Assembly (NCBI GenBank): GCA_037833965.1
Contig: AP031358.1
Span: forward strand, 10,114,001 to 10,178,000
Direction: 5' to 3'
Length of the DNA stretch: 64,000 bases
Origin: Marchantia polymorpha subsp. ruderalis
Taxonomy: Eukaryota; Streptophyta; Marchantiopsida; Marchantiales; Marchantiaceae
In this document: positions 1 to 64,000 of the stretch, piece by piece
Layout of the letters: every line of letters begins with the position of its first letter
How positions within the stretch are numbered: position 1 is the stretch's first letter
The notes under the pieces: model-generated
Seen by the model: only the letters and a program-made list of their open reading frames with translations
Database searches by the model: none
What the model was told of the DNA's origin: nothing
Made by a program: the position numbers and the translations under genes

Positions 1-1300
1 TATTGGAGTGAGAGTTGGAAAAGAAAAAAAACATCATTGAAAACTTTCAGATTACATGTGGCTTCAAAAATCAAGAAATGCTCAATCAAATCATTTGTAT
101 AAGGATCACAAGAAATTCTAGACCACAAACTATACTTACTTTCTTCAAAAGAGGGAGAATACAATACATCATCAAACTGTGTAAATTGAGCAGAACGCAT
201 GTGAACATTAAATTTTCTAACAAAAAAAACTTCATCTTTGTTTTGATACTTGAGAACATCTACTATAAGCCGATGGTACGATTGACTTCAATTGCAAATG
301 CTAGTGGAGTAGATCTACATGTATAATGGTGCAAAGTAACAAACTGCCAAATAATTGTAAGATCTTCCAATCAATCCAAGACAAAACCAATGATATTGAT
401 TCCCAATATTTTGGCTTTCCAGATGTATCATAGGAAGAAATTCATATCTCATGCATCTAGCAATGACTTTAAAGCATATTCTTGCTCGTCTACTTATGTG
501 ATTTCAAGAGTATCCACCAAAGTAAACCCTTGTATCTCCCCAATAACATTGCTCTCATGCTTCCAAGTTTCCACAATGTTGATGATATTCGCCATCTTTC
601 AATTGGGATGTGCACTCACATACTTTGTTGTAGATAGATCTCTTATGTTCCACATCAATACCCTCAACCCCTTGGATTGCTAAGTTGATAATTGTATTCT
701 CTTCTGAATAATAATAATAGCTTGATTTTCACGTAGATAAGCGACAAAATCTACTATTTGAGCTTCCTTTACTTTTGTAAGCTTTTTCCTCCTTGCTTAA
801 ACTTGTAGAGAAGTAAGATCAGGATCTAACCAAATCTTCTATCCTTTGAGAATGGTCGTGTTAGTTATAACAATATCACGTTGAGCTTGATCCACAAACT
901 TAACAAAAATGACAGGAGGTTATGCTTCTTTGTTTTTATTACAAAAAGCTTGAGCCAAATCTGGATTAGAAACATGAAGTGTTTTAGCCGAGAACTTGGT
1001 GACAACACTCTTCATCTCTTCTTTCTCAGATTCAGGCAGACCAGAATTTTGAACATTCTTTCTACAAGCAAATTGATTTGCTTTTTCAATCCCTTGCTTT
1101 TCACAGAATGAGATATGAGCAGACTTGATAGCTTCAGCATAAGAGTTCATTTTCACCTCTAGACATTCAACCACTTCATGCAATCCAGGAGTAGCAAAAG
1201 TAGGATATTGAGAATCAATTTTTTATGAATGTCCTTAATATATCCAAAATTATCAAGCATGATATCAAAACTTTTGTGAGATTGCTTCAATCTCCCAAAT
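1..1300 (-). mobile_element. Decayed LINE (non-LTR) fragment: end of ORF1 and start of endonuclease
   Basis: Read on the minus strand, this stretch keeps pieces typical of plant L1-like elements. An 87-residue open segment at 920-1183 continues, past stop codons, into traces reading FVKFVDQAQRDIVITNT near 840-915 and IWLDPDLTSLQV near 790-830. The start of an apurinic endonuclease-like domain follows: LMWNIRDL near 640-670, then VETWKHES near 550-580. This order (ORF1 tail, then endonuclease) is that of L1-type LINEs. Several in-frame stops show it is dead. The reverse transcriptase would lie to the left, outside the window. The upstream limit near 1.2-1.6 kb is not defined. Family assignment rests on motif recognition only. 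Confidence 0.5.
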
Positions 1301-2820
1301 CTCATATTGTGCAACTTTCAAGGTAACATTTTGTACCTTGAATTCTTCGTGGAGCATTTTCAATTCTTCCAAAACCATTTGCACAAGATTGACAAGCTTG
1401 TATTCAAAAGCCAGTATGTATCCAACTTTGCTAAGTTTTACAAAAACTCAAAGCTCGGATTTGATAACTTCTTCAAACCGGCTTTGTTGTGGCTAAAAGT
1501 ATACAGCCATGTGCACCCAGCCAAATTAAATCAAATTTCAGCTCCATTTGACATTCCATCTCGCAGTTATGACAACCGCAAAATCCAGCCTCCAAAATCT
1601 AAATTTAAAGCTCCAAAATATATTTTAATTGTCATAATACTCTTCATAGTATGTTAGTTTTTTTCATAATTCATGAAATTTTTCACTCTAACTTTCAAGT
1701 TGTCACATGATTATTCATAGAATTTTCATTTTTAATTTTGTATGATGTGATATGATTGAAAAAATGTAAAAATTCTATAAAAATTATTACATATATTGAA
1801 TATATAACATATTTTAAATATGATATTTTAAATTTTTAATCAAGACTAGAATACACTAAAATACTCTAATGATGAAACAAGGATGTTAAAGTAATAAATA
1901 CTTAACAATTCAATTTTAAAACCAAAAATTGTTTCATTGAATTTTCTTAAATCAATCTTAAAAGCAATGGATAAAAAAATTTTCTAACCAAATTTTGATG
2001 TGTGCAATACTACTTATAATAATAATTTACACTAAAAATTAAAAAATTATTTTCAAAAAATCTGAAATTAAATCATATGATTCTTATACCCTACAATTGT
2101 TTGCAAGCAATTTGATTTGTAAAAAAAAAATGTAAGATTAAAATTCTTAATGACATTAACATAAATATTTATTTCATGAATCTCTTCATGCACACACATG
2201 AAAGAGTAGTAATGATATCTTTAGTTTAATATTTATAAATATGAAATGGTATACAAATTTACGCCAATTTTTATTTGAAAATTATCATTATTGATCAATT
2301 AAATTAAATTAGTTATAACTTTAAGTCAGTTCATAAGGAGTAAGTTGTAGGCGGAATAAATTTTCAACCCATTCAAATTGATCACGAATTGTAGAGCAAG
2401 TTGAGTCATGCAGCAATGATTACAAACTGTAGTTCTTTCAAGTAACATGGATTGCTATGCTATTAAATTTTTGGATAAGTACTTTCTTAGTCAAACATGA
2501 TCTAAATTAATATTCAGATCATTTTTGTCTTTACATGCATGAATATGTCAAGTGAACTCATCAAGTTTAGCTTGGTTCTAGAGGCAAAGAATGATCTATA
2601 TGATTGGTTAGATAATAAAGATGCTCTAAATGAAAAAAAAATAGGTAATTGATTTAGTTTCAATTTAACTTGATTTCATCCAACTTTTTATTCAAATAAT
2701 GCTTGACACAAAATAGAACTAGACAATTTTAATGTTGTACACATCAAATAAAACTTTTAAAGAATGGATATATGCTCTAGATTCTCAGATGTTTTAACAA
2801 AAAATAATCATTTTCACAAA

Positions 2821-2851
2821 GTTTCTTCTACTCATAATGAGTAGAAGAAAC
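2821..2851. repeat. Perfect inverted repeat, 15-bp arms, 1-bp loop
   Basis: Arm GTTTCTTCTACTCAT at 2821-2835 is followed after one base by its exact reverse complement at 2837-2851. No terminator or transposon context is evident. It is one of a set of unrelated tight hairpins across the window. Confidence 0.9.
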
Positions 2852-2903
2852 ACAATGAGTGATTAGTCTATAAAAACACTGCTATTTTTTTCTAGTTTAT
2901 GTG

Positions 2904-2905
<2 letters not shown>

Positions 2906-2938
<33 letters not shown>

Positions 2939-2951
2939 TGCATGCATGCAT
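2906..2951. repeat. (AT)n microsatellite running into (GCAT)n
   Basis: An alternating AT run of about 30 bases changes directly into four GCAT units. Simple repeat, self-complementary. Confidence 0.9.
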
Positions 2952-2974
2952 CCAAGTGATATTTGAAAATCACA

Positions 2975-3013
2975 TATTTTTCAACTAATCAAAGTTTGAT
3001 TAGTTGAAAAATA
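2975..3013. repeat. Perfect inverted repeat, 19-bp arms, 1-bp loop
   Basis: The arm at 2975-2993 (TATTTTTCAACTAATCAAA) is exactly reverse-complemented at 2995-3013 with a single G between. It lies only 123 bases after the hairpin at 2821-2851 and shares no sequence with it. Confidence 0.92.
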
Positions 3014-3099
3014 AGTAAACTTAAGTCTTAAAATTAATGTTTTCAAACTCAAGCTTTTTTCATCAATTTATTTTTTTTGAATAGAAATAATCTTTACAT

Positions 3100-6000
3100 A
3101 TATGTTTACAATATTACTGTAGACTCCTTCTAAAGTACACATCTCAGTCAAGTATGTGTTAGTTTTTCACAAAAATAATGTTAATTCAACATGTCATAGA
3201 TGGTTATTTGGAGCAAGTTTTGAAAATTTTTGAGTAATTTTTGAATTTTTTTCTTTCCGCTAGTTACTGAGATACTCTCATTGTTAATGTTGATCCTTGT
3301 ATCGGATACAGAACTCCTAAGAATATGGTTTCCAACGTCAACTGTATTTTTTATGAGAGTTGGTAGCCTATTTAATGTGACAAGGAAACTTGTTGCATGA
3401 TAATTTTCTCTACTAGTTTTCTCTTTGTGTTTTTGTCTTCTAAAATTTCCAAAAACATGTATAAGAGCTAGCTCTATCTAAGTGTGTTTGTCCGCCTGGT
3501 AATAAAAGATCAGACCTTCTGTTGTAGTTTCTAGATTGACGAGCAGGCCTTCAACTTCTACCTCAATCGCTTGCGGACTTACGTGGGAAATTTAGACTTC
3601 GTTGCTCAAGGAGACGAGCGAGCTTGCAAAAAGGGTTTATGGAAGTAGAAGTAGCGAACACAAGTGTAGTAGTCACTCTTGCATGACGTTCATCCTTGTT
3701 CTACACTGTTGATCTTTCATTTTTTGGTCTCTTGTGCGTTTTTCTTTAGAAATACTTCAAACGTTGTATCGTGAATGACAAAGAATTATAAGTCTATGTC
3801 CAAGAAGCACGAGCTTGGAACGAGCTTGACTATTTTTGACCATTATAATATAGCTCAAAAAAATAATTCATTTCAACAGAATACATTAGTTTTTAAGAAT
3901 ATTCAATTCAGTTGTGACAGAGATCCTAAACTAGTGAGTGAAAAAGAATAAATTTCATTCAAACGGTATCAATTACAACTTTAAAGGTATGAACCTGATG
4001 GCCACAAAGTCTAAAAGAATAGATTATGACATAGTCAAATACGAAGGACATGATGACTATCTGCTATGTAAAATACAAGTGAAAGGTAGACTGAATGAAA
4101 TGAATCTAAGGAAGACGATTAGACTAAAACCATACACATACAACAACAACGACTCGTAAAATATCTTCAAATAAGCAGTGAATATAGTTATGTTTCATTT
4201 GCAATCTTAGGTTTTGAAGCAAGGAAATGATTAGAAAAAATGTACTTTATTGTTTCAATTCCTTGAGCGACAATTTTTATTGCAAAGAACTATCAAACAT
4301 GTTATATTACTTCTTGAAGTTGATGAGCTTCAAGATGAAAGATTCATGCAGAAAGATTCAATATATTATCTATGCATTTTATGATTTTGCCATCAATCTA
4401 TAGAATCTTGAAGTGAAAAGCTCTTTGTCTTTTAAGCTCATTACATGCATCATATTAATCATTATCACGTAACTTTTTTCATCGTGATAGGCAAGCAATC
4501 ACTTGCAATGAACTTGTTAGTAATTTGTTAGCTAATGATTTACAACGGAAGATGATGTTTTCATCTATACCATTATTTTTCTTCCAATATGACACTTAAT
4601 GTGACTCAAGATCAATGATATGCATGTGATAACAAGAATAGTATACATTTTGAATCTAAGAACATATTCAACTCTCAGATTAAATTTCTAGAGATAAAGA
4701 CAATGGCGTGTTCAAAATGTGGCAAGATTGTTCACATCAAGAAGAATTGTCTTGTAAATCTTAAATATATCTATTCTTTGTTAGTCAATGTGGCTAAAGA
4801 TTTTGATCCAAAAGAGAATGATGACATGGAAGATGAATTATGATGCTAGAGTTATACACTTTGCAATTTATGTCCTATGCAATTCATCAAATGTTGTTGA
4901 TGATACATGAATTCTAGATCATGCTTGTTCTTATTATATTTGTTACGTTAGAGAGTATTTCTGTACTTTTTCAAAATTAAACAGCTCAATATATCATTTA
5001 TATGGAATATGATCACTCTTGTAAGATAAAGAGTATTGAATATGTTAATATTTGCATGTTTAATGAAGTACAAGATACATTGATTTAAGGTAGATTTATA
5101 CCTAATATAAAAAATATTTGATAATTTTTTAAATATTAGACGTAAAGGATCTTGAATGATGCTCTAGCTAGAGTAGGTCATAAGATAATCTTTACAATTC
5201 ATAAGCACAACAATCTGTATTTGCTAGAGAGCATTATCATATGTGGAAAAATTAACTTTATCAAAGCTCAAGAAGATATGTCTCATGTGTGACATTCTGA
5301 CTAGGACACATAAGTAACACCTATTTGTTTGTTCTAGGCGAGAATTGTTACTTGACATTAGTAAAGTTGAGTTAAGGCAAATATTGTATCATGGTCAAGC
5401 ATCACATGCAAGACTTTAATGTTGAAACTCATAGTTTTAAAGAATTACTTGACTATATAGATAGCATCACATACAAGCCTTTGATGTTGGAACTCATAGT
5501 TTCAAGGAATTACCTGACTATATGCATTACATCACATACAAGATTTTGATGTTGGAATTCAAAATTTCAAGAAATTACTCAAGTATATACATTGTGATGT
5601 GTGAGTATATTCTCCAAAAGCCTCAATCTTTCAGAAGTTGTACCATATATCATACATTCATTATCATTCAAGATATGTGTGGCTGTAATTACTCACACAC
5701 AAAATTGAAATGTTTACAACTTTCAAAAGTTGAAAAGTTCAAATTGAGAGTCAAATTTGACACAAGATGAAATATTTACGTATAAATAATGACGGATTGT
5801 ATAGTTTTGAAATTATTGCAAAGAAGAGAAGAATACTAATCATCTCATCACAATTTATACTCCGCAACAAAATGTTGTTTTTAAGAATCTCAATCAAGCA
5901 ATATTGAAAAAGATACATAGTATGTTAAAACAATCAGTGTATTCATATGCTAAGCTAAAGCTATCAATACTGCAATATATTTGATAAACTATTTTACTTC

Positions 6001-8150
6001 TAGTGCAATAAGTTTCTTCACATTGTTTGCAATGGGTTAATTGTTTATAGTCGTATGAAAATTTTTTATTTTACAACTTATGTTCTCATATGTAAGAAAA
6101 AAAGACTAAGTTAGAATTTAAAATTAAAACGTGTTGTTTCATTGGATGTGATATTGATGTGAAGGTTCATAGGCTATGGTATGCAAGATACTGTTTCAAT
6201 CAATGAGCTTAGAAAATTTAAAGATTGAAAAAAAATTAACTTCTCCTATTGACAAGAAAGAATCTTCACTCACGGATGTTGTTGATGTGACACAAGAAGA
6301 AGATCCGGTACAGATGGAGTAAATTTTTAAACATCACAAATTAGATTAACATGTTATAATTGGTGATCGTCAAATTTTTGCACCAAATGATAAAGATCAA
6401 CCACAAAGTGTTCTAGGAGATTATCAAATTGGATTAGTATAGTTTCTACAAGCTATGAATGATGAGCTGATCAACCCATTTTTGAAGACTGTGATATCAA
6501 TATGGAGGATGATGATGACATTGCGTTGATGTTGGAAGAAAAAAAACCTTCTTATTATAAAGAGTCTCAAAACTCTGATAAGAAACTTGAATGAAATGCT
6601 ACTATGGAGTATGAGATGCAGTAGTTGGTGAATTACAAGACTTTGGAGCTCTTGAAGCTTCCAAGTAATCAAACTTTGATTGATTGCTAGTGGATGTACA
6701 AGCTAATATATAACCCAAATGATGACAACAATAGTATTTTCAAAGCTAGGTTGATGGCTAGAGGTTTCACACAAGAATTTGGTTTCATATGAAGAATTTG
6801 GTTAAATTCTAGACGATATTAGGGATAATAATAATAGTGGTCTAGTACAAAAGAAACTATGATTGAATCAAAACAAGTACGATCAACGTGTGTTTGACAG
6901 TTTTCACATGACAAATTTTTAATGTAGTATGGATTCCTTTGATAGCACATTTCAAACTTTTTGCAGTTTAATGTTCTATTGATGTTATTGAGAAGTATAA
7001 GATATCATCTTCTATAATGACTAATTTTGTGCAATCTCATGTATTTGACAATGTGCACAAGGTTTGATATTTCTTAAGCAATGGGCAAGGTGATCAGATA
7101 TATGTAAATCCAAGAAACATGCACTAAAAATTAGTGAAATGGTATCTAAGTCATTTGAATATTAATTATTATAATTTATCATTTGATGGTTTGTTAGGCT
7201 ACGTTGATATTGATTATGAACAAAATCTTGATCAAAGAAAAGTTACAATTGGGTATGTATTTACATTTGATTATTGATATATTAGTTTGAAATGTATCTT
7301 GCATAAGTACATAGCTCAATATATAACAGAAGTTGAGTATGGAGTGGAAGTAGAAGCAGCAAAGAAAAATTTTTGATTGGATAAGCTTATCATTGAGATG
7401 AAATTGTAACAATAGATTTTCAATCTATACTGTGATAGCCAAAGTGCATTACATCTTGCTGCAAATCAAGTGATAGAAAATAGATTGAAACACATAGATA
7501 TCATGTATCAATTTATAAAGCATGCAATTTTTACTAAAAATATTGAACTAGATAAGATTGACGGTCAATTCAATCTAGTTGATGTGTTGATCACAGTTGC
7601 TATTCTGAAGAACGTTAAGAGACATTGTGCTACTATGCAAGTTTTGAATGAAGAGCACGAGTAGAGTTTACTAGCAATTAATTACTTCTATATATTTTTA
7701 CTCTATCATATTTTGATGAAGGTTTAGATCTAGTTTAAAAAATTATCTTTGTTAGATTTTCTTCTAGTAACTCTCATAGAATAATTTTACAGACTAAAGC
7801 GTTTGTTGTTCTTTTGAAATGTGATAAGGGGGAGATTGTTAAGAATAATTCAAGTTGAATTCAAATATTTCAAGTCAATGATGATTGGTTCAATGTATTA
7901 GAACCTTAAGTTCAGGTTTAGTCAATTTAGTTTGTCTGAACTAGCTATGTCTCTGCTAAACTACTTAGCACGGCAAATCTACATGTCAAACCAAACATTA
8001 TATGTGTTCTATGGATGTAATTAGAAGGCAAATCAAGTTATTTCTTGTGTTTTTTATTGTTTGAGTGTCTATATTTTTGTAATTGTTGCATCATTGACTT
8101 AATTCAAAACAATCAAGTTGATCAATTAATCAATCTTACACATCATATGA
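3100..8150 (+). mobile_element. Old Ty1/copia LTR retrotransposon remnant 1
   Basis: Plus-strand traces occur in copia order. A gag start is seen at 3938-4159 (segment with YEGHDDYLLCKIQVKGRLN). A CCHC zinc knuckle (CSKCGKIVHIKKNC) lies near 4705-4747, a protease-like trace near 4910, and integrase-region traces near 5200-5400. Reverse transcriptase traces lie near 6690-6790 (FKARLMARGFTQEF). RNase H traces lie near 7180-7520, including the segment before SALHLAANQV near 7440. A purine tract (AAGGGGGAGA, 7826-7835) is followed by TGTTAAG, a likely start of the 3' LTR. No matching 5' LTR was found, so the left limit is approximate. The element is heavily decayed, with many breaks, and AT-rich; it is an old insertion. 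Confidence 0.7.
5400..5594 (+). repeat. Three tandem copies of a 65-bp unit
   Basis: Units start with CATCACAT at exactly 5400, 5465 and 5530. They share CAAG..TTTGATGTTGGAA and AATTAC blocks, with moderate divergence between copies. The array lies inside copia remnant 1. It is a local tandem duplication; there are no spacers. Confidence 0.8.
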
Positions 8151-8366
8151 TCTAAGATGAAATTATCATAGATATGCTTTTATAAGCAAAAATGTAAATT
8201 CAACGTTCAAATTTTTTAAAGGTGAAAAATTTATATTATGCAAAATATTTATATTACTTATTATGTAAATATTAAATTTAGATGATTTTTTATGAAAAAA
8301 ACAAGAAAACAACTAAAAGATGAGACTTTTTAATTTTTTTATAAATGCATAGCATGATGTTTGGAA

Positions 8367-8410
<44 letters not shown>

Positions 8411-9440
8411 ACATATAATATCATTATTTAAAATAATTTTGATTTTCATGTGTTGCACAGGTAAATGACTTTTGTATATCAAATTAAAATACACAAGAGG
8501 GTAAAAAGCGTGAAAGTATGCTATGTTAATTGGTATGAGGAAGTGATAGTACTTTTTCATATTGTGGTTTGAGAAAGCAAAATTTGTATTCACATTTAGG
8601 TAGATTACCATAATATATCTATCATCGTCAAAGCAAATATGATCATAATATCTTACACATCATCAAAAGAGTATGAGTTAACTTTTGTTTCAAACTATAT
8701 CATATGTAGATAAATAACCATCAATTTTCTCACCTAAAGACTGGTTTGGAAAGACCAAGTATATAGATCACAATCATTTTTTCCACCAACACTTGGATTT
8801 TAAAGATCATGATATTATGTCAAGACATATCAATGCATTAATTGAGATAATCAGTTTCTCAACGCTGCAGCAAAAGCCTTTCAAAATAACACTATATACA
8901 TCTTATGAATAAAGAACATATAATCTGACTACACACATATGAGTATTGAAAATGTATAGGATAGACCAAAAGGAACTTAACTAATTGATGTAGAAGAAAT
9001 AATTAGGGCCAAGAACAAGTGAAATTTAAAACATCACTTAGCTTTGTGAATATATCTAAGTTTTAACCTACCTCTTCCTACTTTCATATTACACGCAGAA
9101 CTGGAAAATCATAGAATTTGAGTTATATGGAATAATCATTTATCTGTAAGTTGTGGAATTTTGCGATTTTTTTTAAATATTCGGATGCCAATGATTTACC
9201 TCTCATCATTCGGTACATTGGACACTTGAGTTTCTCCCCCGCTTATGTACCCAAGGTTATGAGCTGGACTGGATAAATTCTTTCACTGACTCATCTCCAT
9301 GTCCTTTCGCCTTCTCCATCTTGCTGTACAAATAATCGTGACTGCTAGAGATGCAGGCTGCGAGAGAACAGCGTATTAAACAGCGAGATTAGTGATCCAG
9401 ACAGCGAAGCTCCAGAAGGGCAAACAAACCGAACACCGAT
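8150..9440. other. AT-rich intergenic stretch with (TA)n tract
   Basis: No gene is recognised. A (TA)n run of nearly 40 bases sits at 8372-8409. Composition rises in GC from about 9200 onward, leading into the next island. Confidence 0.6.
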
Positions 9441-12260
9441 ACGAAAATCATGCTTGCATCTGTAGCGTAAGTCGTGCCTCAGTCTCTTCTCCGCGATGCT
9501 TATCGAGGCTCTGTTCTCCCTTCACGGTCGTCTAGATTTGGAACATACATTTGTGCACGTCCTTTTCGTCCAGTGGGCTCGCGTGGCCCACTTAAAGGAA
9601 AGAAAGCGTGGCCGGTGGCCGCAACATCTTACCACGGATACATGGATGGGGCCGACGGGTGACAAAGGGTGTACCGGGAAAGGGACAAACTCCCATTGCT
9701 ATATGTGGCGAATTGGACGAACGGAGTTTGTGTCTGTTAGACTCAACCTCCAGCCACTCCGGACTCCGGACCCTACTCCCCAGCGGGACAATGCGAGGCC
9801 GTACGGATCCTCTGGCGTCAGCTGGACCAAATCTGTCTGAAAAGGAAGTCATTGGACAAAGAACGCCCATCTTTTGATATTTTGCATTAACGCATCCGGT
9901 ACCGACCTCCCCGTTCCTGCTGCGGGTTCTTGCCTCACAACTGTAAAGGACAATCCCGGTCCCTGTACCGAAGGAACGGTTGAGTACAACTCTCGTTGAA
10001 GAAATGCAATCCGGTACGAACTCAGTTCCCCTTGTACCTAGCCAGGGACCTCTTTAACCCACATTCGTCGAATGGACACTCCATGAACATTGTCTTGTGT
10101 TTCTGGGAAGGTCTCATTAGAGGGTGCTCGCAATTTCTTGTGCATCAAAGGAGTGATTATAATCACTCATTGTCATCCGCTAACGTTCCTTACATTTCAC
10201 TTTAGATCCGAGTAAACTTTTAATGTGGAAAGGAGGAAAACCTCTATTATGCCATTTCTCTCATGATGAGAAGAGAAAAAATTCCGAATCGTTATGTGTT
10301 ATAAATACATCCCAGAGAAACAAATTGTTTAAGCTTTGATTGACATGTCATTAAGTCTGCTCTGAACCGTTTCGTTTTCATTTTCTCCCTGATTTGCTTC
10401 CAGTCTCCAATCTACTTCATGTCTTCGGCTACAACAATTTATAATTTTCACACACTAAGGGATGCTCTATCGGATTAGAGGGGTGCACTTTCGATGTGTT
10501 TTGGGAAGTGAATTCAGAGATATTGAATTAAATTTACGTCTAGAAATGCAAGAATATTACCTGTTGAGAGCTTTGAAGCACAGGTGGCCTCTATCCTTTT
10601 GAAAATAGATAAATTAAATTTTGGTATTCGATTCTGAAGCGTATTTTATCTGCATGGAGAACATGAAGAACCTGTTAAAATTGATTGAATCAATTGAAGA
10701 TCAGATTATCTTTGACACCCAATCGTTGGCAGAACTGGACCAGAGTCAAGACTTGAAGTTCTGCATGAAGTTGGCAATCTTTTTATGGAGCAGTTTTGCA
10801 ATCTAAGCAAAGTTTAACGTAGTGGAAGAACTCAAACAACTTTTGGTCTTTGTGCACAGTGAACATCGATTTCGTTTTGACAGACCAAGCTGATTTTAGT
10901 GAAACTTAAAGGATCATCTCCTCAACTCATTGAGTTCTTTGGAGGATTATCATGTACACTTCCATGTCACCTTAGAAAACAATTTTCTAGTGCTGAAATG
11001 GAAACGATCTTCACATATAAAAAATAACACCCATATCTCTCGAAGGTGTGCTACATTGCAGTCAAATTGGGACAAAAGCGAAGAAAACACAAGAGATTTG
11101 TACTATACTCCGTATATTCCTTGTTTTGTTGTAACACGGAACATAGGGAAAGTGCCCTATATAGAGAGTCTGATGGTAATATATACAATGTATCAATAAT
11201 CAAGTAACCAATATTTATCTTTTGCGCAGGACAACCGAGGGCTCGCCATTTCGGAGGGTCAAAATTAAAAGTAATAGAAGCACAGTAGGATCAGCGTGAA
11301 TCCCCGAAACTTTGATCTCATAGTCTTGCAACTCTGATCCACGTATATATGGATCGACTAATTTACACCAAATACCAAAGCGCGTACCGAGGTCAACCCG
11401 GCTCAAGTTGCATGTAAAAATAACCGGTTCCGATATACAGGATTCCGGATGTGATTGTCCAGGATGTGACCGGAATCGTACCCGAGTGAATGGGGGCCAA
11501 GTGGATAGCTAAAAAGGTATACGAATCAAGGGAACACGAATATGTCTGTTTCGCAGCCGGTGGCAGGTGGAAGACCCGGTGGAGGCGGTTCTTTAGCGCG
11601 AGCGCGAGCGCGAGGGATGACAATATAGTACTGAATACAGGCGCAATCCTCGTACAAGAACAATCCTGCAACGGGCCACTGCATTAAATCTCAACGCGAC
11701 TCCGTCGCCATTATCACGACCTGACCAGCGCTTATTCGGTCCCACCGTCCCATGTGTCCTTCTGGGACAGATCTAGTCGATCGCTGGATTTGAATGTCTG
11801 GAGAGTATCAGAACCTCGAGAGGGCAAAGCCAACGCAATTTCGATTCGATGCTGGAAGCAGAGAAGCACCCAAGTACTCTCCGTCGTTGTCACGACGACG
11901 GCGCCGTCAACTGCCAGATCCAACCGTCCCCAGCTTGTTCCGGGTGACAACCGCTAGTTTGGGGTCACCGGAGTCAAGTGAGCACTTTTCATTGCAAGCA
12001 GCCATTTTTGAGTTCGACTCTAAAAAGATGTCCAGGAACCGACCAGAGGAATGTGGCGGGCACAGTGAAATCACCGACCCGACAAAATGCTTAGAGAATC
12101 TGAGTGACACGGTTTGTACCTTGTAGCCTTCGAATTGTGGGTATTCCCCTCACCAATATGACGTTCAAGCTCCGAACATGCCTCTTCCCCCGGCGTCTTA
12201 GGGCCCGGCCTCTTGGATTATTGGACGAAATGACATGTGGCGACACCGACCACCTTTTCT
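9440..12260. other. GC-richer island, no recognised gene
   Basis: Composition is clearly more balanced than the flanks. Several overlapping ORFs of 60-114 codons occur on both strands (for example 9496-9840 and 11794-12126). None shows a recognisable motif, and their overlap in several frames is what GC-rich non-coding DNA gives. A short GCGCGA repeat lies near 11598-11613. Degraded exons or regulatory DNA of an unrecognised gene are possible but unsupported. Confidence 0.4.
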
Positions 12261-12949
12261 TGTCCTACGTGTAAGAACATACGGATTTGTATAACTAAGA
12301 CGTGATATTTATTCAGTTGATCGAAAATAAGGTATTAGAAAGTGCGCTAAAGGTCCATGCTACTTCTGTAGTGTGGACCTATGGATTTTTTGTAATAGTT
12401 TTATTATTTATATTTTAGATAAAACTTCCATCAATCTATTATTCTTTTTTGGATTTTGATGTTGGAATTATCTGTAAGAGGGAAAAAAATTAGCCATATT
12501 TTAAACTTTAAATGTTATTTTTTTGGTAATTTATCACAAATATGAAAACAAAATATGGATCAAGAATAAAAACTTTGATAATGTTATTATGATGCTGTAG
12601 GAGAACTTTCATTTTCAGCTTATCAACTTTCATACTAGTTTCTAAATGATGCATAATGAGCATCTTATGTAGTAAAGTTTGATATGTGATCATGTTCAAC
12701 ATTATCATGACTCAAAGTTTTAAATTTATTTTTTTTCTTGCAAATCATTTTTTTTTAATTTTCATAATAAATTTGTATAAAATATTGAATAAAAAATCTA
12801 ATATTTTGTTAGAGCTTTTTTAAATCAATTCTAACTTTCAATATGATATAATGTAGATGTACGCTACTTTTTGATAAATTATACATAAAAATATAATATA
12901 TTGATATTAATTTTCTACTCAAGAGATTTTTTGAAGTTTATGAATTTTT

Positions 12950-15900
12950 AGAAAGATTCATAAGCACTTTTAATGCAAGACTTGAACTAAGTCATGTTAG
13001 ATTTAAATCAAGTCTTCTTTTAACTAAAGTTAGTTAGATTTAGCTTTAAGGTTTAGTATTGGAAAAACCCTAAACGTCTAAATACTATAATATTACCACT
13101 ATACTAAAGAGTTCACAAAAGCTTTGAGTAACACAATTTAGTATTTCTGAGTAAAACCTTGTATATCATAGCATGTAGTGGTGATAAACATATCTAATCT
13201 TTGTATGTGCATGACTATAACACTGTATTTATGAATTTGATGTTCAGAGTTCATTGATTGCTACCAACAATCAATGAATACTAAACAAAGGTATACCCTC
13301 TTCTTTTCAAATCTTTGGAATGCCAATTATCAATTTACATTTATTGTCAAAAAGAATTCCAATTTTGATCAATGATTAGATATAGATTGTGAATAAAAGT
13401 TTAAGTGGAGGATTTTTTTTGAAAGAGTAAATGCTTTAGACGTAGACATGGCTATCGTATTCAATTTGTACAAATCTTTTATGAATGCAACTAATTTGTT
13501 TGTTTTTCTTGAAGAAAGTTTTGGATCTCATGATTTGTCCATGAAATTCTTTTAGCTGAAATGTTATTATTCTGCAGTAGTATTCTAATCAAATATGGTT
13601 TAGATGAACATGAATTATTTATGGTGCTGCACAAACCTAAGAGATAATTCTGAATAGCAGAGTTTTTTCAAGGAAAAGTTAATTTGGATGGCAACTGTTC
13701 AAATGACTATAAATGATTGTGTTGTTTGCATAACTTAAAGAGTAGAGGCTACGCTAGAAACAGAAGGAAAAAACAAGTTGTAGGGTTGAAAAGTTGATCG
13801 TGTTACATGCAAAAGATGTTTTGAAAACTAAAGAGCAGGTTGCAAATAGCTAGGTAACTATCGATGATTTCTACAATTATAAAACAATTGTATTTTGATT
13901 GTTTATCTTGGTTTTGAATGTTTGCACAAATTTCAATAAATTAAATTAATATTTTAATATTGTTAAACCTATCAAAATTTCAATTAATCATCCCAAATTG
14001 AGACAACAAGTGTCAAGCGCAAGACGTTGGATCCAACTCAAATCAAAAGAGCGATGTGATTGCGATTGTGATAAAAAAATAAAAAATGCAAATGGCTGTA
14101 CAAATCACATCAATCTAAATAGCGTAATATTTGCATAGTTAAATGAATGGATTGAGAGTAGTACATAATTTATTACAAAATACATTGTGTTTGGATGAAA
14201 ATATCAATCATAAAACAAGCTATTCTAGTAAGCAATGTTGATTTGTTGTTTACATTTTCATATATATTTGATATACAATGTTTTTTTAAAATTTATTTCT
14301 TATCTTTGACATTTTCTTGCTCATCAAAAAATGCCTGTTTAAAATACTTGATTTTTGCATTGTAATCATCTTGCACAATTTATATTTCAGTTTTAACTTA
14401 TTATAATATTGCATTTTTATATTTTATAATTTAATTTATAATTTATGAATTAGTGTATATATTATATAAGATAAAAATAGAATTTTCTTATCACGAACAA
14501 ATTATATCTATTACGTGAGGTATATCCACATATAATAAATTTGTTATGAATGAAATGTATGACGAAGCTTTTTCTCTGCACATGTTGAAATAGTCTACAT
14601 AAATAAGAAAATAATTATTTAAGATATCTTTCATAATCAAAGTTTGTTTATCTTTCATAATCAAAGTTTTATATTTGAATGAACTTTTATTATTATCATT
14701 GATGTTACAATGATATTAAAACTATTTTGTTCTTTTACATTCTTTTACAAACTCTCATGAAAATTTTAGGTTCTTGAAAAGTTTAGAGTTCATCAAATTG
14801 TAATATTTCAAACATGGAGATCTTTGATACATTCTAATACAACAATGAATTATCTCCAAGCTTTTTGACATTAACTTTTGTTCAAGGAAATTAACCATTT
14901 TAAATGTATAATATAGCATATTGGAGTATGAATAAGATTATCGATACTTCCAATAATTAGTTTACAAAAATCTTGAATTGTATCAATTACATATACTACT
15001 GAATGCTTGATAGATTTAAATGGTTTTTTTTTCAAAAATGAAAAAAAATTTAGAAATTAGTTTTGTAACTAAAAATTTAATTTATATTCATATATACACA
15101 AATAATATGATCTTGATTAATCCATCACGTCGGTTATTAATGTGTCAGGTACAACAAAGAATTGCACCTGAAAATGAGATAACATATGACATCCAATTGT
15201 TTTTTTTTTGGTTAAAAAATGATGGCAATTAAAAATTATCATATTATGGTTTAAAAAAATTTGATCATTATGTTTGAAACAAAGTATTGTAAGCATTAGT
15301 TTGAACTTATGGTGGAAATTGATCATAAATCATAAATAAAAAGAGACTTAGAAAAATCTGTGTAATAAACAATTTAATAAGCATAATGAGTTAAAGCTAC
15401 AATATGAAGATTGTGTAATGTAACGTTGAAAACAAATTGTGATTACTATCACAAAAATGTCATGTTTTAATCATATTATGGTGATGAAACATAAAACCGA
15501 TTGATGAAGTCACAAAAAAGTATTAAATCAATTCAAGCTATAAAGACATAGAAGTATTGAGATATGATATTATCATCAACATACATGAACTCCGCAAGAT
15601 CAAGAATTATGCATAATATTCATGTCAAAATATCATGATATAATCATATTAGAGTGAAAATGATCTTGAAAAGCATATAGTAAATGTACTATTGATTTAA
15701 AATACAAAGCATGTGGAGGTTTATATGAAAAAATGTGTATTTTGTCAATAAAATACAACATATAATCAAAATCAAACATCATAATCAAATAAGACCAAAT
15801 CAAAGAATATGTTGTAATCATTTAAATTTTAGTAATATTTAAGGATTGTAGGTTATAGATTTCAATAAATTTGTAAATTTATTGTCAATAGAATTGCTTT

Positions 15901-18200
15901 TTGGGATCAAAGAAGAAATTTTTTCTTCAGCTTCTCACATCAATAAGTACAAATTTTTACACACGGATGTTGTTGAGAAGTATATTGATCATTGTAAATT
16001 TATGATGTGATATGAGAATGAGCTTTGGTACACATGAAGCACAATTTTGAAGAATAAAACTCAAAATAGCAATCATCATTGTTGAAACTCAAAAAATTGC
16101 ATCACATGATAAATATCAAATTCAATTGTATATTAGAAGATCATAAATTTGAATTGATAAAACTACTCTAAGGTATACATATATGAGATTTTTTTTGAAA
16201 ATCATGATATTGAGGTTGAGTGTGATTATAATATTCTAATTATCCTGAAATAAAAACCCTTGTTTTTTTAGAAAAAATTAAACTTATTTCAATAAACTTA
16301 AATGGATATAAATTTGCAACGTGAAATGAAATTATTAATAAATAACAAGAGGTGGAAGCTAAAGAAGCTTCAAAGAAATAAAACTTTGATTGGTAGCAAC
16401 TAAATGTACAAGCTAGATGACAATCTAATCATCAACAACAAGAAAATTTTTCAAAATAAATTTGATGATTAGAAATTTCACACATATGAATAAAGTGTAC
16501 TACAACAATGATTTTTCATACATAGCAAAATAGTTTAAAATTTTGACTCATTATTGAAATTTAAGTATATAAATATTGACATATTTTAACAATATTTAGA
16601 CTCATTTTGAATCATGTGGATGTAGTTTCAACATTTTTTCTTTTGATTTTTGAATAAAAATTTATACATAAAACAACCTGTTACTTTTGAAACAAAAAGT
16701 TGAATAGAAGTTGTTTTGTATGTTGCTAAAATTATTATATGGAGTAAAACAATCTCTTATGCAATGAAATGGAAAATTTGATGAGTTTATGAAAACACAA
16801 AGAGTCCATAGAGTATGAACAATCCATATGTATAAATAAAAAATAAAAAATAATTATATCTTTAATCTATTAATCTAATATTCTAAGTGAATGACATACT
16901 CATTTTGATCAAAAAATCTAACTATGATACATTAAATATCAATTAAAATCTACATTTAAGGATGAAATATTTAGATAAGTTCAAGACTATACTAAGAAAT
17001 CAAGTTTATAAAAATTTGGAAAATAAAATTTTATGATTAAGTCAATTAAGTAAATCTAACGTGTGTTTGAAAGGTTTAACATGGTATATAAAATATTAAA
17101 AAAAATTGAATGGATATTTTGATAGCATAATATTCAATTGTTGTACTTGTGAAAAAAAACTTCATCCATTTTCTATGATAAAGTCAAATTTCACATTTTT
17201 GATGATATGCATAAGATTAGATATTGCTTTGGTATAAACAAGATGAATATACTGTACTTGTGAAATCCAAGAAATTAATTATAAATGATAGATGAACAAA
17301 AGTAGTATATAAAATTATGTATTACTCTTGATAATGTATGCATTATTTGAAATTTTATTTTGTAAACTTGCATAGTTTAATATACGATGCAAGCTGAATA
17401 CACAACACCAGAAGCAACAAAAGAAGCTATTTGGAATCAACTTTTCTTTGAGATGTTATTAAAACATGAGATTGTCAATTTTTATTTTAAAAGTTAGAAT
17501 GATTACATCTTGTTGTAAATCAAGTAATTTTTAGCAAAGTGAATTACATCAACATTAAATATCATATGATGAGAAAGGTAGTTTCTAATAAGAAAGTTGA
17601 ATTTGTCAATATTAATTGTAAAATAATCTTGATAAGTTCAACAAGCTCAATGCATAAGCCCAAATGAAGAAATTGTAAATTCATTTGGGCTTATGCATTG
17701 ATCAAAATTAATACTTTGAAAAGTTTTGTAATACAATTTGTTGCTTTAGAGTTTTTGCATGAGATGCATAAAAAAAAATATTAGCTATTTTTTTATCTCT
17801 ATATATATGTTTTTACTTTATTATATTTGGGTTGGAGCTATTTTTAGTTAGTTCTAATTTAAAGAGAATTCTATGTCTAAATTCTTTTTAGATTTTATCA
17901 TACTCTCTACAAGAAATTTAGAATTAAGATTGTCATGAATGAATTTAGATGTTCTTGTAATTCTAGCTAGAATTAAAGCTAGGTAATTTCTATAACCTTG
18001 ACATTACATGATAAAATTTATGTAAGCTTTCAATGACACAATTTTGAAAGTTTTCAATAAAAATTTTGTGATCTTGTGAAAAAAGTACATAATAATGAAC
18101 CACATATGTATTTTTGTGATTTGCATGCATGTGACTATGTGTCCATGAGTTCATTGTTTTGGATTCATCAATTCATTCAAATGTGACATGATATTTTACA
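12950..18200 (+). mobile_element. Old Ty1/copia LTR retrotransposon remnant 2
   Basis: Plus-strand traces echo remnant 1. The segment near 16370-16420 (ACTTTGATTGGTAGCAACTA and onward) matches the reverse transcriptase region of remnant 1 near 6660-6710. The segment near 17050-17090 matches 6880-6915. RNase H-like traces follow near 17390-17520. Stretches near 12960-13260 and 17940-18160 share blocks such as ACACAATTT and GCATG(T)GACTAT and may be diverged LTRs. The whole is very AT-rich with many breaks, so it is old. Limits are approximate and the LTR pairing is tentative. Confidence 0.5.
17647..17701. repeat. Perfect inverted repeat, 22-bp arms, 11-bp loop
   Basis: The arm at 17647-17668 (TCAATGCATAAGCCCAAATG plus AA) is exactly reverse-complemented at 17680-17701. 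It is the longest perfect arm pair seen in the window. It lies in the AT-rich tail of copia remnant 2 and has no counterpart in remnant 1. Confidence 0.92.
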
Positions 18201-20100
18201 TTGACAGATACATTTTTATGCTTTCTAATGGTTAATGATTCAAGAAGTGTTTTATTTACTATTAAAAAATTCACGTCTTAATATATCATATAAATTCTTT
18301 TATCCAATATGTATTAATTGCTCTAAATATAGCACAATGTTGTACAATCCATAAAATAAAAAACACCATAGTAAAGATTTTTTTTATAATTTTGTAATTT
18401 GTACACATTTTGATCATCTAAGTCAAGATCTTTGAAACAATATGACAAAATTTAATTTTGATGCTAGTGGATTCTTATTGCCATTACATTTCATTCCCCT
18501 GCCTAGATGTCTTTTCATCTTTATTTATATTTTTTCTTTGTGTTTATTAGAGCTCATCCACAATATCTGAACATTTTTGTAATACAATCTGATTCCAAGT
18601 TTCATCCAATTTTTTGTAAGATATTAATTTTTATGAAATGGCCGAAGCAGACTAATATAGATGTTTAAGTTTCAAACAGGAATTCTCTGCACAGATATTG
18701 TACTTTGAAAGTAGGCATGCGAAAGGATTTTGGAATGAAAAGGCAGATAGCGTTAGGTTGGAAATGACCCAAGAATGAATGGAAATGTATAGGATGTACG
18801 ATGGGTCTTCCGTACTTTTTCTATTTGACTTGGTCTGCCCGTCATGTGTATAGGATGCAGTACAAAATCTGTGATGTAATACATACCTTCACTGTTAACT
18901 CCAAAAAGATGGGAGAACAGACTTATAATAGAGTAAGTGGACCACGTTCCCACCATCACAACCCCATCAACTACGTGGAGACCATCACGAACTACGCTAG
19001 CTTTTATCGGCTTTCCAACAAACGAACTTTATTTGCGTATGTTCGTGGAGAGCCACATATTTCTAACTATGTCCGTAAGAGGGAATCTGACCTCGACTGT
19101 AGTTCTTCTAGTGCTCAGATTCATCATGTTGGAAACAGCTGTCATATGTACATCTTTTGAAAACATTTAAAATTGCTGAGACTCGTGTATTCTGTGATTT
19201 ATAACAAAAGCAGCCATTTTTTTCTAAACTCGTCTTACCGTCTTTTCCCTGAGAAAATTCAATAAAATGGAAATTCCAATCAAATGAAGAGCACTTACTG
19301 ACGATTGTTCCACATTTGCGCTGCACAGTAATTCTGGTTACATTTTTGTTCTAGAACATAAGGGTTAAAACTTGGAATGCAAGAATATGTACACGGATAA
19401 TTTCAATTCAGATAGTATGATATTTCAATCTCGTTAACGTGATGGCTGGGAGAGATTTAAGCAAATTGAATATACTCTAAAGCAATATTTTGAAAAAAAA
19501 ATAAAAATTTCACTGTACTTTTAACACTTTCATTCAAAATGGTTAACACCAAAATTTCTTTGATAAAATATTTTTTAATAATTTATTTAATAATCTTGAT
19601 AAAATATTCTTCCAAAATATAATCAAATTCTTGATATTATTTAATATTGAATCACAATGACTGATCATAAAAGTTTGAAAATATTTTATTTGTAATATCA
19701 ATATAAAGTAGTACCAAGTTGCATTTTACATTCAACACTTAGTACTTTTATGGATGTACAAATTATATGGAGAATTATAATTTGTAGATGCATCCACCCT
19801 ATGTGAACTTCAATGTCAAACTACCCATCAACTCATCCATCTGCCAATCTATATATTATATATCACGGTTTGTCGCGACCTGTTCCCAAACAAAGACACA
19901 AACTCCCACGCGTGAATGCACGAGCAACAAGCCATTTAGATAATAAATCTGTAAACCTGACAAAATTCTGTTTTTTTATTATTATTTTGTGAAAACAATT
20001 AAACGCCGCATATGGCTTAGTGTTGTTCTATGCAATAGAAAGTAGTCAGATTTAGGTCATTATAAAAAGAGACCTTCGGACAGTGACCATAAGAACGTGG
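18200..20100. other. Mixed stretch without a recognised gene
   Basis: The stretch is AT-rich to about 18650, more balanced at 18700-19350, then AT-rich again. A 119-codon ORF at 18801-19160 (plus) overlaps other open frames and has no recognisable motif, so it is not called as a gene. Confidence 0.45.
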
Positions 20101-20221
20101 GGTCCTTCTTATTGAAATGCACATGGAAATAAATGTTCGTGGACAGCGATAGTATCATCACCAACATATCCAATATCGATCCAGCTATTCTTGCCTCGAT
20201 TATCTTCACCCACGGTTGCTA

Positions 20222-20703
20222 CTTCTTGAATGCTTCCTGAACGCAATGTGGAGAACGAGGTCGTGAGTTGTCGATGTGAATTTTGGCGTCGGGTGCTGCT
20301 GAACCCATCTGAAAGGAAGATTTGAATCAGAGCCAAAACTATCAATCTACATGGATTTCACACTGCTGGATTCCCGGAGTATCTAGCTTACTACATACCA
20401 GGATGCGAGTCTTTTCTAATAATTTTCCAATCAACTGTACCAGATCTTTGTGAAGATGACCAACTTCGCAAACCAAAAGCTGAACACGAGTAACGGGATC
20501 ATAACCCCCTCGTTCGCGGAAAAGATTCTTCTCAAAATACCATTCTTCCCGGGTGAAGCGATTTCGCTTTTAGACCATCTTTTTATCGCAAAATTCGACC
20601 GGTAGCCCAACGTCTTGCATGCGGAGTGTCTTCGGATTCTGAGTCCGATGTGTAACTCGGTGGAGCTCTGATCGGATTAGCATAGAAAGAGCCGAAATCT
20701 TAT
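20222..20703 (-). pseudogene. Unknown protein-coding fragment with one apparent intron
   Basis: On the minus strand a coding-like segment at about 20572-20399 reads through FTREEWYFEKNLF, then GGYDPVTRVQLLVCEVGHLH and DLVQLIGKLLEKTRIL. It reaches a GT donor at 20398. After a 90-base intron with a TTTCAG acceptor, an exon begins at 20308 (MGSAAPDAKIHID) and ends in TAG near 20222, in phase. Upstream, 20593-20703 in another frame reads FGSFYANPIRAPPSYTSDSE, also protein-like; a stop and a frame change separate it. The composition is non-repetitive and charged, as in real genes. I do not recognise the family. It could be a decayed host gene or the C-terminal exons of a gene with further introns to the right. 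Confidence 0.35.
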
Positions 20704-20749
20704 TCATCGGAGACACTGGTGAAAATACTGTATAGAATAGCGGGTGGTT

Positions 20750-23330
20750 AGAATTGGCTGTACGGTACGCACTATGGGTGGCGTGTCTAAGATTACCGAC
20801 AACTTCTGCCTTGTCCTACTTAATAATTGAATAGCATTCCCATAGGTAAACTTTTTCCGTCCAGGGAATGTCTAAGGATTCACATGATTCGTACTGCTGT
20901 GCAGGTAATGGTGAAGTCCTGGTGACGTACTTTCCACGCAAGTAAGTAAGCTTTGCTTTGACCTTGAACCTTTGAATATTTTAAGAACGGTACTCTAACT
21001 GCCACAAAACGGTAATCCTACCGGTAAGACCTACCATGCAGATTCCGAAGAGAAAGGACTAACTAGGTAATGCAGTGTTGGGGGATTAAATGGCATATTG
21101 TCCTTCTAATTCCCATTTGTAGGGAACACGAAAGTAGCAGAGATAAAAGTCGTCGTCTTCTCGCTCACATTTCCTGAAACAACGTGCATGGATTCTAAAC
21201 TTATGATTGCCAATACGATGAGCATGGGTTGTGAATTCAGCAACTTGTGTCAATCCTATGTTCAAGGAAGAGAAACAAGCTTCAGGTCAATCAAGAAAAT
21301 TCTTCTCAAAACGGCTTTCTGCGATGACATATTTTGATTTGGTCCAGTTTTCGATGTTAGGACACTGTGTGCTTCAAGGTTGTAGTAGGCTCCACTTTTC
21401 CATCATCCAGGGTGATAATCGAAAGACCGTGCTCATGCTTATGAGTCCCAATGCATGTGTTGCATAACACACGATATAATATTAGCTTTCAAAACTTGAC
21501 ATACTTTTCTTGATTTGTATCTAACAATGAAATGTTTTCTTCCGTTACGAAATAAAATAAAATTTACGATTTATTTATCTTTGTTTCAAATCAAATATCA
21601 TGCAAAGATATAGAGATGAGTTGACCACAATCAAATGCATATTTTCACCATCATTAACTATAAAGTACACGGATGGGAATCATATCATACGTTAGAACAA
21701 GGATTGTATGGCTTGTGATGTTATTAATATATTGCACATTACTAAAAGTGTTGTATGTTTTTGCAAGGTGTGCAGATTTTTCTCTTTCTCACAAAAACTG
21801 CGGCGACTACGTCCAATTTTGAGATCATAACCGTTTTGTATCTTCAAAACATTCTGAGTAAGATGTAATGGAAAAAATTCAGGTAGATTTTTGACACACA
21901 TTTTGAATGCAAAAGTTAAAAATATTTGTAGAAAGTCTTACTAATAATTAGTTATGACTTCTTGGACCAAAATCTAACTTGTTTTAATTTAGAAAACCAC
22001 CTTAGCATATCTCCTCAGTCGAATTTTTCAATTCTATTCACATGATTTTATATCATATAATATGTATTTGGGTGAGTCAAACAAGATATTTAAATTTAAT
22101 ATTATTAACATGCTGTCGACAGAATTATGCTTGAATTTTTCATGGAGCATAGTTTGAATCGTAAATGTTTTTTGTGGTGCTCAGTATCTCCTGTTTATGT
22201 TCTATAATTTGAGGTGAAGAATACATTCCCATAAGGTGGTATCACAGGCCCAAGACCCGTGAAGAGACATGTAAAGCAAATGAAAATATTAGGCGGATAA
22301 CCCTCGCAGAAAGGGGTCTGGACACGTATTTCCATCTTGGCAAGAACTAACTTGTCTAAAAGACTGAACTACCTATGATTGCATTTATGTTGGACATTCG
22401 CATTAGCTATTATCAAGTTGATAGGCAAAATACATGTACACTGTCTCAAAACTGTTGTTGTCTATACACCACAACAAATTGTGTTGATATAGACCATAGC
22501 AGAAAAACCACTTTTCTTAACTGATTATGTCCACTTTTCAACTTGAAGTAGTTCATGGGAGAATTTGAATCTGAGGCTGGGCGGATCTCATCCTCAGACG
22601 AAACATGACGAAGTGCACAGCTACTGTTAGTTCTTATTATGATATTCACAGTCTTCCAATCTAAACTGCAAGTTAGAAACACATAACTAAAATTGCAAAA
22701 TAATGCTTATGAGCCTCAGTGCCCTGTAGCAGACACCACCGCCAAAGACACTAGTCTAGATAGAGAATAAAATCAAGAAAGTTATCCGAACAATCAGAAC
22801 TTGAAGGACTTCGTGCCCTTTATTCTCTGAAGTTCATTCTTGAATCATCTTTGAGCTTGCAAGTGACATCTCAAATGTATAAATCTAACACTAATTTTAT
22901 TCCAGAACTGAGCATTCAAAGCCGTCATCCCTCGCACTATCCCTTTTCACAATCCAAACGACACCTCTCTTCTCCCTTGGATCAGGAGGCATCTTCTCTT
23001 TGCTTCATGGAAAGTATGGTGGGCTATCTATCACGTGAAAAGAGCACAAGAATTGCGGGGTAAGCCATATCAAACGGAGGCAACAACCCCCTCCCTTTTG
23101 AAGTCAATTAGACTTTAATAATGGCTTTGCATTGACTGTGTTCCCTTTACCACTTGCTCCACAGTAGAATCAGGAGCACACCGTCCACGGAGAGCTTTTT
23201 TGTTATGTGGTGTGCTTCGAAAAGTTTGTTTTGGAACCATTTCATACTAAGTCGAAGATGCTTATGATCGACTTCTGAACAACCAATCACCTTGAACGTC
23301 AAGATGGATAAGATACGAGCTAACAACAAG
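20750..23330. other. Mixed-composition stretch, no recognised gene
   Basis: Open frames here (for example 21231-21467 plus, 22446-22682 minus, 23147-23458 minus) are short and have no familiar motif. 21480-22200 is AT-rich. No repeat family is recognised. Confidence 0.4.
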
Positions 23331-23340
23331 ACCATACAGA

Positions 23341-23372
23341 CGGGGATCCAAGCCATCTTGCTTGGATCCCCG
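23341..23372. repeat. Perfect inverted repeat, 13-bp arms, 6-bp loop
   Basis: CGGGGATCCAAGC at 23341-23353 is exactly reverse-complemented at 23360-23372. The arms are GC-rich, so a chance AT-rich match is unlikely. Confidence 0.9.
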
Positions 23373-23824
23373 CTGGACAACAAGTTACAGCTTGTTGAAT
23401 ACTGTACTTGAGACCAAATGGAAATGGAACACTTGACCCTAGACACATGGAAGTTCAAGTCACTTCCTTTTCTCTTTGGTGACTGGGGCCTAACACCTCT
23501 TCACAGACCACGATACATAATTAAAGAAATAATTGTTTCGATGCCAAGGTCAGATGTAGGTCCGGAAGTTTGCGCAGATATTATAATAAGTGGTTCATGA
23601 TGGCTCAAATGAAGGATATCAATGAGAAATATGGGTGTAAAATGATAATATTGTCTGACAGTTGAATCTTAAAAATCTTAAATTATGAATCTTTCTGAAT
23701 GTACAAAGGAACAGTAAGGACGGTATATCGGATTGAAGCACTCTAAACCTACGTAGTACCGTCGAACGACTGAATCCACTATTACAGTAGAAGTTGGATC
23801 CATCATACCGATCACACGAACCAT

Positions 23825-23869
23825 ATCCAAAAGAATCCGCAGTCGGCCTGACTGCGGATTCTTTTGGAT
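23825..23869. repeat. Perfect inverted repeat, 20-bp arms, 5-bp loop
   Basis: ATCCAAAAGAATCCGCAGTC at 23825-23844 is exactly reverse-complemented at 23850-23869. Another hairpin starts 12 bases further on. Confidence 0.93.
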
Positions 23870-23880
23870 CCTTCAGCAAC

Positions 23881-23930
23881 GGTACGGGCCAGAAACATGT
23901 TGCGTTGGCAACATGCTTCTGGCGCGTACC
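23881..23930. repeat. Near-perfect inverted repeat, 23-bp arms, 4-bp loop
   Basis: The arm at 23881-23903 pairs with 23908-23930 at 21 of 23 positions (outer block GGTACG/CGTACC, inner block CATGTTGC/GCAACATG). With the preceding hairpin it forms a two-stem cluster of about 105 bases. Confidence 0.88.
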
Positions 23931-23939
23931 GTGGCTGCC

Positions 23940-25560
23940 GACCTCTATTGTAAGTAACGACTTAGCGCAAATTGTGGTTTCCACCAGATACGCGGGAAAA
24001 TCTCGTAGAGTATATCGAGTGGACTACTACGTTCACACGCCGAAGTCTACATGGTAGATTCATGGGCTAGGCTACACGTAGTCGATCCTAGCAGAGGCTC
24101 ATGTCACCCACCTTTCCATCTCGTTTCGTACGGAGCGACACTTGTGGGAACGGGCTACGTGACTTGTTGCTTCTTTTAAAATTTGCGAAATATAGTACGT
24201 ACCCGAGAATATCTTTACTAGATGTCGGCCTGTCAGGGTTCTTATACGACGTAGACGCGTGAACTTCATCTTCGAGAGATGACAAAGAAATTCTGTCTTA
24301 AACCCGGGCCCAAGGCGATGTCATTATGATATGAGTATCAGGTACCTTTGGCCTGCTTCCTTTCTGACTCCGACTGCCTTTTGCGGGTGGATAGGAAGTA
24401 ACCGCGGTCAGAGTCTCTCAACTCCGGTTACAGAACTGCTGGAGTTGTGCTGACTGGAGGCTCGACCCGATCGTGAATTCAGGAGATCAGCGAAGAACAG
24501 CCGGGACAAGGTGGCAGTACCCTCCCCGGGAAACTTGAGAGTTATGGCAATCTCTGCCCTGTTTCTCTGGACTAACATCGTCTCAGGAAGAGAAATTGTC
24601 GTGGGGCCGCTGCACATCGAGTTCAGTTCCGAGGACGCCCGCTGTTCCGACCGTCGACGGCGACAAACTGCTGTCTAATCTCACCTGTGGGCCGTCAACG
24701 GTTGCAGAGAGGTGTTCCACCACCTGGGGTTATCGATCGTTCGCCGATCTGCTCCCACGGCCTCACCCTCGCAGAGGGCGACTTGTTTTCATTCGACAAC
24801 GCGTAGGTCACAATTTCGTTACACATGGCATTCCCATTATGTCCCACGTGACCGTGTCGCCATTAGCCACGATAATGTCGCCTGTCGGCACTCTACAAAG
24901 TACACTGGACGGGTAACTTTAAATTTCTTACAGAACACAACCCATGAATATCGTGGGAGCAGTGCAAGAGTTTTATCCACGTATAGCTTGATAAATATTT
25001 CGTCCGGATTTATGCTTCCAGCCTAGCTAACTCACTGACGTAGGGACGGGTAATTTGAATAAATAATCTTTGCAAATCGAGTCATCTTGCATTGAGTGAC
25101 TCAGCTTTGGAGCACAAGGACGTCGTCTTGTTTGGTGAGAGTCACGATCTTTGATGAGGTTAATAAAATCATGCAAGGCTCTTACGTTACCCCTATACTG
25201 CTTGTGCGGGCGAGGGACGGAGACGGTCTAGTTTGGAAAGCGTAGAAGGATTTATTTGTGATACGATTGGGGACTAGACCCAGGTTACCCTTTGGATCCA
25301 TCCAGGTACGGCTCGATGGGTTCTTCCATCCTATTGGCTATTTACTTGGCCCCTCCTTTCTCTTTTCGAGCGACGGAGACAAGGAAGACATGCGAAAAGG
25401 TGGAGATAGCTGCTGCAATAACAAACTGTAGCGATCGCAAGAGAGAAAGCGAGAGAAAACGCGGGGGGATCGCGATCGCAATAGGATAATGGGCAGTGAA
25501 CGCTGAGAATCGCGATGGCGATCGCATCGCACCCACGCTGGTCACCGGTCGTCGTGATTA
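23940..25560. other. Balanced-composition stretch, no recognised gene
   Basis: Overlapping ORFs of 60-106 codons occur in several frames without recognisable domains. At its right end (25428-25535) the octamer GCGATCGC or close variants recur four times. Confidence 0.4.
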
Positions 25561-27081
25561 GGGACGGGACGTTAGTAGTGGCTCCATTCTGTGGGGGCAG
25601 GTGGCATCTGCGGCGCGTTTAAAACAAGCATTCGAAAAGCGTCGACGCTGCGATCCGACGGCCCAGATGGAGAGAATCTCGCCAGCAGCCTTTTTCCGCC
25701 GAGCGCTCCAAGGGCGCCTCGCTGGTGTCGTCGTGGAGAGAGGAGAGCGTGAGCCCGCGGGGGCGTCGGGGGCTGGTGTACGAGGGCCGCAGCCCGGCAG
25801 CGCGCGGGGTGGACGAACTCGATGGAGCCCGAACAGAGATCTGTGGCATCAGGCCATGACCGGCGTTGAGTTCAGATCCCACCGGATTGGAAGCCACTCC
25901 CGAGCTCCGCCTTCAGCGCATCGCAGTAAGGTGGTGGCGAGCTCTGACAAGTGATCGTTCAGCGAATGGGAAAGTGAACCATAATTTACCGGACGCAGAA
26001 CGTCCAACCGAGCCCGGCCAAGATGCAATCATGCTCAGACATCCGGCGGGAGTGAGAAGAGAATGCGCCAGTTGTAGCCGAGGTTTGGAGAGAGAGCCGG
26101 AGAGATTTGCGAAGCTAGCGTGGGCTCTGGAGACTGGCCGAGGAGGGTCAGACGAAGATGGAGGTCGTTCTTGCTGCTGCTTGTTGGCGGTACTGGTTTG
26201 GGGTCATGATTGAGCCCGTCCGGCAGCACAAGCTCCGCACATCGCAACGGTGCCTGGCTGGCGCGAGCGCAGGCTGGCTGACGGGCTGTCCCGCTGGCCG
26301 GTCGAGGCGCCCCAACGTCTCTTTTTGGCAGACTTGACGTCCACCCAAATCCGTCGAGACAGCTGACCACAGGGGCCGGGGGAGCGGGGAAATAGGCAGA
26401 ACTGAAAAGCTCCCGGGGCAACAGCTCAGCACTCGCGCTTCTTACTCTTCCTGTTGCTGCTGCCCGGACTCTATAAGCTCGCATCCTAGGCCTCCGCCAG
26501 GGCAGCATTCGGTACGAACATCCCTCGCCTCCCGCCCCGATCCGAGACTGCCGGTCCGTGGGGAGCTTAACAGATTCATTGCTCAACCTCGCAGCTCATT
26601 TCCCTTGTGCTCCGCCTGCCGATTGTGACAGAAACTATCCATCTGCCAGCGCTACCGAAGCGGACGAAGTGTAGTCTTGAGTACAAGTGTGTTCAGTGTC
26701 AGTCCAGGCGGTCGGTCGGTCGGTCAATCACGAGCAAGTGCTCGCTCGGGCTTGGCTTTCTTGCATTGGCGGAAGGTCCGGTGTGGATTCGTCGTTCAAG
26801 CTGTACGAGGAGAGTGGCCGTCGAGTCCGGTGTTGCAACGGTTTTTAATTAATCAATTCGAAGCGGCTCGCGAATTCGGGCCCTTCCTCTCAGGAGCGTG
26901 CGTGCGGTTAATCGACTACGTCGGATGTATTTATTGGATGGTTTAGCAATGACGACAGTGCAGGGCTATCAGTGGTGCGCAGGAGCTTAATTTCCCCGGC
27001 CTGAATTACTACCATCCTGGGTCTCTAGGAGTTTCTGTGTTCAATAATCCCCTCCGCGCGGAAGCATAAATTTCGATCAAA
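25560..27081 (+). promoter_or_regulatory. GC-rich upstream and probable leader region of the OSCA-like gene
   Basis: A GC-rich stretch directly precedes the start codon at 27082. It has a (GGTC)4 run near 26709-26725 and several short upstream ORFs, one 13 codons long at 26949-26990. Long GC-rich leaders with upstream ORFs are common in bryophyte and other plant genes. The transcription start cannot be placed. ORFs here, including 183 codons antisense at 26035-26586, show no family features and look like products of base composition. Confidence 0.45.
26949..26990 (+). promoter_or_regulatory. Possible short upstream ORF (13 codons)
   Basis: An ATG at 26949 opens a 13-codon frame (MTTVQGYQWCAGA) ending in TAA at 26988-26990, 91 bases before the main start codon. 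If the leader includes it, it could damp translation of the channel. Conservation is unknown. Confidence 0.3.
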
Positions 27082-30000
27082 ATGGTGGCCGCATCGTCGT
27101 TTATCACTTCACTGTTGACCTCACTCCTGGTCTTCATCGTACTAGTTTTGGTGTTCGCATGGCTTTCGCGAAGGGCAAGCAACAAATATGTGTATTATCC
27201 AGCATTGCTAGTTAAAGGCAGGCCCATCCCTGATCCCACTCAAACCCGCAGTCCATGGGCTTGGATGAAAGAAGCATGGCAGGCCACCGAAGATGAAATT
27301 GTTGAGGTGGCTGGTCTCGATGCTGCCATCTACATCAACCTCTTTACGACAGGTAATATCGACGTTTTGAACTCTCTTTCCTTTACACGCACCTCACCTC
27401 CAACAGCTTTGTTGTCAGCTGCATTTCTTGTGAGTGGTTCTTTGGTCTTCCTGGTCTGTCATCAAGAGTTCCACTGGAAGGAATAGGCCTCAGCTGGTTT
27501 TCTGTGGAACGTCTTGCTGCCTGTACAATTCTTTTTTACACTTTCATCCCATTACCACCCAAGTACTGTAATGAAAGAATCAAAATCGTGAATGAGTTTC
27601 CGAATAGAGTTCTGTCCGGAACGCTTATCTGCTTGCAATATTACTTTTTATATTCCGCCCATTACCTCCGTAATACGCATATCGGAGATCAATTATAAGT
27701 AGTTCTTGCGAACAGAGAAGTCTCTAATAAACGCAGCAGGTTGTTTATTCGAGGACTTTGCACGTACTCGTCGCTCCGCACAGCCTGAATCGGGCGTCAA
27801 CCCGTACATTGTGTTTGTATTCGAGTTACAGTGGGCATGTTTCTGCTATGTTTGTGGGTTGTCTAATGCGCACTGTCATAGTTTGACATTACTTCACCAA
27901 TAGACGACCGTTAGTTTTCATGTTCATCAGTCTGTTTTTCTCAATGCCTGTACAGTAGATCCTACATTTATTCTTTCTCGAACTCGATCTTTTGATGCAG
28001 CTCTCAAGATCATTTTTTGGACGAGTTGCTTCTGTCTTCCAATCTTAATTCCCCTGGCCGTTACCGATAAAAACAACAAACTCCAAGAACAAGATCCTAC
28101 GAAGTCCGCCAATTTCACCGGTTTGGATGACATCGCCATGGGAAATATCCAGGTACGGCTCTAATTTTCAGTCTTGTATAAGTCAAGTTTCAGCTTGCGG
28201 TCGATGTTCGAGCGCGGACGAAGAGCTTCTGAGATGTTTGTATGCTACCACCAGCGGTGTACATCTCGACGTGTTTGTCATTTATACGTCACATTGTTTG
28301 CATCTTTCCAGGAGAAAAGTCAACGATTGTGGGCCTTCTTAATTGGAGGATACTGGCTGTCGTTCGTCACTTACTACATTTTGCGACAGACCTACAAGCA
28401 TGTGATTGAGCTGCGTGCAAAGGATCAGTCCGACATAAGGGCTAAGCCTGAACAGTTCACTTGTCTCGTCAGAGATATACCTCCTCTATTGAAGAACGAG
28501 ACTAGGAGTGAGCAAGTCGACACATTCTTCAGACAAGTTCATCCTGACACATACGAAAAGACTTTACTCGTCACTAAGCTTGACAAGGTGACAACTGATT
28601 TCTTGTGAAGACATACAATACTTAGAATATGTTCTTGCTGGTTAAAATTATGACTTTAAATTTCTCCAAAAATTTACTGGATTGCAATTTTTTTTGAGGT
28701 TGAAAATGGAGGCGTCAAATTTTGAGTTCGTGTGCCTTTATTTTCTATTTCAAAGCGAAATTAGTCTAAAATTTATTGCCCTCTCTAAGGTTTTGTTGAA
28801 GGTGGACATTTCGCGGGACAAGTACGTGCTGCTAATTCGTTGTTTTGGATGATTTTAGGCGTCAAAATTGTGGACGGAGGTGGAGACTGCCAAGAACAAA
28901 TTAGCACATGCTGAAGCTGTTTTTGAACAATCCAAAACCAAAGAAGCCCCCGAAGGAGAGCGACCCATGCACAAGACTGGAAAGTTTGGTTTGTATGGGC
29001 CTAAAGTTGACTCTATCAATCACTGGAACGAACAGATTAAAGAGCTGACTCCAAAGTTGCAAGAAGAGCAGAAGCGTACTGTTAGTGAGGAACAGCAAGG
29101 AGCAGCTATAGTGTTTTTCAACAGCAGACGCGCTGCTGCTGAGGCAGCCCAAGAACGCCATTCCGCATTTTCGGATAGATGGGAAGTACTTCCAGCACCA
29201 GAACCCCGAGCAGTTGTTTGGGACAACATGCACGTCAGATTTTATCAGCGGTTGGTGCGAGAGAAAGTTGTATATGTGATCACATTCTTCACCATAGTCT
29301 TCTACATGATCCCAATTGCCATCATTGCCTCATTCACTACTCTGGACAACCTCACGAAGATCCTCCCATTTATCAAATCGATTGTTAATATTCCTGCTCT
29401 CAAAACCGTCATCCAAGCGTACCTGCCTCAGATTGCCCTTATCGTTTTCCTCGCTTTATTGCCAAAGCTTCTCTTGGCTCTTTCCAAGGCGGAAGGTATT
29501 ATATCACAGGATCACTTGGTTCGTGCCGCATGCGGAAAAATGTACTACTTTGTAGTCTTCAATGTGTTTCTTGGTTTCACGATCTTCGGAACGCTTTTTC
29601 AGAGTGCGGACAGTATCGACCAACTCAGGTCTTCTGGTCAGTTCAGTTTCAATTCCATCGTCGAGTTGTTTGGCGCTAGTCTTCCTCCAAATGCAACATA
29701 CTTCATCACATTCGTGGCACTCAAGTAAGAGTTTCTCAAAAGCCTATCAGTTTTAATATTCGACATAGGAACCTTCATTTTCTTGAATGGACCACTGTTT
29801 CTTCTAAGAATTTGGGTATTAGGTAGGGCATGTAGATTTCCAATATGTTTTCATTTTTCAATTGTGGCCTTATTCGATATTTCTGAAACTTTGGCCTTTG
29901 AGAAATGCTGATTCATTGAAGACTTTTTCTTCATCAGGTTTTTCATCGGTTACGGATTGGAAATTTCTCGATTGATCCCGCTCGTCGTTTTTCACCTGAA

Positions 30001-30870
30001 AAAGAGATATTTGTGCAAGACCGAGAAGGAGCTTGCAGATGCATGGAACCCAGGCTCCTTCAGCTACTTGCCATCCGTGCCTAATGATCTCTTGATCATC
30101 ACCATAACGATGGCTTACGCTGTGATCGCTCCACTAATCCTTCCATTTGCTTTCGCCTACTTCGGCATCGGGTGGTTTGTCCAGCGCAATCAGGTAGGCT
30201 GATATTTATTACGGACTTTGCTGCAATCTTGAGCTTGTAACAAGAAAGTGTTCAGAGAAATCTGTTCAGTTCAGCTTGGAGTAGAACCGTTGTCAACCTC
30301 GCGAAGTTCTTTTGTAAGCTAACACTGGCAGTGTTTTATTGTTTCTTTGAAAACGAAGGAAGAAGATGTGAAGCTTGTGTACTTAACTGGACGTCTTTTT
30401 CTGGTTTGTTTGCACAGGCTCTCAAGGTGTACATTCCCGAATTTGAAAGTGGTGGTCGGATGTGGCCTCACATTCACTCCCGTATCTTGGTCGGTTTATT
30501 TGTGTCGCAAATCACCATGCTAGGGTATTTCAGTGTGAAAAAATTCGCTTTTGTTGTGCTCCTACTTCCTCTTCCCTTCCTTACCATCCTCTTCTCCAAC
30601 ATCTGCCACAAAGTATACTACCCATCGTTCCAGGTTGTTGCCATCGAGGTTGCTAGTGAGGAGGTGAAGGAGGTACCCACACTCACTTCTGTTGTAGATG
30701 CCTTTACACCTACCTGCCTTCTGATAGCCAGTGAAGTCAACGACAATGACAAGTACGAGGATGCGAACTTCCAGGACGCTGAATCTCAACTGCCCTCTAG
30801 AACATCATCTGGTATCGCTTCACCGGCGGATCTACCAGCAGCAGCAGCCGCAGCCGGAATTGGCGTGTAA
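27082..30870 (+). CDS. OSCA/CSC1-like hyperosmolality-gated cation channel, ERD4 (OSCA3) type
   Basis: Six exons with GT-AG introns fit one 757-residue protein: 27082-27352, 28001-28152, 28312-28587, 28859-29724, 29938-30193 and 30418-30870. All phases match, and ERD4 of Arabidopsis is of similar length (about 724). The N-terminus holds a membrane segment (about residues 7-28, ending FAWLSR), then VYYP and TRSPWAWMKEA as in ERD4. Exon 2 adds a second membrane segment (CLPILIPLAVTD). Exons 3-4 encode a cytosolic domain with KPEQFTCLVRDIPP and GPKVDSI. The pore-side membrane block follows (FYMIPIAIIASFTTL, LPQIALIVFLALLPKLLL, LSKAEGI), then FFIGYGLEISRLIPL, VIAPLILPF and GRMWPHIHSRIL. The family forms plasma- or endomembrane calcium-permeable mechanosensitive/osmosensitive channels. 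The C-terminus carries an odd alanine run (residues 747-752). The start ATG has a good context (AAAATGG). Exon boundaries are inferred from splice signals and homology remembered from ERD4. Confidence 0.93.
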
Positions 30871-31740
30871 GAATATAAGCAAAATTATTGTTTAATTTTT
30901 TATACATTGAAGAATCGTCACGCTCCCAGATCCTTCAGTAACATATGCACCAAGAGTTCAGTTCGCGAGATCTTTCAGGCCTGTCGCGTTGCCCCAAGGA
31001 AGTGCTCCTCTTTGTTCCACTCTCTAGTTTTGTTGGTAATCAGCAACAACAGTTTGGCCGTTGTTCGTTGGGTTGAGAAGGAGGAAGACAAGTTACACGA
31101 CAATGCATGGCAATAGGGGACTTCAACACGTTTGGTTATACACAACTGTCAATACCCCTGCTCTGGCTTGTGAGGATGAGGCGAATGTGAAGATGGATAG
31201 AGCATGAACATATTGACAATTGAGAAGAATTAGTTAGTCACCCGCAGAAGTTGACCGTGCGGTCCACATAGTCTGGAGGTGAAATAGAGAAATAGTGGAA
31301 ACGTCCTCAATTTGTAGCAGTTTCAATATTGATGATTCTCGTTCAACATACAACGTTGGGGGATGAGGAATGAGAGAATAATTTTCATTCCTGACCTCTG
31401 TTGTACAGCTATTGATTTAATAGTGGTCAATATTGCTTTTGGGGACATGTTGTAGCGGTTAGTGTACATGTATCTGATGTAAGTGGCTGCAAGTTTAATG
31501 CTCCGTTGTCAATTTCATACAGTCAATATATACGACGTCTTTACAGCTCTTCGCTGTTTGAGAAAATATACTCACGGAAGGTCGATGGCTTCTATTGACA
31601 TTGATAGTCAATTTAATACGCTACATAATTGTATCACTGTATACAGCAAATCATGATGGCATGTTCCAAATGAGCACAAATCTCGTGGTGTGATTTTAGT
31701 GTTCCATTATCATGACAGGTAGGCACTGGAATAGTCGCAG
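30871..31740 (+). other. 3' flank/untranslated region of the OSCA-like gene
   Basis: No further coding pattern is seen. Composition falls gradually toward AT-rich. The poly(A) site cannot be placed with confidence. Confidence 0.4.
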
Positions 31741-31852
31741 TCATGTCCAAAAGATGGATGTTAGGGATGGAGCCCTTAACATCCGAGAAGCAAATTTGGC
31801 ATCGCTATTGTAGAATAAATCCGGTGGAAAAGTTCCATCATCTGACACGTGG

Positions 31853-31914
31853 GGATTTCCAAGTGTAGTAGTTGATACCCCAATTGATTTCCAAGTGTAG
31901 TAGTTGGTACCCCA
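31853..31914 (+). repeat. Two tandem copies of a 32-bp unit
   Basis: GATTTCCAAGTGTAGTAGTT followed by GATACCCCAA (31853-31882) recurs at 31885-31914 with one base changed. It sits just upstream of the LINE ORF. Confidence 0.85.
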
Positions 31915-31932
31915 AGCTTTATTTCTTTCCCA

Positions 31933-33498
31933 ATGTTGCATCTATGCTTATTTTCAGAAGTTGAAGTGATGACTCAACTCACACAATTGGCAAATGGTAA
32001 ATGTGAGGATTTGGATGGGCTTTCCATTCAACTTCTCAAGTGGGGAGGAGATGCTATTGGGCCTATACTCACAAAAGTGTTAGATGTTGCTATTCATGGA
32101 TTTCCTTCATCTTGGTCTCTACGGAAGATTGTTCCTATTTACAAATCTGGGAGCAAGGCTTTGGTGACAAACTATTGCACTATCATGGTGGGTAGTATTT
32201 TTGCCAAATTATTTGGCAAATTGGTGGAGTCAAAGTTGAGCACATGGGCTGAATCTTGTCAGAAGAGAGCGCGGTTCCAAGCTGGTTTTCGTCCTACATT
32301 CAACACTATAGACCATATCTTGATTTTACGTGTTCTATGGGAGAAATCCAAGGGTAATGGAAAAGCTTTGTTTTGTGCCTTCATTGATTTCAAGAAAGCT
32401 TTTGACACATTACCTCGTGAGCTTTTATGGCAAAGATTGCAAACCATTGGAGTACCATCAGATCTCTTAGTAGCGGTGGCTGCATTATACCACTCAGTTC
32501 GGGCCAAGATCAACACTTCTCAAACCGAAGAGATTATCAGCACCATTGGAGTTATTCAAGGTTGTCCTTTCTCTCCCACTCTCTTTGGAGTTTTCATAGA
32601 TGATATAGAAAGGTGGTTGGAGTATTGTGATAGCGAAGGTGTTAAACTTGGAGACTTTGTCATCAAAGCTCTTTTGTATGCAGATGATGTCATATTACTA
32701 GCACGTGATGCCACTAGTTTACAGAAACACCTTGACACTTTGGCTAGCTTTTGTACTCAAAATCAGATGGAAGTCAATTTGGAGAAGTCCAAAGTCATTC
32801 TTGTGGGCACTAGATCCAAGCTCTCTTTCTGTTACAAAGGATTAGAGTTGGAACAAGTGAAAAGTTACAAATATTTGGGCATTGATTTCTCATCTGATTA
32901 TAGTTGGGCACTTTGTGTGCAAAAGAGGGTAGAAGCTGGTTTCAAAGCTCTATATTCATTGCTAAATAGATGTAGAGGAGCTCATCTAGTGTCTTGGAGT
33001 CTTAGGAAATTCTTATTCAGGAGCTTAGTGTTTCCCGTTATCTTATATGGAACACAAGTGTGGGGTCCTGGTTGTAAGAAGACAGGTTGGCAGCGTTTGG
33101 AGAGGGTGCAAAAGATCTTCTTACAAGAAGAATTGGGTGTGAGTACCCAAACTTCTTATGCAATTCTTCTTGCGGAAACAGGTTGTCTACCTCTTGAGGC
33201 TGAAGCTCTCTTTTTGACTATCACTTACGTCAAAAGAGTGAGATCTCTTGATGCTTCTCGACTTCCTCTTGAAGCTTTGCGTGCCACACGTCCCAAGGGT
33301 TGGTTTGCAGATGTGGTGACTTGGTCTTTGAGGTGGAATGTGACGGAACTCGATTGGAATTTGCAACCTATTGCCCTACGCGAGCGTATTAAGGAGGAAT
33401 TTCTCAGCATTATGTGGAGTAGACGAGGCACCAAGATGCAGTTTTATCAACTTCATGTGAATCCTATGTTTATTGTGAGCAAGGATATTTACTTGTAG
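31933..33498 (+). CDS. LINE reverse transcriptase (521 residues)
   Basis: The ORF shows the ordered reverse transcriptase motifs of non-LTR elements. LANGKCEDLDGLS (about 19-31) is the linker motif, and RFQAGFRP (about 114-121) precedes the fingers. FIDFKKAFD (150-158) bears the first catalytic aspartate, IQGCPFSPTLF (208-218) is the primer-grip side block, and YADDVILLARD (249-259) is the catalytic YADD box. VNLEKSKVILVGT is the following conserved block. A thumb-like region follows (KYLGIDF, then LYGTQVWG). It would copy the element's RNA at a nicked target. No endonuclease domain is present in this copy, so the first ATG is simply the first available. The ORF is strikingly long for such a decayed neighbourhood, so the insertion is probably not old. 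The clade cannot be fixed by eye. Confidence 0.85.
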   Translation: MLHLCLFSEVEVMTQLTQLANGKCEDLDGLSIQLLKWGGDAIGPILTKVLDVAIHGFPSSWSLRKIVPIYKSGSKALVTNYCTIMVGSIFAKLFGKLVESKLSTWAESCQKRARFQAGFRPTFNTIDHILILRVLWEKSKGNGKALFCAFIDFKKAFDTLPRELLWQRLQTIGVPSDLLVAVAALYHSVRAKINTSQTEEIISTIGVIQGCPFSPTLFGVFIDDIERWLEYCDSEGVKLGDFVIKALLYADDVILLARDATSLQKHLDTLASFCTQNQMEVNLEKSKVILVGTRSKLSFCYKGLELEQVKSYKYLGIDFSSDYSWALCVQKRVEAGFKALYSLLNRCRGAHLVSWSLRKFLFRSLVFPVILYGTQVWGPGCKKTGWQRLERVQKIFLQEELGVSTQTSYAILLAETGCLPLEAEALFLTITYVKRVRSLDASRLPLEALRATRPKGWFADVVTWSLRWNVTELDWNLQPIALRERIKEEFLSIMWSRRGTKMQFYQLHVNPMFIVSKDIYL

Positions 33499-33894
33499 AG
33501 ATATCTACTTCTTTACGTCATATTATTGCTAGACATAGAACTGGATCTCATAGTCTTGGGATTGAAGAAGGGCGTTGGTTGAACATTGATAGGAGTGAAC
33601 GTATTTGTAGGCTATGTGATGGAAGAAAAGTTGAGGATGAAGAACATGTATTTCTTACTTGTACTAGGTATGTAGAGATTAGAGTGGCTCATAAAGTTGT
33701 AGTTGAGAATTTTTATTCTTTGCTTTAGCTTGAACCTTATGATTTAGGTTGTTACATTAGGGATGTTATTAGTTACCGTTCTAGTGCTTTGGACACTAGC
33801 TAGGGGGTTCTTTTGGTTCTCTCCTTGTTTGGGTTGGATATTTTGTATTGTGTTTTTTAGCCTTTTGACCCTTTGGGTCCCACGGGCTTGATCT

Positions 33895-33915
33895 ATTTAC
33901 CATTTACCATTTACC
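33895..33915 (+). repeat. Terminal (ATTTACC)3 tail of the LINE
   Basis: Three perfect 7-bp units close the LINE. They mark its likely 3' end. Confidence 0.8.
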
Positions 33916-33917
33916 AA

Positions 33918-34206
33918 TTCGCTCCCTTGTATCCGAATTTGGCAGTAAGTTACACCGAGGTAAAAACGTTGAACTGAGCTAGGTTTTTAAGGTTGACCCT
34001 AGTTTTTTATAAGAAGGGGAGAAAAACTAGGTTTGAGGAGAAAAGAAACAATTACAAAACATCTCCGAAGACTCAGTAAAAGTTTTCACTCGAGCTGGAT
34101 ATATTTCCCTCAACTCTTAATTTACCTTAGATTGATGTCTGTAACTATTGTCGTATGTTACGAAACTGATACTTACGAAAAACATACTCGTAACTGAGGT
34201 AACTTT
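33918..34206. other. Short spacer between LINE and gypsy element
   Basis: No gene is seen. Motifs such as GTTACGA and CGTAACT recur here and in the neighbouring terminal repeats, so it may be a diverged piece of the same LTR family. It ends in CTTT directly before the gypsy element's outer repeat. Confidence 0.35.
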
Positions 34207-34324
34207 TGTCGTGCGAATACATATCGCCATACACTCTACATTGCTGACATGCTACTCACATACACATATGCACACACATACACACATATAAGGCGCGAGA
34301 GAGTACACACTCAAATGTCACAAC
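34207..34324 (-). repeat. 118-bp repeat A, outer copy
   Basis: The sequence begins TGTCGTGCGAATACATATCG and ends GTCACAAC. It matches 34620-34737 with a single difference. Both copies contain CA-rich runs. They flank the left 293-bp repeat, giving an A-B-A structure. Confidence 0.9.
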
Positions 34325-34617
34325 TGAAAAGAACGGGAAAGTCCCCACTGGAATTCCCGTCGGTCAATTACCCTACTGGCAACAAACCGTCACCTTCACA
34401 AACATGAGTCAAGCCCAATCCACTCCACACTCGGAGAATCCAGGTCGACGCAAAGGGGAAAGTCACTCTACGCTTTCAACGCTTCCAGGCTCGACTCGAA
34501 GAACTAACGTTCTTCGAGCCGTCCCCGACTGTATACCCCTCGTGACCCGAACTCTAACTTCACGGCTAAATATAGTAAGTGTCTAAACTTCGTGAGCCGA
34601 CTCGTAACTACATGACA
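34325..34617 (-). repeat. 293-bp terminal repeat B, left copy (LTR or LTR part)
   Basis: It is bounded by TG...CA on the plus strand and about 97.6% identical to 46002-46294. Together with the inner 118-bp repeat it could form a 413-bp 3' LTR starting TGTGACATTTG on the minus strand, next to a purine tract. Confidence 0.8.
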
Positions 34618-34619
34618 GC

Positions 34620-34737
34620 TGTCGTGCGAATACATATCGCCATACACTCTACATCGCTGACATGCTACTCACATACACATATGCACACACATACACACAT
34701 ATAAGGCGCGAGAGAGTACACACTCAAATGTCACAAC
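34620..34737 (-). repeat. 118-bp repeat A, inner copy
   Basis: It differs from 34207-34324 at one base. Its minus-strand start (TGTGACATTTGAG) follows directly on the purine tract at about 34738-34746, so it is probably the true beginning of the 3' LTR. The right-hand 293-bp copy lacks this block. Confidence 0.85.
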
Positions 34738-34906
34738 TCGCCCCCCTAGCTGGCGGTCAGGTCCCTCTGACTCCTAGGTAGCCCTATCTACAACTACATG
34801 CTATACACCTTCGTGGATGCGCGAACCAGTAGGCCGGATGCTATGTCGCCCCATCGTTAGTCGCCTATCTGCAATTCATAACATGTGAAGATCAAGTCAT
34901 CTACCC

Positions 34907-35644
34907 CTATGAAGTACATCGAGGACAAACCCATCGTCCAGCCGGAATAACATCGATAGGCGGAGTCAGGCACAACATGTGCCATCCCCTAGAACACCTA
35001 TCACACACCAACATACGGGCCGCCTGACCAGCCGACCTACACAGCATGCACCTCAAGCCAGCACGTACTATCGCTAAGCTTGGGTCCATAGTGCCATCTA
35101 CGTTTGGGAGGTGGCATGGCGCACAATTGCGCACATGATCCTTCCAAACAACGCCGTCACGACCCTCCAACATGAGAACTCTAGAAGGTAACACCTCCCG
35201 CACCCGCAAGATTGTGCGTCCCGCCGTCACATCCAATGTCGTCGGTGCAGTCTGCTGTAGATAGACGTAGTCTCCCACATGGAATCTACGAATTGATGGT
35301 CGATAACCTCCTCCCCGAATGATTGCATACCGCAACGTATCTCTATGTTGAGCAATCGCAAGATTCTCAAACGCTGCAAGCATAACTCTCCGAAAGAGCT
35401 CTACACGTTGAGAACATACGCTCACCCACATATTCGGGTCATCAAGGTTCACCACCTCGCTAGACTCACGACGAATCGATGTTGGCAAGTCTGGATCTCG
35501 GCCGTACAATAGAAAATATGGTGAGAAGGAAGCCAAGGATGCCTGCCGACTGAACCGATATCCCATGGCCAACCACGGTAACTGGATATCCCAGTCCCCA
35601 AGATGACCTTTCTGCAAGCCATACTTGCGCAACGCCCTCTTCAC
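34907..35644 (-). CDS. Gypsy integrase C-terminal part with terminal PHD finger
   Basis: This 245-residue frame begins in the end of the integrase core (DWDIQLPWLAMGYRFSRQAS, then SPYFLLYGRDPDLP). It passes a GPY/F-like module (HVGDYVYLQQ, then LMLEGRDGVVWKDHVRNCAP). It ends in a complete C4HC3 pattern: CMLC, then CDRC, GWHMLC and WVCPRC. This is the PHD-finger signature. PHD fingers read histone H3 tails, often H3K4 methylation state. At an integrase C-terminus, where many plant gypsy elements carry a chromodomain, it could steer insertion to particular chromatin. The reader specificity cannot be told from sequence alone. Part of a fossil element. Confidence 0.85.
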   Translation of the reverse strand: MKRALRKYGLQKGHLGDWDIQLPWLAMGYRFSRQASLASFSPYFLLYGRDPDLPTSIRRESSEVVNLDDPNMWVSVCSQRVELFRRVMLAAFENLAIAQHRDTLRYAIIRGGGYRPSIRRFHVGDYVYLQQTAPTTLDVTAGRTILRVREVLPSRVLMLEGRDGVVWKDHVRNCAPCHLPNVDGTMDPSLAIVRAGLRCMLCRSAGQAARMLVCDRCSRGWHMLCLTPPIDVIPAGRWVCPRCTS

Positions 35645-35677
35645 CGTCTGTACAACACGTTCAGCTAAACCATCCGC

Positions 35678-35995
35678 CTATGGATGATCTCGCGACGTGG
35701 TCCGATGATCAATCAGTGCCTTGTCGCACAAGACCTGAAACTCACCCTGAAACTCTGTTCCCTGATCGGTCAACACCTCAGCTAGTGCACCATAGTGACT
35801 AAGCACTCTGTCAAGAAAAGCATACGCTACTCCCTCACTTGCCTTGTCAGGTAATGCCACCAACTCAATCCACTTGGAGAAATGCTCCACCATCACCAAC
35901 ACATACCGATGATGTCGTACAGTCAAAGGTAGTGGTCCAGCAAAGTCCAAACTCCAACGGTAACCCAACCCCATGATGGGTAATGGATGTAACAC
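35678..35995 (-). CDS. Gypsy integrase catalytic core part
   Basis: The frame shows WSLDFAGPLP with the first core aspartate, VEHFSKWIELVALPDK, and VLTDQGTEFQG with the second aspartate. This is the RNase H-fold integrase core (DDE type) that joins element ends to host DNA. The neighbouring segment to the left carries the rest of integrase. Part of a fossil element. Confidence 0.8.
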   Translation of the reverse strand: MLHPLPIMGLGYRWSLDFAGPLPLTVRHHRYVLVMVEHFSKWIELVALPDKASEGVAYAFLDRVLSHYGALAEVLTDQGTEFQGEFQVLCDKALIDHRTTSRDHP

Positions 35996-36081
35996 TGGTG
36001 TCGGGGCATTGAATGATGCCCTCGATCACAAACCATGCAACGTGATACCAACTGCTGTACCTGAGTATGCATACCACGCCA

Positions 36082-36567
36082 TCAATACTGACCAAGGAGT
36101 AAGCTGTATGTACGCTTCACTCCAAAATGTCCCAACTCCTCATGAGCATGCCTCACAATGCGTGCTCTCTGGGCTGGATGTGGTACTACTCGTACCCTAC
36201 CGTCCTCCCAAACTCGGAGAACATGTGATCCCTCCAATCGGTACCTCTTGGCCCGTTGGAGAACACGATCTCGCTCCTTGGCACCCACTGTGCCTGGCAC
36301 CATGCTGGTCCGTAGGAACTCCAACACCAATGCATCATCGTGTACATCACGCTGATCCACACCACCATCCTCAACCTCAGGATCTGGAGATCGACCATCT
36401 ACTCTCTGACTAGAGTAAGATGTCAGATGATCCTCTCTGCTGGAGTTCCCACGTAACCAACACATGAAGGCAGATGCATGCCAACCAGGCACCATCTCCT
36501 CATCAACCTCACCATGCCATCTAGCTCCAGTGTCATCCTCCTGGCTAGTGCATGGGTTTCGACTCAA
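36082..36567 (-). CDS. Gypsy integrase N-terminal (HHCC zinc-binding) region
   Basis: Toward its end the frame reads RIVRHAHEELGHFGVKRTYS, the histidine half of the HHCC zinc module that precedes the integrase core. The earlier part (DALVLEFLRT, then RVLQRAKRYRLEGSHVLRV) matches the usual linker after RNase H. Part of a fossil element. Confidence 0.75.
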   Translation of the reverse strand: MSRNPCTSQEDDTGARWHGEVDEEMVPGWHASAFMCWLRGNSSREDHLTSYSSQRVDGRSPDPEVEDGGVDQRDVHDDALVLEFLRTSMVPGTVGAKERDRVLQRAKRYRLEGSHVLRVWEDGRVRVVPHPAQRARIVRHAHEELGHFGVKRTYSLLLGQY

Positions 36568-36578
36568 ACCATCGGCAT

Positions 36579-38054
36579 CTAGGTTCGCAACTCCAAACCA
36601 TCGGCATCTAGGTTCGCAACTCCAGGTCTATGCACCACCTGAAAGTCGTACTCCTGTAAGATGAGAGCCCACCGTGCAAGCTTCCCTGTAAGCTTGTCGG
36701 ACTCCATCAACCACTTGAGCGGTTGATGATCAGTAACAAGGGTGAACTGCGTACCAAACAAGTAACACCTGAAGTGCGCCACAGCCCACACCGCTGCCAA
36801 GCACTCTCCCTCGTACGAACTATACCGCGACTCCGCTGCATTGTTCGAACGGCTAGCGTACGCAACCACAAACTCCTTGCCCTCATCATCACGCTGCGTC
36901 AACACCGCTCCAAGTCCCAACATACTCCAATCAGTGTGCAATTGGTATGGACGACCTCTGATAGGTCTCCTCAAGATGGGAGCGGCCACCAACCTGGCCT
37001 TGAGTTCAATAAAAGCTCTCTCCTGCTCATCTCCCCATTGCCACTCCTGATCTGACTTCAGCAATTGGTTCAAAGGCTTGGCTATAGCACTAAACCCCTT
37101 CACATACCTCCGGTAGTAGTTCGCTAAACCCATGAATGCACGAACTCTACTCACATCCGTGGGACAAGGGATGCGTGCAATAGCCTCCACCTTTGCTTGC
37201 TGAACTCCTAAACCACCTAGGTATATCACATGACCCAAGTACTCAACCTTCTCCTGGAAGAACTTACACTTCACAGGATTTAACCTCAAACCATGAGCCC
37301 TCAATCGCTCAAACACAATCTGCAAGTGTATCTGGTGTTGCTCCACAGTGTCACTAAACACCAAGATATCATCAATGTAACATCTGACAAAATCCAGCCC
37401 CGCCAGGATTCTGTCCATAAACCTCTGAAACTTGGCAGGTGCATTCTTCAACCCAAAGGGTAAGAATCGCCACTGATACAAACAATCCTTGCCGTGGGAG
37501 TTGACGCCCCAAAACGTTGTCTTGGTTTTGTCCTCCTCCCGAATTGGCAACTGATGGTATCCTGCCCGAAGATCCAAAGTACTAAAAATCCTCGCATGTC
37601 CCACCACATCGAAGATCTCCTCAGGTGTAGGCATGGCATACTTATCGGATTTCGTCTGCCGATTGATAGGACGGTAGTCTCCACACATGCGCCTATCCGT
37701 GTAGTTGCCATGTACATCCTTCTTCACCGGCATGACAGTGGCTGACGCATACTCACCATGCGATAACTCCACTAGTCCAGCCTCTAGTAGGTCCAACGTC
37801 CTACTCCGAATCAAATCTCTCTCCATCTCACTATATCGATAAGGACGACGGAAGATTGGCGTATCACTAGCCAATTCTATCCGTATACCGGGTCCAATCA
37901 ACGCACCCAACTCCTTCATACTGAAGGCAAAACAACTCCTATAGTCTCGTAGGAATTGTGTCAATCGTCGCCTCTCTCCTCCTGTGATCTGGGAACCAAG
38001 CAATGGCTCCCATTCCTCCTCCATAGGCACACTAGAGGGAGGCGACACTGTCAA
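36579..38054 (-). CDS. Gypsy reverse transcriptase and RNase H
   Basis: This 491-residue frame opens with a linker (FSMKELGALIGPGIRIEL) and reaches VMPVKKDVHGNYTDRRMCGDYRPINRQ, the fingers of gypsy reverse transcriptase. FSTLDLRAGYHQLPI holds the first catalytic aspartate, FLPFGLKNAPAKFQRFMD the conserved FGL block, and CYIDDILVFSD the catalytic YIDD box. The connection and RNase H follow: LHTDWSMLGLGAVLTQRD, then YSSYEGECLAAVWAV and VTDHQPLKWL with the D-E-D residues. It would turn element RNA into DNA in virus-like particles. Upstream neighbour is the methyltransferase. Part of a fossil element. Confidence 0.92.
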   Translation of the reverse strand: MTVSPPSSVPMEEEWEPLLGSQITGGERRRLTQFLRDYRSCFAFSMKELGALIGPGIRIELASDTPIFRRPYRYSEMERDLIRSRTLDLLEAGLVELSHGEYASATVMPVKKDVHGNYTDRRMCGDYRPINRQTKSDKYAMPTPEEIFDVVGHARIFSTLDLRAGYHQLPIREEDKTKTTFWGVNSHGKDCLYQWRFLPFGLKNAPAKFQRFMDRILAGLDFVRCYIDDILVFSDTVEQHQIHLQIVFERLRAHGLRLNPVKCKFFQEKVEYLGHVIYLGGLGVQQAKVEAIARIPCPTDVSRVRAFMGLANYYRRYVKGFSAIAKPLNQLLKSDQEWQWGDEQERAFIELKARLVAAPILRRPIRGRPYQLHTDWSMLGLGAVLTQRDDEGKEFVVAYASRSNNAAESRYSSYEGECLAAVWAVAHFRCYLFGTQFTLVTDHQPLKWLMESDKLTGKLARWALILQEYDFQVVHRPGVANLDADGLELRT

Positions 38055-38060
38055 TGGTTG

Positions 38061-39059
38061 CTACGCTACACACTGCAAAGAAGGGTTCTCCGTACCCTCC
38101 TTCGTAGCCACCTCCACCTGAGAATCCTCTCCAACTGCATGGGCTGCTACTCTGGCAAGTCCTTTCGTCACGTCCCATAAACTCCAAGGGTGACGAATAT
38201 CTCGCCTGTCGCCCCCAGTCATTGCCACTAACGTCCCGATAGGCAATGAGCTAATAAGTGGTGTTACAATCACCAAATCTGCGCGCAAACGGCGTTGCTC
38301 GGCCAAACCCAAGCTCACAATCCACGTCAAGCAGTTCAGGTCCATAGCCTGACCCAAAACCTGACGACGCGACGCCTCTGAAACTGAAGAAGCCGCGGTC
38401 ACACCAGTAAGAAACCCCATCGCATGCTCTCTCTCATCAGCGTTGGGCTCCACCAACTGATGTAGGGTACTGTCCCATAGTAGTCCAGGTCCCCCATCAC
38501 GATATGCATGTGATGCCGGATAACTAACAAATGTAGGTAAAGCCATCCGAGGCTGACCTACGCGGTTCACCAACGCCATAGGTGACCTGTCAGCAACTCT
38601 CACTACTTGAGAGTGCCGGGAAACATCCAAGATACTGTCAACGGTGAGTGTAGTATCGCGCTTCACCGAATCATAGGCATGACGCAATATCTCACGTGGC
38701 AAAAGGTTGGTCCACCACAAACGTGCACGATGCGCCCGTGATCCAACCCTCGCAGCATCCAACAATACTGCTAATCCAATCCATGCTCGGACTTGATGGA
38801 CACTCGCCATCAACTGGGCCCGAGTGTCACCCAACAATGGTACGTTCTCCAGAATGTATTCTGGAGAACGCGTCTGCTGCACTTGGAGATGACGTATCAC
38901 TCGCATCATCTCCCAAAACATCCGAGATCTGGGATTATGCAACCCTGTCCCATGTCCAGCGCGTGTGTGTCCCTTACATGGCCAGCCCGCAATCACCATA
39001 TCAATATGGCCAACGCGGTCAAGGTCTGGCGCCCCCAGCAACGAAATGTCTGAAGGCAA
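38061..39059 (-). CDS. DNMT3-type cytosine-5 DNA methyltransferase, catalytic part, in gypsy element
   Basis: This 332-residue frame holds the later motifs of C5 methyltransferases in canonical order. IDMVIAGWPCKGHTRAG is motif IV with the catalytic cysteine at about residue 28. ILENVPLLG is motif VI, and GSRAHRARLWWTNLLP is motif VIII. EREHAMGFLTGVT and RRQVLGQAMDLN are the motif IX-X region. AHRARLWWTNLLP closely resembles AHRARYFWGNLPG of animal DNMT3, and the MGF...RRQVLG spacing also fits DNMT3 rather than DNMT1/CMT. The enzyme family transfers methyl groups from S-adenosylmethionine to cytosine, here possibly to the element's own DNA. It lies between protease and reverse transcriptase, an unusual place for a host-derived enzyme. 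Part of a fossil element. Confidence 0.85.
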   Translation of the reverse strand: MPSDISLLGAPDLDRVGHIDMVIAGWPCKGHTRAGHGTGLHNPRSRMFWEMMRVIRHLQVQQTRSPEYILENVPLLGDTRAQLMASVHQVRAWIGLAVLLDAARVGSRAHRARLWWTNLLPREILRHAYDSVKRDTTLTVDSILDVSRHSQVVRVADRSPMALVNRVGQPRMALPTFVSYPASHAYRDGGPGLLWDSTLHQLVEPNADEREHAMGFLTGVTAASSVSEASRRQVLGQAMDLNCLTWIVSLGLAEQRRLRADLVIVTPLISSLPIGTLVAMTGGDRRDIRHPWSLWDVTKGLARVAAHAVGEDSQVEVATKEGTENPSLQCVA

Positions 39060-39092
39060 CGCCTTCTAGAATTCTCGGACAGCTGATCGCGG

Positions 39093-40466
39093 CTACAACG
39101 AAGGAAAACGCCGCATCAACTGTGCAACATGTCGTGAAGAGACTCGACGAGCAGTCTCGTCCTTCTCCACATATAAGTATTTCCGTACGAGAATACCTGA
39201 CTGCAACACTGCAGCCAAACCTTTGCTGATTCCACCAAAAAGATCCAGCAAACAAACGCCCTCTGAGGAATACTCCCATGCAATAGGTGTAGTAACCAAT
39301 GGAGACAATGCGCTAAAACCACTAACGAGCCGATCAGCTGAAGCCCTGTCTGGCTCTGCTAGCAAAGAGGCTTCACTCCAAGCCTTTCTCACCAACCTAT
39401 CAGCCTCCAATTGTAGTGCCTGGCACGAACTCCACAGTGGAACATCTAAGGGTGAAGCCACCGCCGCTGTGAAACTCACAACCTCCTCCACATCCTCGTA
39501 GAGTGAGGTATCGTCGGCAGACATGTTCCCCTCCAACAAGTCATCGGGCCAGGTAAGCACTCCGCTAAAACCCGCAACAGATGCCAAGACCGCTGATGAA
39601 GATCCAAGAGGTTGATCCCGAGAAATAAATCTCACTGGCAGCTCGCTAAGACGTCCATCTCCGGACTGCCAACCAGGACGATATGCGGCAGTCTCCGTCC
39701 AATATTCCATCCGAAAGCCCATCGGGTATAACACCACTCCACCAACAAGCACATCATATGACTCTGCTAATGTAATTACAGCACGAATTCCAAACTGCGA
39801 GCTATCATGAGGGTGATCATGCCTCAACTGCACCACTATGCTCTCCCTAGTCATAAAGTAAGACCTGTTGCTTGCGCCACCAAGGGATGTCTGGATCTGG
39901 AATGGGCAAGGTTCCAACTCTGACCTTCGAATGCCCAAACTAATGCATGCAGCCTTGCCCAACATCAAGGGCTGTGCACCAGAATCCAACAAAACTCTGG
40001 CTGGGACATACACCTGTCCAGTAGAACTCACTAACCGAAATAGACCACTTCGGTTGTCCACCATACATACACCAGGAACAATACTCTCGCGATCAATGGC
40101 TGGGTGAGCTGGTAAGGACTCCATCCTCGCCGCTGCGGCCCGCCAAGTCGTCTCCTCGAACAATGTAGACGTTGAGGATGGGTCCTCAACTGTATCCTCA
40201 CGTATCTCGGCACTCGTAGCAGCGACTCTCCCATGCTCACACGACGTGGCTGCTACCCGAAATACTCGAGCCAAATCAATACCAGAGTCTATCAACTCCG
40301 TGGCTGAAAACAATGGAGATCGCAAGACTGAAGTGGCCATCCGCATCACTGCACTAGATGGCACGTCTGCGTTCACAACAGATGATGTAAGAACCTCAGT
40401 TCTCACTCTAGTGTCACTAAGCGGTGCAGGTCTCATAGATGAACTGCTACCCACCTCTAACAACAA
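39093..40466 (-). CDS. Gypsy aspartic protease followed by methyltransferase motif I-II region
   Basis: In this 457-residue frame a retroviral-type aspartic protease is visible at about residues 145-180 (VYVPARVLLDSGAQPLMLG, with the catalytic D at about 161). The end of the frame (residues 403-457) changes to VCLLDLFGGISKGLAAVLQS, the S-adenosylmethionine-binding motif I. It then reads YLYVEKDETARR, the motif II region. Both fit DNMT3 (SLFDGIATGLLVL, then IASEVCEDS). The intervening 200 residues are not recognised. The arrangement indicates that the methyltransferase is encoded as part of the pol region, after protease. Part of a fossil element. Confidence 0.82.
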   Translation of the reverse strand: MLLEVGSSSSMRPAPLSDTRVRTEVLTSSVVNADVPSSAVMRMATSVLRSPLFSATELIDSGIDLARVFRVAATSCEHGRVAATSAEIREDTVEDPSSTSTLFEETTWRAAAARMESLPAHPAIDRESIVPGVCMVDNRSGLFRLVSSTGQVYVPARVLLDSGAQPLMLGKAACISLGIRRSELEPCPFQIQTSLGGASNRSYFMTRESIVVQLRHDHPHDSSQFGIRAVITLAESYDVLVGGVVLYPMGFRMEYWTETAAYRPGWQSGDGRLSELPVRFISRDQPLGSSSAVLASVAGFSGVLTWPDDLLEGNMSADDTSLYEDVEEVVSFTAAVASPLDVPLWSSCQALQLEADRLVRKAWSEASLLAEPDRASADRLVSGFSALSPLVTTPIAWEYSSEGVCLLDLFGGISKGLAAVLQSGILVRKYLYVEKDETARRVSSRHVAQLMRRFPSL

Positions 40467-40508
40467 AAAGGACTGGGGAAGTCTAGACTGACGTCCACCC
40501 TCACCCCT

Positions 40509-42053
40509 CTAAGGGTCCAACTCCACAGTCGCACCACGTGGCTCTGAAGTGCGAGCACCACCTCTGGTCACTGCAACTGATGCCTCAACCTGTGCTGCAC
40601 TGGCCAAATAGGAGAAATCCTCTCCCTCGTAAGATGTGGAAGTGCTCGCCCCCAGACCAGCCATAGCAGCAAGCCTCTGCTCCAACTGCTCAATCCGAGC
40701 AGCCATAGCGCTCTCTGTGGCAGAAGTAGCACTAGCTGCGGTACGCTCAATGGCCCCGGTACCTCTACCACCTCTGCCACCTCGGCCTCGTGGAGCATCA
40801 CCTCCACGACCTCTACCTCCAGATCTCAACTCAGGATGAAGTTCAAAGCAACGCTCTCGAGGGTGACCCGGTCGATGACAATGATCACAGGTCACCTGTG
40901 CCGGCTGTGGCCTAGCATGTGGAGTTTGTGCCTCTCGCTCCTGGGGACAATCCTTCCTCATATGGCTACCTCCGCATGTCCAACATGACGGTCCCTGTGG
41001 CTGGCCCGAGAATGAAGGCAGTGGTGGCCGCGCACTAGGCTCTCTGTGACCTGAAGGATGTCGTGTATGACCTCCACGACTCCCACTTATGGGGCGAGAC
41101 TGTGCTGGGCTATGTGGGATACGCGAGGTAGTGGTCGTGTCTCTCGCAAATGTAGACGTCACCACCCTCTCCTCCACCATGTTAAGCTCAATCTTCTCAG
41201 AAAGAGCAAACACATGGGCTAATGTGGGTGATGAGTCGCTCATGAGAGTAGCATCACGCACTCTCCTCCGCAACTCTCTGTCCAGGATCCGATACCAGTA
41301 CTGGACAGCTTGTGCCTCAGTCACACCGTGAGTAACTGAGATGAGCCGTCGCATACGAGTGTATGCCTCACGAAGACTCTCACCAGACTTCCGCTCAAAC
41401 TCCTGGAGGCTCCTCAACTTCTCCGTTTTCACCCCCTGATAATTCTTCCTCAATCTCTGGAAGAACTCAGGAATGGGGCTAAACAAAGGTACGCCACTAG
41501 CATCTCCCCTCGTGCTGCCACCGGCAATGCTAACAGTACCGCTGCTGGTACTAGTACCAGTTGCGCCAACTGCTCCACTGGTACCCTCGTTGATGCTACT
41601 ACTCGCACCTCCACTGATGCCGACACTCGCACCTCCATTGGTACCCACACCACCCTGGGTAATGAATGAGTAGTTCGGAGACCAATGCCGTCTCCATGCA
41701 TCAATCTCTGCAGCATACTTTCTCCCAAACTCATGATAATCGTCCATGGGAGGCCCCTCCAAATGCTGGAATAACCCCTTCCATGCAAAGAAGGGTGTAA
41801 ACAACGTGGGGTTACGCAGAAACTGCATATCACACCACGTGTCGAACTCCTGAATAAAATCATCAAGCTCGATGGTGCCCACTGCACCAGAGTAACGTCG
41901 AGGGCCCTTCGCGGCCCCGTACATTCCGTCCATGTCCCAAATCAATGGGGTTGGAACACTAGACGATATCACCACCAAAGACTCTGTGTCTGCAACACTC
42001 TGGTCTTGCTTCGCAACAACTGGCGAAATAGGTGAAGGTAGCCGATACCTCAA
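40509..42053 (-). CDS. Gypsy gag-like capsid/nucleocapsid protein
   Basis: The 514-residue frame has the layout of a plant gypsy gag. There is an N-terminal region, a capsid-like helical part (YQGVKTEKLRSLQEFERKSG, then ESLREAYTRMRRL), and two zinc knuckles near the C-terminus (CWTCGGSHMRKDC and CDHCHRPGHPRERC). A basic RG-rich tail follows (GGRGRGGDAPRGRGGRGGRG). A low-complexity GGAS/GT-rich linker lies near residues 130-190. Gag packages element RNA in particles. It is the first clearly retroviral frame of the element. Part of a fossil element. Confidence 0.85.
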   Translation of the reverse strand: MRYRLPSPISPVVAKQDQSVADTESLVVISSSVPTPLIWDMDGMYGAAKGPRRYSGAVGTIELDDFIQEFDTWCDMQFLRNPTLFTPFFAWKGLFQHLEGPPMDDYHEFGRKYAAEIDAWRRHWSPNYSFITQGGVGTNGGASVGISGGASSSINEGTSGAVGATGTSTSSGTVSIAGGSTRGDASGVPLFSPIPEFFQRLRKNYQGVKTEKLRSLQEFERKSGESLREAYTRMRRLISVTHGVTEAQAVQYWYRILDRELRRRVRDATLMSDSSPTLAHVFALSEKIELNMVEERVVTSTFARDTTTTSRIPHSPAQSRPISGSRGGHTRHPSGHREPSARPPLPSFSGQPQGPSCWTCGGSHMRKDCPQEREAQTPHARPQPAQVTCDHCHRPGHPRERCFELHPELRSGGRGRGGDAPRGRGGRGGRGTGAIERTAASATSATESAMAARIEQLEQRLAAMAGLGASTSTSYEGEDFSYLASAAQVEASVAVTRGGARTSEPRGATVELDP

Positions 42054-42099
42054 TCCACTCCGCGTAAATCCACCGCGGTCCTCAACAAGACCACTAGAC

Positions 42100-42660
42100 T
42101 GCTCCGTGATGACGAGACCTCAACTGGCACCACTGCCAGATCTCCACCCAATAACCCAATCCGCCCCTGACGTCGTGCCGCACTAAGTTACTCTAGCCCT
42201 ACTAGCTAAGGGGTATGGGCAACCTAACTTGTCATCACAGCAAGAAGACTCTCACGGTCTACTGGTCATCACTCCAGTCTCACCGTGAGAGAAACATAGA
42301 TAGACCGGCCGGTGATCAAGTCCAGTCCGCTATCGCCAGCACACAGGAGTAAAACTACTCCGGAAATCAGCGTCACCCCTACACGGGCGCGCACCAAGAA
42401 GCAAGACTGGAGAGGATCCAAACACAAGCAACCAGCTAGCAACGACTCTCCGGTCTAAAGGAAACACATCACAAAAGAAGACAACACACACGAGACATCG
42501 CATCGCTTCGCGATCCCGATTCGATCTCCATCGCCCTCCATTTACGTGGGCCTCCAGTGCCTATGATGCCCTCTTCCACCAAATCGCAAACAAAGATTGT
42601 TTGAAAACTTCTTTTTTTTTTTCTTCTCTTTTTTTTTTTTTCACACAGGGGTCACACTGC
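42100..42660 (-). other. Region upstream of gag with T/C-rich tract
   Basis: Non-coding sequence lies before gag on the minus strand. A pyrimidine tract of about 35 bases (42608-42642; A/G on the minus strand) precedes GTCACACTGCCCC. No primer-binding site complementary to the usual initiator methionine tRNA was recognised. Confidence 0.45.
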
Positions 42661-42819
42661 CCCTCAACAAACACACTACACACTGAAAGCTCAATATATT
42701 GACTACGTCATATATATATTTACAATGCTTTCAAAACATCACGTTTACAGGTAGTGAGACCGGGTGCAAACTCCCGATCCCTTCAGTACCTCCTGTCTCA
42801 ACGCTACAAGTATTTGCTA

Positions 42820-43182
42820 TCAATCCTTTGGGAGACTATCAAGAAATTTCTCTAGTACAAGAATTTCTTCTGAAAGACAGTCTTGAACATACTGAACATC
42901 TCTCAAATGGTCAGCAATATCCTGCGGAAGGTCTAGTAACTCATCCTCACATACCCTGTACTCTAGGCCGGATTCCTCTAGAAGTTTTTCCACGGCTAGT
43001 GCCTCGTCCCAATCCAACCCGGAATCTTTTTCTTCTACCACAACAGGGTTTACCAGATTCTCTCCTACTTGAGGCTGCACTGTCACCTCCTGCTCCTGAT
43101 CACGTTCCTCGGTGCTGACGACCTCCACTGTCTGGATTTCTTGTATATCACTGTCGTCTGCCTTTCCTCCAAGCGGCATTTT
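42820..43182 (-). CDS. Acidic ORF of unknown function between gag and right terminal repeat
   Basis: From the ATG at 43182 (MPLGGKADDSDIQ) the frame encodes about 120 residues ending at TGA near 42820. It is rich in Glu and Asp (VVEEKDSGLDWDEALAVEKL, then EDELLDLPQDIADHL) with a helical look toward the end (EEILVLEKFLDSLPKD). An in-frame upstream ATG could add six residues. It has a favourable start context and a biased, protein-like composition, but no family is recognised. It may be a host-gene exon caught in the element, an extra element gene, or part of a host gene on this strand. Confidence 0.4.
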   Translation of the reverse strand, partial: KMPLGGKADDSDIQEIQTVEVVSTEERDQEQEVTVQPQVGENLVNPVVVEEKDSGLDWDEALAVEKLLEESGLEYRVCEDELLDLPQDIADHLRDVQYVQDCLSEEILVLEKFLDSLPKD

Positions 43183-43199
43183 CCCTTCACGCGTCAACA

Positions 43200-44830
43200 C
43201 TTCACTGTGTACAAGGATTGTTTACAGAGTATCTGTAAACTAAATCTGAAGGGAAAACTAAAAATTGTTTAACTCCAAAACTATCACAAAGTTTTAGAAG
43301 AGCACCAAAAACTTTTTACTGTAAAGTATCACTCATGGATATTTACCACAGTAAAAATGAAAGGAACTGTGAAACCTGTGTAAAGTTAACCTCCTTCTAT
43401 GAACAGCTAAAGCAATTTGTTTATCTCTACCGGTTTTCAAGCACTGTGCATAGCCTGAAACCACAAAGAGACCTCTTGCTATCTTGTAGAACTAAGACAT
43501 AAGAATTTTCATCACACCTCAGTTGTACATCACTATAATTTCTGGAGAACGTACTGAACTGTAAACTTCATATGTCTATGTCCCACCTCAGAAATCTTAT
43601 ATCCTTCTAGTGGGACCTCTCTGTCAGAAGTGTAAAGCTTCTGAGTGAGCAAGGAAAGTGGGTAGAAAGCACGTGAGGTGGATTGAATGAGCGCTGTGTG
43701 TGATGGAGAAGAGTTTCATACACTTATCTCCTCGTCCATCCTGTCCAACGAAGGAAACTAATGGGAGAATACACTGTGGGATATCTGAGTAGAATCACCG
43801 AAGAGTGTAAGACAACACACGACATCTCATTCGTCTGGGGTTTATGACATAGTGAAGTGAAGGACGATGTCTTTTCCGATCCGCATCAGCTGGAGCCTCC
43901 CAAAGCTGAAAGGAACTTCTGTGTCTATTTCCCGTCTGTCCTGCCGTCGAACGAGAACTGATACAGATTCTGCTTCCGTGTACTATGGGTTTGCCTACAC
44001 CAAATCCTCCAGGTTCGAAATAAGCTTCAGTCGCAGGCAGCCCAGCTGGAAGAGGCTGATTCTCCGTGGAGGTATAAGCCAACTTGGATGCAGCCTGTGC
44101 AAGCCTATCTCACGGAGTAGGAATCTTGTCGATAGAAGGGCACTCTGGTATTGGAGCTGCCGGGAGTTATCGCGAAGACCAACTACCAGAATTGGTATTC
44201 CATCAGGAGAGTTCATAGTCAGATGCTTGACATAATCCTGCGAAGTACTTCAGTGCTTGAGACTTCCAGAAACAGAAGATTTATGGACTATCACAAAACC
44301 TGCCCCGGAACTAGATAATCTGTATTATCTGACCACACCAGGATTTTAGTCTTCATCTATTGAGAGGAGCACCATTGCCCTTCACTCTGTGTTTACGGTT
44401 GAGTAAACGCTTGAACGTATAATGTCTCTCGCTGGACTAGGCGGGATGCCAAACTATGCGAAAACTGAACCAGTTGTATCAATGGATGATGAACCAAACT
44501 CTGTAGAAAAGAACTTAGCAACCATGAGTGTCCTCATCCCGGTTGCGAGAAAAGATACGGACGAGTTCAGGCCCAGAATGCTCGTAGTTGTCCTCTCGTT
44601 GTTCCCCGTAATAACAAATAGGGTCTTCAAAGGGCTCCCAACCGATACCGATACTAGGTCAAATGAGAACGGAACCACAAGTTTAGGGTAAACAGTAAAC
44701 TCCGCCTCGCTCAAACTCGCCAAATATAAGTTGCACGTAACAGAGCTTTGACTCTAAAGTAAAGTGTCATTGTCGAACAAGTAATAAAGCCCTAGAACCC
44801 TTCGAACTCCTCCGTATAAAACAACGGTCC
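43200..44830 (-). other. Gene-like, non-retroviral stretch inside the terminal repeats
   Basis: On the minus strand several protein-like segments appear in different frames. About 44216-44100 reads MNSPDGIPILVVGLRDNSRQ. About 44082-43985 reads AYTSTENQPLPAGLPATEAY, then FEPGGFGVG. A segment within 44700-44500 reads GWEPFEDPICYYGEQRED. Possible splice acceptors precede some of them. They may be exons or decayed pieces of one host gene, but no consistent model could be built. Nothing retroviral is seen here. Confidence 0.3.
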
Positions 44831-44833
44831 TCC

Positions 44834-45007
44834 TCATTGACCCCTCAGTGAGCTCCAAACACCACTAACCCACTTGCGCACCAAGAAAGCCCCATGCTTC
44901 AACCAAGTTATTGGGTGTCCCATAGAACAGCGGCAGATGAAGACTACCGGGGCTGCTACCAGAGCCGCATAAACTAGCTCGTCACCAACACCCTCGATAA
45001 AGGGCAT
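44834..45007 (-). pseudogene. Fragment resembling the N-terminus of a TMUB-type ubiquitin-like membrane protein
   Basis: From the ATG at 45007 the frame reads MPFIEGVGDELVYAALVAAP followed by VVFICRC. This resembles the start of animal TMUB1/TMUB2 (MALIEGVGDEV followed by a membrane segment). TMUB proteins sit in the ER membrane and carry a ubiquitin-like domain. No ubiquitin-like domain is visible downstream here, so if homologous this is only a first exon or a fragment. A GC-rich stretch of about 900 bases to its right could be the corresponding leader/promoter. The match covers few residues and is from memory. Confidence 0.3.
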
Positions 45008-45069
45008 CGAACCCACTTTTAGTACGCCTTTCTTCTCTGTTGAATATTTACCTCGGAGAAATCCTAACA

Positions 45070-46001
45070 ATCTGCAAATTCAGCATACGTTTTCCGAGAC
45101 CTTCTCAAAAGACCAAAAATCGCCCTTTCTCGACACGATCCGCTCGTGTGAAAGCTGTTCAAGCGCCTCTCATCAAAACCTGCTCTCGGGAGCTGGACTT
45201 TTCCTTCTTCCTGGAGCGACTTGGACGCGGTCAATTTCATGCCCTCGCCAGAACCCACTAATCGAATGCCACCTCAATTTCTCGAGGCCAGGCAACCCAA
45301 GGGCCAGAAGCGCGGGACGATCCACCCAGTGATGACAGTCGTGACTCCCCGAGAGGCCCCTCCTTCCTTCCTGGTCGCAGAAACAAACCAGCAATTCCCG
45401 AACCTAGAGCGCTAGGCAGGCGAGAGAGAGGGTGACAAAACGGTGATGCAGAAGGCCACACTGCGTTGGCCGAACAAAGATGCTGCTGTCGCAAACAGTT
45501 GGCGAGAAGCGCAATGGCACAGCAGAGCCCAAGCAGCCCGTGCCTGCAGCAGCAGCGGAAGGCGAACCAGAAAGCGAGAGAACCGACGCCGCCTTCACCA
45601 GTGACAAGTGGACCTGGGCGTGAGATCAATCAAACAATCAATCGCAAGGAAAGCTCTCCACTGCCCGAGCTCGAGGGTCGGCTTTCGAAGCAGCGAAAGC
45701 CTCGATACCAAACAGAACAATGCACCAACGACGCCACACGAACGAAAACTGAGTGCTATCCCGAAACTTCAGTTTTCAGACTCCGACTCAATCTTCAAAA
45801 TCCCTACTTCCGAACATCAAATCTGAGAATCTTTCTGCACATATTTCTCGATTTAAAACCCTGATTTCCTCAGACTTTCAAATACAGAAATTGCCCAAAG
45901 GTATAAACAAACCACAAAAGAGAGAAACACCCGACGAAAACACAAAGAGGCAGAACGGAACGTAAAACGGTTACACACAAAAACGTCGAGAGTTCTTCGA
46001 G
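45070..46001 (-). other. GC-rich stretch before the right terminal repeat
   Basis: Non-repetitive and GC-rich, with CAG/GCA-rich parts near 45480-45560. It looks like a leader or promoter of a minus-strand gene (the TMUB-like fragment). ORFs in several frames overlap without recognisable motifs. Confidence 0.35.
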
Positions 46002-46294
46002 TGAAAAGAACGGGAAAGTCCCCACTGGAATTCCCGTCGGTCAATTACCCTACTGGCAACAAACCGTCACCGTCACAAACATGAGTCAAGCCCAACCCAC
46101 TCCACACTCGGAGAATCCAGGTCGACGCAAAGGGGAAAGTCACTCTACGCTCCCAACGCTTCCAGGCTCGACTCAAAAAACTAACGTTCTTCGAGCCGTC
46201 CCCGACTGTATACCCCTCGTGACCCGAACCCTAACTTCACGGCTAAATATAGTAAGTGTCTAAACTTCGTGAGCCGACTCGTAACTACATGACA
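46002..46294 (-). repeat. 293-bp terminal repeat B, right copy
   Basis: Direct repeat of 34325-34617 with about seven differences. It begins TGAAAAGAAC and ends CTACATGACA, then CTTT. Here the 118-bp A block is absent on both sides, so this copy is either a shortened LTR or a different form of the terminal repeat. Confidence 0.8.
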
Positions 46295-48400
46295 CTTTCT
46301 AAGAGGAGGGACAAAATTGAAAATTGTTTTATCATTGTGGGTAAGTTGTTTAATGGAATTCGACTTCGAGTGAATTGTCGAACAAATAGATGCACAGACC
46401 AAACCACATTTATACCTTTTATAGTACTTATTCAAGAGAAGGACGAAGTGGGAAGCAAATAAGATGGAAAAATCCATCCAGCAACGCAACTAAAAAAAGT
46501 GAAGAAACTACAATATCATGATACAAATTAGATCATACATTGAGTACATTACTAAAATACTGTTCACAGGGAATAGAAGCATTTGATATCGTATCACATA
46601 CCTAATTTGCTTTATATTCTTTATAGACAATGAAAACATGTGATCTCAAATAAGGTATACAAAAAGTTCAATGAATAATAAACATGTTCTCCTGTGTAAA
46701 TTTGTTTGAAAGGTATCATATCAGGCTCTGGAACATTCACTCTCAATCTTTATCCGTAATTCCATTTAATTTCAATGTTAAAAGAATTTAAGATATTGAA
46801 ACCTCTATGTACTTAATTAATTAAAAATCTTTTAAACTGTCTTCTTTTTACTTGCCTTCATTTCAAGATTATGACAAATCTTCCGCCTACAAACTCCTCA
46901 ATGAGTATAGACTCATGAAAACCATTGTTGCATCAAGAATATTGAAGTTTAGCTCTGATGTATGAATCAAGCATAGGCTGAACAACCATTAAAAGCAATA
47001 AAAATCATTTTCTCTTATCCAATCATGTTCAGTATGTTATGTTAATTTTTATTGACTAGTATAAAATTTCTAGAAGAAACTAACTGTGGTTCTCACATTC
47101 TGACTATGGAAGTGTATTATATATAAGTGCAAAAGAAAATATCATCTCTGAAGATGTTTTGCCTTACAAGAACATACTGTATGTAACCTTGCATTTACTC
47201 TTGACCATGAAAGTCACATTTAATTATGCTAGGCATACAGTTTTACTAAAACGTGTTATAAAAAAGATTATTTCTTCCTTCTTCTTTTAGCTTACAAGCA
47301 AAATGCTGTAGTCTTTAGTCGAGGGTCAAATTCGAAATAAAAACATCATATGTCTTTATAGTAAAAGCATGTTACAGTTGTGTCAAATATGTTTATAAAT
47401 ACAGTTTTACTATCTTAGCCGCTTTACACATCATTCTCGAAGCTCTTCAATACCACCATTTTGTAGATTCAGATGATATAACCCAAAAATAATTACTCAA
47501 CCTTCTAGTTCCATAGACAAAGCTTTTTATAATAAGTCTCCATCTCCTCTAAAAACCCTAAAATTTGTCACAAACTGACTTTGAGCTAGTTCTACTTTAA
47601 ATTCAGTTTGATTTCTCCAAATCTAAACTTATTTAATGAAGTCTCAATCTCTCTTCTCTATAAGTATATTATCTAAACAATGAAATTATCTATGCTTTTG
47701 ACGCGATTAGATTGTATTGAAGTTTTGGAAGTGATATGCAGTTATGAAAATTCCATGCTTCTGCTTCCTTTTTCAAGTTTTGTTGGCCTTACAATATTTA
47801 TTGTTTCCCCAACATATCCATTTATAATGGCTTTAAAATATGGTTTTACTGTTTGATTCTTATGAAAGATGTTACACCTGGAGCTTTTTGAAAAACTCTA
47901 CAAGTAATAATCTCGCTCCGTGCTTGTGATTTTAGAACAACCTGAACGAAGTTTTGTATTTGAAGCTGATATAAATATTCACTTTTCACCTTAGTCTTAA
48001 AGACATAGATTAGACTCAAAGACTTAGATTACGCATTCACAACTAAACTTTTATTTAACACATTAAGCAATCATGTTGTTGCAACTTTACCTCACCTCGA
48101 CGGTCTAGACACTTTAAAATGACTCTCAGTTGATTGGTTCTCATGACAGAAGATACATGAAAATAAAATTATAATAAAAAAAAATAACAAATGAAAAGAT
48201 TTCAAAGTTTTTAGATGTAAAATATAATTCAAAATTTTGAATGACAACAAAAACACATTATAATGTGTCATTGAAATCTGGTAAAGACCTCTCACCTAAA
48301 ACAAAAAAGTTTCTAATGTCACATTGTTTTAATGATGTTAAATTTCCAACACCAATTCTAATTCACGCGTAGGCAGTAGTCAGCAGGCAGAAAATAGAGC
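46295..48400. other. AT-rich intergenic stretch, nothing recognised
   Basis: No coding pattern or named repeat is seen on either strand. Confidence 0.55.
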
Positions 48401-48409
48401 AACCCTCTC

Positions 48410-48730
48410 TTAAATAACCCTTGCCCATGTAGACATAGAGTCCAAATCTACAACTTGATCCATTTGTGAAACAATGGCGGAAGCAAGTATTGGATGCCTT
48501 TCAAACAAAAGTAAATAAGGAGTGAATTGCAAGAAATATGCATGCTTGGACATTCGATACTCCATGGCAAAGTGGAGTAGGACTTGAGACAAGAGGTCTA
48601 CTGTAATACGAGCATTGCGTGTCAAGTCAGTTATCCTGGCCCTACCTTCTGCTCTCTCAGGGCGTCCTAGCCGTGGCAGCCCAGTATCCCAATCCAATGA
48701 ATATGATTGGATGTACAAGCACAAAGATGG
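48410..48730 (-). mobile_element. Gypsy integrase fragment
   Basis: The minus-strand frame contains AMEYRMSKHAYFLQFTPYLL followed by LFERHPILAS and QMDQVVDLDSMSTWARV. It aligns with the end of the integrase core in the large gypsy element (MGYRFSRQASLASFSPYFLL, then YGRDPDLP, then VVNLDDPNMW). Only this scrap is recognised, so it is a fossil of a related but distinct gypsy family. Confidence 0.65.
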
Positions 48731-49090
48731 TTAGATTGCAATTCCGAACAAGAGCCTCTATGAATCGCGTTCACGAACCATGAAGTTTGCACTGTCCACA
48801 TCACACATAATTCTAGAAAACTAACCACTACAAGGTCATGGAACTGCCCTAAATATTTGACAATTGTTCTCGTATTATATGCATTTGATACAAAGCCCAA
48901 AAACTAGATTACAAGATCGGTACAATATCATCACACTAATTGCTCTCGAACTAGTGCTACTAGCATCAGTTGGACGAACTTAAAACATTTCTTGAAAACT
49001 AGTAAAACTTGGCGGACATCACTAGCATCTGTTGACATGCTCTAGAAGCATGACACTAGTACATGACATTGATCAATTATTACAACAACA
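48731..49090. other. Short stretch without a recognised gene
   Basis: Nothing is recognised between the gypsy integrase scrap and the copia gag scrap. Confidence 0.4.
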
Positions 49091-49149
49091 TAACCAATGT
49101 CATGTTGTTGAGGTAGAGGTTTGTTCACATCAGTGGATGTGAACAAACC

Positions 49150-49900
49150 TTCTCTTCATTCGATGATGGCATCGAATGGAGGAAATCACAGGAGCAGGTC
49201 GTGTATATGATGATAGCATATCTAGATCCTTTGATTATCAAGCAAATTGAGGAGTATATTGAGATCATGCAACTTTTTGACGTCCTTCAACAACGGTTCT
49301 ATTAGAAGTAACTGTCAAACGTGATGTACAAGTACATGAACCTGTTGAAGTTTACAGTGAGACTCCGATCTAGGATCCAAGATCACATTCACGCCTTCGG
49401 TGATCTAATGATAGATCTCGAGAGTATGGCAAATAAGATTTTTGAAGTGAAGAAGATTTTACATCTTATCAACTCGTTTTCATCTTCCTACCCTACACTA
49501 TCAAAGATTCTACTCCATCGTGATACAAAAGTTATCTATTTACTATTGTTAATGCTTTCTTGGTGGACAAGGTGAAACATGAGATCTTGTCATAATCTAG
49601 TCTATCCACTTTCGAGACCGCAATGATTGTGATCTAAGATCAACCACATTTGAGGTATAACAACTATTCACGAAGTGCTAGATGAAAGAATACTAGATCT
49701 AGAAATACAACTCTTACTAGGAAAACAATCTAGTCTAGGGGTGAATTTCCTAATAGGAAGATGTTGATCTATACTAGATGTGGCAAGAGATGCCACATCA
49801 AGAAGTATCGGAGGGAGAAAGTCAAAGGTGCAGTTTTCCCTCCAATGGCGAACCTTACATAGCACTTCAAACTCGAGTACGATGATGACGGTCTATGATG
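49150..49900 (+). mobile_element. Ty1/copia gag fragment
   Basis: Plus-strand reading gives copia gag features. An open segment at 49321-49575 contains IQDHIHAFGDLMIDLESMAN, then KKILHLINSFSSSYPTLSKI. A zinc-knuckle trace (CTRCGKRCHIKK) follows near 49775-49810. Protease and later parts are not seen, so only the gag end survives. Old and broken. Confidence 0.65.
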
Positions 49901-50865
49901 ACAGATACGACCTCTGTGGTTCACCAAAGTTTGTTGATGAAATATGGATTTATCACATTTTAAATATTTTTTTGAGTCAAATGGTGAAAAATCCACTGCA
50001 AGAAGAGTAAAATACACATTGTCGCAGAACTGAGAAAGGCAAAACTGATTGGCAAATTTAAGTTTTTAACTAGCTGATAAACCCAACCAAAGCTACCTAG
50101 ATGAACATACATCTAACCCGGTTTGTATGCATCCATCTAACCACATCACCTTGAAACGTGCAGATAGTCTTATTTTGAGACCACTGACTCATGAACTTTT
50201 TGCCTGCACTAAGAGCCACAGCAGGTTGCTATTTGTTTAGCAATTGAATGCGTAACCATGCCATTTTGGCCAAATCCACCATTGCATCTCACAGCCCACG
50301 CTCCAGTTGAGCAATGTACCATTTGGTGTTGTTGAATATGCACGTGATACATCTCAATCAGATAATCCACATGACTAAGCCGCGCATGAGCGGCAAGGTA
50401 CCAATACCTTGCCGAAGAGTAGCAGTCCGCTCTGCCCCAAGAAGGCATTGTTGCCATGTCAAGGGAGTCCACAACATCATGTCCACGGATATATCAAGAA
50501 GACAATAGAAAATTGTGGTAGCAAAAGCTCAAGCTTATCGGAGGCTACACAGTCAAACAACGGTAGTTACTGGGACCGTTTTTAGAGATTGTTGAATAAG
50601 CAACATGTCGCCACTGGTGTACGAATCGCACGATGTTAGAAGCTCCACAAGAATGCCGCTTCCTTGTGCGGGCGGCCAGGGATCCATACCTCGGCCCAAT
50701 TGGGGACAAAGTTTGTAATCACTAGCACTCTCCACTTCACACTTATTGTAAATGGTAATAGATCAAGCCCGGGGTACCCAAAGTGTCAAAAGGTTGATAG
50801 GCAAGCTAAGTGTTTGTCGAGGATGACGCCAATGGCGGCCACGGCTGGCTAGCCGTGTAGGCCTA

Positions 50866-50897
50866 GGTGAGTCACTCTAGGCCTAGAGTGACTCACC
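50866..50897. repeat. Perfect 32-bp palindrome (16-bp arms, no loop)
   Basis: GGTGAGTCACTCTAGG is followed immediately by its exact reverse complement. A smaller inverted repeat (CGGCAAGGTA / TACCTTGCCG, 50391-50414) lies 450 bases upstream. No relation to a transposon end is seen. Confidence 0.93.
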
Positions 50898-52871
50898 GGT
50901 TCTCCCGGTCCAGCGGCGCGGATCAAAAGTAAGACGAGCAATGGGTGTCAAATAAGCTTGGAATTAGCCTATTTATCACGTTCTTTAAGTTGGAGAGTTC
51001 TTCTGTACTTTACCAAGATCACACTGCTTAATTCTTATGGGGGATTATCAATCAGAGTTTTAAAATCTTCTACAGCCAACTATAAAATTATCCCCGGCTC
51101 CAGATAGAAGTTCTAAATTACCGCCAAATATCTCGCTAACATCATTGTGTTAATCTTGTTTCTCTCACTCTCGAAATTCTTCTATTCCAACACGCAATGC
51201 TACGCAAAATAATCCCTCACCACTCCTGCCCTTCAATTCGAACCTTCTGCCACAGGCTTTTTCTACCTGCGGTTTTTCTTTCAACGTATTCATTCTTTTA
51301 CTCTACATTTCTCCGTGAGTTGGTTTGGCCTTCTTCTTCATTTCTTCCCTTGTCGTCTTCCACATTCTGTAATCTTTGTCGGCGACTTAAACTGGGGGCT
51401 GCATGGCCTCCTCCTGATTCCACATCAACCAAAGCTTCGGTAAAAACTACAGATAGCAATGAGCTGGTGCGAAACAGTGCACAGAGACGAGCATGTATTT
51501 CCAGCCAGTCTGAATGGAAATTGGGTCGGAACACGGAAGAGAAAAACGTCGAAAGGAGCTGAAGGAGTGGAAAGAGGGAGGTGAGACAAATGTTGGTCTG
51601 TCGCAGACAGAGAGCAGAGTGAAATGTGGCAGTGGGGCATAAACGCCGCTAGTCTGACCTCGTCCTCGCTTGCCTGTTCAGCATTCTGTGCGAATGAGAA
51701 TGCGAACCACACTTTTCCACCCATCCAGTCTGGGAACAGGGTGATATCAGTTAACATGTGACCGACGAGGGTCGTTCGCTTTTGGGTGCTGCACAGGATG
51801 GAGACGACGATCCGCATGATTCTTCTGTGGATGTGGATGGCAGCTTTTGTGAAGAATGTGCCCTCAGATTCTTGCATGTTCAAAGATGTTACTACCACTT
51901 TTCGGAGTAGGGTCCGGGGCCTCTATTCCTGCATGTTTGGAACACGTTATCTACTCGATTGCGTTCATCACTCTCTTTTGGCCAATCTCGTGATGATGGC
52001 TGCCCTCCCTCGTCTGCTGTGGTTTCCTATGTTGCTCAGACCTCGTTCTTGTCAGACACCACTTTTTGCCGATGCCAACGCCGTTCGTCGAGCCCAATTT
52101 CAAAGACACGTCTGCTCGACGACTTTCCAATCGGATGCCGACTCGCCGACACCCGAAACTTTTCAGTGATCATCAATTTTTGTTGTGGTGACGAACTACT
52201 TGCAGTGATCCAAGTGCGCTGCAGACCTTCATGATCACTTGACCACCTCCTCAGCAGGTTACTGGCTTCGTTCCTGACGATTTTCAGCGCCGTAGTGGAG
52301 GTGAAGCTTTAGCTCTTGTTACGCCAGGCCCTCTGGCCTCTGCTCTCTGCCTCTTCGTTTTCGCCACAGTTCCAATTGTCATTCTTTCGTAGGACTCTTC
52401 TGTGCATGTCTGTGTAGGTACCTCAATTGCAGTGAGAAGCCTGTTTCATTGCCCGTCGTAAGAATATAACCAAAAAAAAAGACTCTCATCCAAAGTCTTC
52501 AACATTTCACTCAAACCTCCCTACCAGTAAGAAATCTTCAAGAAATTCTCTATGTGGCCTCACTTGCTTCCCCTAAATCATCAGCTCCGTTTCGAGTCCG
52601 CTCTGGTTACGGACTCTTAACAGCCAGGTCAAGAAGTAAACGTCGCCTTTTAAAAGTTTTACAAGTGGGCAGTCTGATCCATCTCAAAGAGGGTGCTCCG
52701 ATTTCTCATGTCATGCTTGTCGAGAGACCGTAGTATGACAGTTCACGAGATGAATGCGGTCCTCCCTGTGAGGAACACCGGAACATGGGGATTTTAAGGT
52801 GAAGGAAGGCATGACACACTTACCGCAGATCAAGTCAGGAAGGTAAGAAAACCCAAAACCCCATGTTTACA

Positions 52872-52917
52872 GTCCGAGGTTGTCCGAGGTTTTGAACCCA
52901 TGTCCGAGGTTTTGAAC
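52872..52917. repeat. Short tandem/direct repeat of GTCCGAGGTT
   Basis: GTCCGAGGTT occurs at 52872, 52882 and 52902. The last two copies extend to GTCCGAGGTTTTGAAC. Confidence 0.85.
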
Positions 52918-54513
52918 AAATATTTCCATAGATTTCGTCCACATGATACTGTAAAAGAAAGCTCACAGCAGGTTTTGTGATATTCGAATTCTGGAGGATA
53001 TCAGCCATCAAGGCCGTTGTGTGCACCTCTTTCAAAAGGAAAAGCAAGATTATGTTAAGGTTAGGTCAGGTTCGGCAGAGTTGCCATCTCTAGCGTAAAC
53101 CTTAAAGGGATGCCCGACATCTTCCCACTGTAATTTCTAACATCAGAAGTACACTTCAAAACAACAATAATTTGGAGATATAGTTCTCAGTGTGAACAAA
53201 AGAAACAGAAGGATCGGTTTTCATGAAGTCAAAATCTACGAGTTTAGTGTGTCCTCCCTCGATACAAGCTATCACATGGATGAATAGATAGATAGATCGA
53301 TCGATCAATTCATCTTTCAGAGCACATGTTTAGATGTGCCGAACTCAGAAACTCTTGCATTGTGGTCAAACGGTCGATCTACCTTTCCAAAACCCTTGTA
53401 AGGGGTCTCGCCGTAGAGTGCACACTGATGCACTTGACATGTGAGCTGTATCGGGCTACAGAAGAAGACTCCCGACGGAGTAATTCGGCTCGACAGCACT
53501 ATCTCCATTGACCGTGAATTCACTCGCTACAGAAACTGATTATTCCACTGAAACACAACAGTTGCACAATGCCGATCCGCACAAGAAGCAGCCATCCCCG
53601 ATCTGTCGTGGCAAGGTCAAATCGAAACAACCGCAGAAGCAGTGAACAAAACATCACAGTAAAGCTCCTCATGATGCAAAGGTCACGAGAGGCTGTCCAC
53701 CTGTTCTGCCTACGGAACTGACTCTCTTACATCTCGAGGAACTCTTGCTTGAACCTCTTTCCTGAATCATTGCAACGTAAAATAGCAGAAAGCATAGGAC
53801 TCATCTATTTACAACATGGATGAAACTTGACGGTCAACATGGTGTAGTCCCGACCTCAGCACATCCCCAAATATGTCTTATTGCATGTAGGATGTCTCAA
53901 TATATTGTTAAAACCTTCCGCACGGAGAGTATCGACAGCACGTATGACAATCATGTACTCGTTTGATTGCTCTCATAAGAATTGAAAATCAAGAGCAATG
54001 TAGACATATCTATTCAAATAGTATGGAAGATAAATTTAGAAGAGTGATACTAATATTACTAATTTATGTCATCAAACTCCACCAATGATAAAGTAAGACA
54101 GATTTCAACTATATGCACTCAATCTAGACGATGAATACTTTAAATAGCTTCATCCTACCTCCCCAGAATATAATTTAATATTAATTTTTATAAAATGATG
54201 TGTACTTTTTTAAAGAGCCATTTTAATAATAATATTATAAATAATTATTTCTTAAATCAAGAAAATAAAAAAATCAATATCAAGTTTTAGACTTCAAAAA
54301 AAGTTATAAATCTCATGTTTATTCTATTGGTGTGTTCAATTTTTAAACTAAACTAGGATCAAAACAAAAGAAGCCCAAAAATACCAAATGATAAATGCCT
54401 ATTTTCGATGTATTTATAAATGTTAAAAATTATGCTAAAGTTTATATGGTCTTAGTCGTTTTCCAACCGGAAATGAAAATAGTAATATATCACATTTGAT
54501 TAAGTTTTCAAGA

Positions 54514-54536
54514 ATATATATGCACATATATGTATG

Positions 54537-54573
<37 letters not shown>

Positions 54574-54590
54574 TTATTTATTTATTTATT
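54514..54590. repeat. Compound microsatellite (TA)n, (TATG)n, (TTTA)n
   Basis: TGTA/TATG units pass into a long TA run and then six or so TTTA units. Confidence 0.9.
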
Positions 54591-55944
54591 CGCATAAAGT
54601 TGATTCCTTTTTATTATTCAGCATCTCAAGGAGTGAACTAATTGTAGTATTTATAACTGTAAGTAGAAAATAAGTATTGAAAACATAAATAAGGAGGATG
54701 ATAAAAGGAATCAACTCCGATTGAGAAACACATGTTCAAAAACATATTTTTGAATTGCTTTGGAAAAAATTTATAGTTCTTCTCATTTTTATTAAATAAT
54801 ATCATATTTTTATGAATTTTTGCAAAAAAAATAATTTAACACAAATTAAATGAACAAAACTTAAGATCAATCGGAAGGGGATCTAAATTTATTTTGAAAC
54901 CATTTATCCCTAATAAGCCACAATCCGTAAATTCTTAAATTCTTCAAAAAGTAAAAACATATAATGTAGTGTAAAGCCAAATGATAATGAATATTTTGGA
55001 TGACCATTAATTCATTGCAAATTATAATCCATAGTATTCAAAATCTCAAAATTAAGGATTTTCTTTGATGTATTGAAACTTATATAAATATAAATTAATA
55101 TTTACAATAAGTCAAATTTTATCAAAATATTCAAATTTGAAAAGATTTCATAGTGACATGAAATGATAAAACTTTCAAATGACGTAAAAGTGGTATAAAA
55201 TTATTCACGTAAATGAAGACAGTCACACAAGTTAGTACTATTGTATAAGTTTGTCCGGATAGTCAAGTTTAAAACTGTGTTAATATATTTAATCATTCGT
55301 TTTTTTGCAAATTTTTTTCAATTTAAATTATCATATACATCAGAAAGAAATTGAATGTTTAGATCTATTTCCGTGTTATTTTTATTTTTAAGTGTATTTT
55401 TATCGCATTACAAAAATATAGCTTGAAACTTAAATTATGAAAACACAGTTTTTTCTTTTTGTTGTAAATGAATTTTTTGTGCACAATTTTATTCATTTGA
55501 AATAACCAAGAACATTGACATTATGTAAAAACAATAAAGAGTCAATGTGACAGATTGAATTATCTGAAAATGTTATGTGTGACAATCTTGTATGTAATTC
55601 AACTCATAAATAAAATTGACACTTCATTTATTGATTGATTGTGCAAATCAAAAATTTATAAATTAGATTACTATAAATTAATTATTGCAGCTTATGTCGA
55701 TTGAAAATAACATGAAATTTCCTTTTTTTTCTAGTACATATAAATCATTTTTTTGGCATAACACGTATGCTGCTGTTCTTTAACATCTGTTTCATATATA
55801 CTTGAATAATTGATATAAAAATAATTTTAAATTAAGAATATGTAAAATTCTTGTGATCATGTTCTCAATGTATATCATCATGTATCATTATTGAACCAAG
55901 TTTATTTAAACATGATAATAAATTGATAGATGTATTTAAAATTT

Positions 55945-55989
55945 ATTTTAACACAAGGTAAAAAATAATTTCTTACCTTGTGTTAAAAT
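55945..55989. repeat. Perfect inverted repeat, 17-bp arms, 11-bp loop
   Basis: ATTTTAACACAAGGTAA at 55945-55961 is exactly reverse-complemented at 55973-55989. Confidence 0.92.
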
Positions 55990-58079
55990 GAACGTTTAAA
56001 TTAGAAAAGTTAAAATGTATAAAATTTGAAATGTTTAATTTTTTTCTCTATATTTAATATTTTATCTTCGACACATTTGAATATAAAAATTATGTTTGTA
56101 GATATTTGAAATATAAATATATTATATGAATATCAATCATAAATTTTTTTAACTTGAAAATTAGCTAATATTTAAAGCATTTTATGAAAGTTTTATTCAG
56201 AAGCATCATCTCTAGATTATGTATCTTCATCAATAGTTTAGGTATTAGAATCTAGCATTATGAAAAACATTTTAACACTTCCTTGTTAGATAAAAAAAAA
56301 TATTAAGAGTGAGGAGTAAGATATTGACTCAGGTCTTTTGATAAATAAAATTAGGCTAATTTGAGTTAGTGAAGCTGGTCAAAGTGTCATTATGTGGACT
56401 TAGTTTTGCACTTATGAACAAAAATTTCCTTTGTGATTTGTCTGTACAAGTGATTCTGAAATTAAATCTCAACTGTAGTTTTTAATATATAGTTACGTCT
56501 TTTAACATATATTTGAACCTTTTGGTAATATTTTTTTAAATTCAAATAATATATATTAAATTTCTGAATATAAATCTTCACAATCTTTGAAACATTATAG
56601 TTACATTTAATCTTCATTAAGCAATGAACTTAAACTTTCACAATAAAAAAAAGCTTTATTTTGGTACTATTTTTCAAAATTTTATTCCTTTGAAATAAAA
56701 GAAAAGTGGTAACAAATATTTTTTCAGTATATAAATAAATTTGAAGCTTCTAAATAATTTAATTGGGGTAGCAAAATTTTATTTACAAAATTTTTTGAAA
56801 CTTTGGTTTTGAAGCATTCAAATATTTTTTTAAAATAATTTTAATCATTTCAACATTTTTGAAATCATCTATGACTATTTTTTTGAACTTTTAATTTTTC
56901 AATCATAGAATAAATTTCAGAAATATTTTTTAGAAAAATGGAAAAAACATTTATTGAAATATTTGATACATATTTTTAATTAAATTTACTGCGAATTTTT
57001 TAATGAATAGACATAATTTTAATATATATTCAAATAATTTACTTATATTAATTAGAAATGTGAAAATAAATTTCAAATTTCACAAAAATTTAAGATTTTT
57101 CAATCTTATGAAACATTTGGCAAATTCAAATTATGAGTTTTTCCAGATTCAATGATGGTATTAATTTTTTAAAATATATTTTTCAATCTTAAAAATATAT
57201 TGAATTATTTTTTAATTTTTGTAATAAATTGAAATAAAAATTTGAACCTTGTTTCTTAAATTTAAAATCAAATATGAAATACTTCTATATTCATTATTTT
57301 GAATACAAAATTGATAAATTTTTTATCATTAGAAAACTTAAAATATATTTATCATATATATTTGGAAAAATAAATTTTTGAGATGGTAATTTTGCAATCA
57401 TATAAATTATTTGAAACACGTTTTTTAAAAAAATAAAAAAATATTTTTTAATTATTATGAAATTATTTTTAAAATTTTATGAATTATTTAATAATAAATG
57501 TGAAACAGATTATTTTAAATATATAGTCTAATTCCACTTTTTATTTTATATTTAAAAAAAAACTAATAGAAAAAATTCATATATTATAGACGTTATTATT
57601 TGATTTTTGACATATATAACTAACATGTTTTCAAAAAATTTGAAGTTATAAAAAATTGTTATAAGTTAAGTTATGAAAAATTGATAAATGAAAAAATTTC
57701 ACATCTTAAAAAGTATTCTAAATTTAAAATATGTTACGTTATATCATAAATTAATTTTAATTTTTATTCATAAATTAATCATGATTTGAATCCAAGAGTG
57801 AAAAAATAGTAAGTTAAACAATTTTCTATCAAAGTTGAACAAATTGTAAAATATGTTATAATTTGTGGAGTAGTGACCATCGAAGAATATTGTTGTAAGA
57901 GTAATAAAAGATGTTTCACTAAGAGTAAATGCCAACGATTATGTAAGATAACGTTTTTGTTATTAGAAAGATATCAAGATACTTTTCCTCGTGTATGCTT
58001 GTTTCATCAAAATGACTTCATATAAACTCATAGAATGAGAGTTTCAAGGTATCATGTGAATGCTAAAATTGCATACATG

Positions 58080-58480
58080 TAAATTGGGTAGATTGTGGTT
58101 TTGTGCGTTCAACGACGAGCTCGGAATCAAGTTTAGTCATCACAGTCTGTTTGCGACGCTCGGCTTCGTGGTCACCGTCATGACTTCGGCCGATTGCGGA
58201 TGAAAGAATTTGCTCGAGGTCCACGCTTGCACTGGTGCAGCCGTTCCGCTTCCAATCGAATCAAGGCTGGAATCGATTCGCTTGGTTCCTTACTCGTACA
58301 ATTGTATGCGTATCAAATTCGAGCAAGCACGCACGTCTTGACAACTACGATTGCTACTTTTGAATTTTTGAATTTGCCACCGGAGTTCACCGGTGGCACA
58401 ACACCTTCACATTCAAAAATTGTGCAGCTCGGAACTCTGAAAGGGCGCGGACGCTGCTAGATCGCATCCATTCTCCACTT
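58080..58480. other. Small GC-richer island
   Basis: A sharp 400-base island of balanced composition lies inside AT-rich DNA. It contains an 88-codon ORF (58194-58460, plus) of no known family and a 9-bp-arm hairpin (TGCCACCGG/CCGGTGGCA, 58375-58398). It could be a gene fragment or an insertion. Confidence 0.4.
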
Positions 58481-61400
58481 TGACCACTTCCTCGATTAGA
58501 GTAGTGCTCAATTTCTCGTCAAGGGATTCAGGACTTTTGACTTTTTCCGAGCTAAATTGGGTAGATATAAACTTTAGCCCTACTAGACAAAATGCTCTTG
58601 CAAGTAGTAGAATTGTTCTTTTTTAGTAAAATCACATAACTTGTCTATACGTGTTGTGTCAGATATAAACACTAGTTTTAATCTCGTAAGATCGGAGATC
58701 ACACGCACGCATCTGCATATTGCCTGTGAATCAAACAACATGCTAAACTCTGCTTGAAGATTAGCCGAGGCTAACTAACCTATTGGTCTATAATTATGAA
58801 ATGGCTTAAAGTAGTCTTCATTCTGAGCCCCCAGTCGCTTGTAGCAACGCTGATTTGTGAGTACGCTCTTGATCCGAGTAAGTTGTTCCAGATATGGAAT
58901 GAGTATGTTAGATAAAAATTATCTAAAGTTTGTATGGAATAAAGAGTAAAACGGAGTAGTTTTTATTATTATCTGTAGCCAAGTTCGCAAATAATCATAT
59001 TGCTCTTGCTAATCACGATGAACTTTCAGCATAGTGTCCATGAAATTTAAACATGCATGTAGATTCTATCATCAATGTACATTCTAAAAATCTAATAAGT
59101 TTATTTTGGTTGAATACTTCTATTAACAACAAAAGATCATAACAAACATATTAAAATTATTTTTTTAAAATTAACAAATAAACATGAATTTTTTGATTTT
59201 TTTTTTTACAAATTTTGAAAGTTAAAATATTTTAGTAAGATTTCTTTGAACTTAAATAATAAATACTAATTTTTGAATTTTAGTTTTGAATTTTCAAGAG
59301 TTTGAATTAATATATTTTGAAAATAAAACAATAAATATCAAATTTCTAAAATTTCAATTTTTTGTTTTTGAAAAAGTATGAATTTTTGTTCATATATGTT
59401 ATAATTAAATAATTTAATTAAAAAATCTTTAAAAAATAATTTTTAATTTCACATGGTAGAAAAAAATTGAAATATTTTCATTTTATTTTTTAGTGATGTA
59501 TATTATTTCAAAATTTCAAATTTTCAAAATATAATAATTTATAATTTATATCAATAAAATAGTTTGGTTTATGTTCAAAGATAGAATATATTTACTTGAA
59601 CATGGAAAAAGTATAGGTTATTATTAGATAGTTATTTATACTTTGAAAGTTAACAAGTTAACAAGAAAAACATCTTAGTATATATTTTTGTTATTTTAAA
59701 ATACAAATAATACTATAATTGTAGAATTAACTATACAAAACTTCATGCTAAATATTTGGATGGTATTTGACACACAGGCAAATTTAAATTAAAATATTTA
59801 TTAAAATCAAAGATTAATTTAAATTTGTTTTGAACATTTTAGAATAAAAAATAGAATTTTATTTTCTTCATTTATTTATATCTAATATATTTTTTTAGAT
59901 CAGGAGCAAACATCAAGAATTCATGAAATCTGTAATAAAGTATCATAAGCACAAGTTGGAAATTTCTAAAGCCTAAAATCAGAGTTCTTGATATCTGAAA
60001 TCATTAAGTAGATTTCGTGAAATCTGCACATGTCAACATCAACATGTGAATGTTCACGCACTGCACACATCGTATATATATGATTCATCACTGCCGATTA
60101 ACTCCTCAAAATACCACAAGTTTTATCAAAAAGTATCATAGAATGTTTTATGACATCTACAATATATAAATAAATAAATTATATCAATAAGTATTACAAA
60201 ACTTCCCCAAAAAAAGTATACATGGTGAATGGTAGTTTACTAAAGTATTGATCACACCTTATAGTGTTGGATTATTGTGAGCTGTGACATGACAAAGGAT
60301 TTTTAGCTGATTTCTAGTTCATTGGAAACAAAATTGTGAAAAATATTAATAATTTTTAATTATCATAAAAAAAAATTCATATACATACATGGCACTAGAA
60401 ATACATGATTAGTCATTTCCAAAATAAATTTATGAAAGTACAAGGTTTTAATTTTAAGCGTTAACTTTGTGTCATAAATAATGTGGCAAGATCTTGAGTG
60501 CAATAAGAATCTAACGAGCTTCACAAGAATGAGATCTTTCAATTTTTTATATAAAAATTACACAAATTGCGGATGTGTTATTTTCAATTAACACACTTAT
60601 TCTTTATCTATCAAGCACACGAATAACCATAAATCACTAAAATTCAACATCATCAAATTAATTCACATAATTGACAAATCTTTTATCTTTTATCTTTCAT
60701 CAAATAACGTATTTTGGAATTTTCATATTATTTCAAATTTTGTTTGTTAAGTATCTTTTCTATTTCAAATTTCTCATAATTAACTATCTAGATTGGAAAA
60801 ATTGATGTCAATGGATTTGTGAATATTTTTTTGTGATATGTGTTTTTGTAATTATGATACATGAAAGATTAAATGATCCATATTGTGTGAAAGAATTTCT
60901 ACTTGTATGACATATTATCAATACATTTCAATATCACAAAGAGTTAGATGAATCTATTGTTGGATTTTGATGTTCATATAAAAGGTAAATTTGATTTATT
61001 TAAAATTAAAGTCAATCTACATAACGAGTCAATCTACATCAAAAATCATTCATTCACTGAGAAAAAATAGAATTCTAAAGATCATTTCCTAGCAATTGCA
61101 TATAACACTTGAGAGATGATGTATAACATAACAAGTTTTACAAACTCAAACATAAATTTTCATATTTTTTGTATCATGAGCCAATAGTACAGTCATCTTT
61201 TTTTTCCATAACCACATGATTGTATCATGATTTTTTTCCAATATCATTGAGCGTGATTTCTTATGTACAAAATTCATATATCTTGTGTGTCCAATATTTA
61301 ATTTTGAATTTATTCTAGATTTCTTGATTGCAATGCTCTGATAATTTTTTCATTCTCCTTTGTGATATGTCTCATCTTAGTCTATCAATTGATTAAAAAT

Positions 61401-61680
61401 TTTATCTTTTAAACAAGATTAAAATATGATATTTGTGTAAAAACACACTCATGTTGTTTTGTTGTACATGTACACAAGAGTTGACATCATTATCTTCATC
61501 AGAATTTATTGAGAAAAAATCATTTAAATTTCTGCGTAAATTAATTATAATGATTGATTTTCATCACAAATTATTTTTCATGCAAAGTAATGATTACAAT
61601 GTTTTGATGCTAACAAACTCATAATTTTTTGTTTTATTGTGTGATTAATTTGTTCAACTAACATCAACTTTTAAAAAATA
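58481..61680. other. AT-rich stretch without recognisable genes
   Basis: Long A/T runs occur throughout. Nothing is recognised in any frame. Confidence 0.55.
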
Positions 61681-64000
61681 ACTTCATATTGTCAGTCCAA
61701 AATATGCACAGTGATAGGCAGACATGAAAAAAGTAGACAAACGAAGAACACAGTGTTAATGTGGTTCACCCTTTTGAGTACTACATCCATGGAGTAATAC
61801 ACGTGATAGACTTTACTACCAAGGTGAAATCACAACAACGTGTACATCAGGGTATATATACCAAACACCTGCGATCAATTTCAGCTATAAATAGCTTAAT
61901 AGAAGGTTACTCCTTAACCGAAGTTAACCTCAACAATATACTAAAACCAAACACGAGGTACCTCTTTAAACCAGTGATAGCTAGAACTAAGCCATAGCCA
62001 TAACAAGACATAAAGATGTAACTAAAAATCTGCTAGCATAGAGGTAACCAAAACTTTGTAAACTATATAATTATTCTGCGGGAAATTTTAGAAAAAAAAC
62101 CTAACACAATGTACGTCTTTCAACAAGAGTTAACTAGAACTAAATTGTAGCCATCACATGATAGAGTAAATATGTAAAGAGATGACTAAAGATACTATGC
62201 TAGCAAAACTCTACATGTGCTCCCCATGCAGGTTATGCATATGGAGCAAAACCGTTGATTTTGATTGGCTTAATCGTCTTTTTAAACACTATTTGTCTAC
62301 TAAAGCAAAACCTAATATTGATATACTTCATTCTGCTATCCATGACTTAGTTTGTAGCCAAATTTAAAGCACTTTGGCTATCACAATGAAGATTGATCAC
62401 GCAATGTGTCAATACCATCTCTATGATAAAGCTATACAATCAAATAGCTTTCTTTGCCACTTTTGCTGCTGCCACATACTCAACTTCTATTGTTGACTAA
62501 GATACGCTCTTCTACAAGGTAGAAGAGCGTATCTGATGCTCCAACTGATGCTTTCATCGCCAAGTGTAAATACATGTCTAATTGTAGATATAATTTTTGT
62601 CTAAATCTTGTCTGTAGTCAGTATCAACGTAGCAAAACAAGGATTTGACATTGTTTAATAACCCATCAGACAGTAAGTCATAGTCCATAGTTTTCTTCAG
62701 ATATGTCAAAATACATTTCATTGCTTCCCAGTGAACTTTTCTTGGATTTGACATATACATGCTCACCATATTCATTGCAAAAACAATATCAGGTCTAATG
62801 CACATTATCAAGTACATGAGGCTGCTTACAGCTTGTTCATATGGAACATATGACTTTTTTTTTCATTCTCAAAAACATATGTATGACACTGTGGAGAGTT
62901 TAATATGTGATGGAAGAGTAGTACATACTACTTTCGAATTGGCCATGATACATATGTCAAGTATACGGCAAACATGCTTGTCCTGAATAAACCATAGCTT
63001 CTTCTGATCAAAATTCCTATGAATATCTATGCCTAATATTCTCTTTGATTCCCCCATATTCTTCATCTTAAATGCAGACTTCAATTGACTCTTGCATTCA
63101 TCAACTCCGGATTGGGCTTTTGCCAAGATGAGCATGTCGTCAACGTAGAGTACTAAAATGATGAGATTGAACGTCTCATCATTCAACATGTAGACACAAG
63201 GATCATACACGCTTTGTAAAAAACTTTGTGCTTAGGAGCTTGCTTCAGTCCATATAGTAATTTTAGCAATCTACAAACCAACCTCTCTTGAACTTTGACA
63301 TCAAAGCCAACTGGTTGTCTCATGAAAATCTATTACTCTAAATATCCATAAAAAAAGGTTGTAATCACATCCATCTGGTCAACAACAAGATTGAATATCG
63401 CTGCCAATGCACATACTAGACAAATTGTAGCACACTTTGCTACAAGCAAGGAAACTTTGTTGTAATCCACACCCTTATCTTGTGTGAAACCTTTAGCCAC
63501 CAATCTAGCTTTGAAGATTCTTGTCGTCTCTCATTGAATTATCTTTCAGCTTGTATATCCACTTGGGAGTCAATCAATGTCTAATCTTTAGTAAGCTCAA
63601 TCAATCTCCAACTCTTGTTGTCAATTAGTGACGACATCTTTTGCTCCTTAGCAGCATTCCATTGAGGCTTGTTGATTAAAGTTGAAGCTTTCATACGTAT
63701 GAAGAAGGTTCACATTCTTCCAAGATCAACGTCAGAGTATCCTCATCCTCAAAATCAAGATCACAATATTTTAGAATGAAATAGTTGACCCATACACCAA
63801 ACCTCTCAAGAAAATCTCATTGAAAAAAACATCCCTACTAACAACCACCTTACGGGCAACTGGATAATATAGCCTGTAATCTTTCACTCCACTAGCATAT
63901 ACAAGAAAACAACATTTCTTGAATGTAGTATCTAATTTAATCATGCGTTTCTTAGTTGTGAGAGTATAACTAGTACAACCAAAATTTTTAAAGAGACTGT
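61680..64000 (-). mobile_element. Ty1/copia LTR retrotransposon 3, cut by the window end
   Basis: On the minus strand, reverse transcriptase is clear at 62869-63210 (LVLYVDDMLILAKAQSGVDE, the YVDD box). Upstream traces of FKARLVAKGFTQDKG lie near 63460-63520. RNase H-side segments lie at 62578-62817 (TRPDIVFAMNMVS-like start, then SNPRKVHWEAMKCILTYLKK). A purine tract (GCATGGGGAGCACA) near 62217-62231 is followed by TGTAGAG, the probable start of a 3' LTR reaching left to about 61.7 kb. That LTR holds GTGGTTCACCC and two diverged copies of about 120 bases (near 61905-62040 and 62095-62215). Integrase and gag would lie beyond the window. Broken, with several breaks, but less decayed than the two left copia remnants. 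Confidence 0.75.

Follow-up and report, generated by a model that had tools for sequence, protein, structure and literature searches.

An abundant gypsy-type element encoding a DNMT3-type cytosine methyltransferase, and its decayed copy in a Marchantia polymorpha window

Introduction

Does a gypsy-type retrotransposon of the liverwort Marchantia polymorpha subsp. ruderalis carry a cytosine methyltransferase as one of its working parts, and what might such an enzyme do there? The question is raised by a window of 64,000 nucleotides (the whole stretch analyzed here; contig AP031358.1, positions 10,114,001 to 10,178,000), in which the original prediction placed a DNMT3-type methyltransferase (MTase) in the pol region of a gypsy element at 38061 to 40466. 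We are all but certain of the identification: in the window lies a decayed copy of an abundant Marchantia gypsy-type element that has a DNMT3-type C5 cytosine MTase as a working part. The predicted interval included the MTase but missed the gag, integrase, PHD finger, leader, and terminal repeats.

Results

Layout and decay of the window copy

The copy, delimited by repeat and end analysis, and its coding parts are as follows.

46295 to 46298: 4-bp target-site duplication, 5' side (CTTT on the plus strand)
34207 to 46294, minus strand: whole element copy, about 12 kb, ends TGTC...GACA
34203 to 34206: 4-bp target-site duplication, 3' side (CTTT on the plus strand)
42823 to 43179, minus strand: ORF0, an acidic protein, present in 4 of 5 leaders read
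40512 to 42119, minus strand: gag frame; weak PF03732 match below the cut-off, two zinc knuckles (40985-40947 and 40889-40848)
39500 to 40020, minus strand: aspartic protease region, extent approximate; motif LLDSGAQ at 39992-39972
38307 to 39266, minus strand: DNMT3-type cytosine MTase domain with stops at 39095 and 39068; PF00145, DNMT3A match, predicted fold of a relative
38055 to 38063, minus strand: in-frame UAG CAA CCA between MTase and reverse transcriptase (UAG at 38063-38061), type I readthrough context
36579 to 38060, minus strand: reverse transcriptase (RT) and RNase H; PF00078, PF17917, PF17919; YIDD at 37382-37365
35300 to 36200, minus strand: DDE integrase (zinc-binding, D, D, E), frame broken, extent approximate; PF17921, PF00665
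34910 to 35056, minus strand: PHD finger at the integrase C-terminus; PF00628, E=3.2e-11

The order of gag, protease, RT, RNase H, and integrase is that of Ty3/gypsy elements, with gag assigned by the weak profile and zinc knuckles and the protease by its motif. ORF0 had no Pfam match. The window copy is dead, and the enzyme cannot be made from it. ORF1 contains three in-frame stops (40511, 39095, and 39068), and ORF2 contains two stops and two frame changes. C-to-T decay in this copy was richest at CHG (27/687, with 14/658 at CG and 26/2334 at CHH), a pattern more in keeping with methylation by the host at CHG than with the element's own enzyme. A frameshift inside the window MTase was considered and rejected; the domain is a single frame interrupted by stops.

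The methyltransferase domain

A Pfam methyltransferase profile search, the check suggested alongside the original prediction, returned PF00145 for the window ORF at 39065-38061 on the minus strand (E=1.3e-8, better than the curated cut-off). DNMT3A was the top match in a PDB sequence search (E=1.1e-9). From 39251 to 38334, motifs I, IV, VI, VIII, IX, and X follow the canonical order, with no DRM-like rearrangement. The predicted fold of one relative, P0049 (pLDDT 88), had DNMT3A/B as its best Foldseek matches (E 1.2e-18, target TM 0.84), and by fold and sequence together the closest solved enzymes to the element MTase are DNMT3A/B, the tRNA enzyme Dnmt2 being far weaker. Profile, PDB match, motif order, and predicted fold bear out the DNMT3-type assignment.

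Motif IV reads PCKG in the window; it is PCQG in all 13 of the copies fetched, which were picked for long open frames. The motif IV Cys-Gln, the ENV Glu, and both motif VIII Arg residues were invariant in row set A1 (10 rows) and invariant or at least 90% conserved in row set A2 (31 rows), and catalytic residues are kept in relatives with 36-71% identity to the Marchantia MTase domain. Between two subfamilies, omega was 0.130 for the MTase, 0.102 for the protease, 0.191 for gag, 0.059 for RT, 0.247-0.303 for the linkers, and 0.558 for the MTase tail (ORF1 values each from 30 A-B pairs and ORF2 values from 12, the pairs not being independent). Within subfamily A, omega was less telling: 0.245 for the MTase, 0.349 for RT, 0.411 for the integrase, and 0.904 for the PHD finger, on few changes. 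The between-subfamily omega of 0.13 indicates that the element MTase is under purifying selection.

Linkage and copy number

Among the 100 best-scoring RT copies, at least 85 have a same-strand MTase match no more than 6 kb upstream, a lower bound, since the scoring cap made the window's own copy count as a miss. Because of this linkage, the pairing of MTase and RT is not chance. The RT-MTase distance was 1.1-2.2 kb in 83 of the linked copies. The count thus upheld the claim of a multi-copy gypsy-type element, which is present at more than 100 genomic sites (143 for the UAG junction and 138 for the internal palindrome junction described below). Open frames of 1351-1365 amino acids contained 24 of the 123 MTase matches scored. 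CpG observed/expected, examined as a possible trace of self-methylation, was 0.71-0.72 in the element (8 copies) and 0.79-0.82 in another Marchantia gypsy family (10 loci), a slight difference that speaks neither for nor against it.

An in-frame UAG between the methyltransferase and RT

The MTase does lie after the protease and before the YIDD-type RT, as predicted, but it closes the gag-protease frame at its C-terminus, and RT follows only after an in-frame UAG. This single gag-protease-MTase frame ends in UAG CAR YYA, with RT, RNase H, integrase, and PHD finger beyond the stop. The UAG CAR YYA sequence was found in 14/14 copies read, and the stop was TAG at 98 of 100 listed sites (143 genomic sites). 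UAG CAR YYA defines type I stop-codon readthrough (PMC5382211), and judged by its sequence the context is a tobamovirus-type leaky stop. Readthrough would probably add RT, RNase H, integrase, and PHD finger to Gag-protease-MTase.

Repeats, ends, and priming

The noncoding parts needed for replication and integration are as follows.

46003 to 46294, minus strand: B1, 5' repeat (promoter/R/U5-like), 292 nt, 97.6% identical to B2
45991 to 46002, minus strand: proposed self-priming primer-binding site (PBS) ACTCGAAGAACT, 12 nt, complement of AGTTCTTCGAGT in B1
34739 to 34750, minus strand: polypurine-tract-like GCTAGGGGGGCG
34620 to 34738, minus strand: repeat A1, 119 nt
34614 to 34623: palindrome GACA-GC-TGTC at the A1/B2 junction, proposed internal integrase site
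34326 to 34617, minus strand: repeat B2, 292 nt
34207 to 34325, minus strand: repeat A2, 119 nt

A perfect complement of ACTCGAAGAACT, AGTTCTTCGAGT, lies inside B1 in 5 of 6 copies; complementarity is at least 12 nt in 5/6, and a TATA lies 29-30 nt upstream of the 12-mer. The window B1 has two C-to-T changes in AGTTCTTCGAGT, and the window B2 is intact. The complementarity is kept in a subfamily with an otherwise diverged LTR. We consider it probable that reverse transcription is self-primed from the predicted RNA 5' end. In a survey of PBS-UAG distances, a PBS was listed for 45 of the 80 eligible UAG sites; nested or mispaired copies are the likely source of 11 values above 10 kb and of a single value of 1.8 kb. 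In copy L014, the primer motif also occurs at an internal position of B1.

TG..CA termini and 4-bp target duplications were found in 6/6 copies. The 5' end is B only, and the 3' end is A-GC-B-A in four copies and A alone in two. The latter (L011 and L014) lack the internal repeat and end B...A, as would also be expected if A1 and A2 had simply recombined. An identical full LTR at each end, the standard layout, was not found, and we therefore class the element as gypsy-type with permuted ends rather than as a standard LTR element. It has split direct repeats, a DIRS/PAT-type trait, with the internal junction at 138 genomic sites.

Split repeats, TG..CA ends, 4-bp duplications, the proposed self-priming site, and the internal palindrome suggest integration of circularly permuted DNA. 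The integrated form is perhaps best explained by integrase acting on circular cDNA at the palindrome within its LTR, a route that we propose tentatively. DIRS and PAT elements share the same split repeat layout, which would also be expected had the repeats arisen by tyrosine-recombinase (DIRS/PAT-like) transposition, and a figure legend states a DIRS-like structure for the Klebsormidium element (PMC5890265). However, the element has a DDE integrase, Pfam scans of the coding region gave no tyrosine recombinase, and all six copies have TG..CA ends with 4-bp duplications, making recombinase transposition improbable. The permuted-integration model gives a concrete account of puzzling DIRS-like repeats in a gypsy-type element.

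The PHD finger

The Pfam scan of ORF2 gave no chromodomain; the integrase C-terminus has a PHD finger instead. The solved PHD fingers closest to it include those of CHD4, KMT2D, PHF12, DPF, PHF21A, and KDM5B, among others. On reading the sequences, the Marchantia element PHD is without the acidic residues found in some relatives' PHDs. It may steer insertion via the histone H3 tail, a role that we put forward with some reserve.

Leader cargo

The leader contains pieces matching other loci.

43650 to 45960, minus strand: leader cargo, a mosaic of pieces matching other loci
45960 to 45729: leader stretch common to other copies
45737 to 44821: three adjoining pieces of C8:6250570-6253139
44832 to 44572: C2 piece
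44558 to 43650: C8:12156965-12162559

One GT-AG intron has been removed in the window cargo, as read by eye from the printed borders. The join at 44114/44115 is not GT-AG, has a CC overlap, and may be a template switch. Cargo sources were searched for four of the five leaders read (the window, L013, L011, and L010, the fifth being L018), and these four copies carry different multi-locus cargo at one fixed leader place between the primer site and gag. Judged by sequence, the leader pieces, which are copy- or lineage-specific, look like spliced host genes. Judging from the locus matches and the one intron removal, spliced host mRNA pieces probably enter the leader by template switching. The L013 cargo contains an ORF that may encode Mediator subunit 32; it gave a single Pfam match, below the cut-off and to another family, and none in the PDB search.

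Ancestry and relatives

All 27 element MTases, that of the Klebsormidium element included, clustered together (100/99) in a tree of element MTases and DNMT3s. MpDNMT3a, MpDNMT3b, the DNMT3 of the Klebsormidium host, and nine further DNMT3s from plants or algae fell outside this cluster. Two long element branches, P0046 and P0047, meet in the tree, and 11 rows have unlike composition. The tree suggested earlier was run for the DNMT3 part and the Klebsormidium element, and the enzyme grouped with the latter, not with plant DNMT3s. A single ancient MTase acquisition for the gypsy lineage is favored. The element MTase and the host enzyme are both DNMT3-like, and de Mendoza et al. hold that the Klebsormidium element gained its enzyme within the lineage of K. 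nitens (PMC5890265), as would fit a recent, independent capture from a plant host DNMT3 in the Marchantia lineage. However, the 27/27 grouping (100/99) excludes plant DNMT3s and includes the Klebsormidium element; we consider such a capture extremely improbable, and on the present data set the MTase tree rejects it.

In the RT tree, the single MTase-free Marchantia gypsy family included grouped with P0046, which has a long branch (88/91); the MTase-bearing elements may thus be more than one RT lineage. When IMG/VR was scanned with the MTase alignment, 17 loci matched, their best segments being 28-48% identical and none near element-element full-length closeness. A viral source of the MTase was set aside on this result, although one among giant viruses is possible.

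Among the 120 of 221 matches listed, related elements were found in other liverworts and Sphagnum, bearing out the predicted extension to a land-plant lineage. They run counter to a 2019 paper according to which land plants, tracheophytes for example, lack elements of this kind (PMC6338049). In some relatives, those of type II, the MTase comes after RNase H and directly beside the integrase, which follows it. The MTase domain has thus survived relocation within pol.

Discussion

The precedent named in the original prediction is real: KnitGypsy-Dnmt3 of Klebsormidium nitens has a DNMT3-like MTase in a gypsy Pol, purifying selection, and a DIRS-like repeat layout (PMC5890265). Its MTase falls in the same tree group as that of the Marchantia element (shared ancestry), and reading of P0038 gives the same protease-MTase-RT order. 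The Marchantia element differs in having a UAG between MTase and RT, whereas P0038, a partial model, is one frame; in its PHD finger, P0038 ending before that region; and in its more than 100 junction sites, proposed self-priming site, 4-bp duplications, host cargo, and land-plant host. SymbioDIRS-Dnmt3 and SymbioLINE-Dnmt of Symbiodinium are also retrotransposon-borne cytosine MTases but belong to other retrotransposon classes and are described as independent acquisitions (PMC5890265). The self-priming gypsy elements Tcn1 and Tf1-sushi have a primer-binding site that pairs with the LTR/RNA 5' end, resembling the site proposed for Marchantia, but they are grouped with chromoviruses (PMC6317226, PMC4600332), whereas the Marchantia element has a PHD finger, split repeats, and no chromodomain by Pfam in ORF2. 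LTR elements with host-gene segments are also represented by maize Bs1 and by the LTR-captured genes described in rice and sorghum (PMC13317346, PMC3726574); in Marchantia, by contrast, a coding family carries copy-differing multi-locus cargo at one fixed leader place. New here are the UAG in a leaky context, permuted ends with a proposed self-priming site, leader cargo that looks like spliced host genes, and the RNase H-MTase-integrase order in relatives.

What, then, might the enzyme do? Gag, protease, and MTase would be made as one protein up to the leaky UAG, and the MTase would therefore be packaged in the particle in Gag-like amounts. Its most likely substrate there would be the double-stranded cDNA of the element itself, methylated before integration or as it happens, a step for which we judge the chances evenly balanced. 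A new copy would arrive already marked, and the mark may keep it from being sensed or let it settle unnoticed in silent chromatin.

The Klebsormidium element MTase was inactive in yeast, a result that its authors call inconclusive (PMC5890265). Together with the dead window copy and a within-subfamily A omega of only 0.245, this would suit a passenger domain that does nothing at present and that a young family has retained by chance. However, the omega of 0.13 between subfamilies, the catalytic residues kept at 36-71% identity, and the domain's survival of its move within pol make a passenger quite improbable. Alternatively, the enzyme could act on the host by methylating DNA at or near insertion sites or by perturbing host silencing, as its place in one polyprotein with an integrase-linked PHD reader and the type II order might suggest. 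Since a stop separates MTase from integrase in Marchantia, however, most MTase would be made without integrase, and we regard a host target as unlikely. RNA methylation was discussed by de Mendoza et al. for the SymbioLINE DNMT (PMC5890265), but the DNMT3-like sequence and predicted fold, with Dnmt2 far behind, leave RNA a very improbable substrate.

Taken together, we somewhat favor, as the best explanation as a whole, an MTase element with a leaky UAG, self-marking, PHD steering, self-priming, permuted integration, and mRNA cargo. More tentatively, it may represent a distinct gypsy-type kind, in which a palindromic integrase site in the LTR and a circular two-LTR cDNA give a circularly permuted provirus, with self-priming, a Gag-fused MTase, and habitual spliced host-mRNA cargo, and in which a PHD H3 reader and a DNMT3-type writer have been passed on together along most of an old lineage that spans algae and liverworts. 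The host-mRNA cargo makes the element a natural recorder of gene capture. Few tractable hosts are available for asking why a transposon keeps an enzyme that makes a silencing mark. Marchantia polymorpha is amenable to genetics, and with more than 100 sites and 24/123 scored MTase matches in frames of 1351-1365 amino acids, the question is directly testable there.

A methyltransferase inside a gypsy retrotransposon

The window carries a 12.1-kb retrotransposon copy with a 4-bp duplication on both sides (CTTT, plus strand). At its 5' end is B1 (the first of two 292-nt repeats, B1 and B2), followed by the putative primer-binding site, a 3.9-kb leader with a small frame, ORF0, and then gag and protease. 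A DNMT3-type cytosine methyltransferase (MTase) comes next; beyond an in-frame UAG lie reverse transcriptase (RT), RNase H, DDE integrase, and a PHD finger. Last come a purine tract and A1-GC-B2-A2, where A1 and A2 are 119-nt repeats.

46294-34207, minus strand: retrotransposon copy
42823-43179, minus strand: ORF0, encoding 119 aa of acidic protein, in four of the copies read
43650-45960 in the window, and fetched loci L023, L025, L026, and L027: leader cargo, pieces of scattered loci that differ by copy

The original prediction placed a DNMT3-type MTase between protease and RT of a gypsy retrotransposon, and our searches bear this out. The domain matched PF00145 (E=1.3e-8 in the window copy and 6.4e-10 in an open copy), and its nearest solved structures by sequence were DNMT3A and DNMT3B, ahead of HaeIII, the plant enzyme 4onj (which we take to be DRM), HhaI, and DNMT2. 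A database relative 80% identical to the Marchantia MTase domain (P0049) has an AlphaFold model (pLDDT 88, pTM 0.87) whose first structural matches were DNMT3A/B catalytic domains (E 1.2e-18, target TM 0.84). The MTase is 94% identical to P0001, a Marchantia polymorpha protein.

The window copy is dead. Stops at 40511, 39095, and 39068 interrupt its gag-protease-MTase region (ORF1), which otherwise keeps one frame; in the RT-RNase H-integrase-PHD region that follows (ORF2), the frame shifts twice and is also broken by two stops. Motif IV reads PCKG, compared with PCQG in 13 of 13 fetched copies selected for long open frames. Relative to three other copies, window-private C>T changes were most enriched at CHG (27/687), with 14/658 at CG and 26/2334 at CHH; private T>C changes numbered 21/3324. 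This C>T pattern is the decay expected after long methylation of the copy by the host.

Copy number and linkage

Across the genome (241 Mb, 9 contigs), an MTase profile search scored at least 123 places. A few of these are host genes, and at least 24 lie in open frames 1351-1365 aa long. For RT, the best 100 of 3766 candidates were scored, all 95-100% identical to the query. The MTase-RT order recurs in at least 85 of these 100 best-scoring copies, which carry an MTase match on the same strand no more than 6 kb upstream; the distance is 1.1-2.2 kb in at least 83 of the 100. Allowing up to two mismatches, the genome holds 143 occurrences of the UAG junction and 138 of the A1-GC-B2 junction, while the reversed junction pattern had no match in it.

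Relatives and origin of the MTase

An extension to another lineage had also been proposed, and database relatives were indeed found in liverworts (M. polymorpha, M. paleacea P0142, Riccia sorocarpa P0159, and Calypogeia fissa P0058, P0111, and others) and Sphagnum (S. fallax P0017 and S. troendelagicum P0068), as well as in the alga Klebsormidium nitens (P0038). Many further relatives are metagenome or EukProt proteins. These came from two database searches, the second covering 120 of its 221 matches. In P0017, P0111, and P0159 the MTase is joined to protease, RT, or integrase segments; these are therefore elements and not host genes. One element-like MTase (P0050) is assigned to a Candidatus Obscuribacterales MAG, but its 2.4-kb contig is probably misbinned eukaryotic sequence.

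In a 56-row MTase tree, all 27 element MTases, including that of the Klebsormidium element, formed one group (100/99). Outside it fell the host DNMT3s of plants and algae (12 rows, among them MpDNMT3a, MpDNMT3b, and K. nitens host DNMT3), a DNMT3A fragment, and 16 other MTases. The tree was rooted at the midpoint, so the element group appears only as one side of a branch. The simplest reading of these sequences is a single old acquisition of the MTase; its horizontal spread is possible. Separately, locus L020 (contig C6:12459429) contains exons of host DNMT3b followed by a DUF3444 domain, and its motif IV is PCQD.

Two layouts occur: protease-MTase-RT (type I) and RT-RNase H-MTase-integrase-PHD (type II; P0027-P0031, P0034, P0039-P0041, and the less complete P0048). 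The type II proteins are metagenome and EukProt relatives; in P0048 the MTase is placed after RT. Type II proteins grouped together in an MTase tree (100/98) as well as in an RT tree (100/97); in the 56-row MTase tree they are nested within type I. Therefore, the MTase was probably relocated inside the polyprotein and then retained. A PHD finger is present in 16 of the 20 proteins with an integrase core from the first relatives search; of the other four, P0017 and P0038 look, in our reading, truncated ahead of the PHD position.

Selection

We compared two Marchantia subfamilies, A and B, using ORF1 from 10 and 3 open copies and ORF2 from six and two, the ORF2 pieces covering RT, RNase H, and integrase and ending before the PHD. 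Omega was 0.130 for MTase, 0.102 for protease, and 0.191 for gag, rising to 0.247-0.303 in linkers and 0.558 in the tail that follows the MTase; in ORF2 it was 0.059 for RT, 0.050 for RNase H, and 0.083 for integrase. Despite the non-independence of these pairs, by this measure the MTase behaves as an enzyme under constraint. The weaker values inside subfamily A (MTase 0.245, protease 0.158, RT 0.349, integrase 0.411, and PHD 0.904) are expected where young and dying copies are mixed. Synonymous divergence between the subfamilies is 0.58 in protease but drops to 0.30 in MTase and to 0.15-0.38 in ORF2, a pattern suggestive of recombination between them.

Expression through a leaky stop

UAG CAR YYA closes gag-protease-MTase, with ORF2 directly next in frame, in 14 of 14 copies read; of the 143 genomic junction sites, 100 were listed, and 98 of those listed have TAG. 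Tobamoviruses have the same stop context, classed as type I readthrough (PMC5382211). We infer readthrough into ORF2, by which MTase would be produced at a Gag-like level and RT-integrase in small amounts.

Ends and replication

All six copies with both ends have TG..CA termini and a 4-bp duplication. Four (window, L018, L013, and L010) have the form B1 ... A1-GC-B2-A2, and two (L011 and L014) have B ... A only. B1 and B2 are 97.6-100% alike within each of the four copies, compared with 94.2-97.6% for B1 between copies of a subfamily, and B tails agree closely inside a copy; B1 and B2 are thus probably renewed together.

B1 is followed directly by ACTCGAAGAACT, which is perfectly complementary to AGTTCTTCGAGT within B1 in five of six copies, the sixth being the window copy with two C>T changes in its B1 12-mer. 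In those five, TATA lies 29-30 nt upstream of the 12-mer, and none of 2000 shuffles gave a longer complementary match. The complementarity is retained in L014 although its LTR has otherwise diverged. Self-priming of this kind is known for Tf1/sushi and, among plants, has been proposed for Tcn1 and TAR (PMC6317226 and PMC4600332).

A purine tract lies immediately before A1. From these features together, reverse transcription would be expected to yield A-GC-B as the LTR. Two such LTRs in a circle would abut as B-A, the join seen at B2-A2, and cutting at the palindrome GACA-GC-TGTC would give B1 ... A1-GC-B2-A2; a one-LTR circle would give B ... A. We infer that circle cutting could account for every end in the six copies. 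A figure legend in PMC5890265 describes the repeat layout of the Klebsormidium element as DIRS-like; the available parts of that paper contain no circle-cutting explanation. Near 8941-9716, locus L017 has an additional 3'-end A-GC-B unit, and both of its B units are shortened.

Host cargo in the leader

Leaders are 3.6-4.2 kb in five copies. About the last 1.1-1.3 kb is common, with ORF0 included in four of the five; ORF0 had dN/dS below 1 in six of six pairs and matched no family in a Pfam search. The first 2.4-2.9 kb is unlike among copies, except for 274 nt at the start common to the window copy and L018.

This cargo matched scattered loci in the four copies searched. Three adjoining window pieces match C8:6250570-6253139 in order, with gaps of 1.4 kb and 0.2 kb between them at that locus; read in the sense of the element, the first of these gaps is a canonical GT-AG intron. 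Six adjoining pieces in L013 match C8:13221870-13218722 in order, and four in L011 match C5:10380342-10381573; of these three cargoes, that of the window alone had readable intron borders. L010 is a weaker case, with two pieces and one gap. Ordered adjoining matches with gaps, one of them GT-AG, thus indicate that spliced RNA pieces entered the leader repeatedly, very probably from host genes. The L010 cargo is found again in full at one further place (98%) and for the most part at another (94%), and parts of other cargoes recur elsewhere, so cargo is lineage-specific and not strictly private. The longest open frames in the L011 cargo are antisense to the element. Within about 1 kb of the subfamily B copy L014, we read a RING-finger-like stretch at about 400-750 of L068 (element orientation).

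Host-gene capture by LTR elements is known for Bs1 and in rice and sorghum (PMC13317346 and PMC3726574). What is striking in the Marchantia element is that cargo varies at one fixed place within a coding family.

Proposed working of the element

In our literature searches, which covered few subscription papers and part of the papers listed, no earlier description of these elements from liverworts or mosses came up. A 2019 paper (PMC6338049) states that elements of this kind are absent from land plants such as tracheophytes. Referring to de Mendoza et al. (2018), PMC12344493 mentions DNMT3 members reported from LTR Copia and DIRS elements in streptophytes and dinoflagellates. Self-methylation of cDNA is a proposal of de Mendoza et al. 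(PMC5890265), who showed activity for SymbioDIRS and not for the Klebsormidium MTase.

In the Marchantia element, Gag-protease-MTase would be packaged, with self-priming and cDNA synthesis following. Whether the MTase then methylates element cDNA before integration we regard as an even call. By sequence, the integrase PHD is nearest to those of CHD4, KMT2D, PHF12, DPF, PHF21A, and KDM5B. Several of these fingers recognise unmodified H3 tails, and the integrase PHD may therefore guide where the element integrates.
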